Assembly: GCA_014800945.1 (NCBI GenBank)
Contig: JAAVFD010000014.1
Coordinates: 1-64,000 of the forward strand
Length of the DNA stretch: 64,000 nt
Direction of reading: 5' to 3'
From: Barnesiella sp.
GTDB taxonomy: Bacteria; Bacteroidota; Bacteroidia; Bacteroidales; Muribaculaceae
A program made the translations under genes and the position numbers. The notes under the pieces were generated by a model that saw only the letters and a list, made by a program, of their open reading frames with translations, was not told the DNA's origin and searched no databases. Shown piece after piece: positions 1 through 64,000 of the stretch. Position 1 is the first letter of the stretch; each line of letters opens with the position of its first letter.

Positions 1-34
1 GGCTTCCTTTGGTAATAGTGAACGGTTCCGGAGC

Positions 35-370
35 TCATCTGGATGCCAAATATTCATCGGTAATTTTGTCGGGGCCGTGCTGATGGTCTGCGGGATCAGA
101 GGTGGTAACATTTGCAGGAGTTTCGGTAGTAGTAACGGTGTTCTGAGCCTCTTTCTGTTGTTTTTTCGCCAATCGGGCTTCCTTGCGGCGTGCCTTCTCA
201 TCGATTTCATAGCGGATAAAGTCGAATGCCATGCGCGCAAGGGGCTGCATTTCTATAACCGTGCCGGTGGCAACATATTCAATTATAGCGTCATAAACTT
301 CGCGACGGATGTCGTCGGAATAGGGTTTGAGGATTTCGTGCCATTTCATAGCAAAAGTAAAATTTTTCAT
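35..370 (-). CDS. DUF6291-like small protein (start trimmed to MKNFTFAMKWHEI...)
   Basis: ORF 35..448 trimmed to an internal Met after the TAnnTTTG promoter; WHEIL..YSDDIRREVYDAIIEY..G pattern seen in Bacteroidetes DUF6291-like proteins, recognised from memory. Confidence 0.5.
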   Translation of the reverse strand: MKNFTFAMKWHEILKPYSDDIRREVYDAIIEYVATGTVIEMQPLARMAFDFIRYEIDEKARRKEARLAKKQQKEAQNTVTTTETPANVTTSDPADHQHGPDKITDEYLASR

Positions 371-404
371 AGTAAATAAATTGTTCGTGTGTTTTTGTTG
401 GCGC

Positions 405-412
405 AAAGATAA
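405..412 (-). promoter_or_regulatory. Bacteroidetes -7 element TATCTTTG
   Basis: CAAAGATA on + strand, just upstream of the 370 start on the minus strand. Confidence 0.5.
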
Positions 413-600
413 GACGTGTTTTGTAAATATGCAAATAAAAAGTGGCAAAAAAATATAAAATCACACAGCATCGCCTCTTCGAGGCTCAGTGAGAGAGGGG
501 ATATGCGTGCCCCAACCAGGCGATAGCGCAGCTTAGGAACCGCCTGTACCATCTATTATAAAATTAAGCTGTGAAAATGTGGTATTTTGTGCTAAATTAT

Positions 601-608
601 TAATTTTG
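601..608 (+). promoter_or_regulatory. Bacteroidetes -7 element TAATTTTG
   Basis: matches TAnnTTTG, ~35 bp upstream of ATG at 642. Confidence 0.5.
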
Positions 609-641
609 TGCCATTCAAACAATAAATCAAACATTTGTATC

Positions 642-1730
642 ATGAAAGAACTTCTAAATTCAGTTGTGAAGCATTTTGACCTCAAAGGCAAGGTGGATTC
701 AATCAAACCGCTTGGAAACGGACTCATCAATGACACTTATATAGTAAGGACTGAGGGGGATGCCCCGGACTATGTGCTTCAGCGCATAAATCACAATATT
801 TTCACCGATGTAGATACTCTCATGACAAACATCTGTGAGGTTACTTCCCACATCAGAAAAAAGCTGGAGGCTGCCGGTGAAAAGGATATTGACCGTAAGG
901 TGCTAACATTTGTGCCCAACACCACTGATGGAAAATACTATTTCTTTGATGGTGAAAATTACTGGCGCGTAATGGTGTTTATCCCGGATGCACACACATT
1001 TGAGGCTGTAAATCCCGAAAGCAGCCGTAATGCAGGCAAAGCGTTCGGCAATTTCCAGGCTATGCTTGTGGATATTGATGCCGAATTGAAGGAGAGTATT
1101 CCCGACTTCCATAATATGGAATTCCGCCTCAAGCAGCTCCGCGAAGCTGTTGAAGCAGATCCCGAGGGTAGGGTCGCGGAGGTGAAACCCATCCTTGATG
1201 AGCTTGAAAAGAGGGCACACGAAATGACCAAGGCAGAACGTCTTTACCGTGAAGGCAAGTTGCCCAAACGTATCTGTCACTGCGACACCAAGGTAAACAA
1301 TATGATGTTTGACGATAACGGAGATATTCTATGCGTTATTGACCTTGACACTGTTATGCCCAGCTTTATATTCAGCGACTATGGTGATTTCCTCCGCACC
1401 GGAGCCAATAAACTCGCTGAAGATGACCCCGATATCGACCGCGTGGAATTTGATATGGATATCTTCAGGGCGTTTACAGAGGGCTATCTATCAAGCGCAA
1501 AGTCATTCCTTACCCCTCTTGAAATCGAGAACCTTCCCTATGCGGCGGCTTTATTCCCCTATATGCAGGCTGTGCGCTTCCTCACCGATTATATCAACGG
1601 CGACACCTATTATAAAATAAAGTATCCCGACCATAACCTTGTGAGAACACGCAACCAGTTCAAGCTGCTCCAGAGCGTGGAGACTCATACCCCCGAAATG
1701 CGCGAATTTATTGCTGAAAAGCTTGCCTGA
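642..1730 (+). CDS. APH/phosphotransferase-family sugar kinase (N-acetylhexosamine kinase-like)
   Basis: ICHCDTKVNNMMFD...VIDLDTVMPS kinase motifs; N-terminus trimmed to MKELLNSV. Confidence 0.75.
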   Translation: MKELLNSVVKHFDLKGKVDSIKPLGNGLINDTYIVRTEGDAPDYVLQRINHNIFTDVDTLMTNICEVTSHIRKKLEAAGEKDIDRKVLTFVPNTTDGKYYFFDGENYWRVMVFIPDAHTFEAVNPESSRNAGKAFGNFQAMLVDIDAELKESIPDFHNMEFRLKQLREAVEADPEGRVAEVKPILDELEKRAHEMTKAERLYREGKLPKRICHCDTKVNNMMFDDNGDILCVIDLDTVMPSFIFSDYGDFLRTGANKLAEDDPDIDRVEFDMDIFRAFTEGYLSSAKSFLTPLEIENLPYAAALFPYMQAVRFLTDYINGDTYYKIKYPDHNLVRTRNQFKLLQSVETHTPEMREFIAEKLA

Positions 1731-1810
1731 AACACCATAGCTGAACCTATTCACACCGCGAGGAAATGAAAAATCATCCTCGCGGTTTGCTTTATCTCAG
1801 AATAAAATCG

Positions 1811-1818
1811 TATATTTG
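1811..1818 (+). promoter_or_regulatory. Bacteroidetes -7 element TATATTTG
   Basis: TAnnTTTG upstream of secDF. Confidence 0.55.
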
Positions 1819-1872
1819 CGGGCTGAAAGCGAAAAAATATATTAATAACCCAACTCATATTCAATCAACCAC

Positions 1873-4773
1873 ATGCAAAGCAAAGGAAAATTAGGAAGTG
1901 TTGTGGCAGGTATCATTGCCATATTCCTTGTGCTCATTTGCCTCTTCTATCTGTCTTTTACATTGGTTACAAACCATTATGAAGATAAGGCTGAGGCTTA
2001 TGCTGTCAATGCAGCAGGTACAGAGGGAGCTAATTCGGATACCTACCGACTTGCCTACAAAAGCTACATTGATTCTATTTCTAAAGAAAAGGTTTACCTC
2101 GGCTACACCTTTAATCAGGTTCAGGCTCTCGGAGTAGGACTCGGTCTTGACCTTAAGGGTGGTATGAATGTCACTCTGCAGGTTTCTGTGCCGGACATTC
2201 TCCGTTCTATGGCTAACGCTGAAGGAAATCCTTATTTTGAATCTGCTCTCGCAGCAACCGATTCTCTTGCCCGCAATACAGGCAATAACGATTATGTTCA
2301 TCTTTTCTGTCAGGAGTACAGAAAGCTCGACCCTCAGGGTGACCTCTCTGTAGTGTTCAAAGATCAGGTGAAGCGTGGAGAAAACGATGCCGCTATCGAA
2401 ACAGCCCTCAAGAAAGAGGTAAAGGATCGTGTAAGCAGCTCTACAAATGTACTCCGCAGCCGTATCGACCAGTTCGGCGTGGTAGCTCCTAACATTCAGG
2501 AACTCGAAAACGACGGTCAGATTCTTCTCGAACTTCCGGGTGTGAAAGAGCATGACCGTGTGCGTGAGCTTCTCAAATCATCAGCTAACCTTGAGTTTTA
2601 TGAAACTATGCCGGTTGCTGAATTCCAGAACGCACTCGCTGAACTTGATTACACACTCCGCAATGATTCCACACGTTCCGGTGCAGGTTTCTTCGGAATG
2701 TTCACCGGTCAGGGTGGCGCTTCTCCAATTTCTGTGGGTGTCGCCACAGGTGCGCAGAGAGTGGCTATCGACTCAGTGCTTAATTCAGCTGTTGCAAAAC
2801 GTATCCTTCCCTCAAATGTTCTTCTTGCATGGGAGGTGAAGCCTTTTGTTACAGAATATAACGATACAGTTGCTCACCGCAACCGCAAGCTTGAACTCTA
2901 CACACTTGTAGCTCTCAAGACTGCTAACGGCAAGCCTGCTCTCAGCGGCGATGTCATCACCTCTGCAAAGAGCGATTTTGACAATACCCAGGGTGGTAAC
3001 TATGTGTCAATGAACATGAAGCCTGAAGCTGCAAAGCAATGGGCGCGTGTCACAGCTGCCAATATTGAAAAGCAGGTGGCTATTGTTCTTGACGGACAGG
3101 TTTATTCTGCTCCACGCGTCAATAGTGTGATTGAGGGTGGACGCTCTTCTATTACCGGTAACTTTACCACTGAGGAGGCGCAGGACCTTGCAAACGTTCT
3201 TAAGAGCGGTAAGATGGCGGCTAAGGTTGATATCATCAGCGACACAGTTATCGGTCCCTCACTCGGTCAGCAGGCTATTGAGGACGGATTCATGTCATTC
3301 ATCGTGGCACTCGTGCTGCTTATGATTTTCATGATGGCGTTCTACGGTGTTATTCCGGGTCTTATCGCAAACCTCGGTCTTGTATTCAACCTCTTCTTCA
3401 CATTCGGTATCCTTGCATCATTCCAGGCGGTGCTTACTCTTAGCGGTATTGCCGGTATTGTGCTCGCACTCGGTATGGCTGTGGATGCTAATGTGCTAAT
3501 ATTTGAGCGTACTAAGGAGGAACTCAGAGCTGGTAAGAATGTACGTATGGCTATTGCCGACGGTTATTCTAACGCTTTCTCTGCGATTTTCGACTCTAAC
3601 CTCACATCTATCATCACAGGTGTAATCCTTCTTCTCTACGGTACCGGTCCTATCAAGGGCTTCGCTACAACTCTTATCATCGGTATTATCTGCTCATTCT
3701 TTACCGCTGTTTACCTCACCCGTCTTGTATTCATCATCGGTGAAAAGAGCAAAGCGTTCAAGAATCTTACATTCACTACACCGCTTAGCCGTAAGATGTT
3801 TACAAACACACACATTGACTTCCTTGCCAAACGTAAGGTTAGCTTCATCGTGTGCGGTATTGTTGTGGTGCTGGTTATCATCTCGTTCTTTACCCGTGGT
3901 CTTAATCAGGGTATTGACTTCTCCGGAGGACGCAACTACGTTGTGCAGTTCGATCATCCTGTGAAGACCCACGAACTCCAGGCAAAGCTCGCTCCGCTGT
4001 TTGACGGTGCTCAGGTTAGCGTCATCACCATTGATGATAACACTAAGGTTCGTATCTCCACCAACTATAAGATTACATCTGCCGACGAAAATATCGACAA
4101 CGAGATTACTGAAATTCTCTATAAGGGTCTCGCCGATGAAATCAATGGCATGAGCATGGAGGATTTCTCTACAACCAATGAAAATGTTGGCATCATGAGT
4201 ACTCAGAAAGTTGGACCTACAGTGGCTAACGATATGCGTACAGATGCTTATATAGCTGTGATTCTCTCACTCCTTGCAATGTTCGTTTACATTCTTATCC
4301 GTTTCCGCAACATCGCATTCTCATTCGGCGCACTTGCCGCTGTTGCTTTCACAGCATTCACAATTGTCGGTTTCTATTCGATCTTCTGGGGCGCATTTCC
4401 CTTCGCAATGGAAATTGACCAGTCTTTCATAGCTGCGATTCTAACAGTCATCGGTTATCAGATTAACGACACTGTGGTTGTGTTTGACCGTGTGCGTGAA
4501 AATGTTCAGCTCTATCCCAAGCAGAATTTCTTCACAACCGTCAATTCTTCAATCAACTCAACACTCGGTCGTACAATCATGACCTCGGCTTCTACTCTAC
4601 TGGTGCTTCTATGCATCTTCATTCTCGGTGGCGACGCTATTCGTTCGTTTACCTTTGCAATGATTTTCGGTGTGGTTATCGGTACACTTGCAACTATCTT
4701 TGTTGCAGCTCCGGTTGCTTACCTCATCGATGCTCGCAAGAGTGCTAAAGCCGGTAAGGCTGTAAATGCATAA
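1873..4773 (+). CDS. secDF: Protein translocase SecDF fusion
   Basis: 966 aa; SecD (GLDLKGGMNVTLQV) and SecF (GIDFSGGRNYVVQF) signatures and two TM bundles in one ORF. Confidence 0.97.
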   Translation: MQSKGKLGSVVAGIIAIFLVLICLFYLSFTLVTNHYEDKAEAYAVNAAGTEGANSDTYRLAYKSYIDSISKEKVYLGYTFNQVQALGVGLGLDLKGGMNVTLQVSVPDILRSMANAEGNPYFESALAATDSLARNTGNNDYVHLFCQEYRKLDPQGDLSVVFKDQVKRGENDAAIETALKKEVKDRVSSSTNVLRSRIDQFGVVAPNIQELENDGQILLELPGVKEHDRVRELLKSSANLEFYETMPVAEFQNALAELDYTLRNDSTRSGAGFFGMFTGQGGASPISVGVATGAQRVAIDSVLNSAVAKRILPSNVLLAWEVKPFVTEYNDTVAHRNRKLELYTLVALKTANGKPALSGDVITSAKSDFDNTQGGNYVSMNMKPEAAKQWARVTAANIEKQVAIVLDGQVYSAPRVNSVIEGGRSSITGNFTTEEAQDLANVLKSGKMAAKVDIISDTVIGPSLGQQAIEDGFMSFIVALVLLMIFMMAFYGVIPGLIANLGLVFNLFFTFGILASFQAVLTLSGIAGIVLALGMAVDANVLIFERTKEELRAGKNVRMAIADGYSNAFSAIFDSNLTSIITGVILLLYGTGPIKGFATTLIIGIICSFFTAVYLTRLVFIIGEKSKAFKNLTFTTPLSRKMFTNTHIDFLAKRKVSFIVCGIVVVLVIISFFTRGLNQGIDFSGGRNYVVQFDHPVKTHELQAKLAPLFDGAQVSVITIDDNTKVRISTNYKITSADENIDNEITEILYKGLADEINGMSMEDFSTTNENVGIMSTQKVGPTVANDMRTDAYIAVILSLLAMFVYILIRFRNIAFSFGALAAVAFTAFTIVGFYSIFWGAFPFAMEIDQSFIAAILTVIGYQINDTVVVFDRVRENVQLYPKQNFFTTVNSSINSTLGRTIMTSASTLLVLLCIFILGGDAIRSFTFAMIFGVVIGTLATIFVAAPVAYLIDARKSAKAGKAVNA

Positions 4774-4801
4774 GGATTATTAAACTGTTTTAAAACTCAA
4801 G

Positions 4802-4839
4802 AATCCGTTTTGCTGTGAAGCAAGGCGGATTTGTTTTTT
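4802..4839 (+). terminator. Rho-independent terminator downstream of secDF
   Basis: AATCCG..TTGC..GCAA..CGGATT followed by a T-rich tract. Confidence 0.7.
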
Positions 4840-4851
4840 GCACAAAAAATA

Positions 4852-4878
4852 AGAGGACTGCCCGTCGGGCAGCCCTCT
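4852..4878 (-). terminator. Rho-independent terminator downstream of rubrerythrin
   Basis: minus strand AGAGGGCTGCCCGACGGGCAGTCCTCT followed by TATTTTTT. Confidence 0.75.
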
Positions 4879-4902
4879 GTTTTATAATTCTCTTGTGATA
4901 AA

Positions 4903-5445
4903 TTAATAATTCTCGGGACGGAGTTCAAAGTAAGCTTCGGGATGTTTGCACACCGGGCAAACCTTGGGAGCGCTTTTGCCGAAATGAATATGACCGCATT
5001 CACGGCACATCCACATGCGGTCACCATCGCGTGAAAATACTATTCCATCCTCAATATTCTTGAGAAGGGTGCGGTAACGCTCCATGTGAGTGCGTTCAAT
5101 TTCGCCTACTCTTTCAAATGAACGGGCTATTTCATCAAAACCCTCTTCGCGGGCAATAGCTGCGAAATCCTTGTACATATCCTCGTATTCGAATTCTTCG
5201 CCTGCTGCTGCATCAACAAGGTTTTCCGGAGTAGCCGGCACTTCGCCGCCATGAAGAAGTTTGAACCAGATTTTTGCATGAGTATGCTCGTTGTGAGCTG
5301 TCTCTTCAAAGATTGCTCCTATCTGCTGGTAGCCGTCTTTCTTTGCCTGCTTAGCGTAAAATGAATATTTAACGCATGCCTGTGATTCACCTGCAAAAGC
5401 TTGTCTGAGACACTCTTCTGTTCTGCTTCCTTTAAGTTCTTTCAT
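4903..5445 (-). CDS. rbr: Rubrerythrin
   Basis: ferritin-like ExxH motifs plus C-terminal rubredoxin CRECGHIHFG...CPVCKHPEAYF. Confidence 0.95.
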   Translation of the reverse strand: MKELKGSRTEECLRQAFAGESQACVKYSFYAKQAKKDGYQQIGAIFEETAHNEHTHAKIWFKLLHGGEVPATPENLVDAAAGEEFEYEDMYKDFAAIAREEGFDEIARSFERVGEIERTHMERYRTLLKNIEDGIVFSRDGDRMWMCRECGHIHFGKSAPKVCPVCKHPEAYFELRPENY

Positions 5446-5540
5446 AATGTAATGTTGTATTTTTTAAGTAAGTTATAAGTCTTTGGTTTACTAACACTCA
5501 AAGTTGCATTATTGTTCGCTGATTTTTTAAGCTTTTTATT

Positions 5541-5548
5541 TAACTTTG
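5541..5548 (+). promoter_or_regulatory. Bacteroidetes -7 element TAACTTTG
   Basis: 24 bp upstream of the sigma-54 activator ATG. Confidence 0.5.
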
Positions 5549-5571
5549 TACTCAGCGAAATTATTCAGTAA

Positions 5572-6756
5572 ATGGAAATTAAACTTGCAGATATACCGGA
5601 GGAGGTTCAGCAGGCTAAACTAAGGTTTGGCATTGTGGGCAATTCACCGGCACTCGTTGCTGCTGTAAGCAGGGCTATAAGGGTTGCTCCTATTGACTTA
5701 TCGGTTCTCATTACCGGTGAGAGTGGTAGCGGAAAGGAGTTCTTTCCGAAAATCATTCATGCTTATGGTTCGCGCAAGCACAATAAATATATAGCGGTAA
5801 ACTGTGGCGCTATCCCGGAAGGCACTATTGATTCCGAGCTTTTCGGGCATGAAAAAGGTGCGTTCACTGGAGCTGTAGCTACCAGAAAGGGCTATTTTGA
5901 GGAAGCGGACGGTGGCACTATTTTTCTTGATGAGGTTGCGGAGCTGCCTCTTACCACTCAGGCGCGACTGCTCCGAGTGCTTGAAACAGGCGAATTCATT
6001 AAGGTCGGTTCTTCAACTGTTCAGAAAACAAATATCAGAGTTGTCGCTGCTACAAATGTTGATTTAATTAAGGCAGTTGAGCAGGGACGTTTCCGCGAGG
6101 ATTTGTACTACCGATTGTCAACAGTTCACATCTCCATTCCGCCGCTGCGTGACAGAGGCAATGACATAACTTTGCTGGCGCGTAAGTTTGCTGCCGATTT
6201 TGCTGAACGCTACCGCACTCCTCAGATAACTTTTGATGAAGAGGCTAAGCAGATGCTCCTTCATTACCGGTGGCCGGGCAATGTGCGACAGCTTAAAAAT
6301 GTAACCGATCAGATTGCGCTCTTTAATGCCGGACAAACAGTTGGGTCTTCTGAGATTATACAGTATCTCCCACCCAGTAGCGGAGTATATACTCCGGCTG
6401 TGGCGCCATCTCACAATGCTCATGATTATGAAAGGGAGCGGGAGCTTCTTTTCAATATGTTGTTCAGGCTTCAGAATGAGATTGATTCGCTCAGAAAAGA
6501 GATTAAAGGTGAGCATACGGTTGCAGAGGCTATGCCTAAAAGTCTTGTTAAGTACTCACCGGCGGTTGATCCTATTATTCTGGGTTCGGAAAGAAATGAT
6601 GTTGAAACTGTGCCTGCAACACTGGAGGAAACGGAAAAGGAAACAATCAGACGCTCACTGGAAAACAACGGTGGACGCAGAAAGGCTACAGCTAAGGAGC
6701 TGAATATATCGGAGCGTACTCTTTACCGTAAAATCAAGGAGTATGGACTTGAATAA
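5572..6756 (+). CDS. Sigma-54 interacting transcriptional regulator
   Basis: Walker A GESGSGKE, GAFTGA loop, Fis-type HTH C-terminus; no N-terminal receiver. Confidence 0.9.
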   Translation: MEIKLADIPEEVQQAKLRFGIVGNSPALVAAVSRAIRVAPIDLSVLITGESGSGKEFFPKIIHAYGSRKHNKYIAVNCGAIPEGTIDSELFGHEKGAFTGAVATRKGYFEEADGGTIFLDEVAELPLTTQARLLRVLETGEFIKVGSSTVQKTNIRVVAATNVDLIKAVEQGRFREDLYYRLSTVHISIPPLRDRGNDITLLARKFAADFAERYRTPQITFDEEAKQMLLHYRWPGNVRQLKNVTDQIALFNAGQTVGSSEIIQYLPPSSGVYTPAVAPSHNAHDYERERELLFNMLFRLQNEIDSLRKEIKGEHTVAEAMPKSLVKYSPAVDPIILGSERNDVETVPATLEETEKETIRRSLENNGGRRKATAKELNISERTLYRKIKEYGLE

Positions 6757-6793
6757 AGGCTATTAATTGTATCTTTGTGAATTATTTGACTCA

Positions 6794-8797
6794 ATGAATA
6801 GCGATAAGACATATCTCAGGATAATCGCAGCGGCAATAGTGGCTGTGATAATGGCTGCTTGTGCAAGCATGGGGCGACCGGAAGGCGGACCCAGAGATGA
6901 GGAGCCGCCTGTTTTTATGGGTAGTACTCCGGCTCCGGGGGCTCTTGATGTAAAGAGCAACAAAATCACAATACGGTTCAATGAGAATGTTCAGGTTTCT
7001 GACCCTCTTACCAAGGTGGTTATTTCTCCGGCACAGGTTACCACACCTCTTATCACGGCTGCCGGAAAGAATATTGTGGTGGAGCTTAGGGATACTTTGA
7101 TTCCGAATACAACTTACACAGTTGATTTCTCTGATGCAATCAAGGATCTGAACGAGGGTAATGTAATTGATGGTTTCTCTTTCGCTTTTTCCACCGGTCC
7201 ATATATCGACACCCTTCAGATTAGCGGAATGGTGCTTCAAGCAAGCAATCTGGAGCCTGCTCAAGGTATGCTTGTCGGTGTTTATTCAAACCTTGCAGAT
7301 TCGGCTATATCCACTTTGCCGATGGAACGTATCACAAAGACAAATCAGCTCGGACAGTTTACCATAAGGAATCTTAAGGAGGGAACATACCGACTGTTTG
7401 CCTTGAAGGATAATAACCGCGACTGGCATTGGGACAGAAGTGAGGATGTGGCGTTTATGGATGTTACTGTATCGCCGGGTGTTAGTAATATAAATGTCAG
7501 CGACACTCTCAAGGCGGTTGATGGCTCTGATTCTATTGTTGAGCGCATCTCAGCTGTTTATACTCCTGACGATGTGCTTCTTACTTGGTTTAATGAGGAT
7601 TACAAGGCGCAGTATATGCTTAGGAATGACAGAGTTGACCGTAACAGACTGTCTTTTCTGTTCAATGCTCCGTCAGATACTTTTCCTGAAATCACTATTG
7701 CCAACGGACTGTATGAGGGTAGGAAACTAACTGATTTTGCAGTCCTCAATGCAGTTGCCACTCGCGACACGTTGGAGTACTGGCTTACCGATTCTGTTCT
7801 CATAAAACAGGATTCGCTGCTTGTAAGTGCCAGATATCTGCGTACTGACACAAGCGATAATTTAAGCTGGACCACAGATACTCTGAAAATGTTCATCAGG
7901 TCTTCGGCTAAAAAGCCTAATGACTCTAAAAAGAAGAAAAAAGATGAGGAGAAGGATGAACCTGAAATCAATTTCCTCAATTTCAGAAACCGCTCAAGCA
8001 GCCTGGAAGTATATCAGGAGCTACAGTTTTTTGCCTCACAGCCAATCACTTCCATTGATAAATCAATGATAAAGCTTGAAGAGAGGGTGGATACCGAATG
8101 GGTTGAGCTGGAACCGCCTGTGTTTGTGTGCCGCGACTCTCTGAAACCGTTGAATTATGTTGCTGAGTATGAATGGATACCGGGTTCAAAATACAGACTC
8201 ACAGTTGACTCTGCGGCAGTGGTAGGTGTTTATGGCGAGTGGAATAATACCACCAAGGCGGAATTTACTGTTCGCGATGAAGAGGAATACTCAGTCCTTG
8301 ATTTCACTATATCCGGGGTGGAAGGTCCCGCTTTTGTGGAACTTCTCACTCAAAATGACAAACCGGTCTTTTCTGAATCGGTGGTTGACGGTCACGCTGT
8401 GTTCAAGCATCTTCTTCCTAAGGTTTATTATGCAAGACTGATAGTTGACGCTGATTCCAATGGTGTATATACTGAGGGTAGTCTGTCACTTAACAGGCAG
8501 CCGGAGGAGGTTTATTACTATCCCAAGAAGATTAATATCAGAAAGAAATGGAACGTAGAGCAGTCATGGAACGTTACCGAGATGCCTCTTGACCAGCAGA
8601 AGCCTTTTGATATTAAGAAGAATAAGCCGAAGACTAATGGTGCGGATGTGAACAAGCCGGATGATGAGGAAGAGGAAGAAGACGAGTTCATGATTCCGGG
8701 TTCAGCGGCAGACAGATTGAATAATTCCGGAAATTCAACGAGACGTTCCGGCAATTCACGCCTCCGTCAAAACGGGTCAAACAGAAGGGCTTTATAG
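6794..8797 (+). CDS. Ig-like (Big_5/SbsA-type) domain lipoprotein
   Basis: lipobox AACASMG; PPVFMGSTPAPGALDVKSNKITIRFNENVQV Ig-like start; acidic/lysine-rich low complexity segments. Confidence 0.75.
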   Translation: MNSDKTYLRIIAAAIVAVIMAACASMGRPEGGPRDEEPPVFMGSTPAPGALDVKSNKITIRFNENVQVSDPLTKVVISPAQVTTPLITAAGKNIVVELRDTLIPNTTYTVDFSDAIKDLNEGNVIDGFSFAFSTGPYIDTLQISGMVLQASNLEPAQGMLVGVYSNLADSAISTLPMERITKTNQLGQFTIRNLKEGTYRLFALKDNNRDWHWDRSEDVAFMDVTVSPGVSNINVSDTLKAVDGSDSIVERISAVYTPDDVLLTWFNEDYKAQYMLRNDRVDRNRLSFLFNAPSDTFPEITIANGLYEGRKLTDFAVLNAVATRDTLEYWLTDSVLIKQDSLLVSARYLRTDTSDNLSWTTDTLKMFIRSSAKKPNDSKKKKKDEEKDEPEINFLNFRNRSSSLEVYQELQFFASQPITSIDKSMIKLEERVDTEWVELEPPVFVCRDSLKPLNYVAEYEWIPGSKYRLTVDSAAVVGVYGEWNNTTKAEFTVRDEEEYSVLDFTISGVEGPAFVELLTQNDKPVFSESVVDGHAVFKHLLPKVYYARLIVDADSNGVYTEGSLSLNRQPEEVYYYPKKINIRKKWNVEQSWNVTEMPLDQQKPFDIKKNKPKTNGADVNKPDDEEEEEDEFMIPGSAADRLNNSGNSTRRSGNSRLRQNGSNRRAL

Positions 8798-8811
8798 TTA
8801 ACTGATTGTAC

Positions 8812-9468
8812 ATGGCACAGATTAAGACACCTTTACGCGATATTATGCCGGAGCCTACGCTCAGGCGTCTTCCGTGGTATCTCGCTTATGTGAGTATGCT
8901 CAGGTCAAGAAACGTTGAATATGTTTCTTCAACAGCTATTGCAAAGGAAATCAACGTGGAAGCTACACAGATAGCCAAGGATTTGTCTTTTCTGAATATC
9001 AGGGGCAAGACAAGAATAGGTTATGCGGTAGCGGCTCTTGAAAGGGTTTTGCGCTCTTATCTTGGATTTAACAGGGAACACAATGCTGTTATTATAGGAG
9101 TTGGCTCACTCGGTAGGGCGCTTATCACAGACTCGGGTCTTACAAGATATGGTCTTGACATTGTTGCCGGTTTTGATGTAAATCCGGACATTATCGGAAC
9201 AAGTATTATGAATGTGCCGGTGTTTGATATAAAGGATATTGCTGATGTGCGGAAAAATTTCTCGGCGGAAATAGCTATTATTGCCGTACCGGTGGAAAAA
9301 GCACAGCAGACAGCAGACATTGCTATTGCTGCCGGAGCAAAGGCTCTTTGGAATTTTACGCCGTTCAGAATCAGGACTCCGGAGGGTATTGTTGTTCAGA
9401 ATACCTCCATTTACGCGCATCTGGCTGTGATGTACAATAGGTTGAATCTTATAAATCCGCATAAATGA
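8812..9468 (+). CDS. rex: Redox-sensing transcriptional repressor Rex
   Basis: N-terminal winged helix (STAIAKEINVEATQIAKDLSFL) and Rossmann GVGSLGRAL; ends in ATGA overlap with next gene. Confidence 0.92.
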   Translation: MAQIKTPLRDIMPEPTLRRLPWYLAYVSMLRSRNVEYVSSTAIAKEINVEATQIAKDLSFLNIRGKTRIGYAVAALERVLRSYLGFNREHNAVIIGVGSLGRALITDSGLTRYGLDIVAGFDVNPDIIGTSIMNVPVFDIKDIADVRKNFSAEIAIIAVPVEKAQQTADIAIAAGAKALWNFTPFRIRTPEGIVVQNTSIYAHLAVMYNRLNLINPHK

Positions 9469-10034
9469 AGGTATTGGCTCTGTCAAGACATCCCGGGCAA
9501 CTCATATCCGCTCCGCCGGCTCTTGAAATTATAGTGGACTCGGCAACCGTTTCTGTACCACGCCCGCTTTTCTTGCCCGATTTTGATTCGGAATGGTGTG
9601 CCAAAGTTTATCCGGCGTTCAAAATCAGCAGACTCGGCAAAGATATCGCGGCTGATTTCGCTTCAAGATATTTCGATTCATTTACAGCGGCGCTGAGACT
9701 GTTTCCTAATGGAACAAATGAATGGCTGGATAACAAAAAGTTACCCAAGGGAGTGCTTGGAATATACGATTACTGCCTCGGCTTAGGTGAGTGGCATTCA
9801 TGGAGCGATTCAGACTCATCGATTGAGGTCAACATTAACGGTAATAGCCTCACTCTCACAAAGGATATGATTGATATCGACCGTGTTATTGAGTCTGTAA
9901 GCCATTATACGACCCTAAAGACCGGAGATGTGATTCTTCCTTGCGAATTACCTCTGCATCTTCCGGTTCAGGCAGGCAATGATGTGAAAATTGAAATTGA
10001 TGGTTTTCCGTCGTTCCATTTCAAGATAAGGTAA
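9465..10034 (+). CDS. Fumarylacetoacetate hydrolase (FAH)-like domain protein
   Basis: C-terminal SVSHYTTLKTGDVILPCELPLHLPVQAGNDVKIEI resembles the FAH fold C-terminus; overlaps rex by 4 nt. Confidence 0.5.
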   Translation: MKVLALSRHPGQLISAPPALEIIVDSATVSVPRPLFLPDFDSEWCAKVYPAFKISRLGKDIAADFASRYFDSFTAALRLFPNGTNEWLDNKKLPKGVLGIYDYCLGLGEWHSWSDSDSSIEVNINGNSLTLTKDMIDIDRVIESVSHYTTLKTGDVILPCELPLHLPVQAGNDVKIEIDGFPSFHFKIR

Positions 10035-10084
10035 AAAACTTTACAATGAATGCAATAAAAGGAATGAAATATAGTTATTAAGGT

Positions 10085-11275
10085 ATGAAAGCTAAATCAC
10101 TGTTAATACTGTTCGCGTCGATGGCATTTGCTGTAACGGCGCAGGATAAGAATGATTTCAACCCCCTGCAGACAGGAGTTAACTCGCTAAACATAGCTCC
10201 GGATGCGAGAGGCTCATCTATGGGTGATCTGGGAGCGGCAACGGATCCGGATGCCAATTCTCAGTTCTGGAATCCATCGAAATATGCCTTTTCATTCAGT
10301 AAAGCGGCTGTGTCACTGAGTTATACACCTTGGTTGAGAAAGATTGTAGATGATATTTATCTCGCCAATATAGCCGGTTATTGGAAGATAGGCAATTCCG
10401 ACAATCAGGCTGTGAGTGCGTCACTCCGTTATTTCTCTCTTGGTGAGGTTACTTCCGGTAACGATGGAATAGGTGATATTCAAAGCGTTAACCCTTATGA
10501 GCTGAGTTTTGATGTAGGATATTCCAGAAAGCTGTCTGAAAAATACTCCATGGGTGTCGTTCTGCGTTACATTTACTCTGATTTGGGCTTCTCCGATTCA
10601 TATCAGGGTGACAATAGTACAGGTGCGTCAGCTTTCTCAGCCGACATCTCGGGTTACTATACCACATTTCCTATGATTGGCAGAAACGAATGTCAGTGGT
10701 CCTGGGGATGGAATATATCAAATATTGGTACAAAGGTTTCTTACAACCACGGGGAAGACCCGGCGTTCTTGCCCACCAATCTGAGACTCGGCACTAATTT
10801 CACATTCCCTCTTGCTGATTATCATAACCTGTCAATTGGACTTGACCTTAACAAACTTCTTGTTCCGGCGCGTCCTCGTGAAAAGGATTACGATACATCT
10901 ACTACAGACGGTCAAAAGGAATATCTAAACGCACTTGAGAACTGGGAGAATATGTCACCGATCACCGGTATATTCAAATCTTTTTCAGATGCTCCAGGTG
11001 GATTCAGTGAAGAAATCAAGGAGATAATGTGGTCACTGGGCGCTGAGTACTCATATAACCAGCAGTTCTTCGCCCGCGCAGGATATTTCCACGAGAGCTC
11101 AATGAAGGGAAACCGTCAGTATTTCGGGTTCGGTGCCGGATTTGCGATGAATATTCTGCGTATAGACGCGTCATATATGCTCGCTACCGCTCAGACTTCA
11201 CCTCTTGACCAGACTCTCCGTTTCACACTCACTTTCGATATGGACGGAATCAAGGAAATATTCGGTAAAAAGTAA
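10085..11275 (+). CDS. porV: Type IX secretion outer-membrane protein PorV (LptO)
   Basis: [39 protein letters not shown] signature and beta-barrel pattern. Confidence 0.88.
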
Positions 11276-11276
11276 C

Positions 11277-11765
11277 ATGGATACATTCCCGGAAATAAGA
11301 ACAGGACTCGGCATGGATGTCCATGCCTTTGCTCCGGACAGAGAATTGTGGATTTGCGGCGTAAAGATACCGTATGAATTGGGGCTTCTCGGGCACAGCG
11401 ATGCAGATGTTGCCCTTCACGCACTTTCAGATGCAATTTTGGGCGCTGCGGCTCTCCGCGATATCGGTTACCATTTTCCGGACACAGACCCTCGCTTCAA
11501 AGGTGCAGATTCCAGAGTTCTGCTGCGCCATGTGGTGAGTTTGATTAAGGGAAAGGGCTATACAATTTCCAATGTGGATGTAACCGTAGTGGCTCAGGTA
11601 CCGAAAATGGCTCCGTACATAGAGCAGATGAGAGAAACGGTAGCCTCAGACTTAGGAATTGATGTTGACCGGGTATCTATAAAAGCCACAACCACAGAAC
11701 ACCTCGGCTTTACCGGTCGCAAAGAGGGCATAGCCTCCTTTGCAACCGCCCTCCTCCTCCGCTAA
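11277..11765 (+). CDS. ispF: 2-C-methyl-D-erythritol 2,4-cyclodiphosphate synthase
   Basis: [42 protein letters not shown]. Confidence 0.97.
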
Positions 11766-11779
11766 TAATCAACAGTTAT

Positions 11780-12841
11780 TTAACCATCAATGGATTGGTA
11801 TAATCTGTACATGCACTCTATTTGAAGTTTAATAGAGGCATTTAATGAAGTCGGTGATAATACAATTAATTCGGAACCAAAAGACGTTAGTTCACGAATT
11901 AACTCATAGTTTTCTTTGCACTTTATTTTGAAAAACTTACCTTCACTCAGTAAGGGAAAGCGGGTTCTTAAAGTAAACTCTTCTTCTCCACGAATACTCT
12001 TTTGTGATTCATGAATAGGTTTTGTGGAGATATAATCCTTAGATTTATTCGATACCCAAAATATAATTTCTTCAATCGGACTATTTTCACAGAATGTAAC
12101 ACCTATAATGTCCTCATACCGTTCTATAAGATCCTCCGGAGCATGTAGGTAAGAGCTACGATAGTCTAAACTGAAATCATCTATGCGGTCAAGTGGGAAT
12201 GTTAATATCTTTCCAGTATCAGATGCAGCAGCGATAAGAAACCATCTGTTGTTATATTCTTTAATAAGATATGGAGATACTGTTACAGTTTTGCTACTAT
12301 TATTCGAAAAGGTATGGTATTTTAATGAAATTACTTGATTGTATCGTATTGTGGTGAAGAGTCTTGCAATTAGTGTAGAATTGGTAAGTATATTCTTAGA
12401 TATTGAAATGATAGGACTGTGTTCAACAAGATCTAAACGAGATTTTAAATCACTTAACCATTCAAAATTATCAAGACCGTCAAATCTACCAAGAATATCA
12501 AGAGCTGTAGATAAAACAGTCTTTTCATCGTCAGATAATTTGGGCTTAAAGATAGAAAATGTGGGGTCAGCATACCTGATGCAGCGCTTACGGTAAGGCC
12601 GGTCATTTTTATCGCATGCTTCTACCCAATGTTCTTCAATCTCTATATCGAATGGACTGTCAAATTCCAAGTAGTTAAGATCTTTTTCTACACATCGTTT
12701 TGAAACAGGCCTTTGCCCTATCTCTGGTAATTTTTCAGCTAATGTATCTGTTATATCTTGGATAGAATATGCTCTGTGGCGATTGGCAAGCATTTTGTCA
12801 ATCAGCGCATATCGAGTCATTGCATTCTTATTTGTAGGCAT
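11780..12841 (-). CDS. WYL-domain transcriptional regulator
   Basis: N-terminal HTH (MTRYALIDKMLANRHRAYSIQDITDTL), WYL core (PYLIKEYNNRWFLIAAASDTGKILTFPLDRIDDF) and WCX-like C-terminus. Confidence 0.88.
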   Translation of the reverse strand: MPTNKNAMTRYALIDKMLANRHRAYSIQDITDTLAEKLPEIGQRPVSKRCVEKDLNYLEFDSPFDIEIEEHWVEACDKNDRPYRKRCIRYADPTFSIFKPKLSDDEKTVLSTALDILGRFDGLDNFEWLSDLKSRLDLVEHSPIISISKNILTNSTLIARLFTTIRYNQVISLKYHTFSNNSSKTVTVSPYLIKEYNNRWFLIAAASDTGKILTFPLDRIDDFSLDYRSSYLHAPEDLIERYEDIIGVTFCENSPIEEIIFWVSNKSKDYISTKPIHESQKSIRGEEEFTLRTRFPLLSEGKFFKIKCKENYELIRELTSFGSELIVLSPTSLNASIKLQIECMYRLYQSIDG

Positions 12842-12851
12842 GATTATATAT

Positions 12852-14474
12852 CTATGACTTTAATACCTTTATTGCTGCCCAACGACCATCTTTCTGTTGG
12901 ATAGAAAGAATTTTTATTGTTTGCCCATCGTTGATATTAGTCAATAAATTCTCACCTATATACGAGCCTGAAATTATTGCATATTTTTTCCCATTCCTAT
13001 CAGTGCGCAGTAGAACGTCCCCATTTGATTCCTTAAGCCATGATTCAGATATGCAGCCATCATGTTCTTTAATCCAAACAATTTTTCCGTCATGTAGCTT
13101 TATATCAAAGATGGCTCCATTAGGGATGCGCATTTTAAGTCGAAATTTAGTCGGTTTCCGCAATCGTATAGTGTCGTTTGCAGTGCGTAGAATCCAAGTT
13201 GTGATTTTGCGCCCCGGGTGATTCCGATCCTCACTTTGGTTTTCACCAACCTTTGCGGCAACTATGGTAGGCAAAGAGCTATAAATAAATTCATCAGCTC
13301 TGACAGCATATTCAGAATATATTAAATTGTTGTCAATAGCCTGTTTCACTGAACTAACATGATTATGGATTTGCCAAAATTCCGGTTTTAAATTCCATCC
13401 TTTGTTTTTATAGGTTTCTCTATATTTGTCAAGTTCGTACCGAGCGTTTTCACTCATCCCTTTCTGATGTAACAAAGATGCGAGTCTTAGACGTACACTT
13501 CCTAGAAATTCATCATCAGTACCGCAAGTTAGCGCCTTACACAGTAAGCCAATTTTCGTGTCAATATCTTCAATAAGTTCAGCGGTGTAACTCCATAAAT
13601 AGAATTTTGATGGAAATTTAAGAATTAAGTTCTTATAATAAGTTAAGGCCTCTTCAGCTTTCCCTTGAGAAATAAGAACGGTTGCCTTGAAATACGGCAT
13701 ATTCTGGCTTTTTGGATATTTTACCAGAGCCTTATCAACCAGTTGGATGAAATCTTCTGATGCTTCGACTTTATCTGTCTTAAGTTCCTTAACATATACC
13801 CCGATGAGCTTTTCTACCAATGACGGCAAAGTGTTGCCATTATCAGTGCGATATTGTTCCCAATCCTCATCACGAAGATTTTCAAGTCCCCAGATACGGA
13901 TAAAATCTCTAATGCGGAACTGTAGAGGTGTGTTCTGCTCAATCTTTATTGCTTCACCGAGGAAGAGAGAATGAAGAATGGATGGTTTGGGCAAATTTAA
14001 TTGAAGATATTGGTTGAGAAGAGTTTTACGTTTGTCGGCATCTCCAAGATTTGTCTGTTTTAATACATAATATGTTAACCAGCCAAAATCTTGATACAGT
14101 TGTGGATCAATCTCTCCATTTTTAAACCATTGTACGATACTGTTATGTAAGGATGTGATGTCTATTCCACTTTTAGCTTTATCTAAGCCATCCTTAATAT
14201 CATGGAAATGCAGAATACTTTGGCGCTCCGCAGAAGCAAGTGCATTGAGCATGAGCTCATCACCGTCGCAATAATCATTATATAGAGTCTTCATTCGCTC
14301 TATTGTCGCACTTGCATCATTTCTGTGCTGTTGTTTGTAAAGATCGTTCAGGCACCAAAATAATGCTCCTACAGAATATATATTTACACTTTGTGCTAAT
14401 TCTTTTTCGGCGGCTTCTAACGCTTCTTGAAGATGTCCGGATTTACGAAGTGCTGTAATCTCTTTTATTGTCAT
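12852..14474 (-). CDS. TPR-like repeat protein with C-terminal beta-rich (possibly OB/S1-like) domain
   Basis: helical repeat pattern (ALEAAEKELAQ; EEALTYYKNLILKFPSKFYLW) followed by beta-rich 'GAIFDIKLHDGKIVWIKEHDG'. Confidence 0.6.
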   Translation of the reverse strand: MTIKEITALRKSGHLQEALEAAEKELAQSVNIYSVGALFWCLNDLYKQQHRNDASATIERMKTLYNDYCDGDELMLNALASAERQSILHFHDIKDGLDKAKSGIDITSLHNSIVQWFKNGEIDPQLYQDFGWLTYYVLKQTNLGDADKRKTLLNQYLQLNLPKPSILHSLFLGEAIKIEQNTPLQFRIRDFIRIWGLENLRDEDWEQYRTDNGNTLPSLVEKLIGVYVKELKTDKVEASEDFIQLVDKALVKYPKSQNMPYFKATVLISQGKAEEALTYYKNLILKFPSKFYLWSYTAELIEDIDTKIGLLCKALTCGTDDEFLGSVRLRLASLLHQKGMSENARYELDKYRETYKNKGWNLKPEFWQIHNHVSSVKQAIDNNLIYSEYAVRADEFIYSSLPTIVAAKVGENQSEDRNHPGRKITTWILRTANDTIRLRKPTKFRLKMRIPNGAIFDIKLHDGKIVWIKEHDGCISESWLKESNGDVLLRTDRNGKKYAIISGSYIGENLLTNINDGQTIKILSIQQKDGRWAAIKVLKS

Positions 14475-14497
14475 ATTCCTTAGTTTTTATGGGAACT

Positions 14498-16573
14498 TTA
14501 AATAAACCGTTCTCTAAGTGCCTTAAGTTTAGTATCGAGAGAGCCAAGTGAACTTGTCAATCGCATATAAGTATAGTTCCCTTTTGCGGTATAGGTTAAG
14601 CCTATTTGTGCAATACCGTCTGTTTTTAAGTGGAACACATCTTGATAATTTTGTTGAGTTATATCCAGCAACTGAATTCCAACCTCTTCAATCTGACTCT
14701 TGACAAAATTCACTAACTTTTCAGCAAAAGGTCTATTTGGTGCTGAAAATGGGACAGTGTCTGGGGCGTATGAGGCATCAATCAATGGCGAGCACAGCGC
14801 AGTAAACTCTTCCGACGATGAAAATAAGAGTACATCCTTTGCGCTATATCCCTTAGCCCTATACCACAGTTGGAATGTTGCTTTTGCGCCATTTTTATCT
14901 GAAAACGTGATAATATGCTGATATGAATTGGATCTATCCTCAATTACAGATAATTCATTTTGCGTGGCAAGAGTAGTTAAGCGCTCAAATCTGGCGTCGC
15001 AGAAGTTTCCCTCTCCAGAGTAGTTGCTTATCTTTATATTGGCTGACGGCTTAATCTCCTCTACTACCAGATTACTGACATAGTTAAAATCTGGTGACCG
15101 GAAGTGCCAAATACGTTTGCTTGCACGTGTAATAGCTGTGTAAGCCCAGCGGAAGTAATCTTCGTTGGCCGTACCTCCGAACCGACACATATCCACAAAC
15201 ACATTATCCCATTCGCCACCCTGAGCTTTATGACAAGTCATGGCATAGCCATATTTACATATAACAGCGTTGTAATAGGGGTCCTTGTTTAGAAGATTTA
15301 TATATGCATCACAGAGTTCTTGCTGTTCAATCGTAAGTTTTTCCTTTGATCGGAGGAGCCGCCGAATTTCACTTTCTCTGGATTTTATATTTTGTGGTAG
15401 ACGATTGTTAAAGTCAACGATTAATGCGCGTGCTAATAGACCTCCTACTGAAGCATTAGGATTGTCAAGGAAGTTGTCGAGTAGCATCACATTTAACGAT
15501 ACTCGTTCGCCTCGTACTCCAAAGCAAATCGTTGCACGGCGGAACCTTAATTCCACTTGTTCGACTCTATTCTTCCCTAATTTAACTCTTATATATCGCG
15601 TTTTTACCTCCGAATCCGGTTGACAGTCTTTAACTTGAATGATATTGCCGTTGAATAATTCATATTCGTAAGAATAGTTATTGCGGCATATCAACAAAAG
15701 ATCTCCTGCTTTAAGTCGCGGAGCGGTATCACCGTAATAATGCCTTCGGATAGCAAGATTATAGTCTAACGCCTGTTTGTTACTAAAGGCAATTACCGTA
15801 GCCTTTACACTCGGCTTATTTTCAGATAATAGATAATACGGGGTAAGTAAATCTATATTTTCAGCAATAGAATCGTCTCCGTTGTCAAGACTGAATTCAA
15901 TGAAGGATTTCCGCTCCACGGCATCTCTAATTTTAGAAGCATTCGAAAGCATAACGCTCCCTTCGGATTGGCGCATAACTTCACGAAGCATAAATTCGGT
16001 GACCTTACAACTGAATTTAGTTTCAATATAATCCTTGTCGAGGGCAGGTGAGAAATTCATCCCGACCGGTGGGAGCTGGGCATAATCACCAACCAAAACG
16101 ATTTTACGTCCACGTGCAAACTCAAACAAGTCAGTCAGTAGGCAACCCGAGCCAAATGAAAAGGCCTCATTCTCCGAGAATTTATCGGATACCATTGAGG
16201 CCTCATCAACAATATACACCGCATTTAGTGAATCATTATTGACCTTTAATCCAAATCTTAGATGTATCCCGCCATCCTCCTCATCCTCTTTATCTTGACT
16301 TGCTGATTTTAGTTTTGACAGGCCATAAATACTCCTATGGATGGTATATGCTGGTTTCTCGGTTTTATTTCCAATGATACAGGCAGCTCTGCCTGTTGGT
16401 GCCATCAAACCATACTCACGTTTCTGTTCCTCAAGAATTTTAATGAATTCCGTTACAAGGGTAGTTTTGCCCGTACCAGCTGCTCCCTTGAGTATAAGCA
16501 CCAGCTCATCGGCTTCAAGAAATTCCTTGAAAGCAACTATTGCTGATTGTTGAGATGAAGTAAGCTGAAGCAT
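14498..16573 (-). CDS. RecD/Dda-like SF1 DNA helicase
   Basis: LKGAAGTGKTTLV (Walker A), YIVDEASMV (Walker B), GDYAQLPPVG, C-terminal YAMTCHKAQGGEWDNVFVD...RWAYTAITRASK. Confidence 0.92.
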   Translation of the reverse strand: MLQLTSSQQSAIVAFKEFLEADELVLILKGAAGTGKTTLVTEFIKILEEQKREYGLMAPTGRAACIIGNKTEKPAYTIHRSIYGLSKLKSASQDKEDEEDGGIHLRFGLKVNNDSLNAVYIVDEASMVSDKFSENEAFSFGSGCLLTDLFEFARGRKIVLVGDYAQLPPVGMNFSPALDKDYIETKFSCKVTEFMLREVMRQSEGSVMLSNASKIRDAVERKSFIEFSLDNGDDSIAENIDLLTPYYLLSENKPSVKATVIAFSNKQALDYNLAIRRHYYGDTAPRLKAGDLLLICRNNYSYEYELFNGNIIQVKDCQPDSEVKTRYIRVKLGKNRVEQVELRFRRATICFGVRGERVSLNVMLLDNFLDNPNASVGGLLARALIVDFNNRLPQNIKSRESEIRRLLRSKEKLTIEQQELCDAYINLLNKDPYYNAVICKYGYAMTCHKAQGGEWDNVFVDMCRFGGTANEDYFRWAYTAITRASKRIWHFRSPDFNYVSNLVVEEIKPSANIKISNYSGEGNFCDARFERLTTLATQNELSVIEDRSNSYQHIITFSDKNGAKATFQLWYRAKGYSAKDVLLFSSSEEFTALCSPLIDASYAPDTVPFSAPNRPFAEKLVNFVKSQIEEVGIQLLDITQQNYQDVFHLKTDGIAQIGLTYTAKGNYTYMRLTSSLGSLDTKLKALRERFI

Positions 16574-16574
16574 T

Positions 16575-18119
16575 TTACTCAGAGATCACATGTTTTCCGA
16601 TAAAACCGATTAGAAACTCACAGAGTTTCAGTGTCCACTCTTGAATCAGTGACGCACTTATATTTTCTTCGCGACAATCTATCTTAACCGTCTTGTCTCC
16701 ATGAGCAAGAGAGTTTCGGATACTATCAATATTGTTCCAATATTTCAAGATATTTATCGGAGCATTATTTTGAACATAATCATTAATAAACTTATACTCA
16801 CTTGATTTCTCTGTTTCAAGAATCGAAAACAAGTCAAGAAATACTAATTTAAGTATGTCTTCACTTAAAGCATTGTTCTGAGTGAGTTGTCGAACAGATT
16901 GTGAAGTTATATCTGCTGCTACCTTGACATCAGAATTAACTGCAATCTCAAGTATCATATCCAACTTCACATTGAGTGGTATCAAGAATTTCGCCCGGTC
17001 AATAGCTGTTTCCAGTGTAGTGACCATGCTGGAAATTACTTTCTTTGTAATTTCCTTTCCGTGGTAATTTTCGGCCTTCTCCTTTAAAATGAAACCATCA
17101 GCGTTCCCTTGACGCAATAAGAGTATGTTTTCTATTCTGCTTGTAGCGGTGAATATAATCACTTGACGACCAAAAGATCCCAATGGCTCCTTATAATCTC
17201 CTTTAAGAACATTGGCAAGCACGCGATATCCACTTATCTTCTTCATCTCATCCTTTACCTCTGCATCCTTATCTTCCATCAGACGGAAATCTAGGATAAT
17301 AACATCAGGTTTGAAATTATCAACCTCATCAACAATAATTTTTTCGATATCTTCAAATGCCAATTTGTTGAAGTTCTCCCCAATACAGTGTACCTCAACT
17401 TTATCAGTTTTCGAGAACATTTCTTTGAAAAATCTGTGCCACCCATCTTTATCATCAATTACGAGTATGCGGGATGCAGGGATATCGGAAATCCTATTTT
17501 TTAAATGGTCGGAGGCTTTCTTGTTCTTTATTATATTGAGTTTCTCAAGAGTTATAAGATAATCAAAATATAGATAACCTTCCAAAGATGATGCATTCTC
17601 ATTAAGACCCATAAATGAATTCCATTTGAACAAGCACCATTCATTTGTCAATGAATGAGTTGATTTGAAGGAAGAAGGAATTTTAAGGCCAAGGTTGTCA
17701 AGAAACGGCTTGTACTCTTCGACTCTCATTTTATTTCGCAGTGGCAATTCATAGGACGCAACAAACATTTTGTTGAATCGGATATAATGCATACTAGGTA
17801 TTTTGAGCGCATTAGGATAGTCGTAATGCAGTAGGAAATTCGCTTCTGATTCGTTACCCATTAAAACTATATTAATGTCCGTCCTATCATTACTGAGGTA
17901 CTTCATCAGGATCCTCAATGCTAGATTCACTCCACTATAGGATAATGAGTTGCTATAGTCGCGTACAGTCGGAATGAAAAATAGCAACTGTTTGTCTTGA
18001 GGAAGATTAAGTAGATTTTCAGTTATGTCGCTTCCAAATACCAAAACCTTATCAATTCCCCATTCGGAAGCTTGTTCTTGTCTGACAATAGTGGTATTGA
18101 AGGTTATTAGATATTTCAT
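16575..18119 (-). CDS. Response-regulator-like protein with canonical receiver and C-terminal HEPN-like RNSLAH motif
   Basis: RILVIDDKDGW...PDVIILDFRL...VIIFTATSR...GFILKE carries the receiver D/T/K residues; C-terminal NIDSIRNSLAHGD fits Rx4H; start trimmed to MKYLITFN. Confidence 0.75.
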   Translation of the reverse strand: MKYLITFNTTIVRQEQASEWGIDKVLVFGSDITENLLNLPQDKQLLFFIPTVRDYSNSLSYSGVNLALRILMKYLSNDRTDINIVLMGNESEANFLLHYDYPNALKIPSMHYIRFNKMFVASYELPLRNKMRVEEYKPFLDNLGLKIPSSFKSTHSLTNEWCLFKWNSFMGLNENASSLEGYLYFDYLITLEKLNIIKNKKASDHLKNRISDIPASRILVIDDKDGWHRFFKEMFSKTDKVEVHCIGENFNKLAFEDIEKIIVDEVDNFKPDVIILDFRLMEDKDAEVKDEMKKISGYRVLANVLKGDYKEPLGSFGRQVIIFTATSRIENILLLRQGNADGFILKEKAENYHGKEITKKVISSMVTTLETAIDRAKFLIPLNVKLDMILEIAVNSDVKVAADITSQSVRQLTQNNALSEDILKLVFLDLFSILETEKSSEYKFINDYVQNNAPINILKYWNNIDSIRNSLAHGDKTVKIDCREENISASLIQEWTLKLCEFLIGFIGKHVISE

Positions 18120-18121
18120 TT

Positions 18122-18766
18122 TTATTGAAATCTGTGAATGTGTTTGTCTATAATAATAGCTAAATCGAGCCAAGTAATTTGTGGGGTCGCCTCTATCTCT
18201 GAGATTATAGCAGCGCGTAAGTCCTCCTCATGGATTTTCCGACATGAGTTTTCAATATCCCGTTTTACATTTTCAAGTTTATCATATAACGCTGTATCTA
18301 TGTCATTGTTTATGAGATATTTTTGCGATATGGAATTCTGGAACTCAAGTAAAGCATTAAGTCTATATCTTTTACCCCATAAAAGGATGTTGATGTTGAT
18401 CTCCCCATTTTCTTTAAGGTTTTCAAGAAAGAATGGTAGATTATTATACATCAAGTCAGCATTCATATTGATTTCTTTGTCCCTTTTGTTGCTGCCCTCT
18501 GTTCCACCGCTAAATATTACAATTGGAATATTTAAGGAAGTAAATAATTGTCGAATTGATTCAAATGTTACATTCTCATCTCCTAATGCGTAAGATTTAT
18601 GGAAAATAATACATTCCGGATTCTCTATAGAATCAAAAATACTTTCTTCTGCCGATTTACCCGAAATCACCTTTAAAGTATCAAATGTAATGAGATCGGA
18701 AAAATCACGCAACTTATCTTCGTTATACTTGCGTCGTTGAGCTCTGTCATCAAAGATATATATCAT
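18122..18766 (-). CDS. Receiver-like protein, probably degenerate (pseudo-receiver)
   Basis: MIYIFDDRAQRR beta1-like, CIIFHKSY lacking the phospho-Asp, IPIVIFSGG beta4-like; TAATG overlap with upstream gene. Confidence 0.5.
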   Translation of the reverse strand: MIYIFDDRAQRRKYNEDKLRDFSDLITFDTLKVISGKSAEESIFDSIENPECIIFHKSYALGDENVTFESIRQLFTSLNIPIVIFSGGTEGSNKRDKEINMNADLMYNNLPFFLENLKENGEININILLWGKRYRLNALLEFQNSISQKYLINNDIDTALYDKLENVKRDIENSCRKIHEEDLRAAIISEIEATPQITWLDLAIIIDKHIHRFQ

Positions 18767-19872
18767 TACCGTTTATAGATTTTGAGTTGATATTTTATTC
18801 CTCCTACTTCATTATCAGAGGTATTAATGTCACATGGAGACATAATCTTTGCCTTAATATATGTGCCTTCACTTAATGCGTTGACTTCAAGTGAACCTTC
18901 TTTCTTACCATCCTTTATGTAATCGCCCACTAATGAAAAATCACAGACGGAAAACAATCTTTTACGAAGTTCTTGGAGATCTCCTGATGGGTTCTTAAGC
19001 TTGTCTATATTACTAAAGTAACTTCCCACATGAATAATATCCAACATATAATATTCATTCTCACTAATTAAGTTTATATTAACACTTGAACTTCTCGCCT
19101 TATGTTTCACCATCCAGTTACAGATAGTATTTAACGCGCTAAGAACACCAATCACATCACAATAGACATTAAGATCATAGCCAATTTCATCAAATTTAGA
19201 ATCAAATTTAATTTCAAAGTCTTTAGGTAGATCAGACTTTATCCTATGCCAAATTAATTCGCTGAATCTGTCTTCATCATTTAAATCTGTTCTAAACTCA
19301 ATCACAGCCTTGAACATTCTTATGTAGTCCATAAATTGATGTCCGTCCTCCAGGATGAGATTCTCAACCGGGATTTCCGGCTGTTCTTTACTTAAATTCA
19401 CAATTGAATGCCAACCGCAACGTATGTTTTCAAGCTTACTATTTTTCCAAGCATAAGTTTTTTCTCCTGAATTTGCGAAACTAATGAAATTCCAAACCTG
19501 ATTATATGTCTTTTCATTCACCACCGGACCAGACTCTTTGGGATAGACCATATTACTTAAGTCATACTTAACGATTGTCTGTCTTTCACTCATTTCGGCT
19601 ATATTGAGTGCAGTTGAAACATCCCACTTATGGGTATACCATTTAAACCGATCATCTCGAGAAAAAAGAGACAGAAACTTAATCATTGTTTGTGGCGAAT
19701 GATAAAGAGTGATATTGGATATAGGCTTTGCCAGTTTTCTATTTCCTTCAATTTCTAAACGAGCCAAGCAAGAATCTAATCGGTGTTTCAAATCTGTATA
19801 CGACGTTACCCCTTCCTTCAAGAAAGAGATAAAATCTAGTTGTTCTTCGGTGACATTATAAGATTTAATCAT
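18766..19872 (-). CDS. Uncharacterised protein with possible degenerate GHKL/HATPase-like C-terminus
   Basis: VLSALNTICNWMVKHKARSSSVNINLISENEYYMLDIIHVGS resembles an N-box/G1 layout with the canonical DxGxG replaced; stop overlaps next start. Confidence 0.4.
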   Translation of the reverse strand: MIKSYNVTEEQLDFISFLKEGVTSYTDLKHRLDSCLARLEIEGNRKLAKPISNITLYHSPQTMIKFLSLFSRDDRFKWYTHKWDVSTALNIAEMSERQTIVKYDLSNMVYPKESGPVVNEKTYNQVWNFISFANSGEKTYAWKNSKLENIRCGWHSIVNLSKEQPEIPVENLILEDGHQFMDYIRMFKAVIEFRTDLNDEDRFSELIWHRIKSDLPKDFEIKFDSKFDEIGYDLNVYCDVIGVLSALNTICNWMVKHKARSSSVNINLISENEYYMLDIIHVGSYFSNIDKLKNPSGDLQELRKRLFSVCDFSLVGDYIKDGKKEGSLEVNALSEGTYIKAKIMSPCDINTSDNEVGGIKYQLKIYKR

Positions 19873-20063
19873 GGCTTAATGTTAATTTCAGAATCAAAAC
19901 CCTTAAGTATGTCTATCCAATCAAAGGTATATTTTAAATTGAGTCCCTGTTTCTTTATCACAATTTTTTGTAGGGAAATTCAACCGTCTTTAAAATATTA
20001 CAATTTGATTAGGAAGAGAGCTCGTGGATATGACATTTTATTTAGATGATTTATATTTTTATT

Positions 20064-21530
20064 CTAGTTAGCCTTATTATCCTTTAGTTTTTTCCACTCC
20101 CTCACTGCGGCATCAAGTCCTTCTTTCTCCCAAATGCTAAGAAGCTGCTCAATATCCGTTTTTAATGGTTTACTTGGAATGTAGGCCAATAATAAGCGTA
20201 TAAGCCTTTTCCTATGAGTCATAGTAAGTTTGGGATTGTTAAGGAAATAATTAAGTAAATGCTCATTACCGGAAACGATTGAATCTCTACTTGTTATCGA
20301 CATATACCCAGATTCAGCAAGTTCTTCGACCGCACTTTCAATCCCACCCTTTTCCCAAATATCAAGGAGCCCATCCAGAGAAACTTTAAGATTTTGGTTC
20401 CTCAGGCAGCGAGAATATTTTAGCTCAAATTTAGTATTGATCCTGAAGTTTTTAACATCATTCTTGTGGTGTATGAATATTATTTCTTGTAGTACTTCAA
20501 AACGCTTAGCAAGTTTTTGATATGCAAAATTAGATTCTCCGCGTATCATTCTCAGATAATTGAGTTTGCCACTAATGACGTTTACTAATGCTGGTTCACA
20601 CTTCTTTATGTATCCTTTCTCTTGCTGGTATTTTGGATTGAAAAGTGCCTGAGCCTTATCATATCCATCTTTTTCCCAAATAGCCAAGATCCAACGTAAG
20701 TCACTTATATATTTTCGAGAAACATTGGCTACAGCATTTACAGTCAGCCCTGTTACTTCTTGACGAGTATCTTTTTTCTGTAGCCTTGTTTTGGACTCAT
20801 TAATATGAAATCCCTGCTCATCAATAATACGCGAGATCTCTACGCGAAAATCCCCATCTTCTTGATAGACGTTGTGCATACTTGAAAAAGTCATATCATC
20901 AGCATAACGGCTATAATGGATACCGAATCTTTTAGCAACACCTTTCATTCGCCGATCAAGTTTATCGCAAATTGCGTTTGTAAGTAAGGGTGAAGTCGGA
21001 GACCCTTGAGGTAACACGTTTAATTTTAAACTTTCATCATAAGTGCAACATAATCCTGCTAGAACGTTAGCAATCTCTAAAGAAAAATTGAATGGTGGCA
21101 GTTGGAGACGTTTCCACACTCTTGCCTGAGAAATGGAAGGAAAAAAGTCTTTAAGATCTATATTGAACACATAATTAAATCCAACATGGATTTGTGCATT
21201 ATTCAAAACGGATCTACCAGAAGTAAAACCCATAGCAACGTCAGAAGGCTCATATATAGATTTGAACAAAATATTCAAACAAGTAAGAATCACCTGCAAT
21301 TGTTGACAGGGTGCTTTAATTTCACGAAATCCTCCACTTTTCTTCCTAATGTAGAATGTGCGGAATCGTTTCCGCGCTATCGTATCGGAAGAGAAGTGCT
21401 TAAGCATTTTCTCTGAGATGTTATAACTAATCGAACCAAACTCATACCGTTTGATAGTGTCAAGAATAACTGCCACATCTTTAACAGTCTTCATTTTTTT
21501 TAGTTGCTCGATTACTACAAGTTTATCCAT
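20064..21530 (-). CDS. Retron-type reverse transcriptase with C-terminal extension
   Basis: retron region X NAQIH, FNIDLKDFFPS, LPQGSPTSP, YADDMTFS, region Y EVTGL; 488 aa, with ~110-130 aa beyond the RT/thumb region. Confidence 0.93.
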   Translation of the reverse strand: MDKLVVIEQLKKMKTVKDVAVILDTIKRYEFGSISYNISEKMLKHFSSDTIARKRFRTFYIRKKSGGFREIKAPCQQLQVILTCLNILFKSIYEPSDVAMGFTSGRSVLNNAQIHVGFNYVFNIDLKDFFPSISQARVWKRLQLPPFNFSLEIANVLAGLCCTYDESLKLNVLPQGSPTSPLLTNAICDKLDRRMKGVAKRFGIHYSRYADDMTFSSMHNVYQEDGDFRVEISRIIDEQGFHINESKTRLQKKDTRQEVTGLTVNAVANVSRKYISDLRWILAIWEKDGYDKAQALFNPKYQQEKGYIKKCEPALVNVISGKLNYLRMIRGESNFAYQKLAKRFEVLQEIIFIHHKNDVKNFRINTKFELKYSRCLRNQNLKVSLDGLLDIWEKGGIESAVEELAESGYMSITSRDSIVSGNEHLLNYFLNNPKLTMTHRKRLIRLLLAYIPSKPLKTDIEQLLSIWEKEGLDAAVREWKKLKDNKAN

Positions 21531-21544
21531 AAAAATATGCGAAA

Positions 21545-21752
21545 TGAAATTGATGAGCCAATACTCTTTTCTTTGTTTTAAGATTTTTGAAAGTAATTAG
21601 AAAAATCAATAATTTTAATAATTATTATAAAAATCAATAAATCAGTCAAAGACTGTAAAAAAATATACCGTTGGGTTATCATTCTTTAAAAAAGAATGAC
21701 ATCCGACACACGTCGGACTAGAGTCAAAATTTGTTTGGTCTCATCAATTTCA
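21545..21752 (-). ncRNA. Candidate retron msr-msd RNA
   Basis: perfect 13-bp inverted repeat TGAAATTGATGAG (21740-21752) / CTCATCAATTTCA (21545-21557) flanking tandem hairpins, 14 nt upstream of the RT start codon. Confidence 0.75.
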
Positions 21753-21776
21753 ATGTTCGCTTATTGTTTGATACTG

Positions 21777-21784
21777 CAAAGTTA
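21777..21784 (-). promoter_or_regulatory. Bacteroidetes -7 element TAACTTTG, putative retron promoter
   Basis: CAAAGTTA on + strand, 24 bp upstream of the a1 repeat of the candidate ncRNA. Confidence 0.55.
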
Positions 21785-21883
21785 ATAATAATTCGCGAAC
21801 TCTTTGTTCGTGTGGTGATTTTATTTGATAGGTTTTTAGGATGGATGTTGGTAGTACTCAAAATTTATGACAATCGGTGGGGG

Positions 21884-23815
21884 TTAGCGGATGATTATTT
21901 CGTCGGCGAACTGGCAGCCTTCTTTGGCTTTGGCGATTACGCGGATATAGCGTGCTTTTGCAATTCCTTTCCAGGCGTATTCCTTGAATGAAACTCCTTC
22001 AGTCGGTTTCTGCTCATGCTCTATTGTGGTCAGGGGCGTGAAGTCCACACCGTTGTCTGAAATCAAGAATTGGACTGAGGATGGAAACCATACGCCCGGC
22101 CCGATAAGCTGCATAAATTCAATACCGATGAATTTAACAGGCTGAATGGACTCCAGATCCACAGTCACATCCATGCGGTTATCTCCTTTGCTGAGGAATC
22201 CTTGCCATAGGTTGTCATTGTAATTCCATCCGCCTCTTATACCATCGGTAAGGGTGGATTTTCCTGCGGCAGGGTATCTGTTCCACCACGGTATGTGGTA
22301 TTTAACCGGTTTGCCTAAGGCTAAATGTTTTTCAGGTCGCAGTGCTTCCGGTTTGTTACCTATTTCGTGCTTTATGTCAAACACATTGTAGCCTTTGCTT
22401 TTCATATCCGCAGCAAGATTTTCAGCGCGTAATCGGAAATCGGGGTAGTTTTTCAGGCTGTCGGGAGTCCAGGCAGTTTCGGCTATGGCGAACATTCGGG
22501 GATATAGCATATATTCGGCGTGGTCTGCGGTGGGAATATATTCACACCATAGATTGCCCTGAATGCCGATGATATGACCGGCAATATCTGAGCTGACAGA
22601 GTCGGGAACAGGATTGTAAGCATACACCTTCTGCAGCGGAAGGTAGCCTCCGATAGCTTCCGGCTGTGAATAGGGAGCGTCCTGGTAGCCATCGAGATAG
22701 CAATAGGCCCCAGGTGACATTATTGCATCGTGACCGCTCTTTGCTGCAGCTATTCCACCTTGAGTGCCTCTCCATGACATCACGGTTGCATCAGGAGTCA
22801 GTCCCCCTTCCATAATTTCATCCCATCCGAGCAGTTTTTTGCCCTTGGAGTTGAGGTACTTCTCTATTCTGCCTATAAGATAGCTTTGTAGTTGATCAAC
22901 GTTTTCAAGCGAGTTGTCTTTCATTCTTTTGCGGCATAGCTCACACTCTTTCCAAGCTTGCTTGCTCGCTTCATCACCTCCTATGTGAATATATTTGCCG
23001 GGAAAGAGTTCAATAACCTCATCCAGAACGTTCTGCAAAAATTCAAATGTCTCCTCATTGCCAACGCAGAAGTCTGATTGTCCGCCCCGGTTGTGGTTGC
23101 AGGATAGATTAGGGTATGTGGCGGTAACTTCCTCAGAGTGAGAGGGCATTTCAATTTCCGGAACCACGGTGATGTATCTTTCGGCTGCATATTCAACAAT
23201 TTCTTTAATATCAGCTTTTGTGAGATATCCACCTTGAGCGGCAGTGTCAGACTCATGGCAATAGTTGTTGCCAGATTCGTTCCACTCTTTCCATGTTGCT
23301 CCTTTGCGCCAGGCTGCGAACCCTGTCAGTTCGGGATATTTGTCTATCTGTATCCTCCATCCGGCGGCATCGGTGAGATGAAGATGCAGAGTGTTGAGCT
23401 TTAGCCGCGCCATTGCGTCTATCTGCTTCTTTATGAACTCCTTGTCGCGGAAATGGCGGGAAATGTCCAGCATCATTCCACGGTAGCTGAAACGTGGTTC
23501 ATCGGTTATTGTGCAAGCAGGTATTCTGTTTCTGTCTCCTTCCATTTCTTTCAAAGTGACGAGTCCGTAATAAAGTCCAGCCTGAGATTTAGCATAAACA
23601 GCAGCGCTGTCCGGTGTGACTTTAAGCATATAACCTTCGGGTGACGATATACCCGGAAGTGTATCCACTAAGTTAAGATACACATCGGCAATTGTTTTCA
23701 GAACAAGTTCTCCTGAAGCGGCAGTATAGTTCAGAGGTTTAGGTATTACAGGATTAATAGCGCTGCAATAAAGTGCGGTGATGCCGACAACAAGCGAGAG
23801 CAGATAGATTCTCAT
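21884..23815 (-). CDS. GH20 beta-N-acetylhexosaminidase with C-terminal F5/8-type C-like domain
   Basis: HLHLTDAAGWRIQIDKYPELT, HIGGDEASKQAW, GWDEIMEGGL; discoidin-like C-terminus. Confidence 0.93.
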   Translation of the reverse strand: MRIYLLSLVVGITALYCSAINPVIPKPLNYTAASGELVLKTIADVYLNLVDTLPGISSPEGYMLKVTPDSAAVYAKSQAGLYYGLVTLKEMEGDRNRIPACTITDEPRFSYRGMMLDISRHFRDKEFIKKQIDAMARLKLNTLHLHLTDAAGWRIQIDKYPELTGFAAWRKGATWKEWNESGNNYCHESDTAAQGGYLTKADIKEIVEYAAERYITVVPEIEMPSHSEEVTATYPNLSCNHNRGGQSDFCVGNEETFEFLQNVLDEVIELFPGKYIHIGGDEASKQAWKECELCRKRMKDNSLENVDQLQSYLIGRIEKYLNSKGKKLLGWDEIMEGGLTPDATVMSWRGTQGGIAAAKSGHDAIMSPGAYCYLDGYQDAPYSQPEAIGGYLPLQKVYAYNPVPDSVSSDIAGHIIGIQGNLWCEYIPTADHAEYMLYPRMFAIAETAWTPDSLKNYPDFRLRAENLAADMKSKGYNVFDIKHEIGNKPEALRPEKHLALGKPVKYHIPWWNRYPAAGKSTLTDGIRGGWNYNDNLWQGFLSKGDNRMDVTVDLESIQPVKFIGIEFMQLIGPGVWFPSSVQFLISDNGVDFTPLTTIEHEQKPTEGVSFKEYAWKGIAKARYIRVIAKAKEGCQFADEIIIR

Positions 23816-23816
23816 A

Positions 23817-24965
23817 TCATGCTATGAATTTGCGGGTAAATTTAGTGAGGCTGAGCAGCCATGTGAGTGCCACCGCTGCAGTGAAACAGGTCACCGCCAT
23901 AGCTAAAATCTTGAAGACCGGTGCAATATCAAGAGCGTTATATAAGTCGAATGAGGAGTAGATGAAGATGAAATGACAGAGGTATATGCCGAAAGTCAGA
24001 GATGCAAGTTTAGTGAGCCATTGTTTAGGCTGCATCTTGATTCTGCTGCATAAAAGGAGTACGGGAAAGGTCATCATGAAAACATTTACACCGGTAAAGT
24101 ACCATATTACTTCAAGGTAAGAATAGTCTCCGGGGAAGAAATCCTGAATCTTTACAAATCCGCAGAAAGTAATGGCATATCCAGCAATAAACATAGGAAT
24201 ACAAATCGCAGCCGCTTTGGCGTTGCTCCATTTTATCTGCCATGTCCTCATATAATAGGCGAGGATGAGGTATCCGATAAAACCGGTAAGGTAGTAAAAG
24301 GTGCCATACTGATTCCAATCGCATGCACCGAGAATTTCCATGCTTCCGAAATTACCCTGATATCCGACATGCGGAGCGAGTAGCTTCAGGTATGGTATAA
24401 AGAGGGTGAATCCCCAGATGTAAAGCACTGTTCTGACATCTTTTTTTGATGCGGAAACGAGCCAGGAGTTGAGAACCGGCATGATTAGGTATAGCCCTAC
24501 AAGCATATAGAGATACCATAGTGGCACAGTGTCAAAGTTGAAGTTGAATACCATCAGCCAGATTTTCTGTAACAGATTTCCGGGAGTATATGATGCAACA
24601 TCGATTGTGGGATTCAGTGTAGCCGGATTGATGTATCTGTAATAGATAAAGAATAAAACCGGCAGAGCGATGCTCCAGAAAATCAGGGGCGGCATGATTC
24701 TGCCGATACGTTTTTTGTAAAAACCGGTAAGGGTGGTATCAGGCTTGAGCGGCAACAGCAGTATGGCTGTCATCAGCACAAAAAGAGGAACACTCGGACG
24801 GGTAAGACTGCCTATCGCGGCACCGGAGATAAAGGCAACGCGGTCGGTGTCAAACGCACCAACAAAGCTGTCGCAGCAGTGAGCGAGCACAACAAGAGCG
24901 CACGCCACAACTCTAAGCAGGTCAATCCAGGCAGTTCTGTTGTCGGACTCAAAGTCGGGTTTCAT
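23817..24965 (-). CDS. Acyltransferase family 3 membrane protein
   Basis: multi-TM; 'DLLRVVACALVVLAHCCDSF' N-terminal motif. Confidence 0.85.
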   Translation of the reverse strand: MKPDFESDNRTAWIDLLRVVACALVVLAHCCDSFVGAFDTDRVAFISGAAIGSLTRPSVPLFVLMTAILLLPLKPDTTLTGFYKKRIGRIMPPLIFWSIALPVLFFIYYRYINPATLNPTIDVASYTPGNLLQKIWLMVFNFNFDTVPLWYLYMLVGLYLIMPVLNSWLVSASKKDVRTVLYIWGFTLFIPYLKLLAPHVGYQGNFGSMEILGACDWNQYGTFYYLTGFIGYLILAYYMRTWQIKWSNAKAAAICIPMFIAGYAITFCGFVKIQDFFPGDYSYLEVIWYFTGVNVFMMTFPVLLLCSRIKMQPKQWLTKLASLTFGIYLCHFIFIYSSFDLYNALDIAPVFKILAMAVTCFTAAVALTWLLSLTKFTRKFIA

Positions 24966-25881
24966 GGTGTGATAGTTTATTTAGTTCAATTAATATCTGA
25001 TTAATAGCATTTTGAGGAGACAGGTAGTGGATATCCGGGTCCTTTTTCATCCATGTAAGCTGTTTCTTGGCATATACCCGGGTGTTTTTAGCAATGCGTG
25101 CAATAGCAGTATCCCTGTCCATTTTTCCATCCATCACGGCAAACAGTTCCTTGAATCCCACAGTGTTGAGTGAATTAAGGTGGCGGAGTGAAAATACCTT
25201 TTCGGCCTCATTCTCAAACCCTCCGGCAATCATTTCATCAACACGCCTGTTGATTCTGTCAAATAGTGCCTCACGCGGATAGTCAATGGCGAATTTCAGA
25301 ATATTGAAGGGGCGGTCTGCAACTTTGCCGGTGCGTAGAGTAGAATATGGTACTCCCGCCTGCATGGTTATTTCAATAGCATGTACAATTCGCTTATGAT
25401 TGTTCAAATCAACAATCTTATAGTATTCGGGGTCAATGGCTTCGAGAACCTTCCTTGCTTTTTCGATGCCTCCTTCCGTGTATATTTTCATTGCAGCCTC
25501 ACGCACATGAGGAGAAATATCGGGCAAATCGTCAATACCCTTTGTAACCGCGTCAATATACATCATTGAGCCGCCACACATAATAGCATAGTCGCTTTTG
25601 CTCCACAGCTCAGGTAGAAGGTCAAGCACATCCGCTTCAAAACGTGCGGCACTATATGAGTCTTCCAAAGAAAGGGTTCCCACAAAATGATGAGGCACTG
25701 CAGCCAACTGTTCAGCAGTAGGTGCCGCAGTGCCTATGGGAATTTCGCGATAAATCTGGCGGGAATCCGCCGAAATAATCTCACAACCGAGTTTAGTGGC
25801 GAGGTCAACGGCAAGCTGTGATTTACCCGAACCGGTAGGTCCGGTAATCACAATAAGGGTTGGTGAGGTTCTATCACTCAC
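24949..25881 (-). CDS. miaA: tRNA dimethylallyltransferase
   Basis: [34 protein letters not shown]. Confidence 0.96.
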
Positions 25882-27113
25882 TTAGCACCTTCTTCAGCTA
25901 CGAGTCCTGCTATTTCCACAATAGTGGATGTGGCTTTCTCCATAGAGGGGATTGGCACGAATTCGTATCTGCCGTGGAAATTGAGTCCTCCGGCAAAAAT
26001 ATTCGGGCAGGGGAGTCCTTTGAACGATAGCTGCGCACCGTCAGTACCGCCGCGGATAGGCACCACAACAGGTGTAACCCCCGCACGACGCATAGCCTCC
26101 TCAGCAATTTCAACGATGTGCATTACGGGGTCGATTTTTTCTCTCATGTTGTAGTACTGATCCTTGATTTCAAGCTCAGCAACGCCGGGGAACTCGTGGT
26201 TGATTTTGCGGGTGAGATGCTCAAGCTCTTTTTTTCTACGCTCAAAGCGGTCGCGGTCGTGGTCGCGTATAATGTAAGTCAGAACCGTTTTTTCAACAGT
26301 ACCCTCAATGGATGTGAGGTGATAGAAGCCCTCGTAGCCTTCGGTGTGCTCCGGTGTTTCCCATCTGGGAAGCATAATCGCAAACTGATTGGCTATTCTG
26401 ATGGAATTAATCATTTTATGCTTCGCTGAACCGGGGTGAACGTTTCTGCCGTGGAATGTGACCTTGGCAACGGCAGCGTTGAAGTTTTCAAACTCAAGTT
26501 CACCCACTGCACCTCCATCCATAGTATAAGCCCATTCAGCTCCGAAGTGCTTGACATCAAACTTGTGAGCACCCATTCCAATCTCTTCGTCAGGATTGAA
26601 TGCCACGCGGATTTTTCCGTGCTTGATTTCCGGATGCTTCATGAGATGCTCCACCGCAGTGATAATTTCAGCGATTCCGGCTTTGTCGTCCGCTCCGAGA
26701 AGAGTGTTACCGTCGGTAACGATAAGATCCTGACCAACATAGTCAAGCAATTCAGGGAATTCATCAGGTCGAAGCACAATACCGTTGTCGGCATTGAGTG
26801 TGATATCCTTGCCATCGTAAGCCTTGACAATTCTTGGATTAACATGTCTGCCGGAGGCATCGGGTGATGTGTCGAGGTGAGCAATAAATCCGATGACGGG
26901 AACATTCTCCATGCCCGAAGATGCGGGCAGCGTAGCCATAAGATATCCGTTTTCGTCAAGCGTTATTTCAGTGAGTCCCAGGTCTTGAAGTTCTTTTTCA
27001 AGATGCTGAGCAAAAATCATTTGTCCCGGTGTAGAGGGAGTCATCTGTGTAAGTTCGTCACTCTGTGTGTCAAATTTGACATATTGAAGAAAACGGTCAA
27101 CTACGGAAGTCAT
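25878..27113 (-). CDS. pepT: Peptidase T (M20 family)
   Basis: [60 protein letters not shown]. Confidence 0.96.
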
Positions 27114-27141
27114 AACTTTAATTTAAGGTAAATTTATGGCG

Positions 27142-27149
27142 CAAATTTA
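27142..27149 (-). promoter_or_regulatory. Bacteroidetes -7 element TAAATTTG
   Basis: CAAATTTA on + strand upstream of pepT. Confidence 0.5.
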
Positions 27150-27216
27150 GGCACTTTCAGCCTAAAAGCAATGTTAATAAAGGTTTAATCAATAGTCGTC
27201 ATCTCCTTGAGATGGT

Positions 27217-27224
27217 TATATTTG
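27217..27224 (+). promoter_or_regulatory. Bacteroidetes -7 element TATATTTG
   Basis: just upstream of the GldB-like ORF. Confidence 0.5.
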
Positions 27225-27235
27225 CATAACCAATA

Positions 27236-28189
27236 ATGTCAAAGATGAGAAGGTGTTTTAATATCACGGTTATAATTTTTAGTTTGTGCTGTTTTGGCAC
27301 ATTGTTATTTAGCTGTGACAAACCGCAGTCGGTAAGAGTGCAACGTATTGACAGTGCAGCCTTTTCCGGTGGGGCAATGCCGGCTGAGATGAGGGCTGGT
27401 GTTGAACTCTGGAAAAAGTATTGCGGCAGAGAGCACGAGAGTGTAGATTCTTTCTGGCTTGAGTACTGCCACTCGCAGGCAGTGAAAGTATTTTACCCGG
27501 ATATTGTAGATAGAATCGGAGATAATCTTGCTGTTGTCGAGGGGCAATTGGGTAAGGTAAAGTCCGGATTTGAGTCAAAATTTCCGGATGTGAGTTTCCC
27601 TTCGGAGGTTTACGGAATAGTGTCACCATACACCCAAAGTGTCATGTTGAGTGATTCAACGCTTCTTATCGCTCTAAATCACTATTTAGGTGCGGATTAT
27701 GCCGGTTATGCCGGGATGCCGGCAGAGCAGAGAGTCCTCAAAACGGCGGGTAATATACCGACGGATGTGGCAGAGGCACTTTTGAGAGTGAATTATGAGT
27801 TCACCGGTGACAGCTGGAGTCCTTTGTTGAACAAGATGATTTATGAAGGGGCTATTGCCGCAGCAGTCATGCAGATAAGCGGTGTGTCAGATAGCGAGGC
27901 TATTGGAATAAGTGAGGAGGCATTTAATCAGCTAAGGGATAACGAAACTGAAATTTGGAAAGACATAGTAGCTTCCGGACTGCTTTACAGCAGTTCGCCC
28001 AAAGTTGCTGACGAGATGATAAGACCTTATCCATCAAGACGATATCCGAGCCGTGTGGGACGCTATTTCGGAGCCCGAATAGCGGAGAGCGCCTTGAAGA
28101 ACGGAATGGCATTAAATGACCTCCTTAGCCCGGATTTCTATATGAGTGGTGATGCTCTGATGCAGAGTGGCTATTCGCCTGTAAAATGA
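27236..28189 (+). CDS. GldB-like lipoprotein
   Basis: lipobox LLFSCDK; 'LIALNHYLGADYAGY' GldB-like motif. Confidence 0.7.
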   Translation: MSKMRRCFNITVIIFSLCCFGTLLFSCDKPQSVRVQRIDSAAFSGGAMPAEMRAGVELWKKYCGREHESVDSFWLEYCHSQAVKVFYPDIVDRIGDNLAVVEGQLGKVKSGFESKFPDVSFPSEVYGIVSPYTQSVMLSDSTLLIALNHYLGADYAGYAGMPAEQRVLKTAGNIPTDVAEALLRVNYEFTGDSWSPLLNKMIYEGAIAAAVMQISGVSDSEAIGISEEAFNQLRDNETEIWKDIVASGLLYSSSPKVADEMIRPYPSRRYPSRVGRYFGARIAESALKNGMALNDLLSPDFYMSGDALMQSGYSPVK

Positions 28190-28190
28190 A

Positions 28191-29096
28191 TTGAAAATGT
28201 GTAGATTGAGTATAATTTTTATAATGTCAGCTTTGGTATCGCTGGCAAGCTGCGTGAAAAGAGATTTTTCAGCAGACAAACTTCAGAACGAACTTAATGA
28301 ATATGTTAAGGATAAGGATTGCCGGATAGGAATTGCGGTGATATATAAAGAAGATACCCTGCAGGTGAGAGGAAATGAAAATTTTCCGATGCTGAGCGTT
28401 TACAAGTTTCCTCAGGCAATAGCAGTAAGCAGAATATGTGAAGCTCGAGGCTTGACTCCCGGTGATTCAATAAATATCAAAGGTGAAGAGCTGCTTCCTG
28501 ATACTCACAGCCCGATGAGAGACCGATATGGGGAGAGTGATATAAAGCTACCTGTAGGCGAGTTGCTCGGATATACTTTGATGGTGAGTGATAATAATGC
28601 GTGTGACATTCTGTTCCGTCTTATTGGCGGCACAGCCACCGCAGATTCGGTTATAAAATCGCTGGGGTATGGCGACATTACTATAGCGAATACCGAAGAG
28701 GAGATGAATGCTGACCCACGACTGTGTCAGCAGAACTGCGCAACTCCCTTGGCTCTTGCCGGATTAATGAATGATTTTTATAATACCGGGAATGACAACG
28801 AGTGGATAAGGACTGTGAAGCTATATCTTGAATCCTGCGAGACAGGTGCGACAAGAATACCGGGTGGAAACTTTGACGGTGAGACTCTGATTGGGCATAA
28901 AACCGGTACGGGACCGAGAGATGAATCCGGTAGAATTATCGCTGTTAATGATGTAGGCTATATAGAATTTTCAAGCGGCGAAAGCTATGTCTTGGCAGTT
29001 ATGATAGCTCAATCTGCTGAAAACCTTGAAGATACAGAATGCATGATAGGCGAAATATCTGAAATTGTGAGAAGAAATATCGAGGGGTTGCGATAA
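28191..29096 (+). CDS. Class A beta-lactamase (Bacteroidetes-type, lipoprotein-like)
   Basis: SVYK (SxxK), SDN in MVSDNNACD, EEEMNAD region, HKTGTG (KTG). Confidence 0.85.
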   Translation: MKMCRLSIIFIMSALVSLASCVKRDFSADKLQNELNEYVKDKDCRIGIAVIYKEDTLQVRGNENFPMLSVYKFPQAIAVSRICEARGLTPGDSINIKGEELLPDTHSPMRDRYGESDIKLPVGELLGYTLMVSDNNACDILFRLIGGTATADSVIKSLGYGDITIANTEEEMNADPRLCQQNCATPLALAGLMNDFYNTGNDNEWIRTVKLYLESCETGATRIPGGNFDGETLIGHKTGTGPRDESGRIIAVNDVGYIEFSSGESYVLAVMIAQSAENLEDTECMIGEISEIVRRNIEGLR

Positions 29097-29253
29097 TATC
29101 CTGCAAAAGGGTGTGGGCAAGTAAGTAGCCCCACTGTTTTGTTAAATTAACAATACGTTGCACTCCGCTCCGAGAAAGGGGTTGGAGGCATATCGAAGAG
29201 TAGAAACATGATTGTAACAAGTGAAAAAATTTTTTCAGTTGAACGAACATTTC

Positions 29254-29261
29254 TACCTTTG
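29254..29261 (+). promoter_or_regulatory. Bacteroidetes -7 element TACCTTTG
   Basis: TAnnTTTG; leaves a ~130-nt leader before the ATG at 29400. Confidence 0.5.
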
Positions 29262-29279
29262 CAGCGTTGAACAAATGAG

Positions 29280-29314
29280 GGAGGTTGAAGAGTCAACTTC
29301 CGCCGAAAATCGGC
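29280..29314 (+). promoter_or_regulatory. Two tandem hairpins in the 5' leader of the thioredoxin-like gene
   Basis: GGAGGTTGA-AGAG-TCAACTTCC and GCCGA-AAA-TCGGC. Confidence 0.5.
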
Positions 29315-29399
29315 AAGAACCCCAAAGCGTTATAAAGTAGAATAACACACGTATCTCCTTACGTAATAAGGTTCTAAAGTCTAACATTAAACATATAGA

Positions 29400-29894
29400 A
29401 TGAAGAAAACAATGACTGTCATTGCGCTCTTCGCAGTTCTTCTAATTACAGTGTCGGCTCATTCCGGCAGAGTCTATGAGGCCGCTGAAGGTTATAAGGC
29501 TCCTGCAATTACATTATGCAAAAGCGACAGCACGTTATCGCTTGCCGACCTGAAAGGACGCTATGTTTTGTTGACATTCTGGGCATCAAGCGATGCAGTG
29601 TCAAGAGTAACAGCCGGAAACTATAACAGTTTTGCGGAAAAAGCGGAAGAAGAGCAATTTTGTCTCGTGTCAGTCAATATGGACTGCAATGAAACTCTCT
29701 ATAATGAGATAGTTCGCCGAGACAATCTGAATGCGAAGTCACAATTTCAAGTGAAAGGTGAGGACGTTTCAACAGTTAAAGAAAAGTATCACCTGGAGAA
29801 TGGATTCAATTCTTACTTAATTGACCCCACCGGTCAAATCATTGCAACGAATCCCTCAGAGATGACCTTAACTCAAGTGTTAGGAAACAATTAA
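29400..29894 (+). CDS. Thioredoxin-fold (TlpA/AhpC-like) secreted protein lacking CxxC
   Basis: YKAPAITLCKSDSTLSLADLKGRYVLLTFWASSDAVSR; WCxxC position reads WASSDA. Confidence 0.75.
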   Translation: MKKTMTVIALFAVLLITVSAHSGRVYEAAEGYKAPAITLCKSDSTLSLADLKGRYVLLTFWASSDAVSRVTAGNYNSFAEKAEEEQFCLVSVNMDCNETLYNEIVRRDNLNAKSQFQVKGEDVSTVKEKYHLENGFNSYLIDPTGQIIATNPSEMTLTQVLGNN

Positions 29895-29900
29895 AAAATA

Positions 29901-29939
29901 ACGGGCTTCCAGATTAATAGTCTGAAAACCCGTTTTTTT
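29901..29939 (+). terminator. Rho-independent terminator
   Basis: ACGGG..CAGA..TCTG..CCCGT followed by T7. Confidence 0.8.
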
Positions 29940-29958
29940 ATGTCTTTTTCCAGGGGAA

Positions 29959-30408
29959 TCAATCATCAAGAGTATTGTGTAAGTTAAGCTGAGTGCAGAA
30001 AGAGTCGGCTATGCGTGAAATATTAAATTCTTCGCCATGGCTCAGCCGTTCTTCAGCGATTTTGTTCCAGCAATTCTTTGCGGCAGCCGGATCTTTTTTC
30101 ATAGCTGAGATATAGCAATTGACCATACGCTCCATAGAATCATAGGTGCCGGTTTCATCATTGTTGGTGGAACTGATGGTGGAGAGAGTGTAGTAGTTCA
30201 TAGTGAGGCTGGCAAGAGTTTCCACGGAGCAATTATTTATATTGTTGTATAACCGGTCACACAATTGCGCTGCCAGTTCCGGGTTTCTTTTGCTGAATGC
30301 ATCAGAAATATTATTAATTATCTCCGAGTGGGAATCTGTATAGTTGCATGAACCGATAGCTATTCCTGAAACAATAATAAGGAATCCGAGTAGTATTTTC
30401 TTAAGCAT
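29959..30408 (-). CDS. Hypothetical lipoprotein
   Basis: signal peptide with lipobox IGSCN; no recognised domain. Confidence 0.6.
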   Translation of the reverse strand: MLKKILLGFLIIVSGIAIGSCNYTDSHSEIINNISDAFSKRNPELAAQLCDRLYNNINNCSVETLASLTMNYYTLSTISSTNNDETGTYDSMERMVNCYISAMKKDPAAAKNCWNKIAEERLSHGEEFNISRIADSFCTQLNLHNTLDD

Positions 30409-30450
30409 AAATAAATAGTTGTTTTATAGTGAATATACTTAAAAATGAAA

Positions 30451-30480
30451 ACCGGACGGCTATTGTTCAGCCGCCCGGTT
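30451..30480 (-). terminator. Hairpin terminator downstream of gltD-like gene
   Basis: ACCGGACGGCT..AGCCGCCCGGT inverted repeat. Confidence 0.6.
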
Positions 30481-30512
30481 ATTTTAACAAATGTTGGGTT
30501 ATTTTCGGATAA

Positions 30513-31967
30513 TCAGAGGAGTGCCTCCGCCATTGCTTCTGCTGCTCTCTTACCGTCACCCATAGCGAGAATCACAGTTGCTCCGCCTCTCACAATATCT
30601 CCTCCGGCATATAGACCGTTAACCGAGGACTCCATAGTAGAGTCATTTACCTCAATAGTGCCTCTGCGGCTGACATTAAGCCCTTCCACGCTGTCGGGAA
30701 TAAGCGGATTTGGTGACACTCCCACACTTACAATGACCATATCAACAGGAATCTCCTCAACAGCGCCTTCAACAGGCACCGGTGAACGGCGTCCGGACTC
30801 ATCCGGCTCACCAAGCTCCATACGTTGCACAAGCATGGCCCTAACATGTCCGTTTTCATCTCCGAGGTATTCGATAGGGTTGTGGAGAGTCATGAACTCA
30901 ACGCCTTCCTGACGAGCATGTTTGATTTCCTCAACTCTTGCCGGCATCTCCTCCTCACTGCGGCGGTAAACAACAATGGCTCTCTCGGAGCCCATGCGGC
31001 GTGCGGTGCGCACAGAGTCCATCGCGGTGTTACCTCCACCGATAATCGCGGCAATTTTGCCATGTGCTACCGGAGTGTCAAAGCCTTTTTTACCGGCTCC
31101 CATGAGATTTACGCGGGTAAGATACTCATTGCTGCTCATAATTCCGATAAGGTTTTCACCGGGAATTCCCATGAATCTCGGAAGTCCTGCTCCGCTCGCA
31201 ACGAAAATGCCTTTGAAGCCATCCTGTTCAAGCTGTTCAACCGAGATTGTTTTTCCGATAATGCAGTCTCTTACGAACTTTACTCCGAGCGTTTCGAGGG
31301 TATTGATTTCAGCATCAACAATATCATTGGGAAGTCTGAACTCCGGAATGCCGTACTTGAGCACTCCGCCAATCTCATGCAGTGCTTCAAAAACGGTAAC
31401 TTCAAATCCTCTGCGAGCCATATCACCGGCAAAGGATAATCCCGCCGGACCTGAGCCGGCAACTGCAACCTTAATTCCATTAGAAACAGGTGGCTCAATA
31501 TTGCTCTTTTCGAAAAGACGGTGAGCGTCGGCAGCGAAACGTTCAAGATATCCGATAGCCACCGGTTCTTTCTTCATCTTATGGTAAATACATCGGCTCT
31601 CACACTGCTTTTCCTGAGGGCAAACTCTGCCGCAAACCGCAGGGAGCGCACTGCTGAGACGCAGTGTTGCAGCGGCTTCAGCGAAATCGCCTCTCTGAAT
31701 ATTTTTGATAAATCCCGGTATGTCAATATGAACGGGGCATCCGGTTACGCACTGAGGGTCAGGACAATCCATGCAGCGCGTAGCTTCGAGTACCGCCTGT
31801 CCGGCAGAAATGCCCTGGTTAACCTCCTCGTTACAGGTGACTCTATACTCCGGATCGAGCTCCGGCATTCTGACACGTGGAATAGCCGCACGCTCCTTAG
31901 CGCTCATTGCCGCTCTCAATTCAGTTCTCCATGCTGTGTCCCGCAGGTTATTTTGTTGATTATTCAT
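30513..31967 (-). CDS. NADPH-dependent glutamate synthase small subunit-like / NfnB-like flavoprotein
   Basis: CMDCPDPQCVTGCPVHIDIPGFI, AVAGSGPAGLSFAGDMA, GGGNTAMDSVRTARRMG; paired with NfnA-like gene. Confidence 0.9.
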   Translation of the reverse strand: MNNQQNNLRDTAWRTELRAAMSAKERAAIPRVRMPELDPEYRVTCNEEVNQGISAGQAVLEATRCMDCPDPQCVTGCPVHIDIPGFIKNIQRGDFAEAAATLRLSSALPAVCGRVCPQEKQCESRCIYHKMKKEPVAIGYLERFAADAHRLFEKSNIEPPVSNGIKVAVAGSGPAGLSFAGDMARRGFEVTVFEALHEIGGVLKYGIPEFRLPNDIVDAEINTLETLGVKFVRDCIIGKTISVEQLEQDGFKGIFVASGAGLPRFMGIPGENLIGIMSSNEYLTRVNLMGAGKKGFDTPVAHGKIAAIIGGGNTAMDSVRTARRMGSERAIVVYRRSEEEMPARVEEIKHARQEGVEFMTLHNPIEYLGDENGHVRAMLVQRMELGEPDESGRRSPVPVEGAVEEIPVDMVIVSVGVSPNPLIPDSVEGLNVSRRGTIEVNDSTMESSVNGLYAGGDIVRGGATVILAMGDGKRAAEAMAEALL

Positions 31968-31975
31968 GCTCTATG

Positions 31976-32758
31976 TCAGTTATATGCCTTGAGGCGCATT
32001 ATCATTTCATCGAAATTCACTTTGTGGGCGTCAAATTCCGGTCCGTCAATACACACAAATTTTGTTTTGCCATCAACAGTGACTCGGCATGCTCCGCACA
32101 TTCCGGTGCCGTCCACCATAATAGTATTAAGAGAGCACATTGTGGGGACATTGTATTTTTGAGTGAGCAGTGAAACGAATTTCATCATAACAGCGGGTCC
32201 GATAGTTACCACCATATCTACTTTTTCACGCTTGATTACGCTTTCCACTCCTTCCGTTACAAGACCTTTGCTGCCATAAGAGCCATCATCGGTCATGATA
32301 ATGACTTCATCGCTCCAAGGGGCAACCTGCTCTTCAAGTATTATCAGCTCCTTGGTTCTTGCAGCGAGCACTGTAACCACTCTGTTGCCAGCCTGCTTCA
32401 TAGCCTTTATAATAGGCAGCAGTGGTGCGACTCCAACCCCGCCTCCGCTGCAAACTACAGTGCCAACCTTTTCAATATGAGTGGCTTTGCCGAGCGGACC
32501 TACAACATCAATAAGGGCCTCTCCAACTTTGAGTGCGCAAATTTTGCGTGTTGAAACTCCAATCTGCTGAATGACAAGGGTTATTGTGCCATTTTCGGGG
32601 TCGGCATCGGCAATAGTAAGCGGGATTCTTTCCCCTCCTTCACAAGCTCGCACTATAACAAAGTGTCCGGGTTTTCGGGAGCGTGCAATGAGCGGAGCTT
32701 CCACAACCATGCGGACAACATTCTCTGAAAAATGCTCTTTTTCTGTAATTGTAAACAT
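31976..32758 (-). CDS. Sulfide/dihydroorotate dehydrogenase-type FAD/NAD-binding protein (NfnA-like)
   Basis: GHFVIVRACEGGERIPLTIAD, C-terminal CSLNTIMVDGTGMCGACRV 2Fe-2S motif. Confidence 0.9.
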   Translation of the reverse strand: MFTITEKEHFSENVVRMVVEAPLIARSRKPGHFVIVRACEGGERIPLTIADADPENGTITLVIQQIGVSTRKICALKVGEALIDVVGPLGKATHIEKVGTVVCSGGGVGVAPLLPIIKAMKQAGNRVVTVLAARTKELIILEEQVAPWSDEVIIMTDDGSYGSKGLVTEGVESVIKREKVDMVVTIGPAVMMKFVSLLTQKYNVPTMCSLNTIMVDGTGMCGACRVTVDGKTKFVCIDGPEFDAHKVNFDEMIMRLKAYN

Positions 32759-32830
32759 AATATGATGGTGGCGATTGTATTAATTTGCTATGTTTTATGC
32801 AAATATAGTAATAATATTGCAGGTTTTGGT

Positions 32831-32838
32831 TATCTTTG
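32831..32838 (+). promoter_or_regulatory. Bacteroidetes -7 element TATCTTTG
   Basis: 43 bp upstream of the C1 peptidase start. Confidence 0.55.
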
Positions 32839-32880
32839 CCATAGATTGACAAACTAATTATTAATTATATTTACTGTAAA

Positions 32881-34083
32881 ATGAAAAAGTATCTTTGCGC
32901 TGCGGCGGTGATAAGCGTTGCCGCTTCTGCTTGGGCAGCTCCGGTTCATCCGGACAGCACCGGATTCAAATTCAAAGATGTTAAAGTTGTAAAGACAAGC
33001 CCGGTCCGTGACCAGAACAAATCCGGAACATGCTGGTGCTTCTCAAGCAATACATTCTATGAAAATGAGATTCTCCGCAAGACCGGTAAGGCTGTTGACT
33101 TGAGCGAAATGTTTGTAGTGTGGCATACCTATGATGACAAAGCTGACAAGTATATCAGAACTAACGGTAAAATCAACTTTTCTCAGGGTGGCAGCGGACT
33201 TGATGTGCCATACGTATGGGCAAAGTACGGCGCAGTTCCAGAGAGCGTGTATGCCGGTTTGAACTATGGTGAGGATAATCATGTTCATGGAGAACTTGAG
33301 GCAGGCATGAGCGGCTACCTCAATGCAATCAACCGCAAACCAAACCGCCGCCTGTCAACAGCATGGCGCAACGGTCTGCACGGTATTCTTGATGCTTATT
33401 TCGGCGAACTCCCCGAAACATTTGAGTACGAAGGTAAAACATATACCCCGAAGAGCTTCGCAGAGTCTCTGAAAATCAACCCAGATGATTATGTAGCGGT
33501 GACATCTTTCACTCATCACCCCTTTTATGAGCCTTTCGTGCTTGAGGTTTCAGATAACTGGCTGTCTGGTCAGTACCACAATGTGCCTGTTGAAGAGATG
33601 AAGGCAATTGTTGACAATGCTATTGAAAACGGTTATTCAGTAGCCTGGGCTGCTGATGTGAGCGAGGGCGGTTTCAAATGGGCAAACGGTTATGCAGTTA
33701 TGCCTGCCGGTAAAAAGGAAGCTGATATGGAAGGAACCGAACTTAGCCGTTGGGTGAAACTCAGCGCAGCTGAAAAGGAGAAATCAAAATATGATATCAA
33801 AGGTCCGGTAGAAGAAATCAAGGTGACTCAGGAAATGCGTCAGGATATGTTTGACCGTCAGGAAACCACAGATGACCACGGTATGGTTATCGTTGGTATT
33901 GCAACCGATCAGAACGGAAACAAATACTATAAGGTTCAGAATTCATGGACAGATAATCAGGTTTACGGTGGTTTCTTCTATGTTTCAGAGCCTTACTTCC
34001 TTGCTAAAACAATGGATATTTATGTAAATAAAGAGGCTGTGCCTGCGGCTATCGCCAAGAAGATGGGTATCGCCAAGAAGTAA
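32881..34083 (+). CDS. C1 family peptidase (aminopeptidase C/bleomycin hydrolase-like)
   Basis: VRDQNKSGTCWCFSSNTFYENE active-site motif; DDHGMVIVG; YYKVQNSWTDN. Confidence 0.92.
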   Translation: MKKYLCAAAVISVAASAWAAPVHPDSTGFKFKDVKVVKTSPVRDQNKSGTCWCFSSNTFYENEILRKTGKAVDLSEMFVVWHTYDDKADKYIRTNGKINFSQGGSGLDVPYVWAKYGAVPESVYAGLNYGEDNHVHGELEAGMSGYLNAINRKPNRRLSTAWRNGLHGILDAYFGELPETFEYEGKTYTPKSFAESLKINPDDYVAVTSFTHHPFYEPFVLEVSDNWLSGQYHNVPVEEMKAIVDNAIENGYSVAWAADVSEGGFKWANGYAVMPAGKKEADMEGTELSRWVKLSAAEKEKSKYDIKGPVEEIKVTQEMRQDMFDRQETTDDHGMVIVGIATDQNGNKYYKVQNSWTDNQVYGGFFYVSEPYFLAKTMDIYVNKEAVPAAIAKKMGIAKK

Positions 34084-34109
34084 GATTCAGAGTTATTATA
34101 AAAATATTG

Positions 34110-34138
34110 CAGCCCGGAGCGTAGAGTGCTTCGGGCTG
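34110..34138 (+). terminator. Rho-independent terminator
   Basis: CAGCCCG..CGGGCTG then TTTTG. Confidence 0.75.
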
Positions 34139-34188
34139 TTTTGTCTGTATTATAGAATCAGGAAATTATAGAGGTTTTATCAGTTGTG

Positions 34189-35826
34189 TTATTTTTTTCG
34201 GAAGTGCTTGATCGCGGTTTCTAAAGCGTTTTCAGCTTTAGTCGGTATATGAGGAATTACACCATGTATGTCATGCTCATCTGAGTTCATGAACCAGAAG
34301 CGTTTATAGGAAATTGTGGTGACAATACCGGACACAGGCATAGTCCAATACATCATGTCTCCGAATGAAACGGTCATACCTCCGGTTTCCTCGCCGACTA
34401 TCATACCGCAATCTGCCTCTTTGAATGCGTTGGCAAAAGATGATGCTGAGCTGAAAGTGTGATTGCTGGTCAAAAGGATGGTTTCTCCATCAAAGTGTCC
34501 TTTATCATTAGGCAGTGGCTGGATGTAAGAGGATTCAGGGACTTCATAGAAAAGCATTCCCGGATCTCCTTCACCAAATCTTTCTATAGCGGCAGGAGAA
34601 ACTTTAGCGAGTATGCCTGCCGTTTGGTAAAATGGCTTTTTTGCTAATCTTCTAAGGAGTACATCTCCTACACGAGAGTCTCCTCCTCCGTTATGGCGAA
34701 CATCAATAATTAGTTTTCTGATGTTATGACTTGTGAGTTCCTTAAACATGGAATCGCAGAATGCTGTCATTTTTGACGGATTAATGCACTTATTAAATTC
34801 CATAATTGCAATCTCTTTCTGAGTATCTATCCTAAACAGATATGGCTGGAGCTCAAATTTCGGTGCAGCCTTTGGCGAGCGGCTGATCATCTCCTTGTGG
34901 GTTGAAGCCGGAACAGATACTTTTTTTACTTTATCGCTCCCGGGTTCGGTATATTCAATCAGGTACTCAGCTTTCCCTCCGTATAACATTTCAAAAAGTG
35001 CAGCAAATTGTTTGTCAAGACGGCTAACCCGATAAAACTCGCGTTCCCCGCTCATGTAGGGCAACATGGCAGTGATCATGCTGTCAGCTGACAATGAGTT
35101 AATTGATAGGATTTTTGAGTTTGCCGGTATGATAGAATCAATGCAGGTTTCTGCGACCAAGCTCCTATCCGCCATTACTCCCATATAAATGGGTAATCTT
35201 TTCAGTGAGTCTGTAAATAAGTCATTATATGGGAATCGAGTCATCGTGTGACCGTCGCCAATCAGTGTGACAACAGGTGCAACCCTATTATAAAGCTCTA
35301 TTGTGGTGAGCGAGTCAGGCAGATTTCCAAGAGTTTCATTAAACGCACTCATGATTTTTTTGTGACCTGCAACTGAAAAAATATCAGGATGTATTTCCAG
35401 CAGAGCATAGATAAGAGAATTGATATCGAATTTAGCCTGTTCCTTTGTTAGGATACCATTATTTACGGTTAATAGATGTTTTGGGGGATTGGTATAAATA
35501 TTAGTTGGCTTCCGGATTATTCTCGTATGTGCTGTGTCTCCACTGTTTGTGACAATAGCTATATCGGTTGTATCCCAAGGCTTGCCTGTTCTTATTGTAA
35601 GAGAATCATTATCTGAACATAGCATTATTTCTCCACCGGTTGTAAATAAAGAATCACACTTTACTTCAGGGCTTACATACCATTTAGTTTGTTTTACTCC
35701 ATCATGGAGGACTGATATTTCCTTACTTTCAGTTCTAAGGACGGGAATAGTGGTGTTTTGTGCTTTTATTGTTTGGGAAAAGCAAAATGCAGCCAAAGAA
35801 GCTAAAATAATAGTTTTTGTGCTCAT
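34189..35826 (-). CDS. S41 family peptidase (secreted)
   Basis: IIDVRHNGGGDSRVGDVLL, TSNHTFSSASSFANAFKEADCGMIVGEETGG. Confidence 0.85.
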   Translation of the reverse strand: MSTKTIILASLAAFCFSQTIKAQNTTIPVLRTESKEISVLHDGVKQTKWYVSPEVKCDSLFTTGGEIMLCSDNDSLTIRTGKPWDTTDIAIVTNSGDTAHTRIIRKPTNIYTNPPKHLLTVNNGILTKEQAKFDINSLIYALLEIHPDIFSVAGHKKIMSAFNETLGNLPDSLTTIELYNRVAPVVTLIGDGHTMTRFPYNDLFTDSLKRLPIYMGVMADRSLVAETCIDSIIPANSKILSINSLSADSMITAMLPYMSGEREFYRVSRLDKQFAALFEMLYGGKAEYLIEYTEPGSDKVKKVSVPASTHKEMISRSPKAAPKFELQPYLFRIDTQKEIAIMEFNKCINPSKMTAFCDSMFKELTSHNIRKLIIDVRHNGGGDSRVGDVLLRRLAKKPFYQTAGILAKVSPAAIERFGEGDPGMLFYEVPESSYIQPLPNDKGHFDGETILLTSNHTFSSASSFANAFKEADCGMIVGEETGGMTVSFGDMMYWTMPVSGIVTTISYKRFWFMNSDEHDIHGVIPHIPTKAENALETAIKHFRKK

Positions 35827-35855
35827 TATATGAATATTTTATATGTATGACAGTA

Positions 35856-35863
35856 CAAATTTA
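35856..35863 (-). promoter_or_regulatory. Bacteroidetes -7 element TAAATTTG
   Basis: CAAATTTA on + strand upstream of the S41 peptidase. Confidence 0.5.
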
Positions 35864-36059
35864 CGCAAAGTGAATTATTAAAATCAGAGGAAATAATCAA
35901 ATGTTCTTATTTTTTTCTGGGGGGGGGTAATATACTGGTATGTAGATTGTTATGTAGGGTTAAAAATGTATAAAGAAGAATTGTTTTATAATTACTATAC
36001 CCATAAACTATAAGTGGTATGCTTTATATAATTGCGTTACATTCCGACAGCAAAAGAAA

Positions 36060-36086
36060 ACGCAGACTATCATAAATAGTCTGCGT
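36060..36086 (-). terminator. Perfect 11-bp hairpin, terminator of histidine phosphatase gene
   Basis: ACGCAGACTAT-CATAA-ATAGTCTGCGT, minus-strand T-rich tail TTTCTTTT. Confidence 0.7.
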
Positions 36087-36178
36087 CATAAAAAGTTATT
36101 TGAAAAAAGTCAAATAGAGGGATTTATTCCAATACAATTCGAGCTAATCTTTTGCTATATGCGGGCGCGAGAATTGAA

Positions 36179-37456
36179 TTAGTCCGGGACGCGCTCGAGT
36201 TTTTTGAGGTAGTAATTGCGTAAGTCAGACCATTTGTAATAAGGTGCGGTGGCTGTTTCAACCGGCAGTTTTACTTCACGCTCGTTAAGCAGAACCTTTA
36301 CAAGCACATCTTCAGGTGCAGTAGAGCCGTCCGGACGGTAGTAGATAATCTGTATGTTTGACGCCATCGGGAAAATCTCATAGTTTTTCCATTTGTCGGC
36401 TACTTCTTCAAGATCATTAATCTCGTCTCCATAATGGTCAAGTTCCATAAGCACGGCAAGGGGAAGAACGCAAACTTCGTGCCCGAAACGGAGGTTAGCT
36501 CCGGGGCGGGTTGAGGCAATGGCTGTGTCAGATGAAATAATCATGTTGCGGAGGAGTCGGCGCTGAGAGAATGGGCCGAGGTTGTCGGTGAGCTTGCTGT
36601 TACCCATGCTCACAAACCATCCGGCATTGTCGTTAATCCAAGACTGCCTGAGGTCTTCATCGGTGAAGAGATCGTAAAAGGCCGGCATTCCGTAGTGGCT
36701 CTGTGCGTTTTCGCTCAGCTTAGTAAGGTACCAGAACAGACTTTCGGTATTAATAGAGTCTTTGGCGAACTGTGGGTCATTTACGAGAATGTTGATGTAG
36801 TCATTGCTCGGCTTATGATTTTTACGGAATTCCTTCAACTCTTTATTCGCGAGTTTAGCTGCGTTTTTCGCAACAGTATCGGCATCGGTGAAATTCATAT
36901 AGTACATATCCGCGCGAGATGCGTCAGACGTGATATTGAGTTTCGGGTTAGCAGCGAGCAGCTCCTGAAGCTCATTGTCCATAGAAAGGATGCATCGGAT
37001 AACGACTGTTGAGCGGGCGTCAACATGGCTACCGTCAGCAAACACTTCCGGGAAATTGGCAATCATGCGTTTCGCGATGCCGCGGTGCTGAGCGGCTCCG
37101 AGTGGTGTGAGCTCTCCGTCGCGTCCACTGCTTTGCACTTCTATTTCCTTAAGCTGTGCCAGAACTTCCGCTCCACGAGAGGTTAGCTTGCCGTTGCGTT
37201 CGGCAACCGCAAGCATGGCAACCGGTGTTTTGTACATTCCGGCTCCGATGTGCCATCTGGAACCGTGGCGACCATAGTGCTCAATATGAAAGGGTTTGTA
37301 GCCGTTTGGAGCGGGAGTAAGCTTAGGTGCAGGTGCGTAAGTGTAGGGATAAGCATAATAATTGCTTGCCCATTGCATAACCTGTTCGTTGGGCTCAACA
37401 GCAACCGATGTGAGAGCTGCAGTTGCAGCGAACGCTAATAGTGATAATTTTTTCAT
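36179..37456 (-). CDS. Histidine-type (acid) phosphatase
   Basis: HIEHYGRHGSRWHIG (RHGxR); signal peptide; LRFGHEVCVLPL HE-type motif. Confidence 0.85.
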   Translation of the reverse strand: MKKLSLLAFAATAALTSVAVEPNEQVMQWASNYYAYPYTYAPAPKLTPAPNGYKPFHIEHYGRHGSRWHIGAGMYKTPVAMLAVAERNGKLTSRGAEVLAQLKEIEVQSSGRDGELTPLGAAQHRGIAKRMIANFPEVFADGSHVDARSTVVIRCILSMDNELQELLAANPKLNITSDASRADMYYMNFTDADTVAKNAAKLANKELKEFRKNHKPSNDYINILVNDPQFAKDSINTESLFWYLTKLSENAQSHYGMPAFYDLFTDEDLRQSWINDNAGWFVSMGNSKLTDNLGPFSQRRLLRNMIISSDTAIASTRPGANLRFGHEVCVLPLAVLMELDHYGDEINDLEEVADKWKNYEIFPMASNIQIIYYRPDGSTAPEDVLVKVLLNEREVKLPVETATAPYYKWSDLRNYYLKKLERVPD

Positions 37457-37490
37457 GATTTATTGGATGGTTTATTAATCTATGATAAAA

Positions 37491-37527
37491 CAACCACTCA
37501 GCTTAAAAAAAACGGGCTAAGTGGTTG
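37491..37527 (-). terminator. Hairpin terminator downstream of guaA
   Basis: CAACCACT..AGTGGTTG inverted repeat. Confidence 0.5.
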
Positions 37528-37556
37528 GTATAGTAATATTTATAAATGATGCCGGC

Positions 37557-39080
37557 TCATTCCCACTCGATTGTTGCCGGTGGTTTTGAAGATATATCGT
37601 AGGTTACGCGGTTCACTCCACGTACTTTGTTGATAATCTTGTTTGAGACCTCGGCGAGGAATTCGTAGGGGAGGTGTGCCCAATCGGCAGTCATGGCATC
37701 TGTGCTTGTAACAGCTCGCAGCGCAACAGCTCTTTCATAGGTGCGTTCGTCGCCCATTACTCCGACGCTCTGCACCGGCAGAAGAATAACTCCCGCCTGC
37801 CAAACCTTGTCGTATAGACCCCAGTCTCTTAGTCCCTGAATAAATATGTCGTCAGCATTCTGGAGAATGCTCACTTTTTCCGGAGTAATGTCGCCGAGAA
37901 TTCTCACAGCGAGTCCGGGGCCGGGGAATGGGTGACGAGTGATAAGGTGCTCAGGCATACCGAGTTCACGACCAACCGCTCTCACTTCATCCTTGAATAG
38001 CAGGCGCAGCGGCTCGCATAGTTTGAGATTCATTTTTTCCGGGAGACCGCCTACATTGTGGTGACTCTTGATTGTTGTTCCGGTGATTGACAGCGATTCG
38101 ATGCAGTCGGGATAGATAGTGCCTTGTCCGAGCCATTTGACATCCTTGAGCTTGTGTGCCTCGCGGTCAAATACATCAATGAATCCTTTGCCAATAATTT
38201 TTCTTTTCTTCTCGGGATCGGTTACACCTTCAAGTTCCTTGAAGAATTCTGCTGATGCGTCAACTCCGATAACATTAAGTCCGAGACATTCATAGTCTTT
38301 CAGAACATTAGCAAACTCGTTTTTACGCAACATTCCGTGGTCAACGAATATGCAGGTGAGATTGCTGCCGATAGCTTTGTTGAGCAGCACAGCTGCCACT
38401 GAAGAGTCAACGCCACCGCTTAGTCCGAGAACCACTTTGTCATCGCCAAGCTGCTCCTTGAGCTCACGAACAGTAGATTCTATGAATGAAGCCGCGCTCC
38501 AGTCCTGCTTGGCTCCACAAATATCTTTGATGAAATTTTCAAGTATTCTTGTGCCGCATTCGGTGTGATACACTTCGGGATGGAACTGTACTCCCCAAAT
38601 ATTTTCATTTTCAACGCGATATGCTGCCACCGGGACATGGTCGGTAGATGCAATAATCTTGAAATTATCAGGCAGCGATGTGATGGTGTCGCCGTGGCTC
38701 ATCCACACCTGAGCTCCCTGCTCAATGCCTGAAAGTAGCGGGTCTGAGCTGTTGATGTACTCAAGGTGTGCTCTGCCGTACTCTCTGCTGTCGGCGCTTT
38801 CAACAGTGCCTCCGTTTGTGTAAGCGAGGAACTGTGCTCCATAACAGATTCCCAGAATGGGATATTTGCCTCTTATTTCCGTAAGGTCGGTTTTGAAGGC
38901 TTTTGCGTCATACACCGAGAATGGTGAGCCGGAAAGAATCACTCCGATAACAGACGGGTCATTGTGGGGAAACTTGTTGTAGGGTACTATCTCGCAGTAC
39001 ATATTTAGCTCTCTCAGTCTGCGTCCTATCAGCTGAGTAGTCTGAGAGCCGAAGTCAAGAATGATAATTTTTTCTTGCAT
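37557..39080 (-). CDS. guaA: GMP synthase (glutamine-hydrolysing)
   Basis: [11 protein letters not shown] class I GATase, [15 protein letters not shown]-loop, [13 protein letters not shown]-terminus. Confidence 0.97.
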
Positions 39081-39127
39081 GTGGGTGTGATTGGTGGTTA
39101 TGCCGTCAATGGCTGTTATTTTACTTG

Positions 39128-39135
39128 CAAAGATA
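39128..39135 (-). promoter_or_regulatory. Bacteroidetes -7 element TATCTTTG
   Basis: CAAAGATA on + strand upstream of guaA. Confidence 0.55.
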
Positions 39136-39170
39136 ACGTTTTATCCGGTTAAACGCAAAATAGCGAGCAA

Positions 39171-39899
39171 CTATCGAAGGATGGGGTAGTTAAAAGCCCT
39201 AAGTTTAGCACGCAGCAATGCTTCTTTTCCGGAACAATAGCTATTGCACAGACGGTGGAATGCTGAGGAATGATTCATCTCGGTAAGATGAGCGAGTTCA
39301 TGAAACACGATGTAGTCTCTAAGTTCCTGTGGCATAAACACAAGTGTGCTGCTGAGAGTAATCACTTTCTGTGAATTGCAGGTGCCGAGTGTGCGCACTC
39401 CTTTGCCAATTTTCCATGCTGCGGGACTATTGCCAACAGACTTTGCGAGTTCCTTAGCCCTTGGCAGAAGAAGAGTCGGGGCGAACCGAAAAGCCGCGTT
39501 GGTAAGAGCTTTGCTGATAGCAATAGTGGCTGTTTGAGATTTAAGGTCAATATTCTCACCGATTTGAATTTTAGTGACCGGGAGCGCCGGGCTAATAATG
39601 ATTGAATCCGGGCGGAAATTTTGCCTGACAATAGCAAAAGTTATGTCCTCAGAGCTGATAACCTGATTTTCTGAATAGCTAAAGATTGTTTTGCGGTCAA
39701 TCAATTTCTGTGTTATTGAGTCAATAGCCTGTTCCAGTCGCACCTTAGAAACACTTGAAGGGGCGGTAATGTGAGCTTTTCCGAGTTTCCAGCGACCGCT
39801 GATTCTTGTAGCTCTCGGATTCAGGGTCACAATTACCTCTCCGAGGGATTGGTGATATATAATAAAGGTGTTATTCGTCATTGCGAGTTTACTCCCCAA
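39171..39899 (-). CDS. YgjP/DUF45-like M48-type metallopeptidase
   Basis: IVFHELAHLTEMNHSSAFH (HExxH). Confidence 0.85.
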   Translation of the reverse strand: MGSKLAMTNNTFIIYHQSLGEVIVTLNPRATRISGRWKLGKAHITAPSSVSKVRLEQAIDSITQKLIDRKTIFSYSENQVISSEDITFAIVRQNFRPDSIIISPALPVTKIQIGENIDLKSQTATIAISKALTNAAFRFAPTLLLPRAKELAKSVGNSPAAWKIGKGVRTLGTCNSQKVITLSSTLVFMPQELRDYIVFHELAHLTEMNHSSAFHRLCNSYCSGKEALLRAKLRAFNYPILR

Positions 39900-40756
39900 A
39901 GAAGCTTGCTGCGCAGAGTGTCGGCAAATGAGTGATGATTACGCAGAACCACATAAGTTACAAACGGTGCTTTAGCCAGCTTGAGCCTTGTGCCGGCAGG
40001 TAGCGGCTGGGCAACTCCGTCAAGGCTAAGGGTGAATGTGTTGGATCTGGAGTGAGGCTGAAGCTCAATAACAGTGTCATCTCCTACAACAAGGGGGCGC
40101 ATATTCAGTGAATGAGGGGCTATTGGCGAAATAACCCAGTTGGCTGACCGTGGCGCCAGGATAGGACCTCCTACCGACAGATTGTAGGCAGTGCTCCCTG
40201 TAGGGGTGGAAATAATCAGTCCGTCACCCAGATAAGTGGCAAGGTGAAATCCATCAACAAATGTATCTACGGAAATCATCGAGCCGGTGTCCTGTCTTAT
40301 AATCGCAGCTTCGTTTAAGGCGAAAGACCTCGGCTGAAGCGGGTATGTATCGCAGCTGACGCTAAGCATCGAGCGCTGCTCAATCACATAGTTACCGGTG
40401 GCGATGTCATTTATAATTTTGTGGAAATCACTCAGCGGTGCAGCCGAAAGGTATCCGAGATACCCTGAATTGATACCCATTATAGGTATTTGCTTGGAGC
40501 CGATTCTGTTAGCTGTGTGAAGAAATGTGCCGTCGCCTCCGATGCTCAAGGCAAGATCCGCTTCAAACTCGTAGCCATCTATGGTTCTGACCTGCCCGAG
40601 TACTCCCGGAATTATCTCAGCGAGATAATCACTGTAATCACGATCAATGGCAACGCTTATATCACTTCGGTTCAGTAGCTCGGAGAAAAAACTTTGCAGC
40701 TCGCTTGCATGAGTCCCCTGATATCTGTTTCCGAAAACAATAATCTCCTTTTTCAT
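39878..40756 (-). CDS. nadK: NAD kinase
   Basis: LALSIGGDGTFLHTA, ISTPTGSTAYNLSVGGPI. Confidence 0.95.
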   Translation of the reverse strand: MKKEIIVFGNRYQGTHASELQSFFSELLNRSDISVAIDRDYSDYLAEIIPGVLGQVRTIDGYEFEADLALSIGGDGTFLHTANRIGSKQIPIMGINSGYLGYLSAAPLSDFHKIINDIATGNYVIEQRSMLSVSCDTYPLQPRSFALNEAAIIRQDTGSMISVDTFVDGFHLATYLGDGLIISTPTGSTAYNLSVGGPILAPRSANWVISPIAPHSLNMRPLVVGDDTVIELQPHSRSNTFTLSLDGVAQPLPAGTRLKLAKAPFVTYVVLRNHHSFADTLRSKLLWGVNSQ

Positions 40757-40773
40757 TACAGCACGCTTGTAGA

Positions 40774-41178
40774 TTAAACGTTCAGATGAGCCATCAGCTC
40801 AGCTATTCTTGAGGCTGTTACTTCATTGTCTGCATCGTTTTCCAAGCTCTCTGAGGCGATATGATGAACCTCATAGCCATATCTCTCAAGAGAGTGGGCA
40901 ACAGCAGTGACATTGCGGTGGCTCACTCTTAAATCCACTATAACCTCGCCGAGAGGGGTAATTTCTGATGTGACATTCATATTCAAAATATGAGCGTCCA
41001 CATCTTCAACCGCTCTGGCTATGCGTGAGGCGGAAAAATCACTGCGGAAACAGCGCACGCTCAGCTCTCCGCTCTCCTCACAGTGAGGAAAAAGCCGCGA
41101 GGGGTGATGTCGTGTGTCAACATTCAAATGGTTGAAATCATTAGTTTTCCGCATATAAGTGCTATCTTTTGAAGTCAA
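40774..41178 (-). CDS. ACT-like domain protein
   Basis: SRIARAVEDVDAHILNMNVTSEITPLGEVIVDLRVSHRNVTAVAHSLERYGYEV; sits between nadK and pdxJ. Confidence 0.55.
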   Translation of the reverse strand: MTSKDSTYMRKTNDFNHLNVDTRHHPSRLFPHCEESGELSVRCFRSDFSASRIARAVEDVDAHILNMNVTSEITPLGEVIVDLRVSHRNVTAVAHSLERYGYEVHHIASESLENDADNEVTASRIAELMAHLNV

Positions 41179-41229
41179 ATTTTTGTTATTCGATTATTGT
41201 GACTAAATTTGTAGTCGCATTTCAAGGTG

Positions 41230-41237
41230 CAAAGATA
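41230..41237 (-). promoter_or_regulatory. Bacteroidetes -7 element TATCTTTG
   Basis: CAAAGATA on + strand upstream of the ACT-like/nadK genes. Confidence 0.5.
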
Positions 41238-41307
41238 AGGAAAATTTAAGATTTTTCCTATGTATATCAAACAACCATTACATAGAAACTGTTTTGAACT
41301 GCGGTAA

Positions 41308-42027
41308 ATGACGAATTTAAGCGTAAATATAAATAAGGTTGCAACCCTTAGAAACGCACGCGGAGAGAATAATCCGGATGTATGCAAATTTGCTGTTGAT
41401 TGCGAAAGATTCGGCGCAAACGGCATAACAGTGCATCCACGCCCGGATGAAAGGCACATCCGCCGCAGTGACGTCTTTGCCCTTCGCCCTCTCGTAAAAA
41501 CCGAGTTCAATATCGAGGGATATCCTACCGAAGAGTTTATAGAGCTGGTGCTTGCTGTAAAGCCGGCTCAGGTGACATTGGTGCCGGACGCTCCCGATTC
41601 GATAACCTCCAATGCAGGATGGGATGTGGCTTCCAATATTGAGTTTCTTTCAACGATAGTGGAGAAGCTGCATGAAGCAGGCATCCGCGCGTCGATATTT
41701 GTGGGTACAGACATTGAAAATATTCGGATGGCAGCTAAAACCGGTGCAGACAGAGTGGAACTTTTCACCAAGCCGTATGCGGATAATTATGCCGTTTCTC
41801 CGGAAAAAGCCGTAGCCCCTTTTGTAGAGGCGAGTATCGCTGCTCATAAATGTGGTCTCGGTGTCAATGCCGGTCATGATCTGAGCCTTGAAAATCTTGA
41901 GTTTTTCCATGCCAATATGCCGTATCTTGATGAGGTGTCCATCGGTCACGCCCTGATTTCGGACGCGCTTTATCTGGGCATTGAAAATACAATCAGAGCT
42001 TATAAAAAATGTCTTTGCAAAAAATAA
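41308..42027 (+). CDS. pdxJ: Pyridoxine 5'-phosphate synthase
   Basis: [40 protein letters not shown]. Confidence 0.97.
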
Positions 42028-42056
42028 TAAATGATTTAAAATAACAAATTATCACT

Positions 42057-42845
42057 ATGAGTGCCCCTGCAACTATATTAGCCCAAGTAGCCGCTTCAGT
42101 GTCGGATTCACTGACGAATATTATGTCCGATTCAATAGACGCGGTAAACACCATGACATCTTTAGGTATTCAAGTTGCCGATTCATCGGGTAATTTGGAC
42201 AATTTGGACAATCCGGCAATAAAAGACCTGTCTGTTTGGGAGCTATGCATGGAAGGCGGGTGGGTTATGATTCCACTTGCGCTGCTGGCTATAGTCGCTA
42301 TATATATATTCTTTGAAAGATCAATAATGATCAAACGTGCTGCCTATGAAGATACCACATTCATGCAGAGAATTAAAGACTATATTCATGAAGGTGAAAT
42401 TGAAAGTGCCAGAAACCTGTGTTTCAAAACAGATACGCCTTACGCAAGGCTGATTGATAAAGGTATCAGCCGTATAGGGCGACAGATGAATGATGTGTTG
42501 GTTGCCATTGAAAACACCGGAAATATTGAAGTAGCAAATCTGGGCAAAGGATTGACCTGGCTGGCAACTACCGCAGCCGGTGCTCCGATGATTGGTTTCC
42601 TCGGCACGGTTATGGGAATGGTAAAGGCGTTTTACAATCTGGCAAGTGCCGGTTCCAATGCTAATATAGATGTTCTTGCAGGAGGTATTTATGAAGCGCT
42701 TGTAACCACTGTTGCAGGATTGATGGTAGGCATTCTGGCTTTGTTTGCCTATAACTATCTTGTATCAAAAATTAATGGTGTGATGAACAATATGGAGGCT
42801 AAAACCATGGAGTTCATGGATCTTCTTAACGAACCGGCTAAATAA
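42057..42845 (+). CDS. MotA/TolQ/ExbB proton channel family protein
   Basis: TM pattern and APMIGFLGTVMGMVKAF ... GIYEALVTTVAGL. Confidence 0.93.
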   Translation: MSAPATILAQVAASVSDSLTNIMSDSIDAVNTMTSLGIQVADSSGNLDNLDNPAIKDLSVWELCMEGGWVMIPLALLAIVAIYIFFERSIMIKRAAYEDTTFMQRIKDYIHEGEIESARNLCFKTDTPYARLIDKGISRIGRQMNDVLVAIENTGNIEVANLGKGLTWLATTAAGAPMIGFLGTVMGMVKAFYNLASAGSNANIDVLAGGIYEALVTTVAGLMVGILALFAYNYLVSKINGVMNNMEAKTMEFMDLLNEPAK

Positions 42846-42857
42846 AAGATTCAAGCT

Positions 42858-43292
42858 ATGGCACTGAAACGTCAGTTTGACATGACATCCATGTTTTCAA
42901 TGGCATCTATGACCGATGTTATTTTCTTGTTGCTCATATTTTTTATGGTGACATCAACGGTCGTATTCCCTTCGGCTCTTGAGATTAATCTGCCTCAGAG
43001 TTCGGAGCGCACTGCATTAAAGCCGAAAACAAGAATATATATTGATAAGGATGCTACTGTGTATGCATCGTTTGATGGTGGCGAGCCGCAACCGATGAAT
43101 GATGAAAATCAGCTGTTGAGTTTCCTACAGCTTGTTCAGCAGGAGGATCCGCAACTTGTTATTGCAGTGTATGCCGATGAAGAAGTAAGATACAAACAAC
43201 TTGTTTCTATACTTGATCTCGGTGCGAGAAATGGCTTGAAAATGGTGCTTGCTACCAAATCGGCTCCTGCCTCAGCTAAACCTGAAGAATAA
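42858..43292 (+). CDS. ExbD/TolR family protein
   Basis: SMASMTDVIFLLLIFFMVTSTVVFPSALEINLPQS. Confidence 0.93.
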   Translation: MALKRQFDMTSMFSMASMTDVIFLLLIFFMVTSTVVFPSALEINLPQSSERTALKPKTRIYIDKDATVYASFDGGEPQPMNDENQLLSFLQLVQQEDPQLVIAVYADEEVRYKQLVSILDLGARNGLKMVLATKSAPASAKPEE

Positions 43293-43295
43293 TAT

Positions 43296-44090
43296 ATGGG
43301 CTACGAAAGAAGAGCAAAGTTAATTTCCTTATTTGTTACCGTGACTATTTCAGCTGCGGTGATAATACTTCTGCTTTATCTTTATCTATCACCATCGTCA
43401 AACAACCTGAAGACGGAGTGGCTTGCGGAAGATACTGCTGAGCTGTTGTTTGATGGTGAGTATGTCAAATACGGAGATTATTATTTGCCCAATGCTGATG
43501 ACCAGGCTCCTTCGCCCAACACAAATATTGAGGAAGCAAAGCCCGCTGAAGATTTGGATGATGCCGGTGAAGTAGCTCCTGAGCCGGATCAGATGGTATC
43601 AAATACCGTAGAGTCCCCTATGACGGTAGAACCGAAACAAGAAGCTGATAAAACCGGCTCCACAAAAGAAGATCAGGAAAATAAGGAGAGAGAGAGAAAA
43701 CAGAAAGAATCTGCTGATAAAATTAACAAAAGAGTCAATTTCGGTAATTCTTCGTCTGATAAAGAGCAGGCTCACGGACAAAGTGGTTCTCCAAATGGAA
43801 ACTCTTCAACAGGCTCGGTGTTTGGATTGCCGGGTGCGAGTCTTGCCGGACGAACTTTGGCGTCATGGTCGTTCCCGAAATCTCAAGCAATAGGTTCGAT
43901 AACCATAAGAATAAAAGTGAACCGGCTCGGAAATGTGGTGTCTGCTGAATATTTGAAAGGATCCGGCTCGGTAGCTTCAGTTCAGGCGACTCGCGAAAGT
44001 TGTATTCAAGCGGCAAAGAAGTCAACTTTCTCACCGGATTCCAGTGCTCCAGTCGAGCAGTTCGGCACTATCACTTACACATTTGAGTAA
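43296..44090 (+). CDS. TonB-like energy transducer
   Basis: single N-terminal TM, charged linker, C-terminal GSITIRIKVNRLGNVVSAEYLKGSG TonB-type domain. Confidence 0.8.
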   Translation: MGYERRAKLISLFVTVTISAAVIILLLYLYLSPSSNNLKTEWLAEDTAELLFDGEYVKYGDYYLPNADDQAPSPNTNIEEAKPAEDLDDAGEVAPEPDQMVSNTVESPMTVEPKQEADKTGSTKEDQENKERERKQKESADKINKRVNFGNSSSDKEQAHGQSGSPNGNSSTGSVFGLPGASLAGRTLASWSFPKSQAIGSITIRIKVNRLGNVVSAEYLKGSGSVASVQATRESCIQAAKKSTFSPDSSAPVEQFGTITYTFE

Positions 44091-44189
44091 TTTTTTTATT
44101 CTGTTAACGTTTTTGATGGGGTAAAACCGCTTTGTGGGTGAAAATACGCTGAAGTTATATTTTATTTGTATCCAATTATCTATCAGCTA

Positions 44190-44197
44190 TATCTTTG
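44190..44197 (+). promoter_or_regulatory. Bacteroidetes -7 element TATCTTTG
   Basis: 17 bp before ATG at 44214. Confidence 0.55.
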
Positions 44198-44213
44198 CAT
44201 AAAAAATTTATTT

Positions 44214-45509
44214 ATGAATATAAAAGGTGTAGCATCAGTATTACTGTTATTTCCTATGGCATTGTCTGCGCAGCAGGTGTGGAGTTACAGGCAGTGCGTA
44301 GATTATGCTAAGGAAAATAATATCTCACTTCAGCAGGCTCGGCTCAGTGCAGAGAGCAGCCGAATTAATCTGGAAGCTGCCCAGGCACAATGGCAGCCGT
44401 CACTCGCTTTCTCTACCACTCAGGGTTATACCAATACCCCTTGGGCGGAAGGTAAGGCTAAAAATGCTTACAACAGCAGCTATGGGCTGAATGCCGGATG
44501 GACTGTGTGGAACGGTGGCGAGCGCACTGCAACCATCAAGCAGCGCGAGGTGCAGGTAAAGGCATCGGAAGCCTCTGTCGAGGGACAGCAGACCGACTTG
44601 GAGCAGAGCATACTCCAGGTTTATGTTAATCTGCTTTATTCCCGTGAGGCAATCGAAATCAGCATCGAAGCGGCAAAATTGAGCGAGGCTCAGGAAAAAC
44701 GCGCTCTGCAGCTTATGCAATCAGGCAGAATGTCAAAAGTGGATTACGCGCAGATAGCCGCCCAGGCTGAGCAAGATAAATATTCTGTTGTTAACGCAAA
44801 AGGCAATTATGCTTCACAGTGTACTGAACTCAAACGCTTGCTTGAGTTGGGCATAGATGGCTACGTTGAACCTCAGGCGGTTGACTGGACTCGGGATGAG
44901 GTTATAGCACCCCTCCCTTCGTTAGAAGAGAGTTTCAGTCTGGCATTGTCTATAGACAATCAGTTGAAAGCCGCTTCACTGCAAGCTGAGGCAGCAAAGA
45001 TTCAGGAAAGAGTTGCCAAATCATCCGGTCTTCCACAGATTAGTCTTAATGCCGGAGTCGGAACCGCTTACTATGCTCCGGGTAGCGCCTTTGCCACTCA
45101 GTTGAAAAGAGGGGTTAACGAAAATATCGGACTGACTGTTTCTGTGCCCATTTTCGATAAGAAACAAACCAAAACAGCGGTTGCTCAGGCAAAAGTGTCA
45201 TCACTTGATGCCAATCTGACTAAAGAGGCACGTGAAACAACTATTGGACGGGATATCGAGTCGATTTACACAGATGTGCAGTCCGCGCAGGCTCGATATG
45301 TCGCAGGTGAAAAGCAAGTCGAGGCGGCATCTCTAAGCAATGATTTGGTCAATGAAAGGTTTGAGCTCGGACTCGTGAACCCTGTGGAACTACTCACAGC
45401 CCACAATGCACTCACAGCCGCGAAGAGAGAACTTACACAAGCTAAATATATGACCATGCTCGGTAAGAAAAAAATAGAAATTTACAGAACTAACACAACA
45501 ACGCTATAA
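44214..45509 (+). CDS. TolC family outer-membrane efflux protein
   Basis: paired OEP repeats; first gene of MacAB-type operon. Confidence 0.9.
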   Translation: MNIKGVASVLLLFPMALSAQQVWSYRQCVDYAKENNISLQQARLSAESSRINLEAAQAQWQPSLAFSTTQGYTNTPWAEGKAKNAYNSSYGLNAGWTVWNGGERTATIKQREVQVKASEASVEGQQTDLEQSILQVYVNLLYSREAIEISIEAAKLSEAQEKRALQLMQSGRMSKVDYAQIAAQAEQDKYSVVNAKGNYASQCTELKRLLELGIDGYVEPQAVDWTRDEVIAPLPSLEESFSLALSIDNQLKAASLQAEAAKIQERVAKSSGLPQISLNAGVGTAYYAPGSAFATQLKRGVNENIGLTVSVPIFDKKQTKTAVAQAKVSSLDANLTKEARETTIGRDIESIYTDVQSAQARYVAGEKQVEAASLSNDLVNERFELGLVNPVELLTAHNALTAAKRELTQAKYMTMLGKKKIEIYRTNTTTL

Positions 45510-45514
45510 AAAAT

Positions 45515-46678
45515 ATGAAGTACGTATCTCAATTTTTCGCCATACTTACAATAATAGTTTTAGCCTCTTGTTCCGGTAAAACTAAAGTGATACTGGAAAC
45601 CGCATCGGTTTCAAGAAATGATGTAAGCAAAACCGTTACCGCAACAGGTACTGTGGAATCTAAGACCCAAGTAGATGTAGGTACTCAGGTTACCGGTATC
45701 ATCTCAGAGCTTTATGCAGATTATAACTCAATAGTCAAAAAAGGAGAACTCATTGCGGAGATTGAAAAGACTCTGCTTGAAAGCGAACTCAAAAGTGCTA
45801 ATGCAAATATGGAGAGCGCCCGCCTTACCTATGAGTATAATAAAAAGAATTACGAGCGTGACAAAACTCTCCACGACCGTCAGCTTATCAGCGATTATGA
45901 GTTTGAAACATCTAAAAAAGACTATCAGGTAGCCAAAACAGCTTACGAAAAGAGTCAGGCAGACAGAGTTAGGGCTGCAAAAAACCTGAACTATGCTGAA
46001 ATTTACTCACCAATCGATGGCATTGTTATTTCACGCGAGGTTGAGGTCGGTCAGACAGTCGTTTCAAGCATGAATGTTGCTAACCTCTATGTTATTGCCG
46101 ACCTTGAGAACATGCGTGTTATCGCAGATGTTGATGAAGCTGACATAGGTCAGGTGAAAGTGGGTCAGGAAGCTAAGTTCACAGTTTCGGCTTATCCCGA
46201 TGATGTGTTCACCGGCACAGTGACTGAGGTAAGACTCAATCCCACGACAACCAATAACGTGGTTACTTATGAAGTGGTGGTTGACGCTCCGAATCAGGAG
46301 ATGAAACTCATTCCCGGGCTTACTGCCGAAATAACTATTTACACTCTGAGTGAAAAGAATGTGCTCACGGTGCCGCAGAAAGCGCTCCACTTCACTCCGC
46401 ATGACTATCCCGATTCTCCCGACTTACCCAAGTTTAAGGAAGCTTCCGAAGCTACTCCAGAAACCAAAATAGTGTGGGTGCTTAAAGATAACAATCTTAT
46501 TGCCACTGATATTACTGTTGGAGAATCGTCAGGTAGCAATATTGTAGTGAAATCCGGTCTTAAGGAAGGAGAAATAGTTGCAGTAGGCTATCAGGCAAAT
46601 GCAACTAAGAAAGAGCAGGGCGGTCAGCCATCCGAATCAAGCCCATTTGCTCCAAAACCGCCTCAGCGTAAAAAATAA
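45515..46678 (+). CDS. MacA-like periplasmic adaptor (HlyD family)
   Basis: lipobox LASCSG; TVTATGTVESKTQVDVGTQVTGIISELYADYNSIVKKGELIAEI. Confidence 0.9.
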   Translation: MKYVSQFFAILTIIVLASCSGKTKVILETASVSRNDVSKTVTATGTVESKTQVDVGTQVTGIISELYADYNSIVKKGELIAEIEKTLLESELKSANANMESARLTYEYNKKNYERDKTLHDRQLISDYEFETSKKDYQVAKTAYEKSQADRVRAAKNLNYAEIYSPIDGIVISREVEVGQTVVSSMNVANLYVIADLENMRVIADVDEADIGQVKVGQEAKFTVSAYPDDVFTGTVTEVRLNPTTTNNVVTYEVVVDAPNQEMKLIPGLTAEITIYTLSEKNVLTVPQKALHFTPHDYPDSPDLPKFKEASEATPETKIVWVLKDNNLIATDITVGESSGSNIVVKSGLKEGEIVAVGYQANATKKEQGGQPSESSPFAPKPPQRKK

Positions 46679-46684
46679 ACCGGT

Positions 46685-47437
46685 ATGAGCGAAAAAGAAA
46701 AAAAGGAAATTATAAAAGTGTCGGATCTGCGCCGCGAGTTCATTGTCGGCGGAGAAAAGGTCAAGGCACTGCGAGGGGTATCCTTTACCATTCATGAGGG
46801 TGAGTTCGTGACAATCATGGGCACTTCCGGTTCGGGTAAATCAACCCTTCTCAATATTCTCGGATGTCTCGACACTCCCACCTCAGGAGAGTATGTGTTG
46901 GACGGCACGAGTGTAAGAACAATGAGCAAGGATAAGAGAGCAGTCCTTCGTAACCGTAAGATTGGTTTCGTGTTTCAGAATTATAATCTGTTGCCTAAAA
47001 CAACTGCGGTGGAGAATGTGGAGCTACCCTTACTTTATAACCCGGATATAAAACCGAAGGAACGTCGGGAAATGGCTATCGAAGCGCTTGATGCCGTAGG
47101 ACTGAGAGACCGTCTGGAGCATAAGAGCAACCAGATGAGTGGTGGACAGCAGCAGCGTGTGGCAATCGCCAGAGCGCTGGTCAACAATCCGGTGCTTATT
47201 CTTGCCGATGAAGCAACCGGTAACCTTGACACACGCACTTCGTTCAGCATCCTTGTGCTGTTTCAACAACTTTATGCTAAAGGTAGAACAATCATTTTCG
47301 TAACACATAACCCCGATTTGGCTGCATACTCTTCACGAAATATTGTGCTCCGCGATGGCAAGGTTATTTCCGATACAATTAATCCCTCACCCGCTTCTGC
47401 GAAGGAAATGTATGATTCATTACCGATACCCGATTGA
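46685..47437 (+). CDS. ABC transporter ATP-binding protein (MacB/LolD type)
   Basis: [30 protein letters not shown]. Confidence 0.95.
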
Positions 47438-47440
47438 TAT

Positions 47441-48661
47441 ATGAATATTGTAAATCTGCTTAAAATAGCCCTGAAAGCGCTCAATAACAATAAATTGAGA
47501 TGTTTTCTCACAATGTTGGGTATTATTATAGGTGTAGCGTCTGTTATCACTATGCTCGCCATTGGACAAGGCTCAAAGGATAGTATCAAAGCCCAGATTT
47601 CAGAGATGGGCTCAAATATGATAATGATTTTTCCCGGTGGTGACCGTCGTGGTGGTGCAAGACAAAGTTCTGACGATATGCAGACACTAAAGATTGCTGA
47701 TTACGAGGCGCTTGCAACAGAAGCGCCTTCAGTAGCTGCCGTGTCGCCGAGTGTTAACAGCGGAGGACAGTTCATCAACGGCAATAATAACTGGCCGTCA
47801 TCACTCTACGGAGTAGCTCCATCATATCTTGACATCAGAAAGGTAAAGGTTGGCGAGGGAGATATGTTCACTGATCAGGATATTAAATCCGCTGCAAAGG
47901 TTTGTATTCTCGGCAAGACTGTTGTTGATAATCTTTTCCAGGATGGTACGAATCCGATAGGTAAGACCATTCGATTCAATAAAATACCATTGACTGTTAT
48001 CGGTGTGTTGGAGCCCAAGGGAGCAAATGCCATGGGTATGGACCAGGATGATGTTGTTCTTGCACCATATACTACCGTTATGAAGAGGGTACTCGCGGTT
48101 GACTATATCCAGAGTCTGTTTGCATCGGCACTGAGCGAGGATATGGCTGATCAGGCAATGGATGAGATTACAGCGATATTGCGCGAAAACCATAAGCTGT
48201 CTGCTGAGGCTGATGATGATTTCACACTGCGTTCCCAGCAGGAACTCAGCCAGATGATGAATTCCACCTCTGACATGATGACGGTGCTGCTTGCCTGCAT
48301 AGCCGGAATCTCTCTTCTTGTAGGAGGTATCGGTATTATGAATATAATGTATGTCAGTGTCACAGAGCGAACCCGAGAAATTGGTCTGCGCATGAGTATC
48401 GGTGCTCGGGGAAGGGACATTCTTGCCCAGTTCCTTATTGAGGCGGTGATAATAAGTGTGAGCGGAGGCATTATTGGCGTGCTTCTCGGCTCAATAGCTT
48501 CATGGATTGTCAATGTTGTGATACACTGGCCTGTAACCATTCAAATCTATTCGGTTGTGCTTTCGTTTGCAGTTTGTACTGTCACCGGAGTATTCTTCGG
48601 ATGGTACCCTGCTAAAAAAGCTGCAAACCTAGACCCTATTGAGGCGATTAGATATGAGTGA
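47441..48661 (+). CDS. MacB-like ABC transporter permease
   Basis: LTMLGIIIGVASVITMLAIGQGSK; IGIMNIMYVSVTERTREIGLRMSIGARG. Confidence 0.95.
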   Translation: MNIVNLLKIALKALNNNKLRCFLTMLGIIIGVASVITMLAIGQGSKDSIKAQISEMGSNMIMIFPGGDRRGGARQSSDDMQTLKIADYEALATEAPSVAAVSPSVNSGGQFINGNNNWPSSLYGVAPSYLDIRKVKVGEGDMFTDQDIKSAAKVCILGKTVVDNLFQDGTNPIGKTIRFNKIPLTVIGVLEPKGANAMGMDQDDVVLAPYTTVMKRVLAVDYIQSLFASALSEDMADQAMDEITAILRENHKLSAEADDDFTLRSQQELSQMMNSTSDMMTVLLACIAGISLLVGGIGIMNIMYVSVTERTREIGLRMSIGARGRDILAQFLIEAVIISVSGGIIGVLLGSIASWIVNVVIHWPVTIQIYSVVLSFAVCTVTGVFFGWYPAKKAANLDPIEAIRYE

Positions 48662-49730
48662 TAATGATATTGCAAACACACGGCGAAAGAAGATAGTCAC
48701 ATTCCTGATTCATCTTCTTTGCCTTGTTATTCTGTTTGTAATTCCGGAAGTACTTTTCAATTATGGGCATCCGAATCACAATCTCAGTGTGATAACCTAT
48801 TGTAAAGCGGCAATATTCGTTATAGTCTTTTATGTGGAGTACTATCTGCTTTTACCCGCTTTTGCTCTTAAGAAAGTAAGGATTGTCCGATTCATTTTCA
48901 TGAATCTGTTGCTGGTTATTGCAGGTGAATTCTTACTGTACCTTCTTATGCATTTTTTCCATGAAATGTTGCCGGCTGGTAAATTTCTAAGAGATGAGGA
49001 TTTCTGGTTTTTCCGACAGATTTCCGGAATGCTGAAAGATGGAGCTATGCTCATTCTCACTATCTCATTGGCAGTAGCTCTCCGGCTAACAGACCATTGG
49101 ATAAAGAATGAAACTAAATTGCGTGAGGAGGAGAGTGTGCGCCGCCATCAGGAGCTGGAAGGTTTGCGCAATCAGTTAAACCCTCATTTTCTGTTTAATA
49201 CCCTCAATTCCATTTATGCACTTATAGCTATCAGTCCGGACGGGGCACAGGAAGCGGTGCACAAACTCAGTAAACTTCTGCGGCATGTATTGTATGAAAA
49301 CCCCGCATTCGTGACTCTTGAAAGTGAGGCTGCCTTTATGGATAATTATATGAAATTGCAGGCATTGCGCATGCCGTCTGATTCTCAAATGGTTTTTGAA
49401 ACAGATATTTCCGGATATTCCGATTCCTATGTACCCTCAATGCTGTTTGTAACACTTCTTGAAAATGTTTATAAGCATGCTGATTTATCAAAGCCGGTTT
49501 CAATTAAGCTGGAAGTTAAAGATAATAATGCTGTATTTGTAACAAGAAACAGAAGTAAAAATCGTAATCAGTCCTCTCCCGGAATAGGTCTTTACAATCT
49601 GAAGCGGCGTTTGGAGCTGCTGTTCGGAAATAATGCTCACTTTAATACTCAGATTATTGATGAGGTATTTGTAGCGAGTCTTGTGGTTCCACTCAGAAAT
49701 AGTTTGTCTAAAGATTTTAATCATAGTTGA
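48654..49730 (+). CDS. LytS-family sensor histidine kinase
   Basis: LRNQLNPHFLFNTLNSIYALI (His_kinase), GIGLYNLKRRLELLFG. Confidence 0.92.
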   Translation: MSDNDIANTRRKKIVTFLIHLLCLVILFVIPEVLFNYGHPNHNLSVITYCKAAIFVIVFYVEYYLLLPAFALKKVRIVRFIFMNLLLVIAGEFLLYLLMHFFHEMLPAGKFLRDEDFWFFRQISGMLKDGAMLILTISLAVALRLTDHWIKNETKLREEESVRRHQELEGLRNQLNPHFLFNTLNSIYALIAISPDGAQEAVHKLSKLLRHVLYENPAFVTLESEAAFMDNYMKLQALRMPSDSQMVFETDISGYSDSYVPSMLFVTLLENVYKHADLSKPVSIKLEVKDNNAVFVTRNRSKNRNQSSPGIGLYNLKRRLELLFGNNAHFNTQIIDEVFVASLVVPLRNSLSKDFNHS

Positions 49731-50473
49731 ATATGCGCCCGTTAAGATGTGTTGTGGTTGATGATGAGCCGCTTGCGGCTACTCTCATTAAAAGTTATGT
49801 TGAAAAGACTCCTAATCTCCAACTTGCCGGCACCTTTAATCAGGCTCAGGATGCGGTGCGTACAATAATGGCGGGAGACATTGATTTGGTTTTTCTTGAT
49901 ATTGAGATGCAGCAGCTCAACGGTATAGAATTTGCCCACATTATTCCTGCAACAACAAGAATCGTTTTTACAACAGCCTATGACAATCATGCGGTGGAGG
50001 CATTCCGGCTGAATGCTCTTGACTATCTGCTGAAACCCATAAGTTATGATGAATTTATGGCTGCCGTTAACAAGGCTTTTGAATATAAGATGCTTTGTGC
50101 CAAAGCTAATGAGGCTGATGAGAAGTCAGCATATATTATGGTCAAGAGTGAGTACAAGATTGTTCAGATAGAAATCGCTTCCATACTGTATATAGAAGGA
50201 GACAAAGACTATGTAAAAATTTATCTGGACGGTTGTGACAAGAGCATAATGACCATAATGAGCATGAGAAATCTGGAGGCACGTCTGCCGGATAATTTTT
50301 TGCGTGTACACCGGTCTTTTATAGTCAATACTTCCCGGATAAGTGTCATTGAAAGAAACCGGATTGTGTTTGGTAATAAATATATTCCCATTGGCGATAG
50401 TTATAAAGCTGTGGTAAATGAAATGATATCCTCGAGACTTATTTCATCAGCGGCTCGTCAGGATGCGGAGTGA
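49727..50473 (+). CDS. LytTR-family response regulator
   Basis: VVVDDEPLAATLI, DLVFLDIEM, LytTR domain IEGDKDYVKIYLDG..FLRVHRSFIVN. Confidence 0.94.
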   Translation: MNMRPLRCVVVDDEPLAATLIKSYVEKTPNLQLAGTFNQAQDAVRTIMAGDIDLVFLDIEMQQLNGIEFAHIIPATTRIVFTTAYDNHAVEAFRLNALDYLLKPISYDEFMAAVNKAFEYKMLCAKANEADEKSAYIMVKSEYKIVQIEIASILYIEGDKDYVKIYLDGCDKSIMTIMSMRNLEARLPDNFLRVHRSFIVNTSRISVIERNRIVFGNKYIPIGDSYKAVVNEMISSRLISSAARQDAE

Positions 50474-50546
50474 AATGATTGACTAATCTGTTGGAACCGG
50501 TTTAACACTTATTGTCGAACCGGCTCTTAATTACTGATTCTTTTAT

Positions 50547-50554
50547 TACTTTTG
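50547..50554 (+). promoter_or_regulatory. Bacteroidetes -7 element TACTTTTG
   Basis: 22 bp upstream of ruvA. Confidence 0.5.
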
Positions 50555-50575
50555 TAAAAAAAAAATCGGAATCAG

Positions 50576-51157
50576 ATGATTGAATATTTAAGAGGAGCTA
50601 TTGCCGAACTCACACCTACCTATGCCGTTATTGATTGCAATGGAGTAGGTTACCTGCTAAATATAAGTTTGAGTACTTACACTGCTTTACAGGCTGCTAA
50701 GGATGCCAAGCTGCTTGTGCACGAGGCTATCAGGGAGGATGCGTGGCAACTGTATGGTTTTGCAGAGGAAAGAGAACGCTCTTTATTCAGGTCGCTCATT
50801 GGTGTAAGCGGAGTAGGAGCCGGAACAGCAAGGGTTATTCTGTCATCTCTCGCACCCGCAGAACTTGAAAAGGCTATTATTGCAGGAGATCATGCAAAGT
50901 TAAAAAATGTCAAAGGAATAGGTGCGAAAACAGCACAAAGAATAATTGTTGACCTCCGTGATAAAATAAAGCCGGGTAGTGATGCGTTTATATCACAGCC
51001 CACTGTTTCAAGTGATGCATTTGAGGAAGCGCTTGCAGCTCTTGTTATGCTCGGATTCCCTAAGCCGGCAGCTCAGAAGGCATTGAAAAAGATTTTCGAT
51101 GCTGACCCGCTGGCTAAGGTTGAATCGGCAGTGAAACAGGCACTTGCAATGATGTGA
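50576..51157 (+). CDS. ruvA: Holliday junction branch migration protein RuvA
   Basis: MIEYLRGAIAELTPTYAVIDCNGVGYLLNIS; GVSGVGAGTARVILS; GIGAKTAQRIIVDL. Confidence 0.96.
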   Translation: MIEYLRGAIAELTPTYAVIDCNGVGYLLNISLSTYTALQAAKDAKLLVHEAIREDAWQLYGFAEERERSLFRSLIGVSGVGAGTARVILSSLAPAELEKAIIAGDHAKLKNVKGIGAKTAQRIIVDLRDKIKPGSDAFISQPTVSSDAFEEALAALVMLGFPKPAAQKALKKIFDADPLAKVESAVKQALAMM

Positions 51158-51188
51158 TTGTCACGTAACGGCAGTGAGCGCATAGAAA

Positions 51189-54100
51189 ATGCGCATTAAG
51201 TTTGATATATATCATATTTGTTCTGTTCTGGCGGTTTTTATCGCTTGCTTTTTTTCGTGCGCGTACGCGCACGCAAGCAACGATTCTATTCCCGTGCAGG
51301 TCAAGAGCACTGTTCCAACCGATTACCGGAATTTGGTTTCTAAACCTTATCCCTCAGATCTAAGAACACCGGAAAACATTAAGACTCAGGCGGAATATGA
51401 CGCTCAGACCGGTTTGTATGTCATCCGCACCACGGTTGGCGACATGGATATAGTCACTCCCTTTACCCTTACTCCGGCTCAATACCGTCTTTGGCAGAAC
51501 GATATTTCCATGAGGCAGCGTTGGCGGGAGCTTGACAAGCAGACCGCTGAGGGAAAAAACAAGGAGCCCTTCAATGTGCTTGATATGAATTTTGCCCTTG
51601 GGCCGCTTGAACGTATTTTTGGCCCCGGCGGGCTCAGGCTCCGCACTCAGGGGTCTGTTATGATAACAACAGGAATCAAGACCACAAAAACAGATAATCC
51701 GGCACTGTCTTTACAGAGCCGGAGAAAAACTTTTTTTGACTTTGACCAGAAAATTCAGGCGACAATAAACGCCAGTGTTGGAGACCGATTGAAGTTTGAC
51801 ATGACATACAATACCGATGCCACCTTTGACTTCGATTCCAAGAATCTGAAACTAAAGTATGACGGCACAGAAGATGATATTGTAAAAAGCATCGAAGCCG
51901 GTAATGTGAGTATGACTACCGGGTCGTCACTCATAAGAGGGAGTGCCGCGCTTTTCGGTTTGAAGAGCACTCTGCAGTTTGGAAAGCTGACTGCAACCGC
52001 TCTCGTTTCACAACAAAATTCCGAATCCCGTTCTGTAAGTACAAGCGGTGGAGTTCAGACCACTCCGTTTAAGGTCAATGCCGATGAGTACGATCAGAAC
52101 AGACACTATTTTCTGGCTCAATTCTTCCGCGACAATTACGACTCATTTGCATCTCGATTGCCTTTTGTTGCCGGTGGTGTGAAAATCACCAGAATAGAAG
52201 TTTGGGTGACTAATAAGAGCGGGCACTATAACCAGAGCAGAAACATTGTCGGTTTTATGGACCTCGGTGAAAACACACGGCTTGTTTCAGATTACTGGAC
52301 ACCGGATCGCTCATTTGACAATCCTTCCAACTCCTCAAACAATCTTCTAAATGTAATCAAGACAGATTACCCGGGGGCAAGAAATATCAATACTGTCACT
52401 CAGGCACTTGCTCCGTTGGCTTCATACGGCATTGAAGGAGGGAGGGATTTTGAAAAAGTAGAGAGCGCAAGGCTACTGTCTTCAAACGAATATACTCTAA
52501 ACTCAACTCTCGGTTATATATCACTGAAAAGTCAGCTGAACTCAGATGAGGTTCTCGGAGTTGCATTTGAATACACTTATAACGGACAAGTTTTTCAGGT
52601 TGGTGAATTTTCTTCCGACATTACTGAAACCGATCTTTCGCTCTATGTCAAGATGCTCAAGAGTACCACTCAGGATCCCAAACTGCCGATGTGGAGACTC
52701 ATGATGAAAAATGTATATTCGCTCGGTGCATATCAGGTGCAGAAGGATAATTTCAAACTATACATCAAATACCTTTCCGATACCACCGGTACCGAAATTA
52801 ACTTTCTACCGATTCCATCTGTCAGCGGCACACCACTTCTTCAGCTTGTCGGGCTTGACAGAATAGATTCCAATGAAGAATCCAATCCGGATGGATTTTT
52901 TGACTATATTGATGGTTACACAATCCTTCCATCGTCAGGCAAGGTGATATTTCCCGTTGCGGAGCCATTTGGCGAAGCGCTCAAAAGGCGAGTTAATGAC
53001 CCCGCCGTAGAGCCATTCCTGTATCAGGAGCTATATGATTCCACCCTGGTGGTTGCAAGACAGTTTGCTGATAAAAACAAGTTTATCATTACCGGTGAAT
53101 ATCGGGCAAGTGCCGGTTCACAGATAAGACTTGATGCTATGAATGTGCCCAGAGGCTCGGTAATAGTTACCGCAGGAGGTGTAACCCTTGTAGAAAACAG
53201 TGACTATACTGTGGATTACGCTATGGGAATAGTCACTATTACCAACCAGAGTATTATTGATTCAGGACAGAGTATCAATGTAACCCTTGAAAATCAGTCG
53301 CTTTACAGTACTCAGCGTAAAACCTTACTGGGACTTGACCTGAATTATAAGTTCAGCAAGGAGTTTAACCTTGGTGCAACAATCATGCACTATTCGGAAA
53401 AATCTCTTGTAGAGAAGGTCAATATAGGAAATGAGACAGTCAATAACACTATTTTCGGTCTCAATATGGCATATAATACTCAGCTTAACTGGATTAATAC
53501 ACTGTTGAATAAAATCCCGACAGTTGATGCCTCCGCACCGTCAAATCTCAGTATTGTCGGGGAGGTTGCAAAACTTATGCCGCATCAGCCAAAATCCGGG
53601 TCAAATTCCGGCAGCTCATATATTGATGATTTCGAAAGCTCACAGGTGGGTATAGACTTGAGGTCACCGTTTGCATGGTTCTTAAGTTCTACACCCTATG
53701 AAAATGGAGCAGGAGCTCTTTTTCCGGAAGCAGCGTTGAGCAATAATCCGGAGTATGGCATGAACAGAGCGCTTATAAACTGGTACTATATCGACAGGCT
53801 CTTTACACAGCGCAATTCATCTCTATGTCCGGGTTATCTCAGGAGTGACCTCAAGCAGCAGTCCAACCCATACGTCAGAGAAATCACATCACGAGAAATT
53901 TTCCCCGACCGCCAGCTCACCTATGGCGAGTCATCAACTATTCAGACACTAAACATCTCTTTTTATCCGGAAGAGCGAGGTCCCTATAATGTGGATGCCA
54001 CGAATATAGACAGTGAAGGAAAACTGTTGTATCCTGAAAAGAGATGGGGAGGAATAATGAGGCGACTTGATAATACGAACTTTGAGCAAAGCAATATAGA

Positions 54101-57100
54101 ATACGTTCAGTTCTGGCTCATGAATCCGTTTCTTGACCCGGAAAATCCCAACTATGAAGGGGGTGATCTTTATTTTAACTTCGGAGAAATAAGCGAGGAC
54201 ATTCTTAAAGATGGTATGAAATCCTACGAGAACGGAATTCCGGTGGATGGTAACGAAAGTTTCATGCAATCAACGAACTGGGGCCGTGTTTCATCACAAA
54301 ACTCTCTGACATACGCTTTTGATAATAATTCCTCTGCAAGAAACATTCAGGACGTGGGTCTTGACGGACTGCCGAATGAAAGTGAATTCTCGTTTCCCAC
54401 TTATGGGGAATATGTGGATGAACTTCGCCGACGTCTCCCGGCGGAAACAATATCAAAAATGGAAAATGACAAGTTTTCTCCCATGAATGACCCCGCCGGA
54501 GACAACTATCATTTTTACAGAGGATATGATTACGATGAGCAGCGACTCTCAATTCTTGAGCGTTACAAGCGTTACAATGGAGTGGAGGGTAACTCTCTCT
54601 CACCGGAGGACGCAGGAGAACCATTATATCAGTCATCGCGTAATTTGCCTGATGTAGAGGATATTAATCAGGATAATACCCTTAATGAGTACGAAAGATA
54701 TTTTCAGTACAGAGTGTCAATACGACCTGAAGACCTTGAAGTGGGGAAAAACTTCATCACCGACAAGCAGGTTTCAATGGTGAGTCTCCGTGACGGATCT
54801 GATGCCGAAGTGGAGTGGTACCAGTTCAAGATACCATTGAGTGAATATGAAAAGATTGTAGGTTCGATATCCGACTTTTCCACTGTCAGATTCATGCGAA
54901 TGTTCCTGACAGGCTTCAAGAAAACAACTCATTTGCGATTTGCTACTCTTGAACTTGTTAAAGGGGAGTGGCGCACATATGATTTCAGCCTGAACACCAG
55001 AGGTGATGCTCCGGCTGAAGGGCAGCTTGATGTATCGGTGGTGAATATCGAGGAAAATTCTTCGCGCACACCGGTCAACTATATACTGCCACCGGGAGTT
55101 AATAGAATTTCCGACCCTGCTCAAACTCAGATTGTTCAACTTAATGAGCAATCGCTATCGCTTGCCGTGAGCAATCTCGACGCAGGAGATGCAAGAGCGG
55201 TGTATCGAAACACGATGCAGGATTTGAGAAACTACAGCCGACTTCAGATGTGGGTTCACGCTGAGGCACCTATTAATGATTCGCATTCTCTCCGTTCAGG
55301 AGAACTGTCGTTGTTCGTGCGCCTTGGCAGCGATGTGAAAAACAATTACTATGAGTACTCCATTCCTCTAACGCTTACACCTCCGGGTAGATATTCAGAT
55401 ACAAGAGCCGACAGAGAAATAGTCTGGCAGCTTTCTAATAGACTTAATCTGCTGCTTGATAATCTTGTAGCGGTAAAAGAGGCAAGAAACAGGCTCAGAC
55501 AGGAGCATAATTCCGGTGTGGGTTACACAACTCTATATAGTGAGCGCGATCCCGACAACGAGCAAAACCTGATTTCAGTACTCGGCAATCCGTCACTCAG
55601 CGATGTGAGGGTTATGCTCATAGGTGTAAGAAACAATTCTTCCACAACCAAAGCGGGAACAGTATGGGTCAATGAACTCAAGGTTACTGACTTTGAGAGT
55701 TCCGGCGGATGGGCTGCTAAAGTAAACGCAAACCTCGGGCTGAGTGACATAGCTACCTTGAATTTCGGCACTCATATCGAAACGGCTGGATTCGGAGGAG
55801 TGGATCAGAATCTGAACTCACGCCGTATGGACGATTTCACTCAGATAAATTTCGCGGTGCAGGGTGATATCGGTCGTTTCGCACCATCCTCTGTTAAGCT
55901 AAAGGCTCCGGTTTATTATTCTGTAATGAAAGAGCGCACCAAGCCAAAATATAATCCGCTGGACAAAGATGTGCTGCTCAAGGATGCACTTGAAGATGCC
56001 GGTTCGGCAAGAGCACGTGACTCAATAGAATCCTACGCGATACAGCGCTCAACAGTTACAAGCTTCAGTGTAACCGGTCTGACCTTTGATGTTAAGAGCA
56101 AGACACCTAAGCCATGGGATCCGGGTAACTTTACTGTTAATTTCTCATTCAACAAACAGTCGAAGAGTGATCCGACTACCGAATATGAAAATGCAAATGA
56201 CTATCGTGGCAGTTTCCGCTATTCTTATTCACCCCGTGTCAAGGGACTCAAACCGTTTTCCAAAATCCGCTCAACCTCAAACAATGTGAAATTCTTTAAG
56301 GAATGGGAACTAAACTGGCTGCCTAACTCAATCTCTTTCCTTACCACAATGTCACGTTACTATTATGAGCAGCAGACACGCAGCGAAATAGACAATGGGT
56401 TTACATTGCCGGTTCAGGTGAGTAAAAACTTTTTGTGGGACAGACAGTTGAATCTTTCATGGGCTATAACTAAAAATATCAACCTTAACTTCACATCAAA
56501 TACTTCGGCGAGAATTGATGAACCGATAGGAGCTGTCAATAGAAAACTATTTCCTGATAAGTATAAGGAGTGGAAGGACACAGTCATGCAGTCGATTCTG
56601 CGCCTCGGCACTCCATGGGGGTATAATCAGACATTCTCGGCATCATATAAAGCACCGTTTAACAGAATACCTGTAATTGATTTTATAAACGGAGCCGTTA
56701 ACTATAACTCATCTTACCGTTGGGCAAGGGGAGCCACAGTTGATGGTGTGAATATGGGTAATTCAATAGCTAACCAAGGTGCATGGAGCGCTGACGGTAC
56801 CATTAGTTTTGAATCATTATATAATAAGATACCATGGTTTAAGAAGGTTGAGCAGCGGTTTTCCTCCGCTCCTATGCGACCGGGTGGCAGAAACACGACT
56901 GAAAAGACACGAAGATTTATAAGGTCATATCCCCTTAGTGAGGATACAACGGTTACAGTTACTCATAATATGAAAACAAAAAATGTAAATGTAACTGTAA
57001 CAGATGCAAACACCGGCAGGAAAATGAGCGTAAAAACCAGAGTTATTGATGAAAATAACGTGGAACTGCTTACCAGGGGCAAAACAAATGTGAATGTAAC

Positions 57101-58568
57101 AGTAACGGAAATCAAAAAAGTGCATAATGGTTTCTGGAGTGAGCTGGCACAGTACGCTACAAGATTCATAATGTCACCCCGCAATGCCTCGGTAAAATGG
57201 AGAACTACAAAATCGCTGAGTCTGCCACTTTTCCGTCCGGATATAGGAAACGCATTCGGTCAGACTCGGGACTATGGACCAATGTCTCCAGGGCTGGATT
57301 TTGCCTTCGGTTTTACCGGAGAGAACTATATTGAGCGAGCTAAAGAGCGCGGATGGCTGATACTTGACGACGGACAGACCTCGCCTGCGATATTCTCCCG
57401 TACCAATGAAATTACTTTTGAACTTAGTCTTGAACCCATCAAGGGGTTGAGAATCAGTCTTACAACCAACCGAACAGACAACCGAAGCAATTCAGTACAG
57501 TTCATGTATAATAATATGCCCACTTCTCTGAGCGGCAGCTATACTAAGACCCATTGCGCCATCTTGACCTCGCTGCGCTCCGGAAAGGCGGAAAACGGAT
57601 ATGCAAATGAAGCATTTACCAATTTTATAAATGCAATTCCTGTAATAGCCGAGAGGGTAAACGCTCAGTATATCGGTACACATTATCCGGAATCAGGTTT
57701 TATGAGCGGACACACTCTTGCCGGTCAGCCTTACAGTAGCGAGGTTTGTGCTCCGAGCGCGACCGGCAGCGATGTTCTTATTCCCGCATTTCTGGCAGCA
57801 TATACCGGAACTTCACCAAGCAAGCAATACCTCAATCCATTCCCGTCGCTTGCCCATGCGCTTCCCAACTGGAGAATAAGCTATGACGGTATCGGTAGAA
57901 TAGCTGCGCTGCAGAATATATTCAAGACAATAGTTTTGAATCACTCCTACCAATGTACTTATTCAGTGGGCTCGTATAGTTCTTATCTTAACTGGATTGG
58001 TGTAAACGGCGAAAATATCGGTTTTACCCTCAATGAACTTACCGGTCAACCGATGCCGTCATCTCCATATAACATTTCATCAGTAACCATAACCGAGCGT
58101 TTTGCTCCGCTAATAGGAGTGTCCGGAACTCTTAAAAATGATTTGACACTTAATGCAGAGTGGAGAAACAGCCGCACTCTTACTCTTAACACTTCTGCCG
58201 GTCAGGTAGTGGAATCCACCACCACCGGAATTACAGCCGGAGTAGGGTATAAAATAGTGGGCTTCAACTCGGTACTTAAAATCAAAGGTTCTCAGCAAGG
58301 TATTAGCAATGACCTCACTATCAACGGCGATTTCTCCTACCAGCTGAACCAGGCTTTGATAAGACGTATAGAAACTGCATATACCCAAGCTACATCAGGA
58401 ACCCGCACTATAGGCATAAATCTTACGGCAAACTACATTATGTCACGACGCCTTACAGTGGGTATGTTCTTCGAGCACAGAATCAATACTCCGATTGTAA
58501 GCTCAAACGCTTATCCGGTAACCGATACATCCTATGGTTTGAGCTTCAATCTCAATCTGGCAAGATAA
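51189..58568 (+). CDS. sprA: Cell surface protein SprA (T9SS translocon)
   Basis: 2459 aa; GSVMITTGIKTTKTDNPALSLQSRRKTFFDFDQKIQ; ESSQVGIDLRSPFAWFLSSTP; many beta-strands. Confidence 0.93.
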   Translation: MRIKFDIYHICSVLAVFIACFFSCAYAHASNDSIPVQVKSTVPTDYRNLVSKPYPSDLRTPENIKTQAEYDAQTGLYVIRTTVGDMDIVTPFTLTPAQYRLWQNDISMRQRWRELDKQTAEGKNKEPFNVLDMNFALGPLERIFGPGGLRLRTQGSVMITTGIKTTKTDNPALSLQSRRKTFFDFDQKIQATINASVGDRLKFDMTYNTDATFDFDSKNLKLKYDGTEDDIVKSIEAGNVSMTTGSSLIRGSAALFGLKSTLQFGKLTATALVSQQNSESRSVSTSGGVQTTPFKVNADEYDQNRHYFLAQFFRDNYDSFASRLPFVAGGVKITRIEVWVTNKSGHYNQSRNIVGFMDLGENTRLVSDYWTPDRSFDNPSNSSNNLLNVIKTDYPGARNINTVTQALAPLASYGIEGGRDFEKVESARLLSSNEYTLNSTLGYISLKSQLNSDEVLGVAFEYTYNGQVFQVGEFSSDITETDLSLYVKMLKSTTQDPKLPMWRLMMKNVYSLGAYQVQKDNFKLYIKYLSDTTGTEINFLPIPSVSGTPLLQLVGLDRIDSNEESNPDGFFDYIDGYTILPSSGKVIFPVAEPFGEALKRRVNDPAVEPFLYQELYDSTLVVARQFADKNKFIITGEYRASAGSQIRLDAMNVPRGSVIVTAGGVTLVENSDYTVDYAMGIVTITNQSIIDSGQSINVTLENQSLYSTQRKTLLGLDLNYKFSKEFNLGATIMHYSEKSLVEKVNIGNETVNNTIFGLNMAYNTQLNWINTLLNKIPTVDASAPSNLSIVGEVAKLMPHQPKSGSNSGSSYIDDFESSQVGIDLRSPFAWFLSSTPYENGAGALFPEAALSNNPEYGMNRALINWYYIDRLFTQRNSSLCPGYLRSDLKQQSNPYVREITSREIFPDRQLTYGESSTIQTLNISFYPEERGPYNVDATNIDSEGKLLYPEKRWGGIMRRLDNTNFEQSNIEYVQFWLMNPFLDPENPNYEGGDLYFNFGEISEDILKDGMKSYENGIPVDGNESFMQSTNWGRVSSQNSLTYAFDNNSSARNIQDVGLDGLPNESEFSFPTYGEYVDELRRRLPAETISKMENDKFSPMNDPAGDNYHFYRGYDYDEQRLSILERYKRYNGVEGNSLSPEDAGEPLYQSSRNLPDVEDINQDNTLNEYERYFQYRVSIRPEDLEVGKNFITDKQVSMVSLRDGSDAEVEWYQFKIPLSEYEKIVGSISDFSTVRFMRMFLTGFKKTTHLRFATLELVKGEWRTYDFSLNTRGDAPAEGQLDVSVVNIEENSSRTPVNYILPPGVNRISDPAQTQIVQLNEQSLSLAVSNLDAGDARAVYRNTMQDLRNYSRLQMWVHAEAPINDSHSLRSGELSLFVRLGSDVKNNYYEYSIPLTLTPPGRYSDTRADREIVWQLSNRLNLLLDNLVAVKEARNRLRQEHNSGVGYTTLYSERDPDNEQNLISVLGNPSLSDVRVMLIGVRNNSSTTKAGTVWVNELKVTDFESSGGWAAKVNANLGLSDIATLNFGTHIETAGFGGVDQNLNSRRMDDFTQINFAVQGDIGRFAPSSVKLKAPVYYSVMKERTKPKYNPLDKDVLLKDALEDAGSARARDSIESYAIQRSTVTSFSVTGLTFDVKSKTPKPWDPGNFTVNFSFNKQSKSDPTTEYENANDYRGSFRYSYSPRVKGLKPFSKIRSTSNNVKFFKEWELNWLPNSISFLTTMSRYYYEQQTRSEIDNGFTLPVQVSKNFLWDRQLNLSWAITKNINLNFTSNTSARIDEPIGAVNRKLFPDKYKEWKDTVMQSILRLGTPWGYNQTFSASYKAPFNRIPVIDFINGAVNYNSSYRWARGATVDGVNMGNSIANQGAWSADGTISFESLYNKIPWFKKVEQRFSSAPMRPGGRNTTEKTRRFIRSYPLSEDTTVTVTHNMKTKNVNVTVTDANTGRKMSVKTRVIDENNVELLTRGKTNVNVTVTEIKKVHNGFWSELAQYATRFIMSPRNASVKWRTTKSLSLPLFRPDIGNAFGQTRDYGPMSPGLDFAFGFTGENYIERAKERGWLILDDGQTSPAIFSRTNEITFELSLEPIKGLRISLTTNRTDNRSNSVQFMYNNMPTSLSGSYTKTHCAILTSLRSGKAENGYANEAFTNFINAIPVIAERVNAQYIGTHYPESGFMSGHTLAGQPYSSEVCAPSATGSDVLIPAFLAAYTGTSPSKQYLNPFPSLAHALPNWRISYDGIGRIAALQNIFKTIVLNHSYQCTYSVGSYSSYLNWIGVNGENIGFTLNELTGQPMPSSPYNISSVTITERFAPLIGVSGTLKNDLTLNAEWRNSRTLTLNTSAGQVVESTTTGITAGVGYKIVGFNSVLKIKGSQQGISNDLTINGDFSYQLNQALIRRIETAYTQATSGTRTIGINLTANYIMSRRLTVGMFFEHRINTPIVSSNAYPVTDTSYGLSFNLNLAR

Positions 58569-61500
58569 TCACACCGTTTCTGAGTCGCTGCTTTTGTTTG
58601 CAGGTGTTGATGCTACCGGGGTTGAGGGTTTGAAAAATTTAGCGAGATGTTTTTCCTGGAACTTCTGGAGCAATTCCCAGAAATTAGGAACGAATAGTGT
58701 ACCCACAATGGCATTGATAAACATTCCGAATACCACCGCAGTACCTAATGAAATGCGGCTTTCAGCTCCGGCTCCGGTTGCAAACAGCATCGGCATCACT
58801 CCGAAAACAAAGGCAAGTGCAGTCATCATAATGGGGCGGAAACGAATTTTGCCGGCATTCAGTGCCGACTGGCGGATATCCATGCCACTCTTGCGGAAAT
58901 CTACTGCGTACTCAACAATAAGAATCGCGTTCTTGGCAGAGAGCCCGAGTAGCAGAATAATACCAATCTGTGTGTATATGCTTATACTCTGCGACATGAA
59001 CAAACATCCTATAATGGTGCCGAGAATAGCTGTAGGCATAGATATGATTACCGCTATAGGGTCGGTTATGCTCTCATATTGAGCGGCAAGCACAAGCAGA
59101 GTTATTATAACAGCAAAGAGCATCACCATAGTAATGGTAGTACCCGCCTGAGTCTCCTGGTATGCTTCACCGGTCCAAGCGTATGAGTAGTTGGAGCCAA
59201 GAGTTTTAGACACTATTTCCTCCATAGCCTTAATGCCTTCGGCTGAACTTGTACCTTTTGCAGCATTTGCAGTAATGGCTGCGGTCTGATACATATTGTA
59301 TCGGCTCACAGTAGGTTCACCGAACACCTGATTGATGGTGGTGAATGCAGAGAATGGTACCATCTCACCTTCAGAGTTTCTTACACTGAGCTGACGGATA
59401 TCCTCAATATTTGCCCTTGCCGCGGCATCAGCGCCGATAGTTACCTGATACACTCTGTCAAATTCAACGAAGTCGTTTACATAACTTGTACCCATATATG
59501 CTGAAAGTGCAGAGTAAACATCTTCAAGAAGCAGACCGTGTATTTTGACTTTGTCACGGTCGATGCTCAGGTTGTACTGAGGCACAACACCTTCGTATGT
59601 CGATGTGATGCTTGCTATACGCGGATCTTTGGCTGCTTCTTCCTTGACTGCTGAAATAGCTGATAGCATTTCGCTTGCTCCGAGGGAGTTGATGTCGAGG
59701 AGTTGCATTTCAAGTCCGGAACTCATACCAAGCCCCGGAATAGCCGGTGGATTAACGGCAAAGGCTATGGGTTCCTGATAATGAGACGCTATTTCCTGAA
59801 ATTTTTCCATTAGAGCGTTTACTCCCTGGGATTTCTTTTTGCGGTCTTTCCAGGGTTCCAGCACAACGAACATACTGCCGAAATTTGAAGATGAACCTCC
59901 GCCAAGCATAGACATTCCGGAAATGGATATGACATCCTTGACTTCCGGCAGTTCCTTCAGTTCGGTACTGATGGAATTCATAATCTTGTCCGTGCGGTCA
60001 AGCGATGCACCGGTGGGCAACTGTACGGAAGCGATATAGTAGCCCATATCCTCCGAGGGGATATAGCTTGTGGGCCATTTGATAAATCCCCAGAACGCAA
60101 TCACTGTTATTGCCACATATATACCGATAGCAACAATCGGCTTTTTGAGAAATTTACCTACAATGCGCATATATAACGCGAGAGTTGCGGCAAAACCTTT
60201 TTCAAAGTATTTGTAAACAAAGAATTTTGACGGTTTTGTGGGACGGAGAAACAGCGCACACATAGCCGGTGTGAATGTGAGAGCATTGAAACCGGAGAAT
60301 GCTGTGGAGACAGCGATGGTAAGAGCGAACTGTTTGTAAAGTTCTCCGGTAATACCGGACACAAAAGCTGTAGGGATGAACACTGATAAAAGAACCAGAA
60401 CCTCACCGATAACAGGACCCTGCAGCTCGGTCATGGCTTTTTCAGCTGCCTGCCGAGGCGTGAGTTTTCCTTCGTCAAGTATTCGGGAACAGTCTTCCAC
60501 CACCACTATCGCGTCATCCACCACAATGGCTATAGCAAGTACCAGTCCGAAAAGGGTAAGAGTGTTGAGTGAGAATCCCATAAGTTTCATCACGGCGAAA
60601 GTGGCTATGAGTGACACCGGAATGGTGAGCATTGGAATTATCACCGCACGCCAGTTTTGGAGGAACAGAAGAATGACGAGCATTACAAGCAGGGATGTTT
60701 CCACAAAAGTGACAAGGAGTTCCTCTATAGATGCGTCAACGAAATCGGATGAGTTGAGCACCACACGGTAGTGTATGCCCTCCGGCATATATTTCTGGAG
60801 ATTGTCAAGTTCTGCAAGCACTTTGTTTGTTACTTCCAGGGCATTAGCTCCCGGGAGCTGATATATTCCCATCAAAGCCGCCTCACTGGAGTTGACCCTT
60901 GAAATCTGAGCATAGTCATCGCTTCCGAGATCCACTGTTGCAACATCTTTGAGACGGAGCATACTTCCATCTGCATCGGCACGGAGAATGATGTTTTCAA
61001 ACTGATCGGGTGTCTGAAGTCTCCCTTTGCTGGTGAGGGTATATTGGAACTGGTTGTCAGACGATGTGGGCGCTGCGCCGACAGAACCGGCGGAAACTTC
61101 GATGTTTTGTGACTCAATCATGGACATCACATCAGAGGGGGTAAGGTCTCTGACCTGCATTTTCTGCGGGTCGAGCCATATCCTCATGCTGTACTCTCCG
61201 GCTCCGAAAGCTCCAACTCCGCCAACGCCATCCACTCTTGAAATAGCATCAACGAGATGAAGTTTGGCATAGTTGGTAAGATATAAGGCATCATAACGCT
61301 GCGGGTCATCTGTTTCGAGAGCCACAAAAAGAATGATGTTGCTGCTCTGAGATGTCACGCTGACGCCCTGCTGCTTCACCGCTTCCGGTAGAGTTGCCTC
61401 AGCCATTGATATACGGTTTTGAATCTTCACCGCCGCCATGTCAACATCGATGCCGTTATCAAATGTGACTGTCAGGCTATAACTGCCGTCACTCCCGGAA

Positions 61501-61745
61501 GTGGAACTCATATACATCATTCCATCCACACCGTTTATCTGTTCCTCAAGGGGCACTCCAACGGTTTCGGCAACAGTTTTGGCATCTGCACCCGGATAGG
61601 AAGCTGACACGTTAACTGTTGGGGGAGTGATGTTAGGATATTGAGAAATGGGGAGAGATTTAACAGTAAGAAGCCCTGCAAGCACCATAATAATGGCGAT
61701 TACAATCGAAAATATAGGGCGGTCAATGAAGAATCGTGAAAACAT
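58569..61745 (-). CDS. HAE1-family efflux RND transporter permease
   Basis: MFSRFFIDRPIFSIVIAIIMVLAGLLTVKSLPISQYPNITPPTV; 1058 aa with RND TM motifs. Confidence 0.97.
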   Translation of the reverse strand: MFSRFFIDRPIFSIVIAIIMVLAGLLTVKSLPISQYPNITPPTVNVSASYPGADAKTVAETVGVPLEEQINGVDGMMYMSSTSGSDGSYSLTVTFDNGIDVDMAAVKIQNRISMAEATLPEAVKQQGVSVTSQSSNIILFVALETDDPQRYDALYLTNYAKLHLVDAISRVDGVGGVGAFGAGEYSMRIWLDPQKMQVRDLTPSDVMSMIESQNIEVSAGSVGAAPTSSDNQFQYTLTSKGRLQTPDQFENIILRADADGSMLRLKDVATVDLGSDDYAQISRVNSSEAALMGIYQLPGANALEVTNKVLAELDNLQKYMPEGIHYRVVLNSSDFVDASIEELLVTFVETSLLVMLVILLFLQNWRAVIIPMLTIPVSLIATFAVMKLMGFSLNTLTLFGLVLAIAIVVDDAIVVVEDCSRILDEGKLTPRQAAEKAMTELQGPVIGEVLVLLSVFIPTAFVSGITGELYKQFALTIAVSTAFSGFNALTFTPAMCALFLRPTKPSKFFVYKYFEKGFAATLALYMRIVGKFLKKPIVAIGIYVAITVIAFWGFIKWPTSYIPSEDMGYYIASVQLPTGASLDRTDKIMNSISTELKELPEVKDVISISGMSMLGGGSSSNFGSMFVVLEPWKDRKKKSQGVNALMEKFQEIASHYQEPIAFAVNPPAIPGLGMSSGLEMQLLDINSLGASEMLSAISAVKEEAAKDPRIASITSTYEGVVPQYNLSIDRDKVKIHGLLLEDVYSALSAYMGTSYVNDFVEFDRVYQVTIGADAAARANIEDIRQLSVRNSEGEMVPFSAFTTINQVFGEPTVSRYNMYQTAAITANAAKGTSSAEGIKAMEEIVSKTLGSNYSYAWTGEAYQETQAGTTITMVMLFAVIITLLVLAAQYESITDPIAVIISMPTAILGTIIGCLFMSQSISIYTQIGIILLLGLSAKNAILIVEYAVDFRKSGMDIRQSALNAGKIRFRPIMMTALAFVFGVMPMLFATGAGAESRISLGTAVVFGMFINAIVGTLFVPNFWELLQKFQEKHLAKFFKPSTPVASTPANKSSDSETV

Positions 61746-61755
61746 GAGCAGGAAT

Positions 61756-62871
61756 TTAGCGGGTGAGAACAGGGTTGACAGTCATGCCGGGACGCACCTT
61801 AAGCATGGCTTTAGTAACATATTTAGTGCCGGGCTGAATTCCCTCAGTAATAATTCGGAGTGTGTCCTGATAAAGGTCTCCAACCTTGACCGGAGTGTAA
61901 ACAATTTTATTGGAATCATTAACAGTGTAAAGGTATTTGCCAAGCTGGTCTGTTGACAACGAGGCATCTTTTACCAATACCGCTTTAGGGTCGGTTTTCC
62001 AAGGAAGTTTAACCGATACATACATTCCTGCCTTTAGCTCATTGTAAGGATTGTCAATGTTGGCTTTTACCTCGATTGTGCCGGTTGATGAATTAATGTC
62101 AGGTGCGAGATAGTTCAGGTCAGCAGTGTATGAGTGCGGAAGTTCTTCGCTGAAAATAAGTGGAATAGCCGAGTAATCAATACCTTCACGGTCAGCTTTT
62201 GAAGAGTGCATTCTCATAAAGGAATCATCTTCGATATAGAATGTGGCATGAACATCCTTATCAGCATAAATTGTGGCGAGATTAACCGGAGCTCCTTCTC
62301 CTCCAATATATGCTCCCGGGTCAACATTTCGTGAGGAGATATGCCCGGTAATAGGTGCTGTAACAGTGCAGTAACTCAGGTTTGTTGATGCTGTTCTCAC
62401 AGCCGCTTCGGCAGTCTTTATAGCCGCGAGACTTGATTCCATAGAGTTCTTAGCCTGTGCAACCTCCATCTGCGATACGGCATCACTTTCAAGCGCTTTT
62501 TTCATAGCTGCATACTGCTTTGTGGCGTACTCATTTGTACTTCTGGCGGTTGCGAGCTGTGCCTGAGCCTGCTGTAGGGCATCCCTGTAGATGCGTGATT
62601 CAATAGTGAATAACACTTGTCCCTTTTGCACCAGGTCTCCTCCGCTGAAATTGCTTGTAAGGACAGTGCCGTTTACTCTGCCAACAACATTGACTGTGCT
62701 GTTGGCACTGATAATGCCGGGATATGTTTTATAGAGCGTAAGAGAATCAGTTACGGCTTCAGCCACCTGAATATCAGGAGTCTGGCTACTATTATCGGAT
62801 TTCTTGCGGTTGCAGGATAAAGAAATGGCTGCAACAGTGAAGCAGAGCAAGATGAGTTTTTGTGAACGCAT
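61756..62871 (-). CDS. RND efflux periplasmic adaptor (AcrA-like)
   Basis: lipobox SLSCNRK; TYPGIISANSTVNVVGRVNGTV; ITGHISSRNVDPGAYIG. Confidence 0.94.
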   Translation of the reverse strand: MRSQKLILLCFTVAAISLSCNRKKSDNSSQTPDIQVAEAVTDSLTLYKTYPGIISANSTVNVVGRVNGTVLTSNFSGGDLVQKGQVLFTIESRIYRDALQQAQAQLATARSTNEYATKQYAAMKKALESDAVSQMEVAQAKNSMESSLAAIKTAEAAVRTASTNLSYCTVTAPITGHISSRNVDPGAYIGGEGAPVNLATIYADKDVHATFYIEDDSFMRMHSSKADREGIDYSAIPLIFSEELPHSYTADLNYLAPDINSSTGTIEVKANIDNPYNELKAGMYVSVKLPWKTDPKAVLVKDASLSTDQLGKYLYTVNDSNKIVYTPVKVGDLYQDTLRIITEGIQPGTKYVTKAMLKVRPGMTVNPVLTR

Positions 62872-62892
62872 ACAGTTGAAGATATTGTGTTA

Positions 62893-64000
62893 TTATTCTG
62901 ATTTTATATTGGAAAAACAGCCACCGAGTGACTTGTAGAGTGAAACGAGTGCATTAAGTGCATTGCCCTTGGCGGTGATGAGACTGTTGGTGTAAGTGAG
63001 GAAAGACATCTGCGCGTCAGCAACGGGTGTGAAGTTGGAATTTCCGGTTTTGTAAAGGTCAACCGAGCGTGTCAAAGCTAAATGGCTCTGGTTTTCCGTT
63101 TCATTCAAATCGGTAATGGTGGCAAGACACATTGAATAGGAATAGATTGCATTATCAACTTCAAAGTAAGCATTCTGAAGAGTATAATTATACTCCTGTA
63201 TAAGTGCTTCCATCTGTGCTTTTGCTTCTGCCACAGCATATTTTCGACTGAATCCGCTAAACAGTGTCCAGCTTAGAGTTGGTGCGATGCTGTAAGTGAA
63301 ACTGCCACTCTTAAAGAGATTGCCAGCATCATGGCTGCTTGTTCCGATACTTCCGGCTATGGCGAGTGTGGGCAGAAAATCTTTTTTAGCAATACCTATA
63401 GCAGCAGCGGCTGCACTAACATTTTGCTCGGATTGCATAATGTCGGGACGCTGACGTATGACATCAGCGGGTACTCCAGTGAGCGGAATCGGATTGCATT
63501 GGGGCATGGGAGTTAAACTGTCAAGTGACGAGGGTAAAGCATCTGCGGTAGCACCGGTGAGCAGTGCAAGCGAGTTTCTCAAAGAATGAATCTGTGCCCT
63601 GAGAGGTGAAATAGTTGATAGTGTGGAATAGTAAACTGTTTTAGCCTGAGCCACATCTAATGACGATGCCAGTCCTGTTTCATGTCGCGCTTCTGCAATC
63701 TTAACGACTTTAAGTTGTGAAGCACTGTGGTCAAGGGCTACAGCGAGTTGTGCCTGAGCCACACGATAATTGAAATATGTGGTAGCTATTTCAGCGGTAA
63801 CAGAAAGCATAACGCCTTCAGACTCAGCACGAGTAGCGCGATATGATGTATTTTTTTGATTGACTCCTGCTCTTACTTTGCCGAAAATATCAATTTCCCA
63901 ACTGGCAGATGCTCCGGCGTTAAAATAATCGGAAGTAGCAGATGGCGCTTTTGTAGAGGATGTCATGCCACTCATACGCTCTTTAGTCCATCCGGCTGAG
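62893..64000 (-). CDS. RND efflux outer-membrane lipoprotein (NodT/OprM family), N-terminus beyond window
   Basis: SASWEIDIFGKVRAGV; VAQAQLAVALDHS; RQRPDIMQSEQNVSAAAA; frame stays open to the window edge. Confidence 0.9.
   Translation of the reverse strand, partial: SAGWTKERMSGMTSSTKAPSATSDYFNAGASASWEIDIFGKVRAGVNQKNTSYRATRAESEGVMLSVTAEIATTYFNYRVAQAQLAVALDHSASQLKVVKIAEARHETGLASSLDVAQAKTVYYSTLSTISPLRAQIHSLRNSLALLTGATADALPSSLDSLTPMPQCNPIPLTGVPADVIRQRPDIMQSEQNVSAAAAAIGIAKKDFLPTLAIAGSIGTSSHDAGNLFKSGSFTYSIAPTLSWTLFSGFSRKYAVAEAKAQMEALIQEYNYTLQNAYFEVDNAIYSYSMCLATITDLNETENQSHLALTRSVDLYKTGNSNFTPVADAQMSFLTYTNSLITAKGNALNALVSLYKSLGGCFSNIKSE

Follow-up and report, generated by a model that had tools for sequence, protein, structure and literature searches.

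Locus organisation

The locus considered here raises the question of whether a retron and the six genes that lie downstream of it in a Barnesiella sp. genome constitute one defence system of a new type or two neighbouring systems, both of which had been put forward in a reading made from the sequence only. In the window, i.e., the whole stretch of 64,000 nucleotides that was analysed, the ncRNA, the reverse transcriptase (RT) and the six-gene cassette all lie on the minus strand in this transcription order, with all seven open reading frames at the positions given in that sequence-only reading. The features are as follows.

21776..21784, minus: candidate promoter element TAACTTTGC, read in the sequence and fitting TAnnTTTG
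21539..21760, minus: retron ncRNA (msr-msd), 222 nt, with a fold z of -7.4 and an a1/a2 stem
21737..21760, minus: a1 arm GCGAACATTGAAATTGATGAGACC, pairing with a2
21539..21559, minus: a2 arm GGCTCATCAATTTCATTTCGC, pairing with a1
20064..21530, minus: retron reverse transcriptase, 488 aa (RVT_1 at 6e-20; motifs)
18766..19872, minus: HisKin-conflict histidine-kinase-like protein (HisKin or HK), 368 aa (PF22561 at 5e-27)
18122..18766, minus: g3, small pseudo-receiver-like protein, 214 aa (alignment; hhalign to the g4 receiver)
16575..18173, minus: g4, predicted iREC-REC-HEPN effector, 532 aa (family alignment, profiles, AF2 model)
14498..16573, minus: SF1B RecD/Pif1-like helicase with C-terminal TBP-TOTE (PADLOC PDC-M16A), optional module (AAA_30 and UvrD_C_2 domains)
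12852..14474, minus: TPR/DUF7017 protein (PADLOC PDC-M16B), optional module (Pfam, PADLOC, neighbourhoods)
11780..12841, minus: WYL-domain protein, optional regulator (WYL at 1.5e-11; neighbourhoods)

The tight spacing and the domain content that had been read for the cassette both hold. From the coordinates of the open reading frames, HK and g3 share one base in an overlap of the TAATG type, and the gaps are 1 nt between g4 and the helicase gene, 23 nt between the helicase and TPR genes and 10 nt between the TPR and WYL genes. For g4, the ATG located 18 codons inside is a likelier start than the called TTG at 18173.

The retron

That a retron is present is borne out by both the ncRNA and the RT. 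The ncRNA, with its a1/a2 inverted repeat upstream of the RT gene as in retrons, folds at -64.1 kcal/mol, and none of 200 shuffles folds equally well. An inverted repeat occurs at the retron position in 15 of 33 family loci, with 3.5 expected; the internal sequence of the ncRNA is conserved between the window and its nearest relative, L080, and ncRNA motifs are common to 14 loci. Rfam gave no match in the window at gathering thresholds, evidently having no coverage of the retron ncRNAs of this clade. The element TAACTTTGC matches TAnnTTTG, which we take to be the Bacteroidota -7 promoter element, and would begin transcription a few nucleotides ahead of a1.

The RT in the window has the retron motifs NAxxH at 111, YADD at 209 and VTG at 259, and among the linked RTs xADD is present in 34/34, VTG in 31/34 and NAxxH in 30/34. 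Its nearest models are those of retron types XI and XII (PADLOC RT-Protease_XI at 5e-100 and RT-TIR_XII at 3e-93), which match the RT part only, residues 8-366. The locus differs from these types in that a Pfam search of the RT found neither a protease nor a TIR domain, with the NCBIfam Retron_TIR score being 272 against a cut-off of 600, and in that the partners are HisKin, g3 and g4. On the RT tree the HisKin-linked label requires 5 changes, as compared with 18.1 for shuffles, which falls short of showing that the RTs with a HisKin partner are monophyletic, and some close RT relatives occur without the HisKin-g3-g4 module.

Conservation of the core

The co-occurrence of RT and cassette, proposed from the sequence as a check, is found for the first three cassette genes. 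Among the g4 loci whose upstream side is intact, 39 in all, RT lies upstream of HisKin-g3-g4 in 38. These 39 are made up of 36 deduplicated loci, 35 of which have RT directly ahead, together with two plasmids of Chryseobacterium (e.g., NZ_CP094531) and a faecal scaffold labelled as phage; the viral contigs that were searched contained no relative. In the sole exception, L058, TPR repeats take the place of RT before the same HisKin-g3-g4, which supports that these three genes form a signalling module with interchangeable sensors. RT and HK are a single polypeptide in 18 loci, about half, and further fusions join RT, HK and g3 (L069) or g3 and g4 (L073 and L084). The median spacing in family loci is 1.5-5.5 nt between RT, HK and g3, with g3 and g4 overlapping. 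Moreover, when the HisKin model was run by itself against 296 genomes of the order, all 7 of the 7 matches above the cut-off lay inside this operon, in seven families. The iterated family HMMs, which had at first drifted into RT through the RT-HK fusions, were built from the HK part only.

Two independent neighbours, namely a retron whose effector lies in the C-terminal part of the RT and an unrelated signalling cassette, would be in line with the 191 nt that separate RT from HK in the window and with the C-terminal extension of the RT, 130 aa, for which no Pfam family was matched. This reading is, however, effectively refuted by the co-occurrence, the fusions and the HisKin matches just described, and we consider it scarcely credible. 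It is almost certain, judging from gene neighbourhoods, that the ncRNA and the genes for RT, HisKin, g3 and g4 belong together as a single conserved unit, and the four-gene set, recurring across Bacteroidota, looks like an unclassified retron type, with the HEPN protein g4 being the associated effector in the intact aligned loci. PADLOC and NCBIfam contain no model naming this core, and a literature search for a retron with a histidine kinase or receiver, whose coverage did not extend to the papers defining HisKin-conflict and iREC, returned no report. Those papers are probably by Burroughs and Aravind in 2020 and Aravind in 2022.

The predicted signalling proteins and effector

Structure prediction, likewise proposed as a check, was run for HisKin and g4. 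The AF2 model of HisKin (pLDDT 89) matches histidine kinase catalytic cores in the PDB (best E 6e-5). In its alignment neither a conserved N-box Asn nor a DxGxG G1-box was found, so that ATP-dependent autophosphorylation is not supported, and the domain may act as a phosphotransferase or else as a scaffold. H81 is invariant in 34/34; in the model it lies just past a short helix, outside any long DHp helix, and is thus only a candidate phospho-site. In g3, the invariant H56 occupies the position of the receiver phospho-Asp, an Asp-to-His replacement, and hhalign relates g3 weakly to the g4 receiver (E 1.6e-4, probability 50%). A search of solved structures by sequence with the HK and g3 profiles yielded no meaningful relative.

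For g4, the receiver and HEPN calls are weak from the single window sequence and firm across relatives. In an alignment of 34 proteins that are 17-24% identical to that of the window, D240, D241, D295 and K364 are invariant in 34/34, as is the HEPN motif R-x(4-6)-H (R486..H491). REC (PF00072) is found by profile in 33/34 and iREC (PF22563) in 29/34, HEPN_RiboL-PSP reaches 1.1e-7 in the best member, and the three kinds of match are mutually consistent. In the AF2 model (pLDDT 77) the receiver fold matches KdpE with a TM of 0.85 and the C-terminus is largely helical, so the predicted HEPN combines R-x(4-6)-H with an all-helical domain, as in HEPN RNases. The alignment thus shows that g4 joins a predicted receiver whose active site is intact to a predicted HEPN domain whose catalytic motif is likewise intact. 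When the divergent window sequence was included, no stretch of the alignment was conserved enough for a pattern search.

The folds of receivers and kinases are mostly regulatory, and it could be argued that the locus is a two-component regulator of ordinary physiology rather than a defence system. This would be at odds with the HEPN output, with the retron RT and ncRNA, with the sporadic spread (7/296 genomes) and with the Chryseobacterium plasmid copies, which sit between restriction-modification and nuclease genes, and we hold it to be very improbable. HisKin-conflict (PF22561) and iREC (PF22563), the same domains as here, are both named by Pfam as conflict-associated.

The helicase-TPR pair and the WYL gene

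If the helicase, TPR and WYL genes were required, all seven genes would make up one obligate system, as the tight operon in the window and the helicase gene directly 3' of g4 in about a dozen loci might suggest. This is improbable in view of the neighbourhoods elsewhere: downstream of the core RT-HK-g3-g4, no PDC-M16 helicase or TPR was detected in 22 loci, as compared with 9 loci that carry it, and 11 examined PDC-M16 loci lack RT, HisKin and g4. An obligate role for the helicase was dropped on these grounds. The pair in the window matches PADLOC candidate PDC-M16 (helicase to PDC-M16A at 8e-170, TPR to PDC-M16B at 4e-70) over 12852-16573 only, and the WYL gene flanks many family loci on either strand.

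Hence both of the initial proposals stand in part. A new retron type is upheld for RT and the first three cassette genes and not for the optional helicase, TPR and WYL genes; the proposal of two neighbouring systems fails for RT and the signalling genes and is kept for the helicase and TPR genes as a separable candidate system. Read from gene content, the six-gene cassette is a composite: three of its genes are obligate partners of the retron, the helicase and TPR genes make up an optional module, and the WYL gene encodes a regulator that is likewise optional. The window helicase carries TBP-TOTE, and in this the pair is TOTE-like (TOTE denoting TPR, OB, TBP and effector; PMC12458937), with the difference that PDC-M16 covers only two window genes and is mostly found without a retron.

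Proposed model

In Detocs, DtcA is the histidine kinase, DtcB a phosphate buffer and DtcC the response regulator (PMC11728103). Compared by description, the present trio of kinase-like protein, small receiver-like protein and receiver-effector is analogous, and the L058 variant has TPR repeats before HisKin. DtcA bears TPRs and DtcC has a PNP effector, and the ATP site of the Detocs kinase is presumably intact. By contrast, a retron RT with its ncRNA takes the sensor position here, the effector has a HEPN C-terminus rather than one of PNP type, the kinase-like domain is degenerate at the N- and G-box residues, and the phospho-Asp position of g3 is occupied by His. In a model search the core proteins had no Detocs-named match, only weak receiver-level matches to PDC-M60B/C.

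We consider it probable, by a modest measure, that the locus represents a retron type so far unclassified, giving its output via a two-component-like module that resembles Detocs, with a phosphorelay within this explanation having about an even chance. In the model, the RT would copy the ncRNA into msDNA and the RT-msDNA particle would keep HisKin off. HisKin would be released once a phage activity altered or bound the msDNA, and the signal would reach D295 in the receiver domain of g4, putatively by phosphotransfer. This protein would then switch on its HEPN RNase, with host RNA being cut and growth arrested (abortive infection). g3, in the place of DtcB, would most likely damp or relay the signal, the helicase-TPR pair would be an add-on arm and WYL would control expression. 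The version with true phosphotransfer, where msDNA-bound RT gates a divergent histidine kinase/phosphotransferase (H81) whose phosphate goes to the HEPN RNase's receiver, possibly by way of g3 with its His-for-Asp replacement, is tentative and falls somewhat short of an even chance.

Alternatively, RT-msDNA together with HisKin, g3 and the g4 receiver could sequester the HEPN RNase in a static complex that infection loosens, no phosphate moving and HisKin and the receivers being docking domains. Such a complex would suit a HisKin without conserved ATP-binding motifs and has a precedent in the type IX retron-Kva2, where a HEPN RNase that has no canonical HEPN motif is sequestered directly in the RT-msDNA particle, together with a winged-helix partner (PMC13405049). 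The toxic output predicted here is likewise a HEPN RNase; it differs in that its R-x(4-6)-H is canonical, in that it forms the C-terminal part of an iREC-REC protein and in having no winged-helix partner. Docking alone, however, leaves unexplained the full receiver active site kept among such divergent g4 proteins, and we regard the static complex as rather unlikely.

Implications

In characterised retrons, to our knowledge, the effector is held in complex with msDNA. If the phosphotransfer model is true, the locus would be the first case, in the accessible literature, in which a reverse transcriptase is coupled to a two-component relay, and a retron alarm sent via a kinase-receiver chain would unite two immune logics that have been thought separate. 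The point mutations that the locus offers would allow a direct test of how msDNA sensing leads to effector activation. PDC-M16 emerges as a mobile add-on and not as a neighbour complete in itself, and the locus would add to the retrons an unclassified type spread over Bacteroidota.

Layout of the locus and its retron

The seven open reading frames listed by the sequence-only reading, running on the minus strand from RT (21530) to WYL (11780), are recovered here, and so is their tight packing, with a TAATG overlap between the histidine-kinase-like gene (HisKin) and the pseudo-receiver gene g3 and with gaps of 1-23 nt from the receiver-HEPN gene g4 to WYL. Pfam domains across the locus are RVT_1, HisKin-conflict, a weak receiver, a UvrD_C_2/AAA_30 helicase with a TBP-TOTE C-terminus, DUF7017/TPR and WYL. 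With both flanking genes named by eye from their translations, the island resembles a cassette that has inserted between housekeeping genes. A 2459-aa open reading frame lies elsewhere in the window (51189-58568, plus strand).

Retron ncRNA and genes flanking the island
21760-21737 (a1) and 21559-21539 (a2), stem arms closing the 222-nt retron ncRNA upstream of RT
11205-11765, plus strand, ispF-like gene on one side
21884-23815, beta-hexosaminidase-like gene on the other side

On sequence evidence the locus contains a real retron, as had been claimed: a structured ncRNA with an a1/a2 stem is joined to an RT carrying NAQIH, YADD and VTG. The 236-nt stretch containing the ncRNA folds at -64.1 kcal/mol (z -7.4). 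Upstream of 33 related RT loci the mean fold z is -3.6, and the best inverted repeat is at the retron position in 15 of them, against 3.5 expected from dinucleotide shuffles, a count reached by none of 200,000 simulations. The a1/a2 sequences covary between loci; in L080, the nearest relative, the hairpin region is near-identical to that of the window base for base, and the stem is unlike in sequence with its pairing kept. Most of 14 aligned loci share a TTGA element 3' of a1 and a ACAAAGAA element 5' of a2.

Stem arms (a1/a2) in three related loci
L054: GCCTGCTGC/GCAGCAGGC
L075: GCTACTGC/GCAGTAGC
L042: ATACTTGCC/GGCAAGTAT

The nearest PADLOC models for the RT part are types XI and XII, for HisKin-linked and most unlinked relatives alike, whereas the protease and TIR domains of those types are absent from the window RT. 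The RT gene also carries three copies of a 28-nt repeat (20119-20146, 20344-20371, 20665-20692) that translate to helices of the IWEKxG type; the thumb region has one copy and the C-terminal extension two.

The retron and signalling genes as one unit

The locus had been read as either a new retron type or two neighbouring systems. Judged from gene neighbourhoods, retron and signalling genes form a single unit, while the helicase, TPR and WYL genes are optional. A g4 search of the 296-genome sample of the order matched three other genomes, each with RT directly upstream. A g4-alignment scan with one genome per species gave 40 loci; leaving out duplicates, one spurious match, one short fragment and loci cut at a contig end, RT was present in 35 of 36, and with two plasmids and one faecal scaffold added it stood upstream in 38 of 39. 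At the sole exception, L058 (6915-11587), TPR repeats are fused to HisKin where RT would stand, followed by g3 and g4; here the sensor of the module appears to have been swapped, giving a layout like that of Detocs, a known kinase/receiver defence system, with HEPN output. RT and HisKin are fused in 18 loci, RT, HisKin and g3 in L069, and g3 and g4 in L073 and L084. L095 (MT837349.1, 1532-6073) has fused RT-HisKin, g3 and g4 on a 7-kb scaffold from human faeces that is labelled bacteriophage.

When the HisKin family alone was searched, with no RT in the query, seven of the 296 genomes, from seven different families, exceeded the cut-off, all in this operon. An RT relative at E < 1e-60 occurs in 12 of the 296, and by our own arithmetic, assuming independence and ignoring ancestry, the chance of all seven falling within those 12 is ~2e-11.

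The helicase and TPR proteins match PADLOC PDC-M16A and PDC-M16B, respectively. Strong PDC-M16B matches occur in ~20 of the 296 genomes, with the retron core (ncRNA, RT, HisKin, g3 and g4) only in G000, G026, G056 and G081, and at the 11 other PDC-M16 loci inspected RT, HisKin and g4 are all absent nearby. Among loci with RT and HisKin, separate or fused, followed by g3 and g4, PDC-M16 lies downstream in nine and was not detected in 22; on these counts and the retron-free loci, the pair is taken as optional. So is WYL, because it stands beside many core loci on either strand and near the HisKin-less RT relatives L038, L040 and L044. The PDC-M16B model also matches the archaeal control genome Methanocaldococcus jannaschii. 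At L036 (11594-13786) a NERD-UvrD helicase follows g4 in place of the PDC-M16 helicase, and a separate PDC-M16 pair lies ~14 kb away. Other genes follow g4 in L055 (11809-13917) and L048 (82-5256): an AAA_5 ATPase and a protein of 1724 aa that matches amino-acid permease and AAA_16.

Neither PADLOC nor NCBIfam has a model that names the core, and in plasmid records from Chryseobacterium its genes are labelled reverse transcriptase, hypothetical, hypothetical and response regulator. A literature search, whose reach fell short of the probable HisKin-conflict and iREC source papers, found no report of a retron with a histidine kinase or receiver; these domains have already been seen in conflict contexts, as their names, HisKin-conflict and iREC, attest.

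Signalling proteins and proposed mechanism

Among 34 g4 members, Pfam matches are receiver in 33, iREC in 29 and HEPN_RiboL-PSP in four (best E 1.1e-7). They share 17-24% identity with the window protein, yet D240, D241, D295, K364, R486 and H491 are the same in all; their HEPN motif, R-x(4-6)-H, most often reads RNxxxH. In the AF2 model (pLDDT 77) the receiver matches KdpE with TM 0.85. The HisKin model (pLDDT 89) matches histidine kinase cores (best E 6e-5), and F70, H81 and F187 are invariant. Since its N-box and G1-box residues show no conservation across the family, HisKin may be either a phosphotransferase-like domain or a pseudokinase; comparably degenerate domains occur in the histidine phosphotransferases Spo0B and ChpT. 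In g3, a small receiver-like protein, invariant H56 aligns with the phospho-Asp of the g4 receiver, and thus g3 is probably unable to take phosphate in the usual way.

The closest anatomy is that of Detocs, in which the kinase passes its signal to a receiver-effector while stray phosphate is absorbed by a second receiver (PMC11728103); here the retron is in the place of the sensor and HEPN in that of the effector. The signal would then pass by phosphotransfer from HisKin to the receiver of g4, a relay in which we infer all steps, from sensing to RNA cleavage, and to which we give an about even chance. The degenerate kinase-like domain counts against standard phosphotransfer and would suit a static sequestration complex on the model of the type IX retron-Kva2 (PMC13405049), but the receiver active site is intact, which favours phosphotransfer, and we consider such a complex rather unlikely.

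Possible exchange of retron partners

On the RT tree, HisKin linkage requires five changes, against 18.1 for shuffled labels (none of 500 shuffles as low), and by this measure it is strongly clustered, not strictly monophyletic. Nested RT relatives adjoin other neighbour genes and may represent partner swaps. The close relatives without HisKin, L038, L039, L040, L041 and L044, lie beside other genes: a subtilisin-family protein in L039, an RtcR/sigma-54 AAA protein in L044, and unknown proteins of 295-306 aa in L038 and L040. The neighbours of the HisKin-less RTs are possibly further unnamed retron partners.
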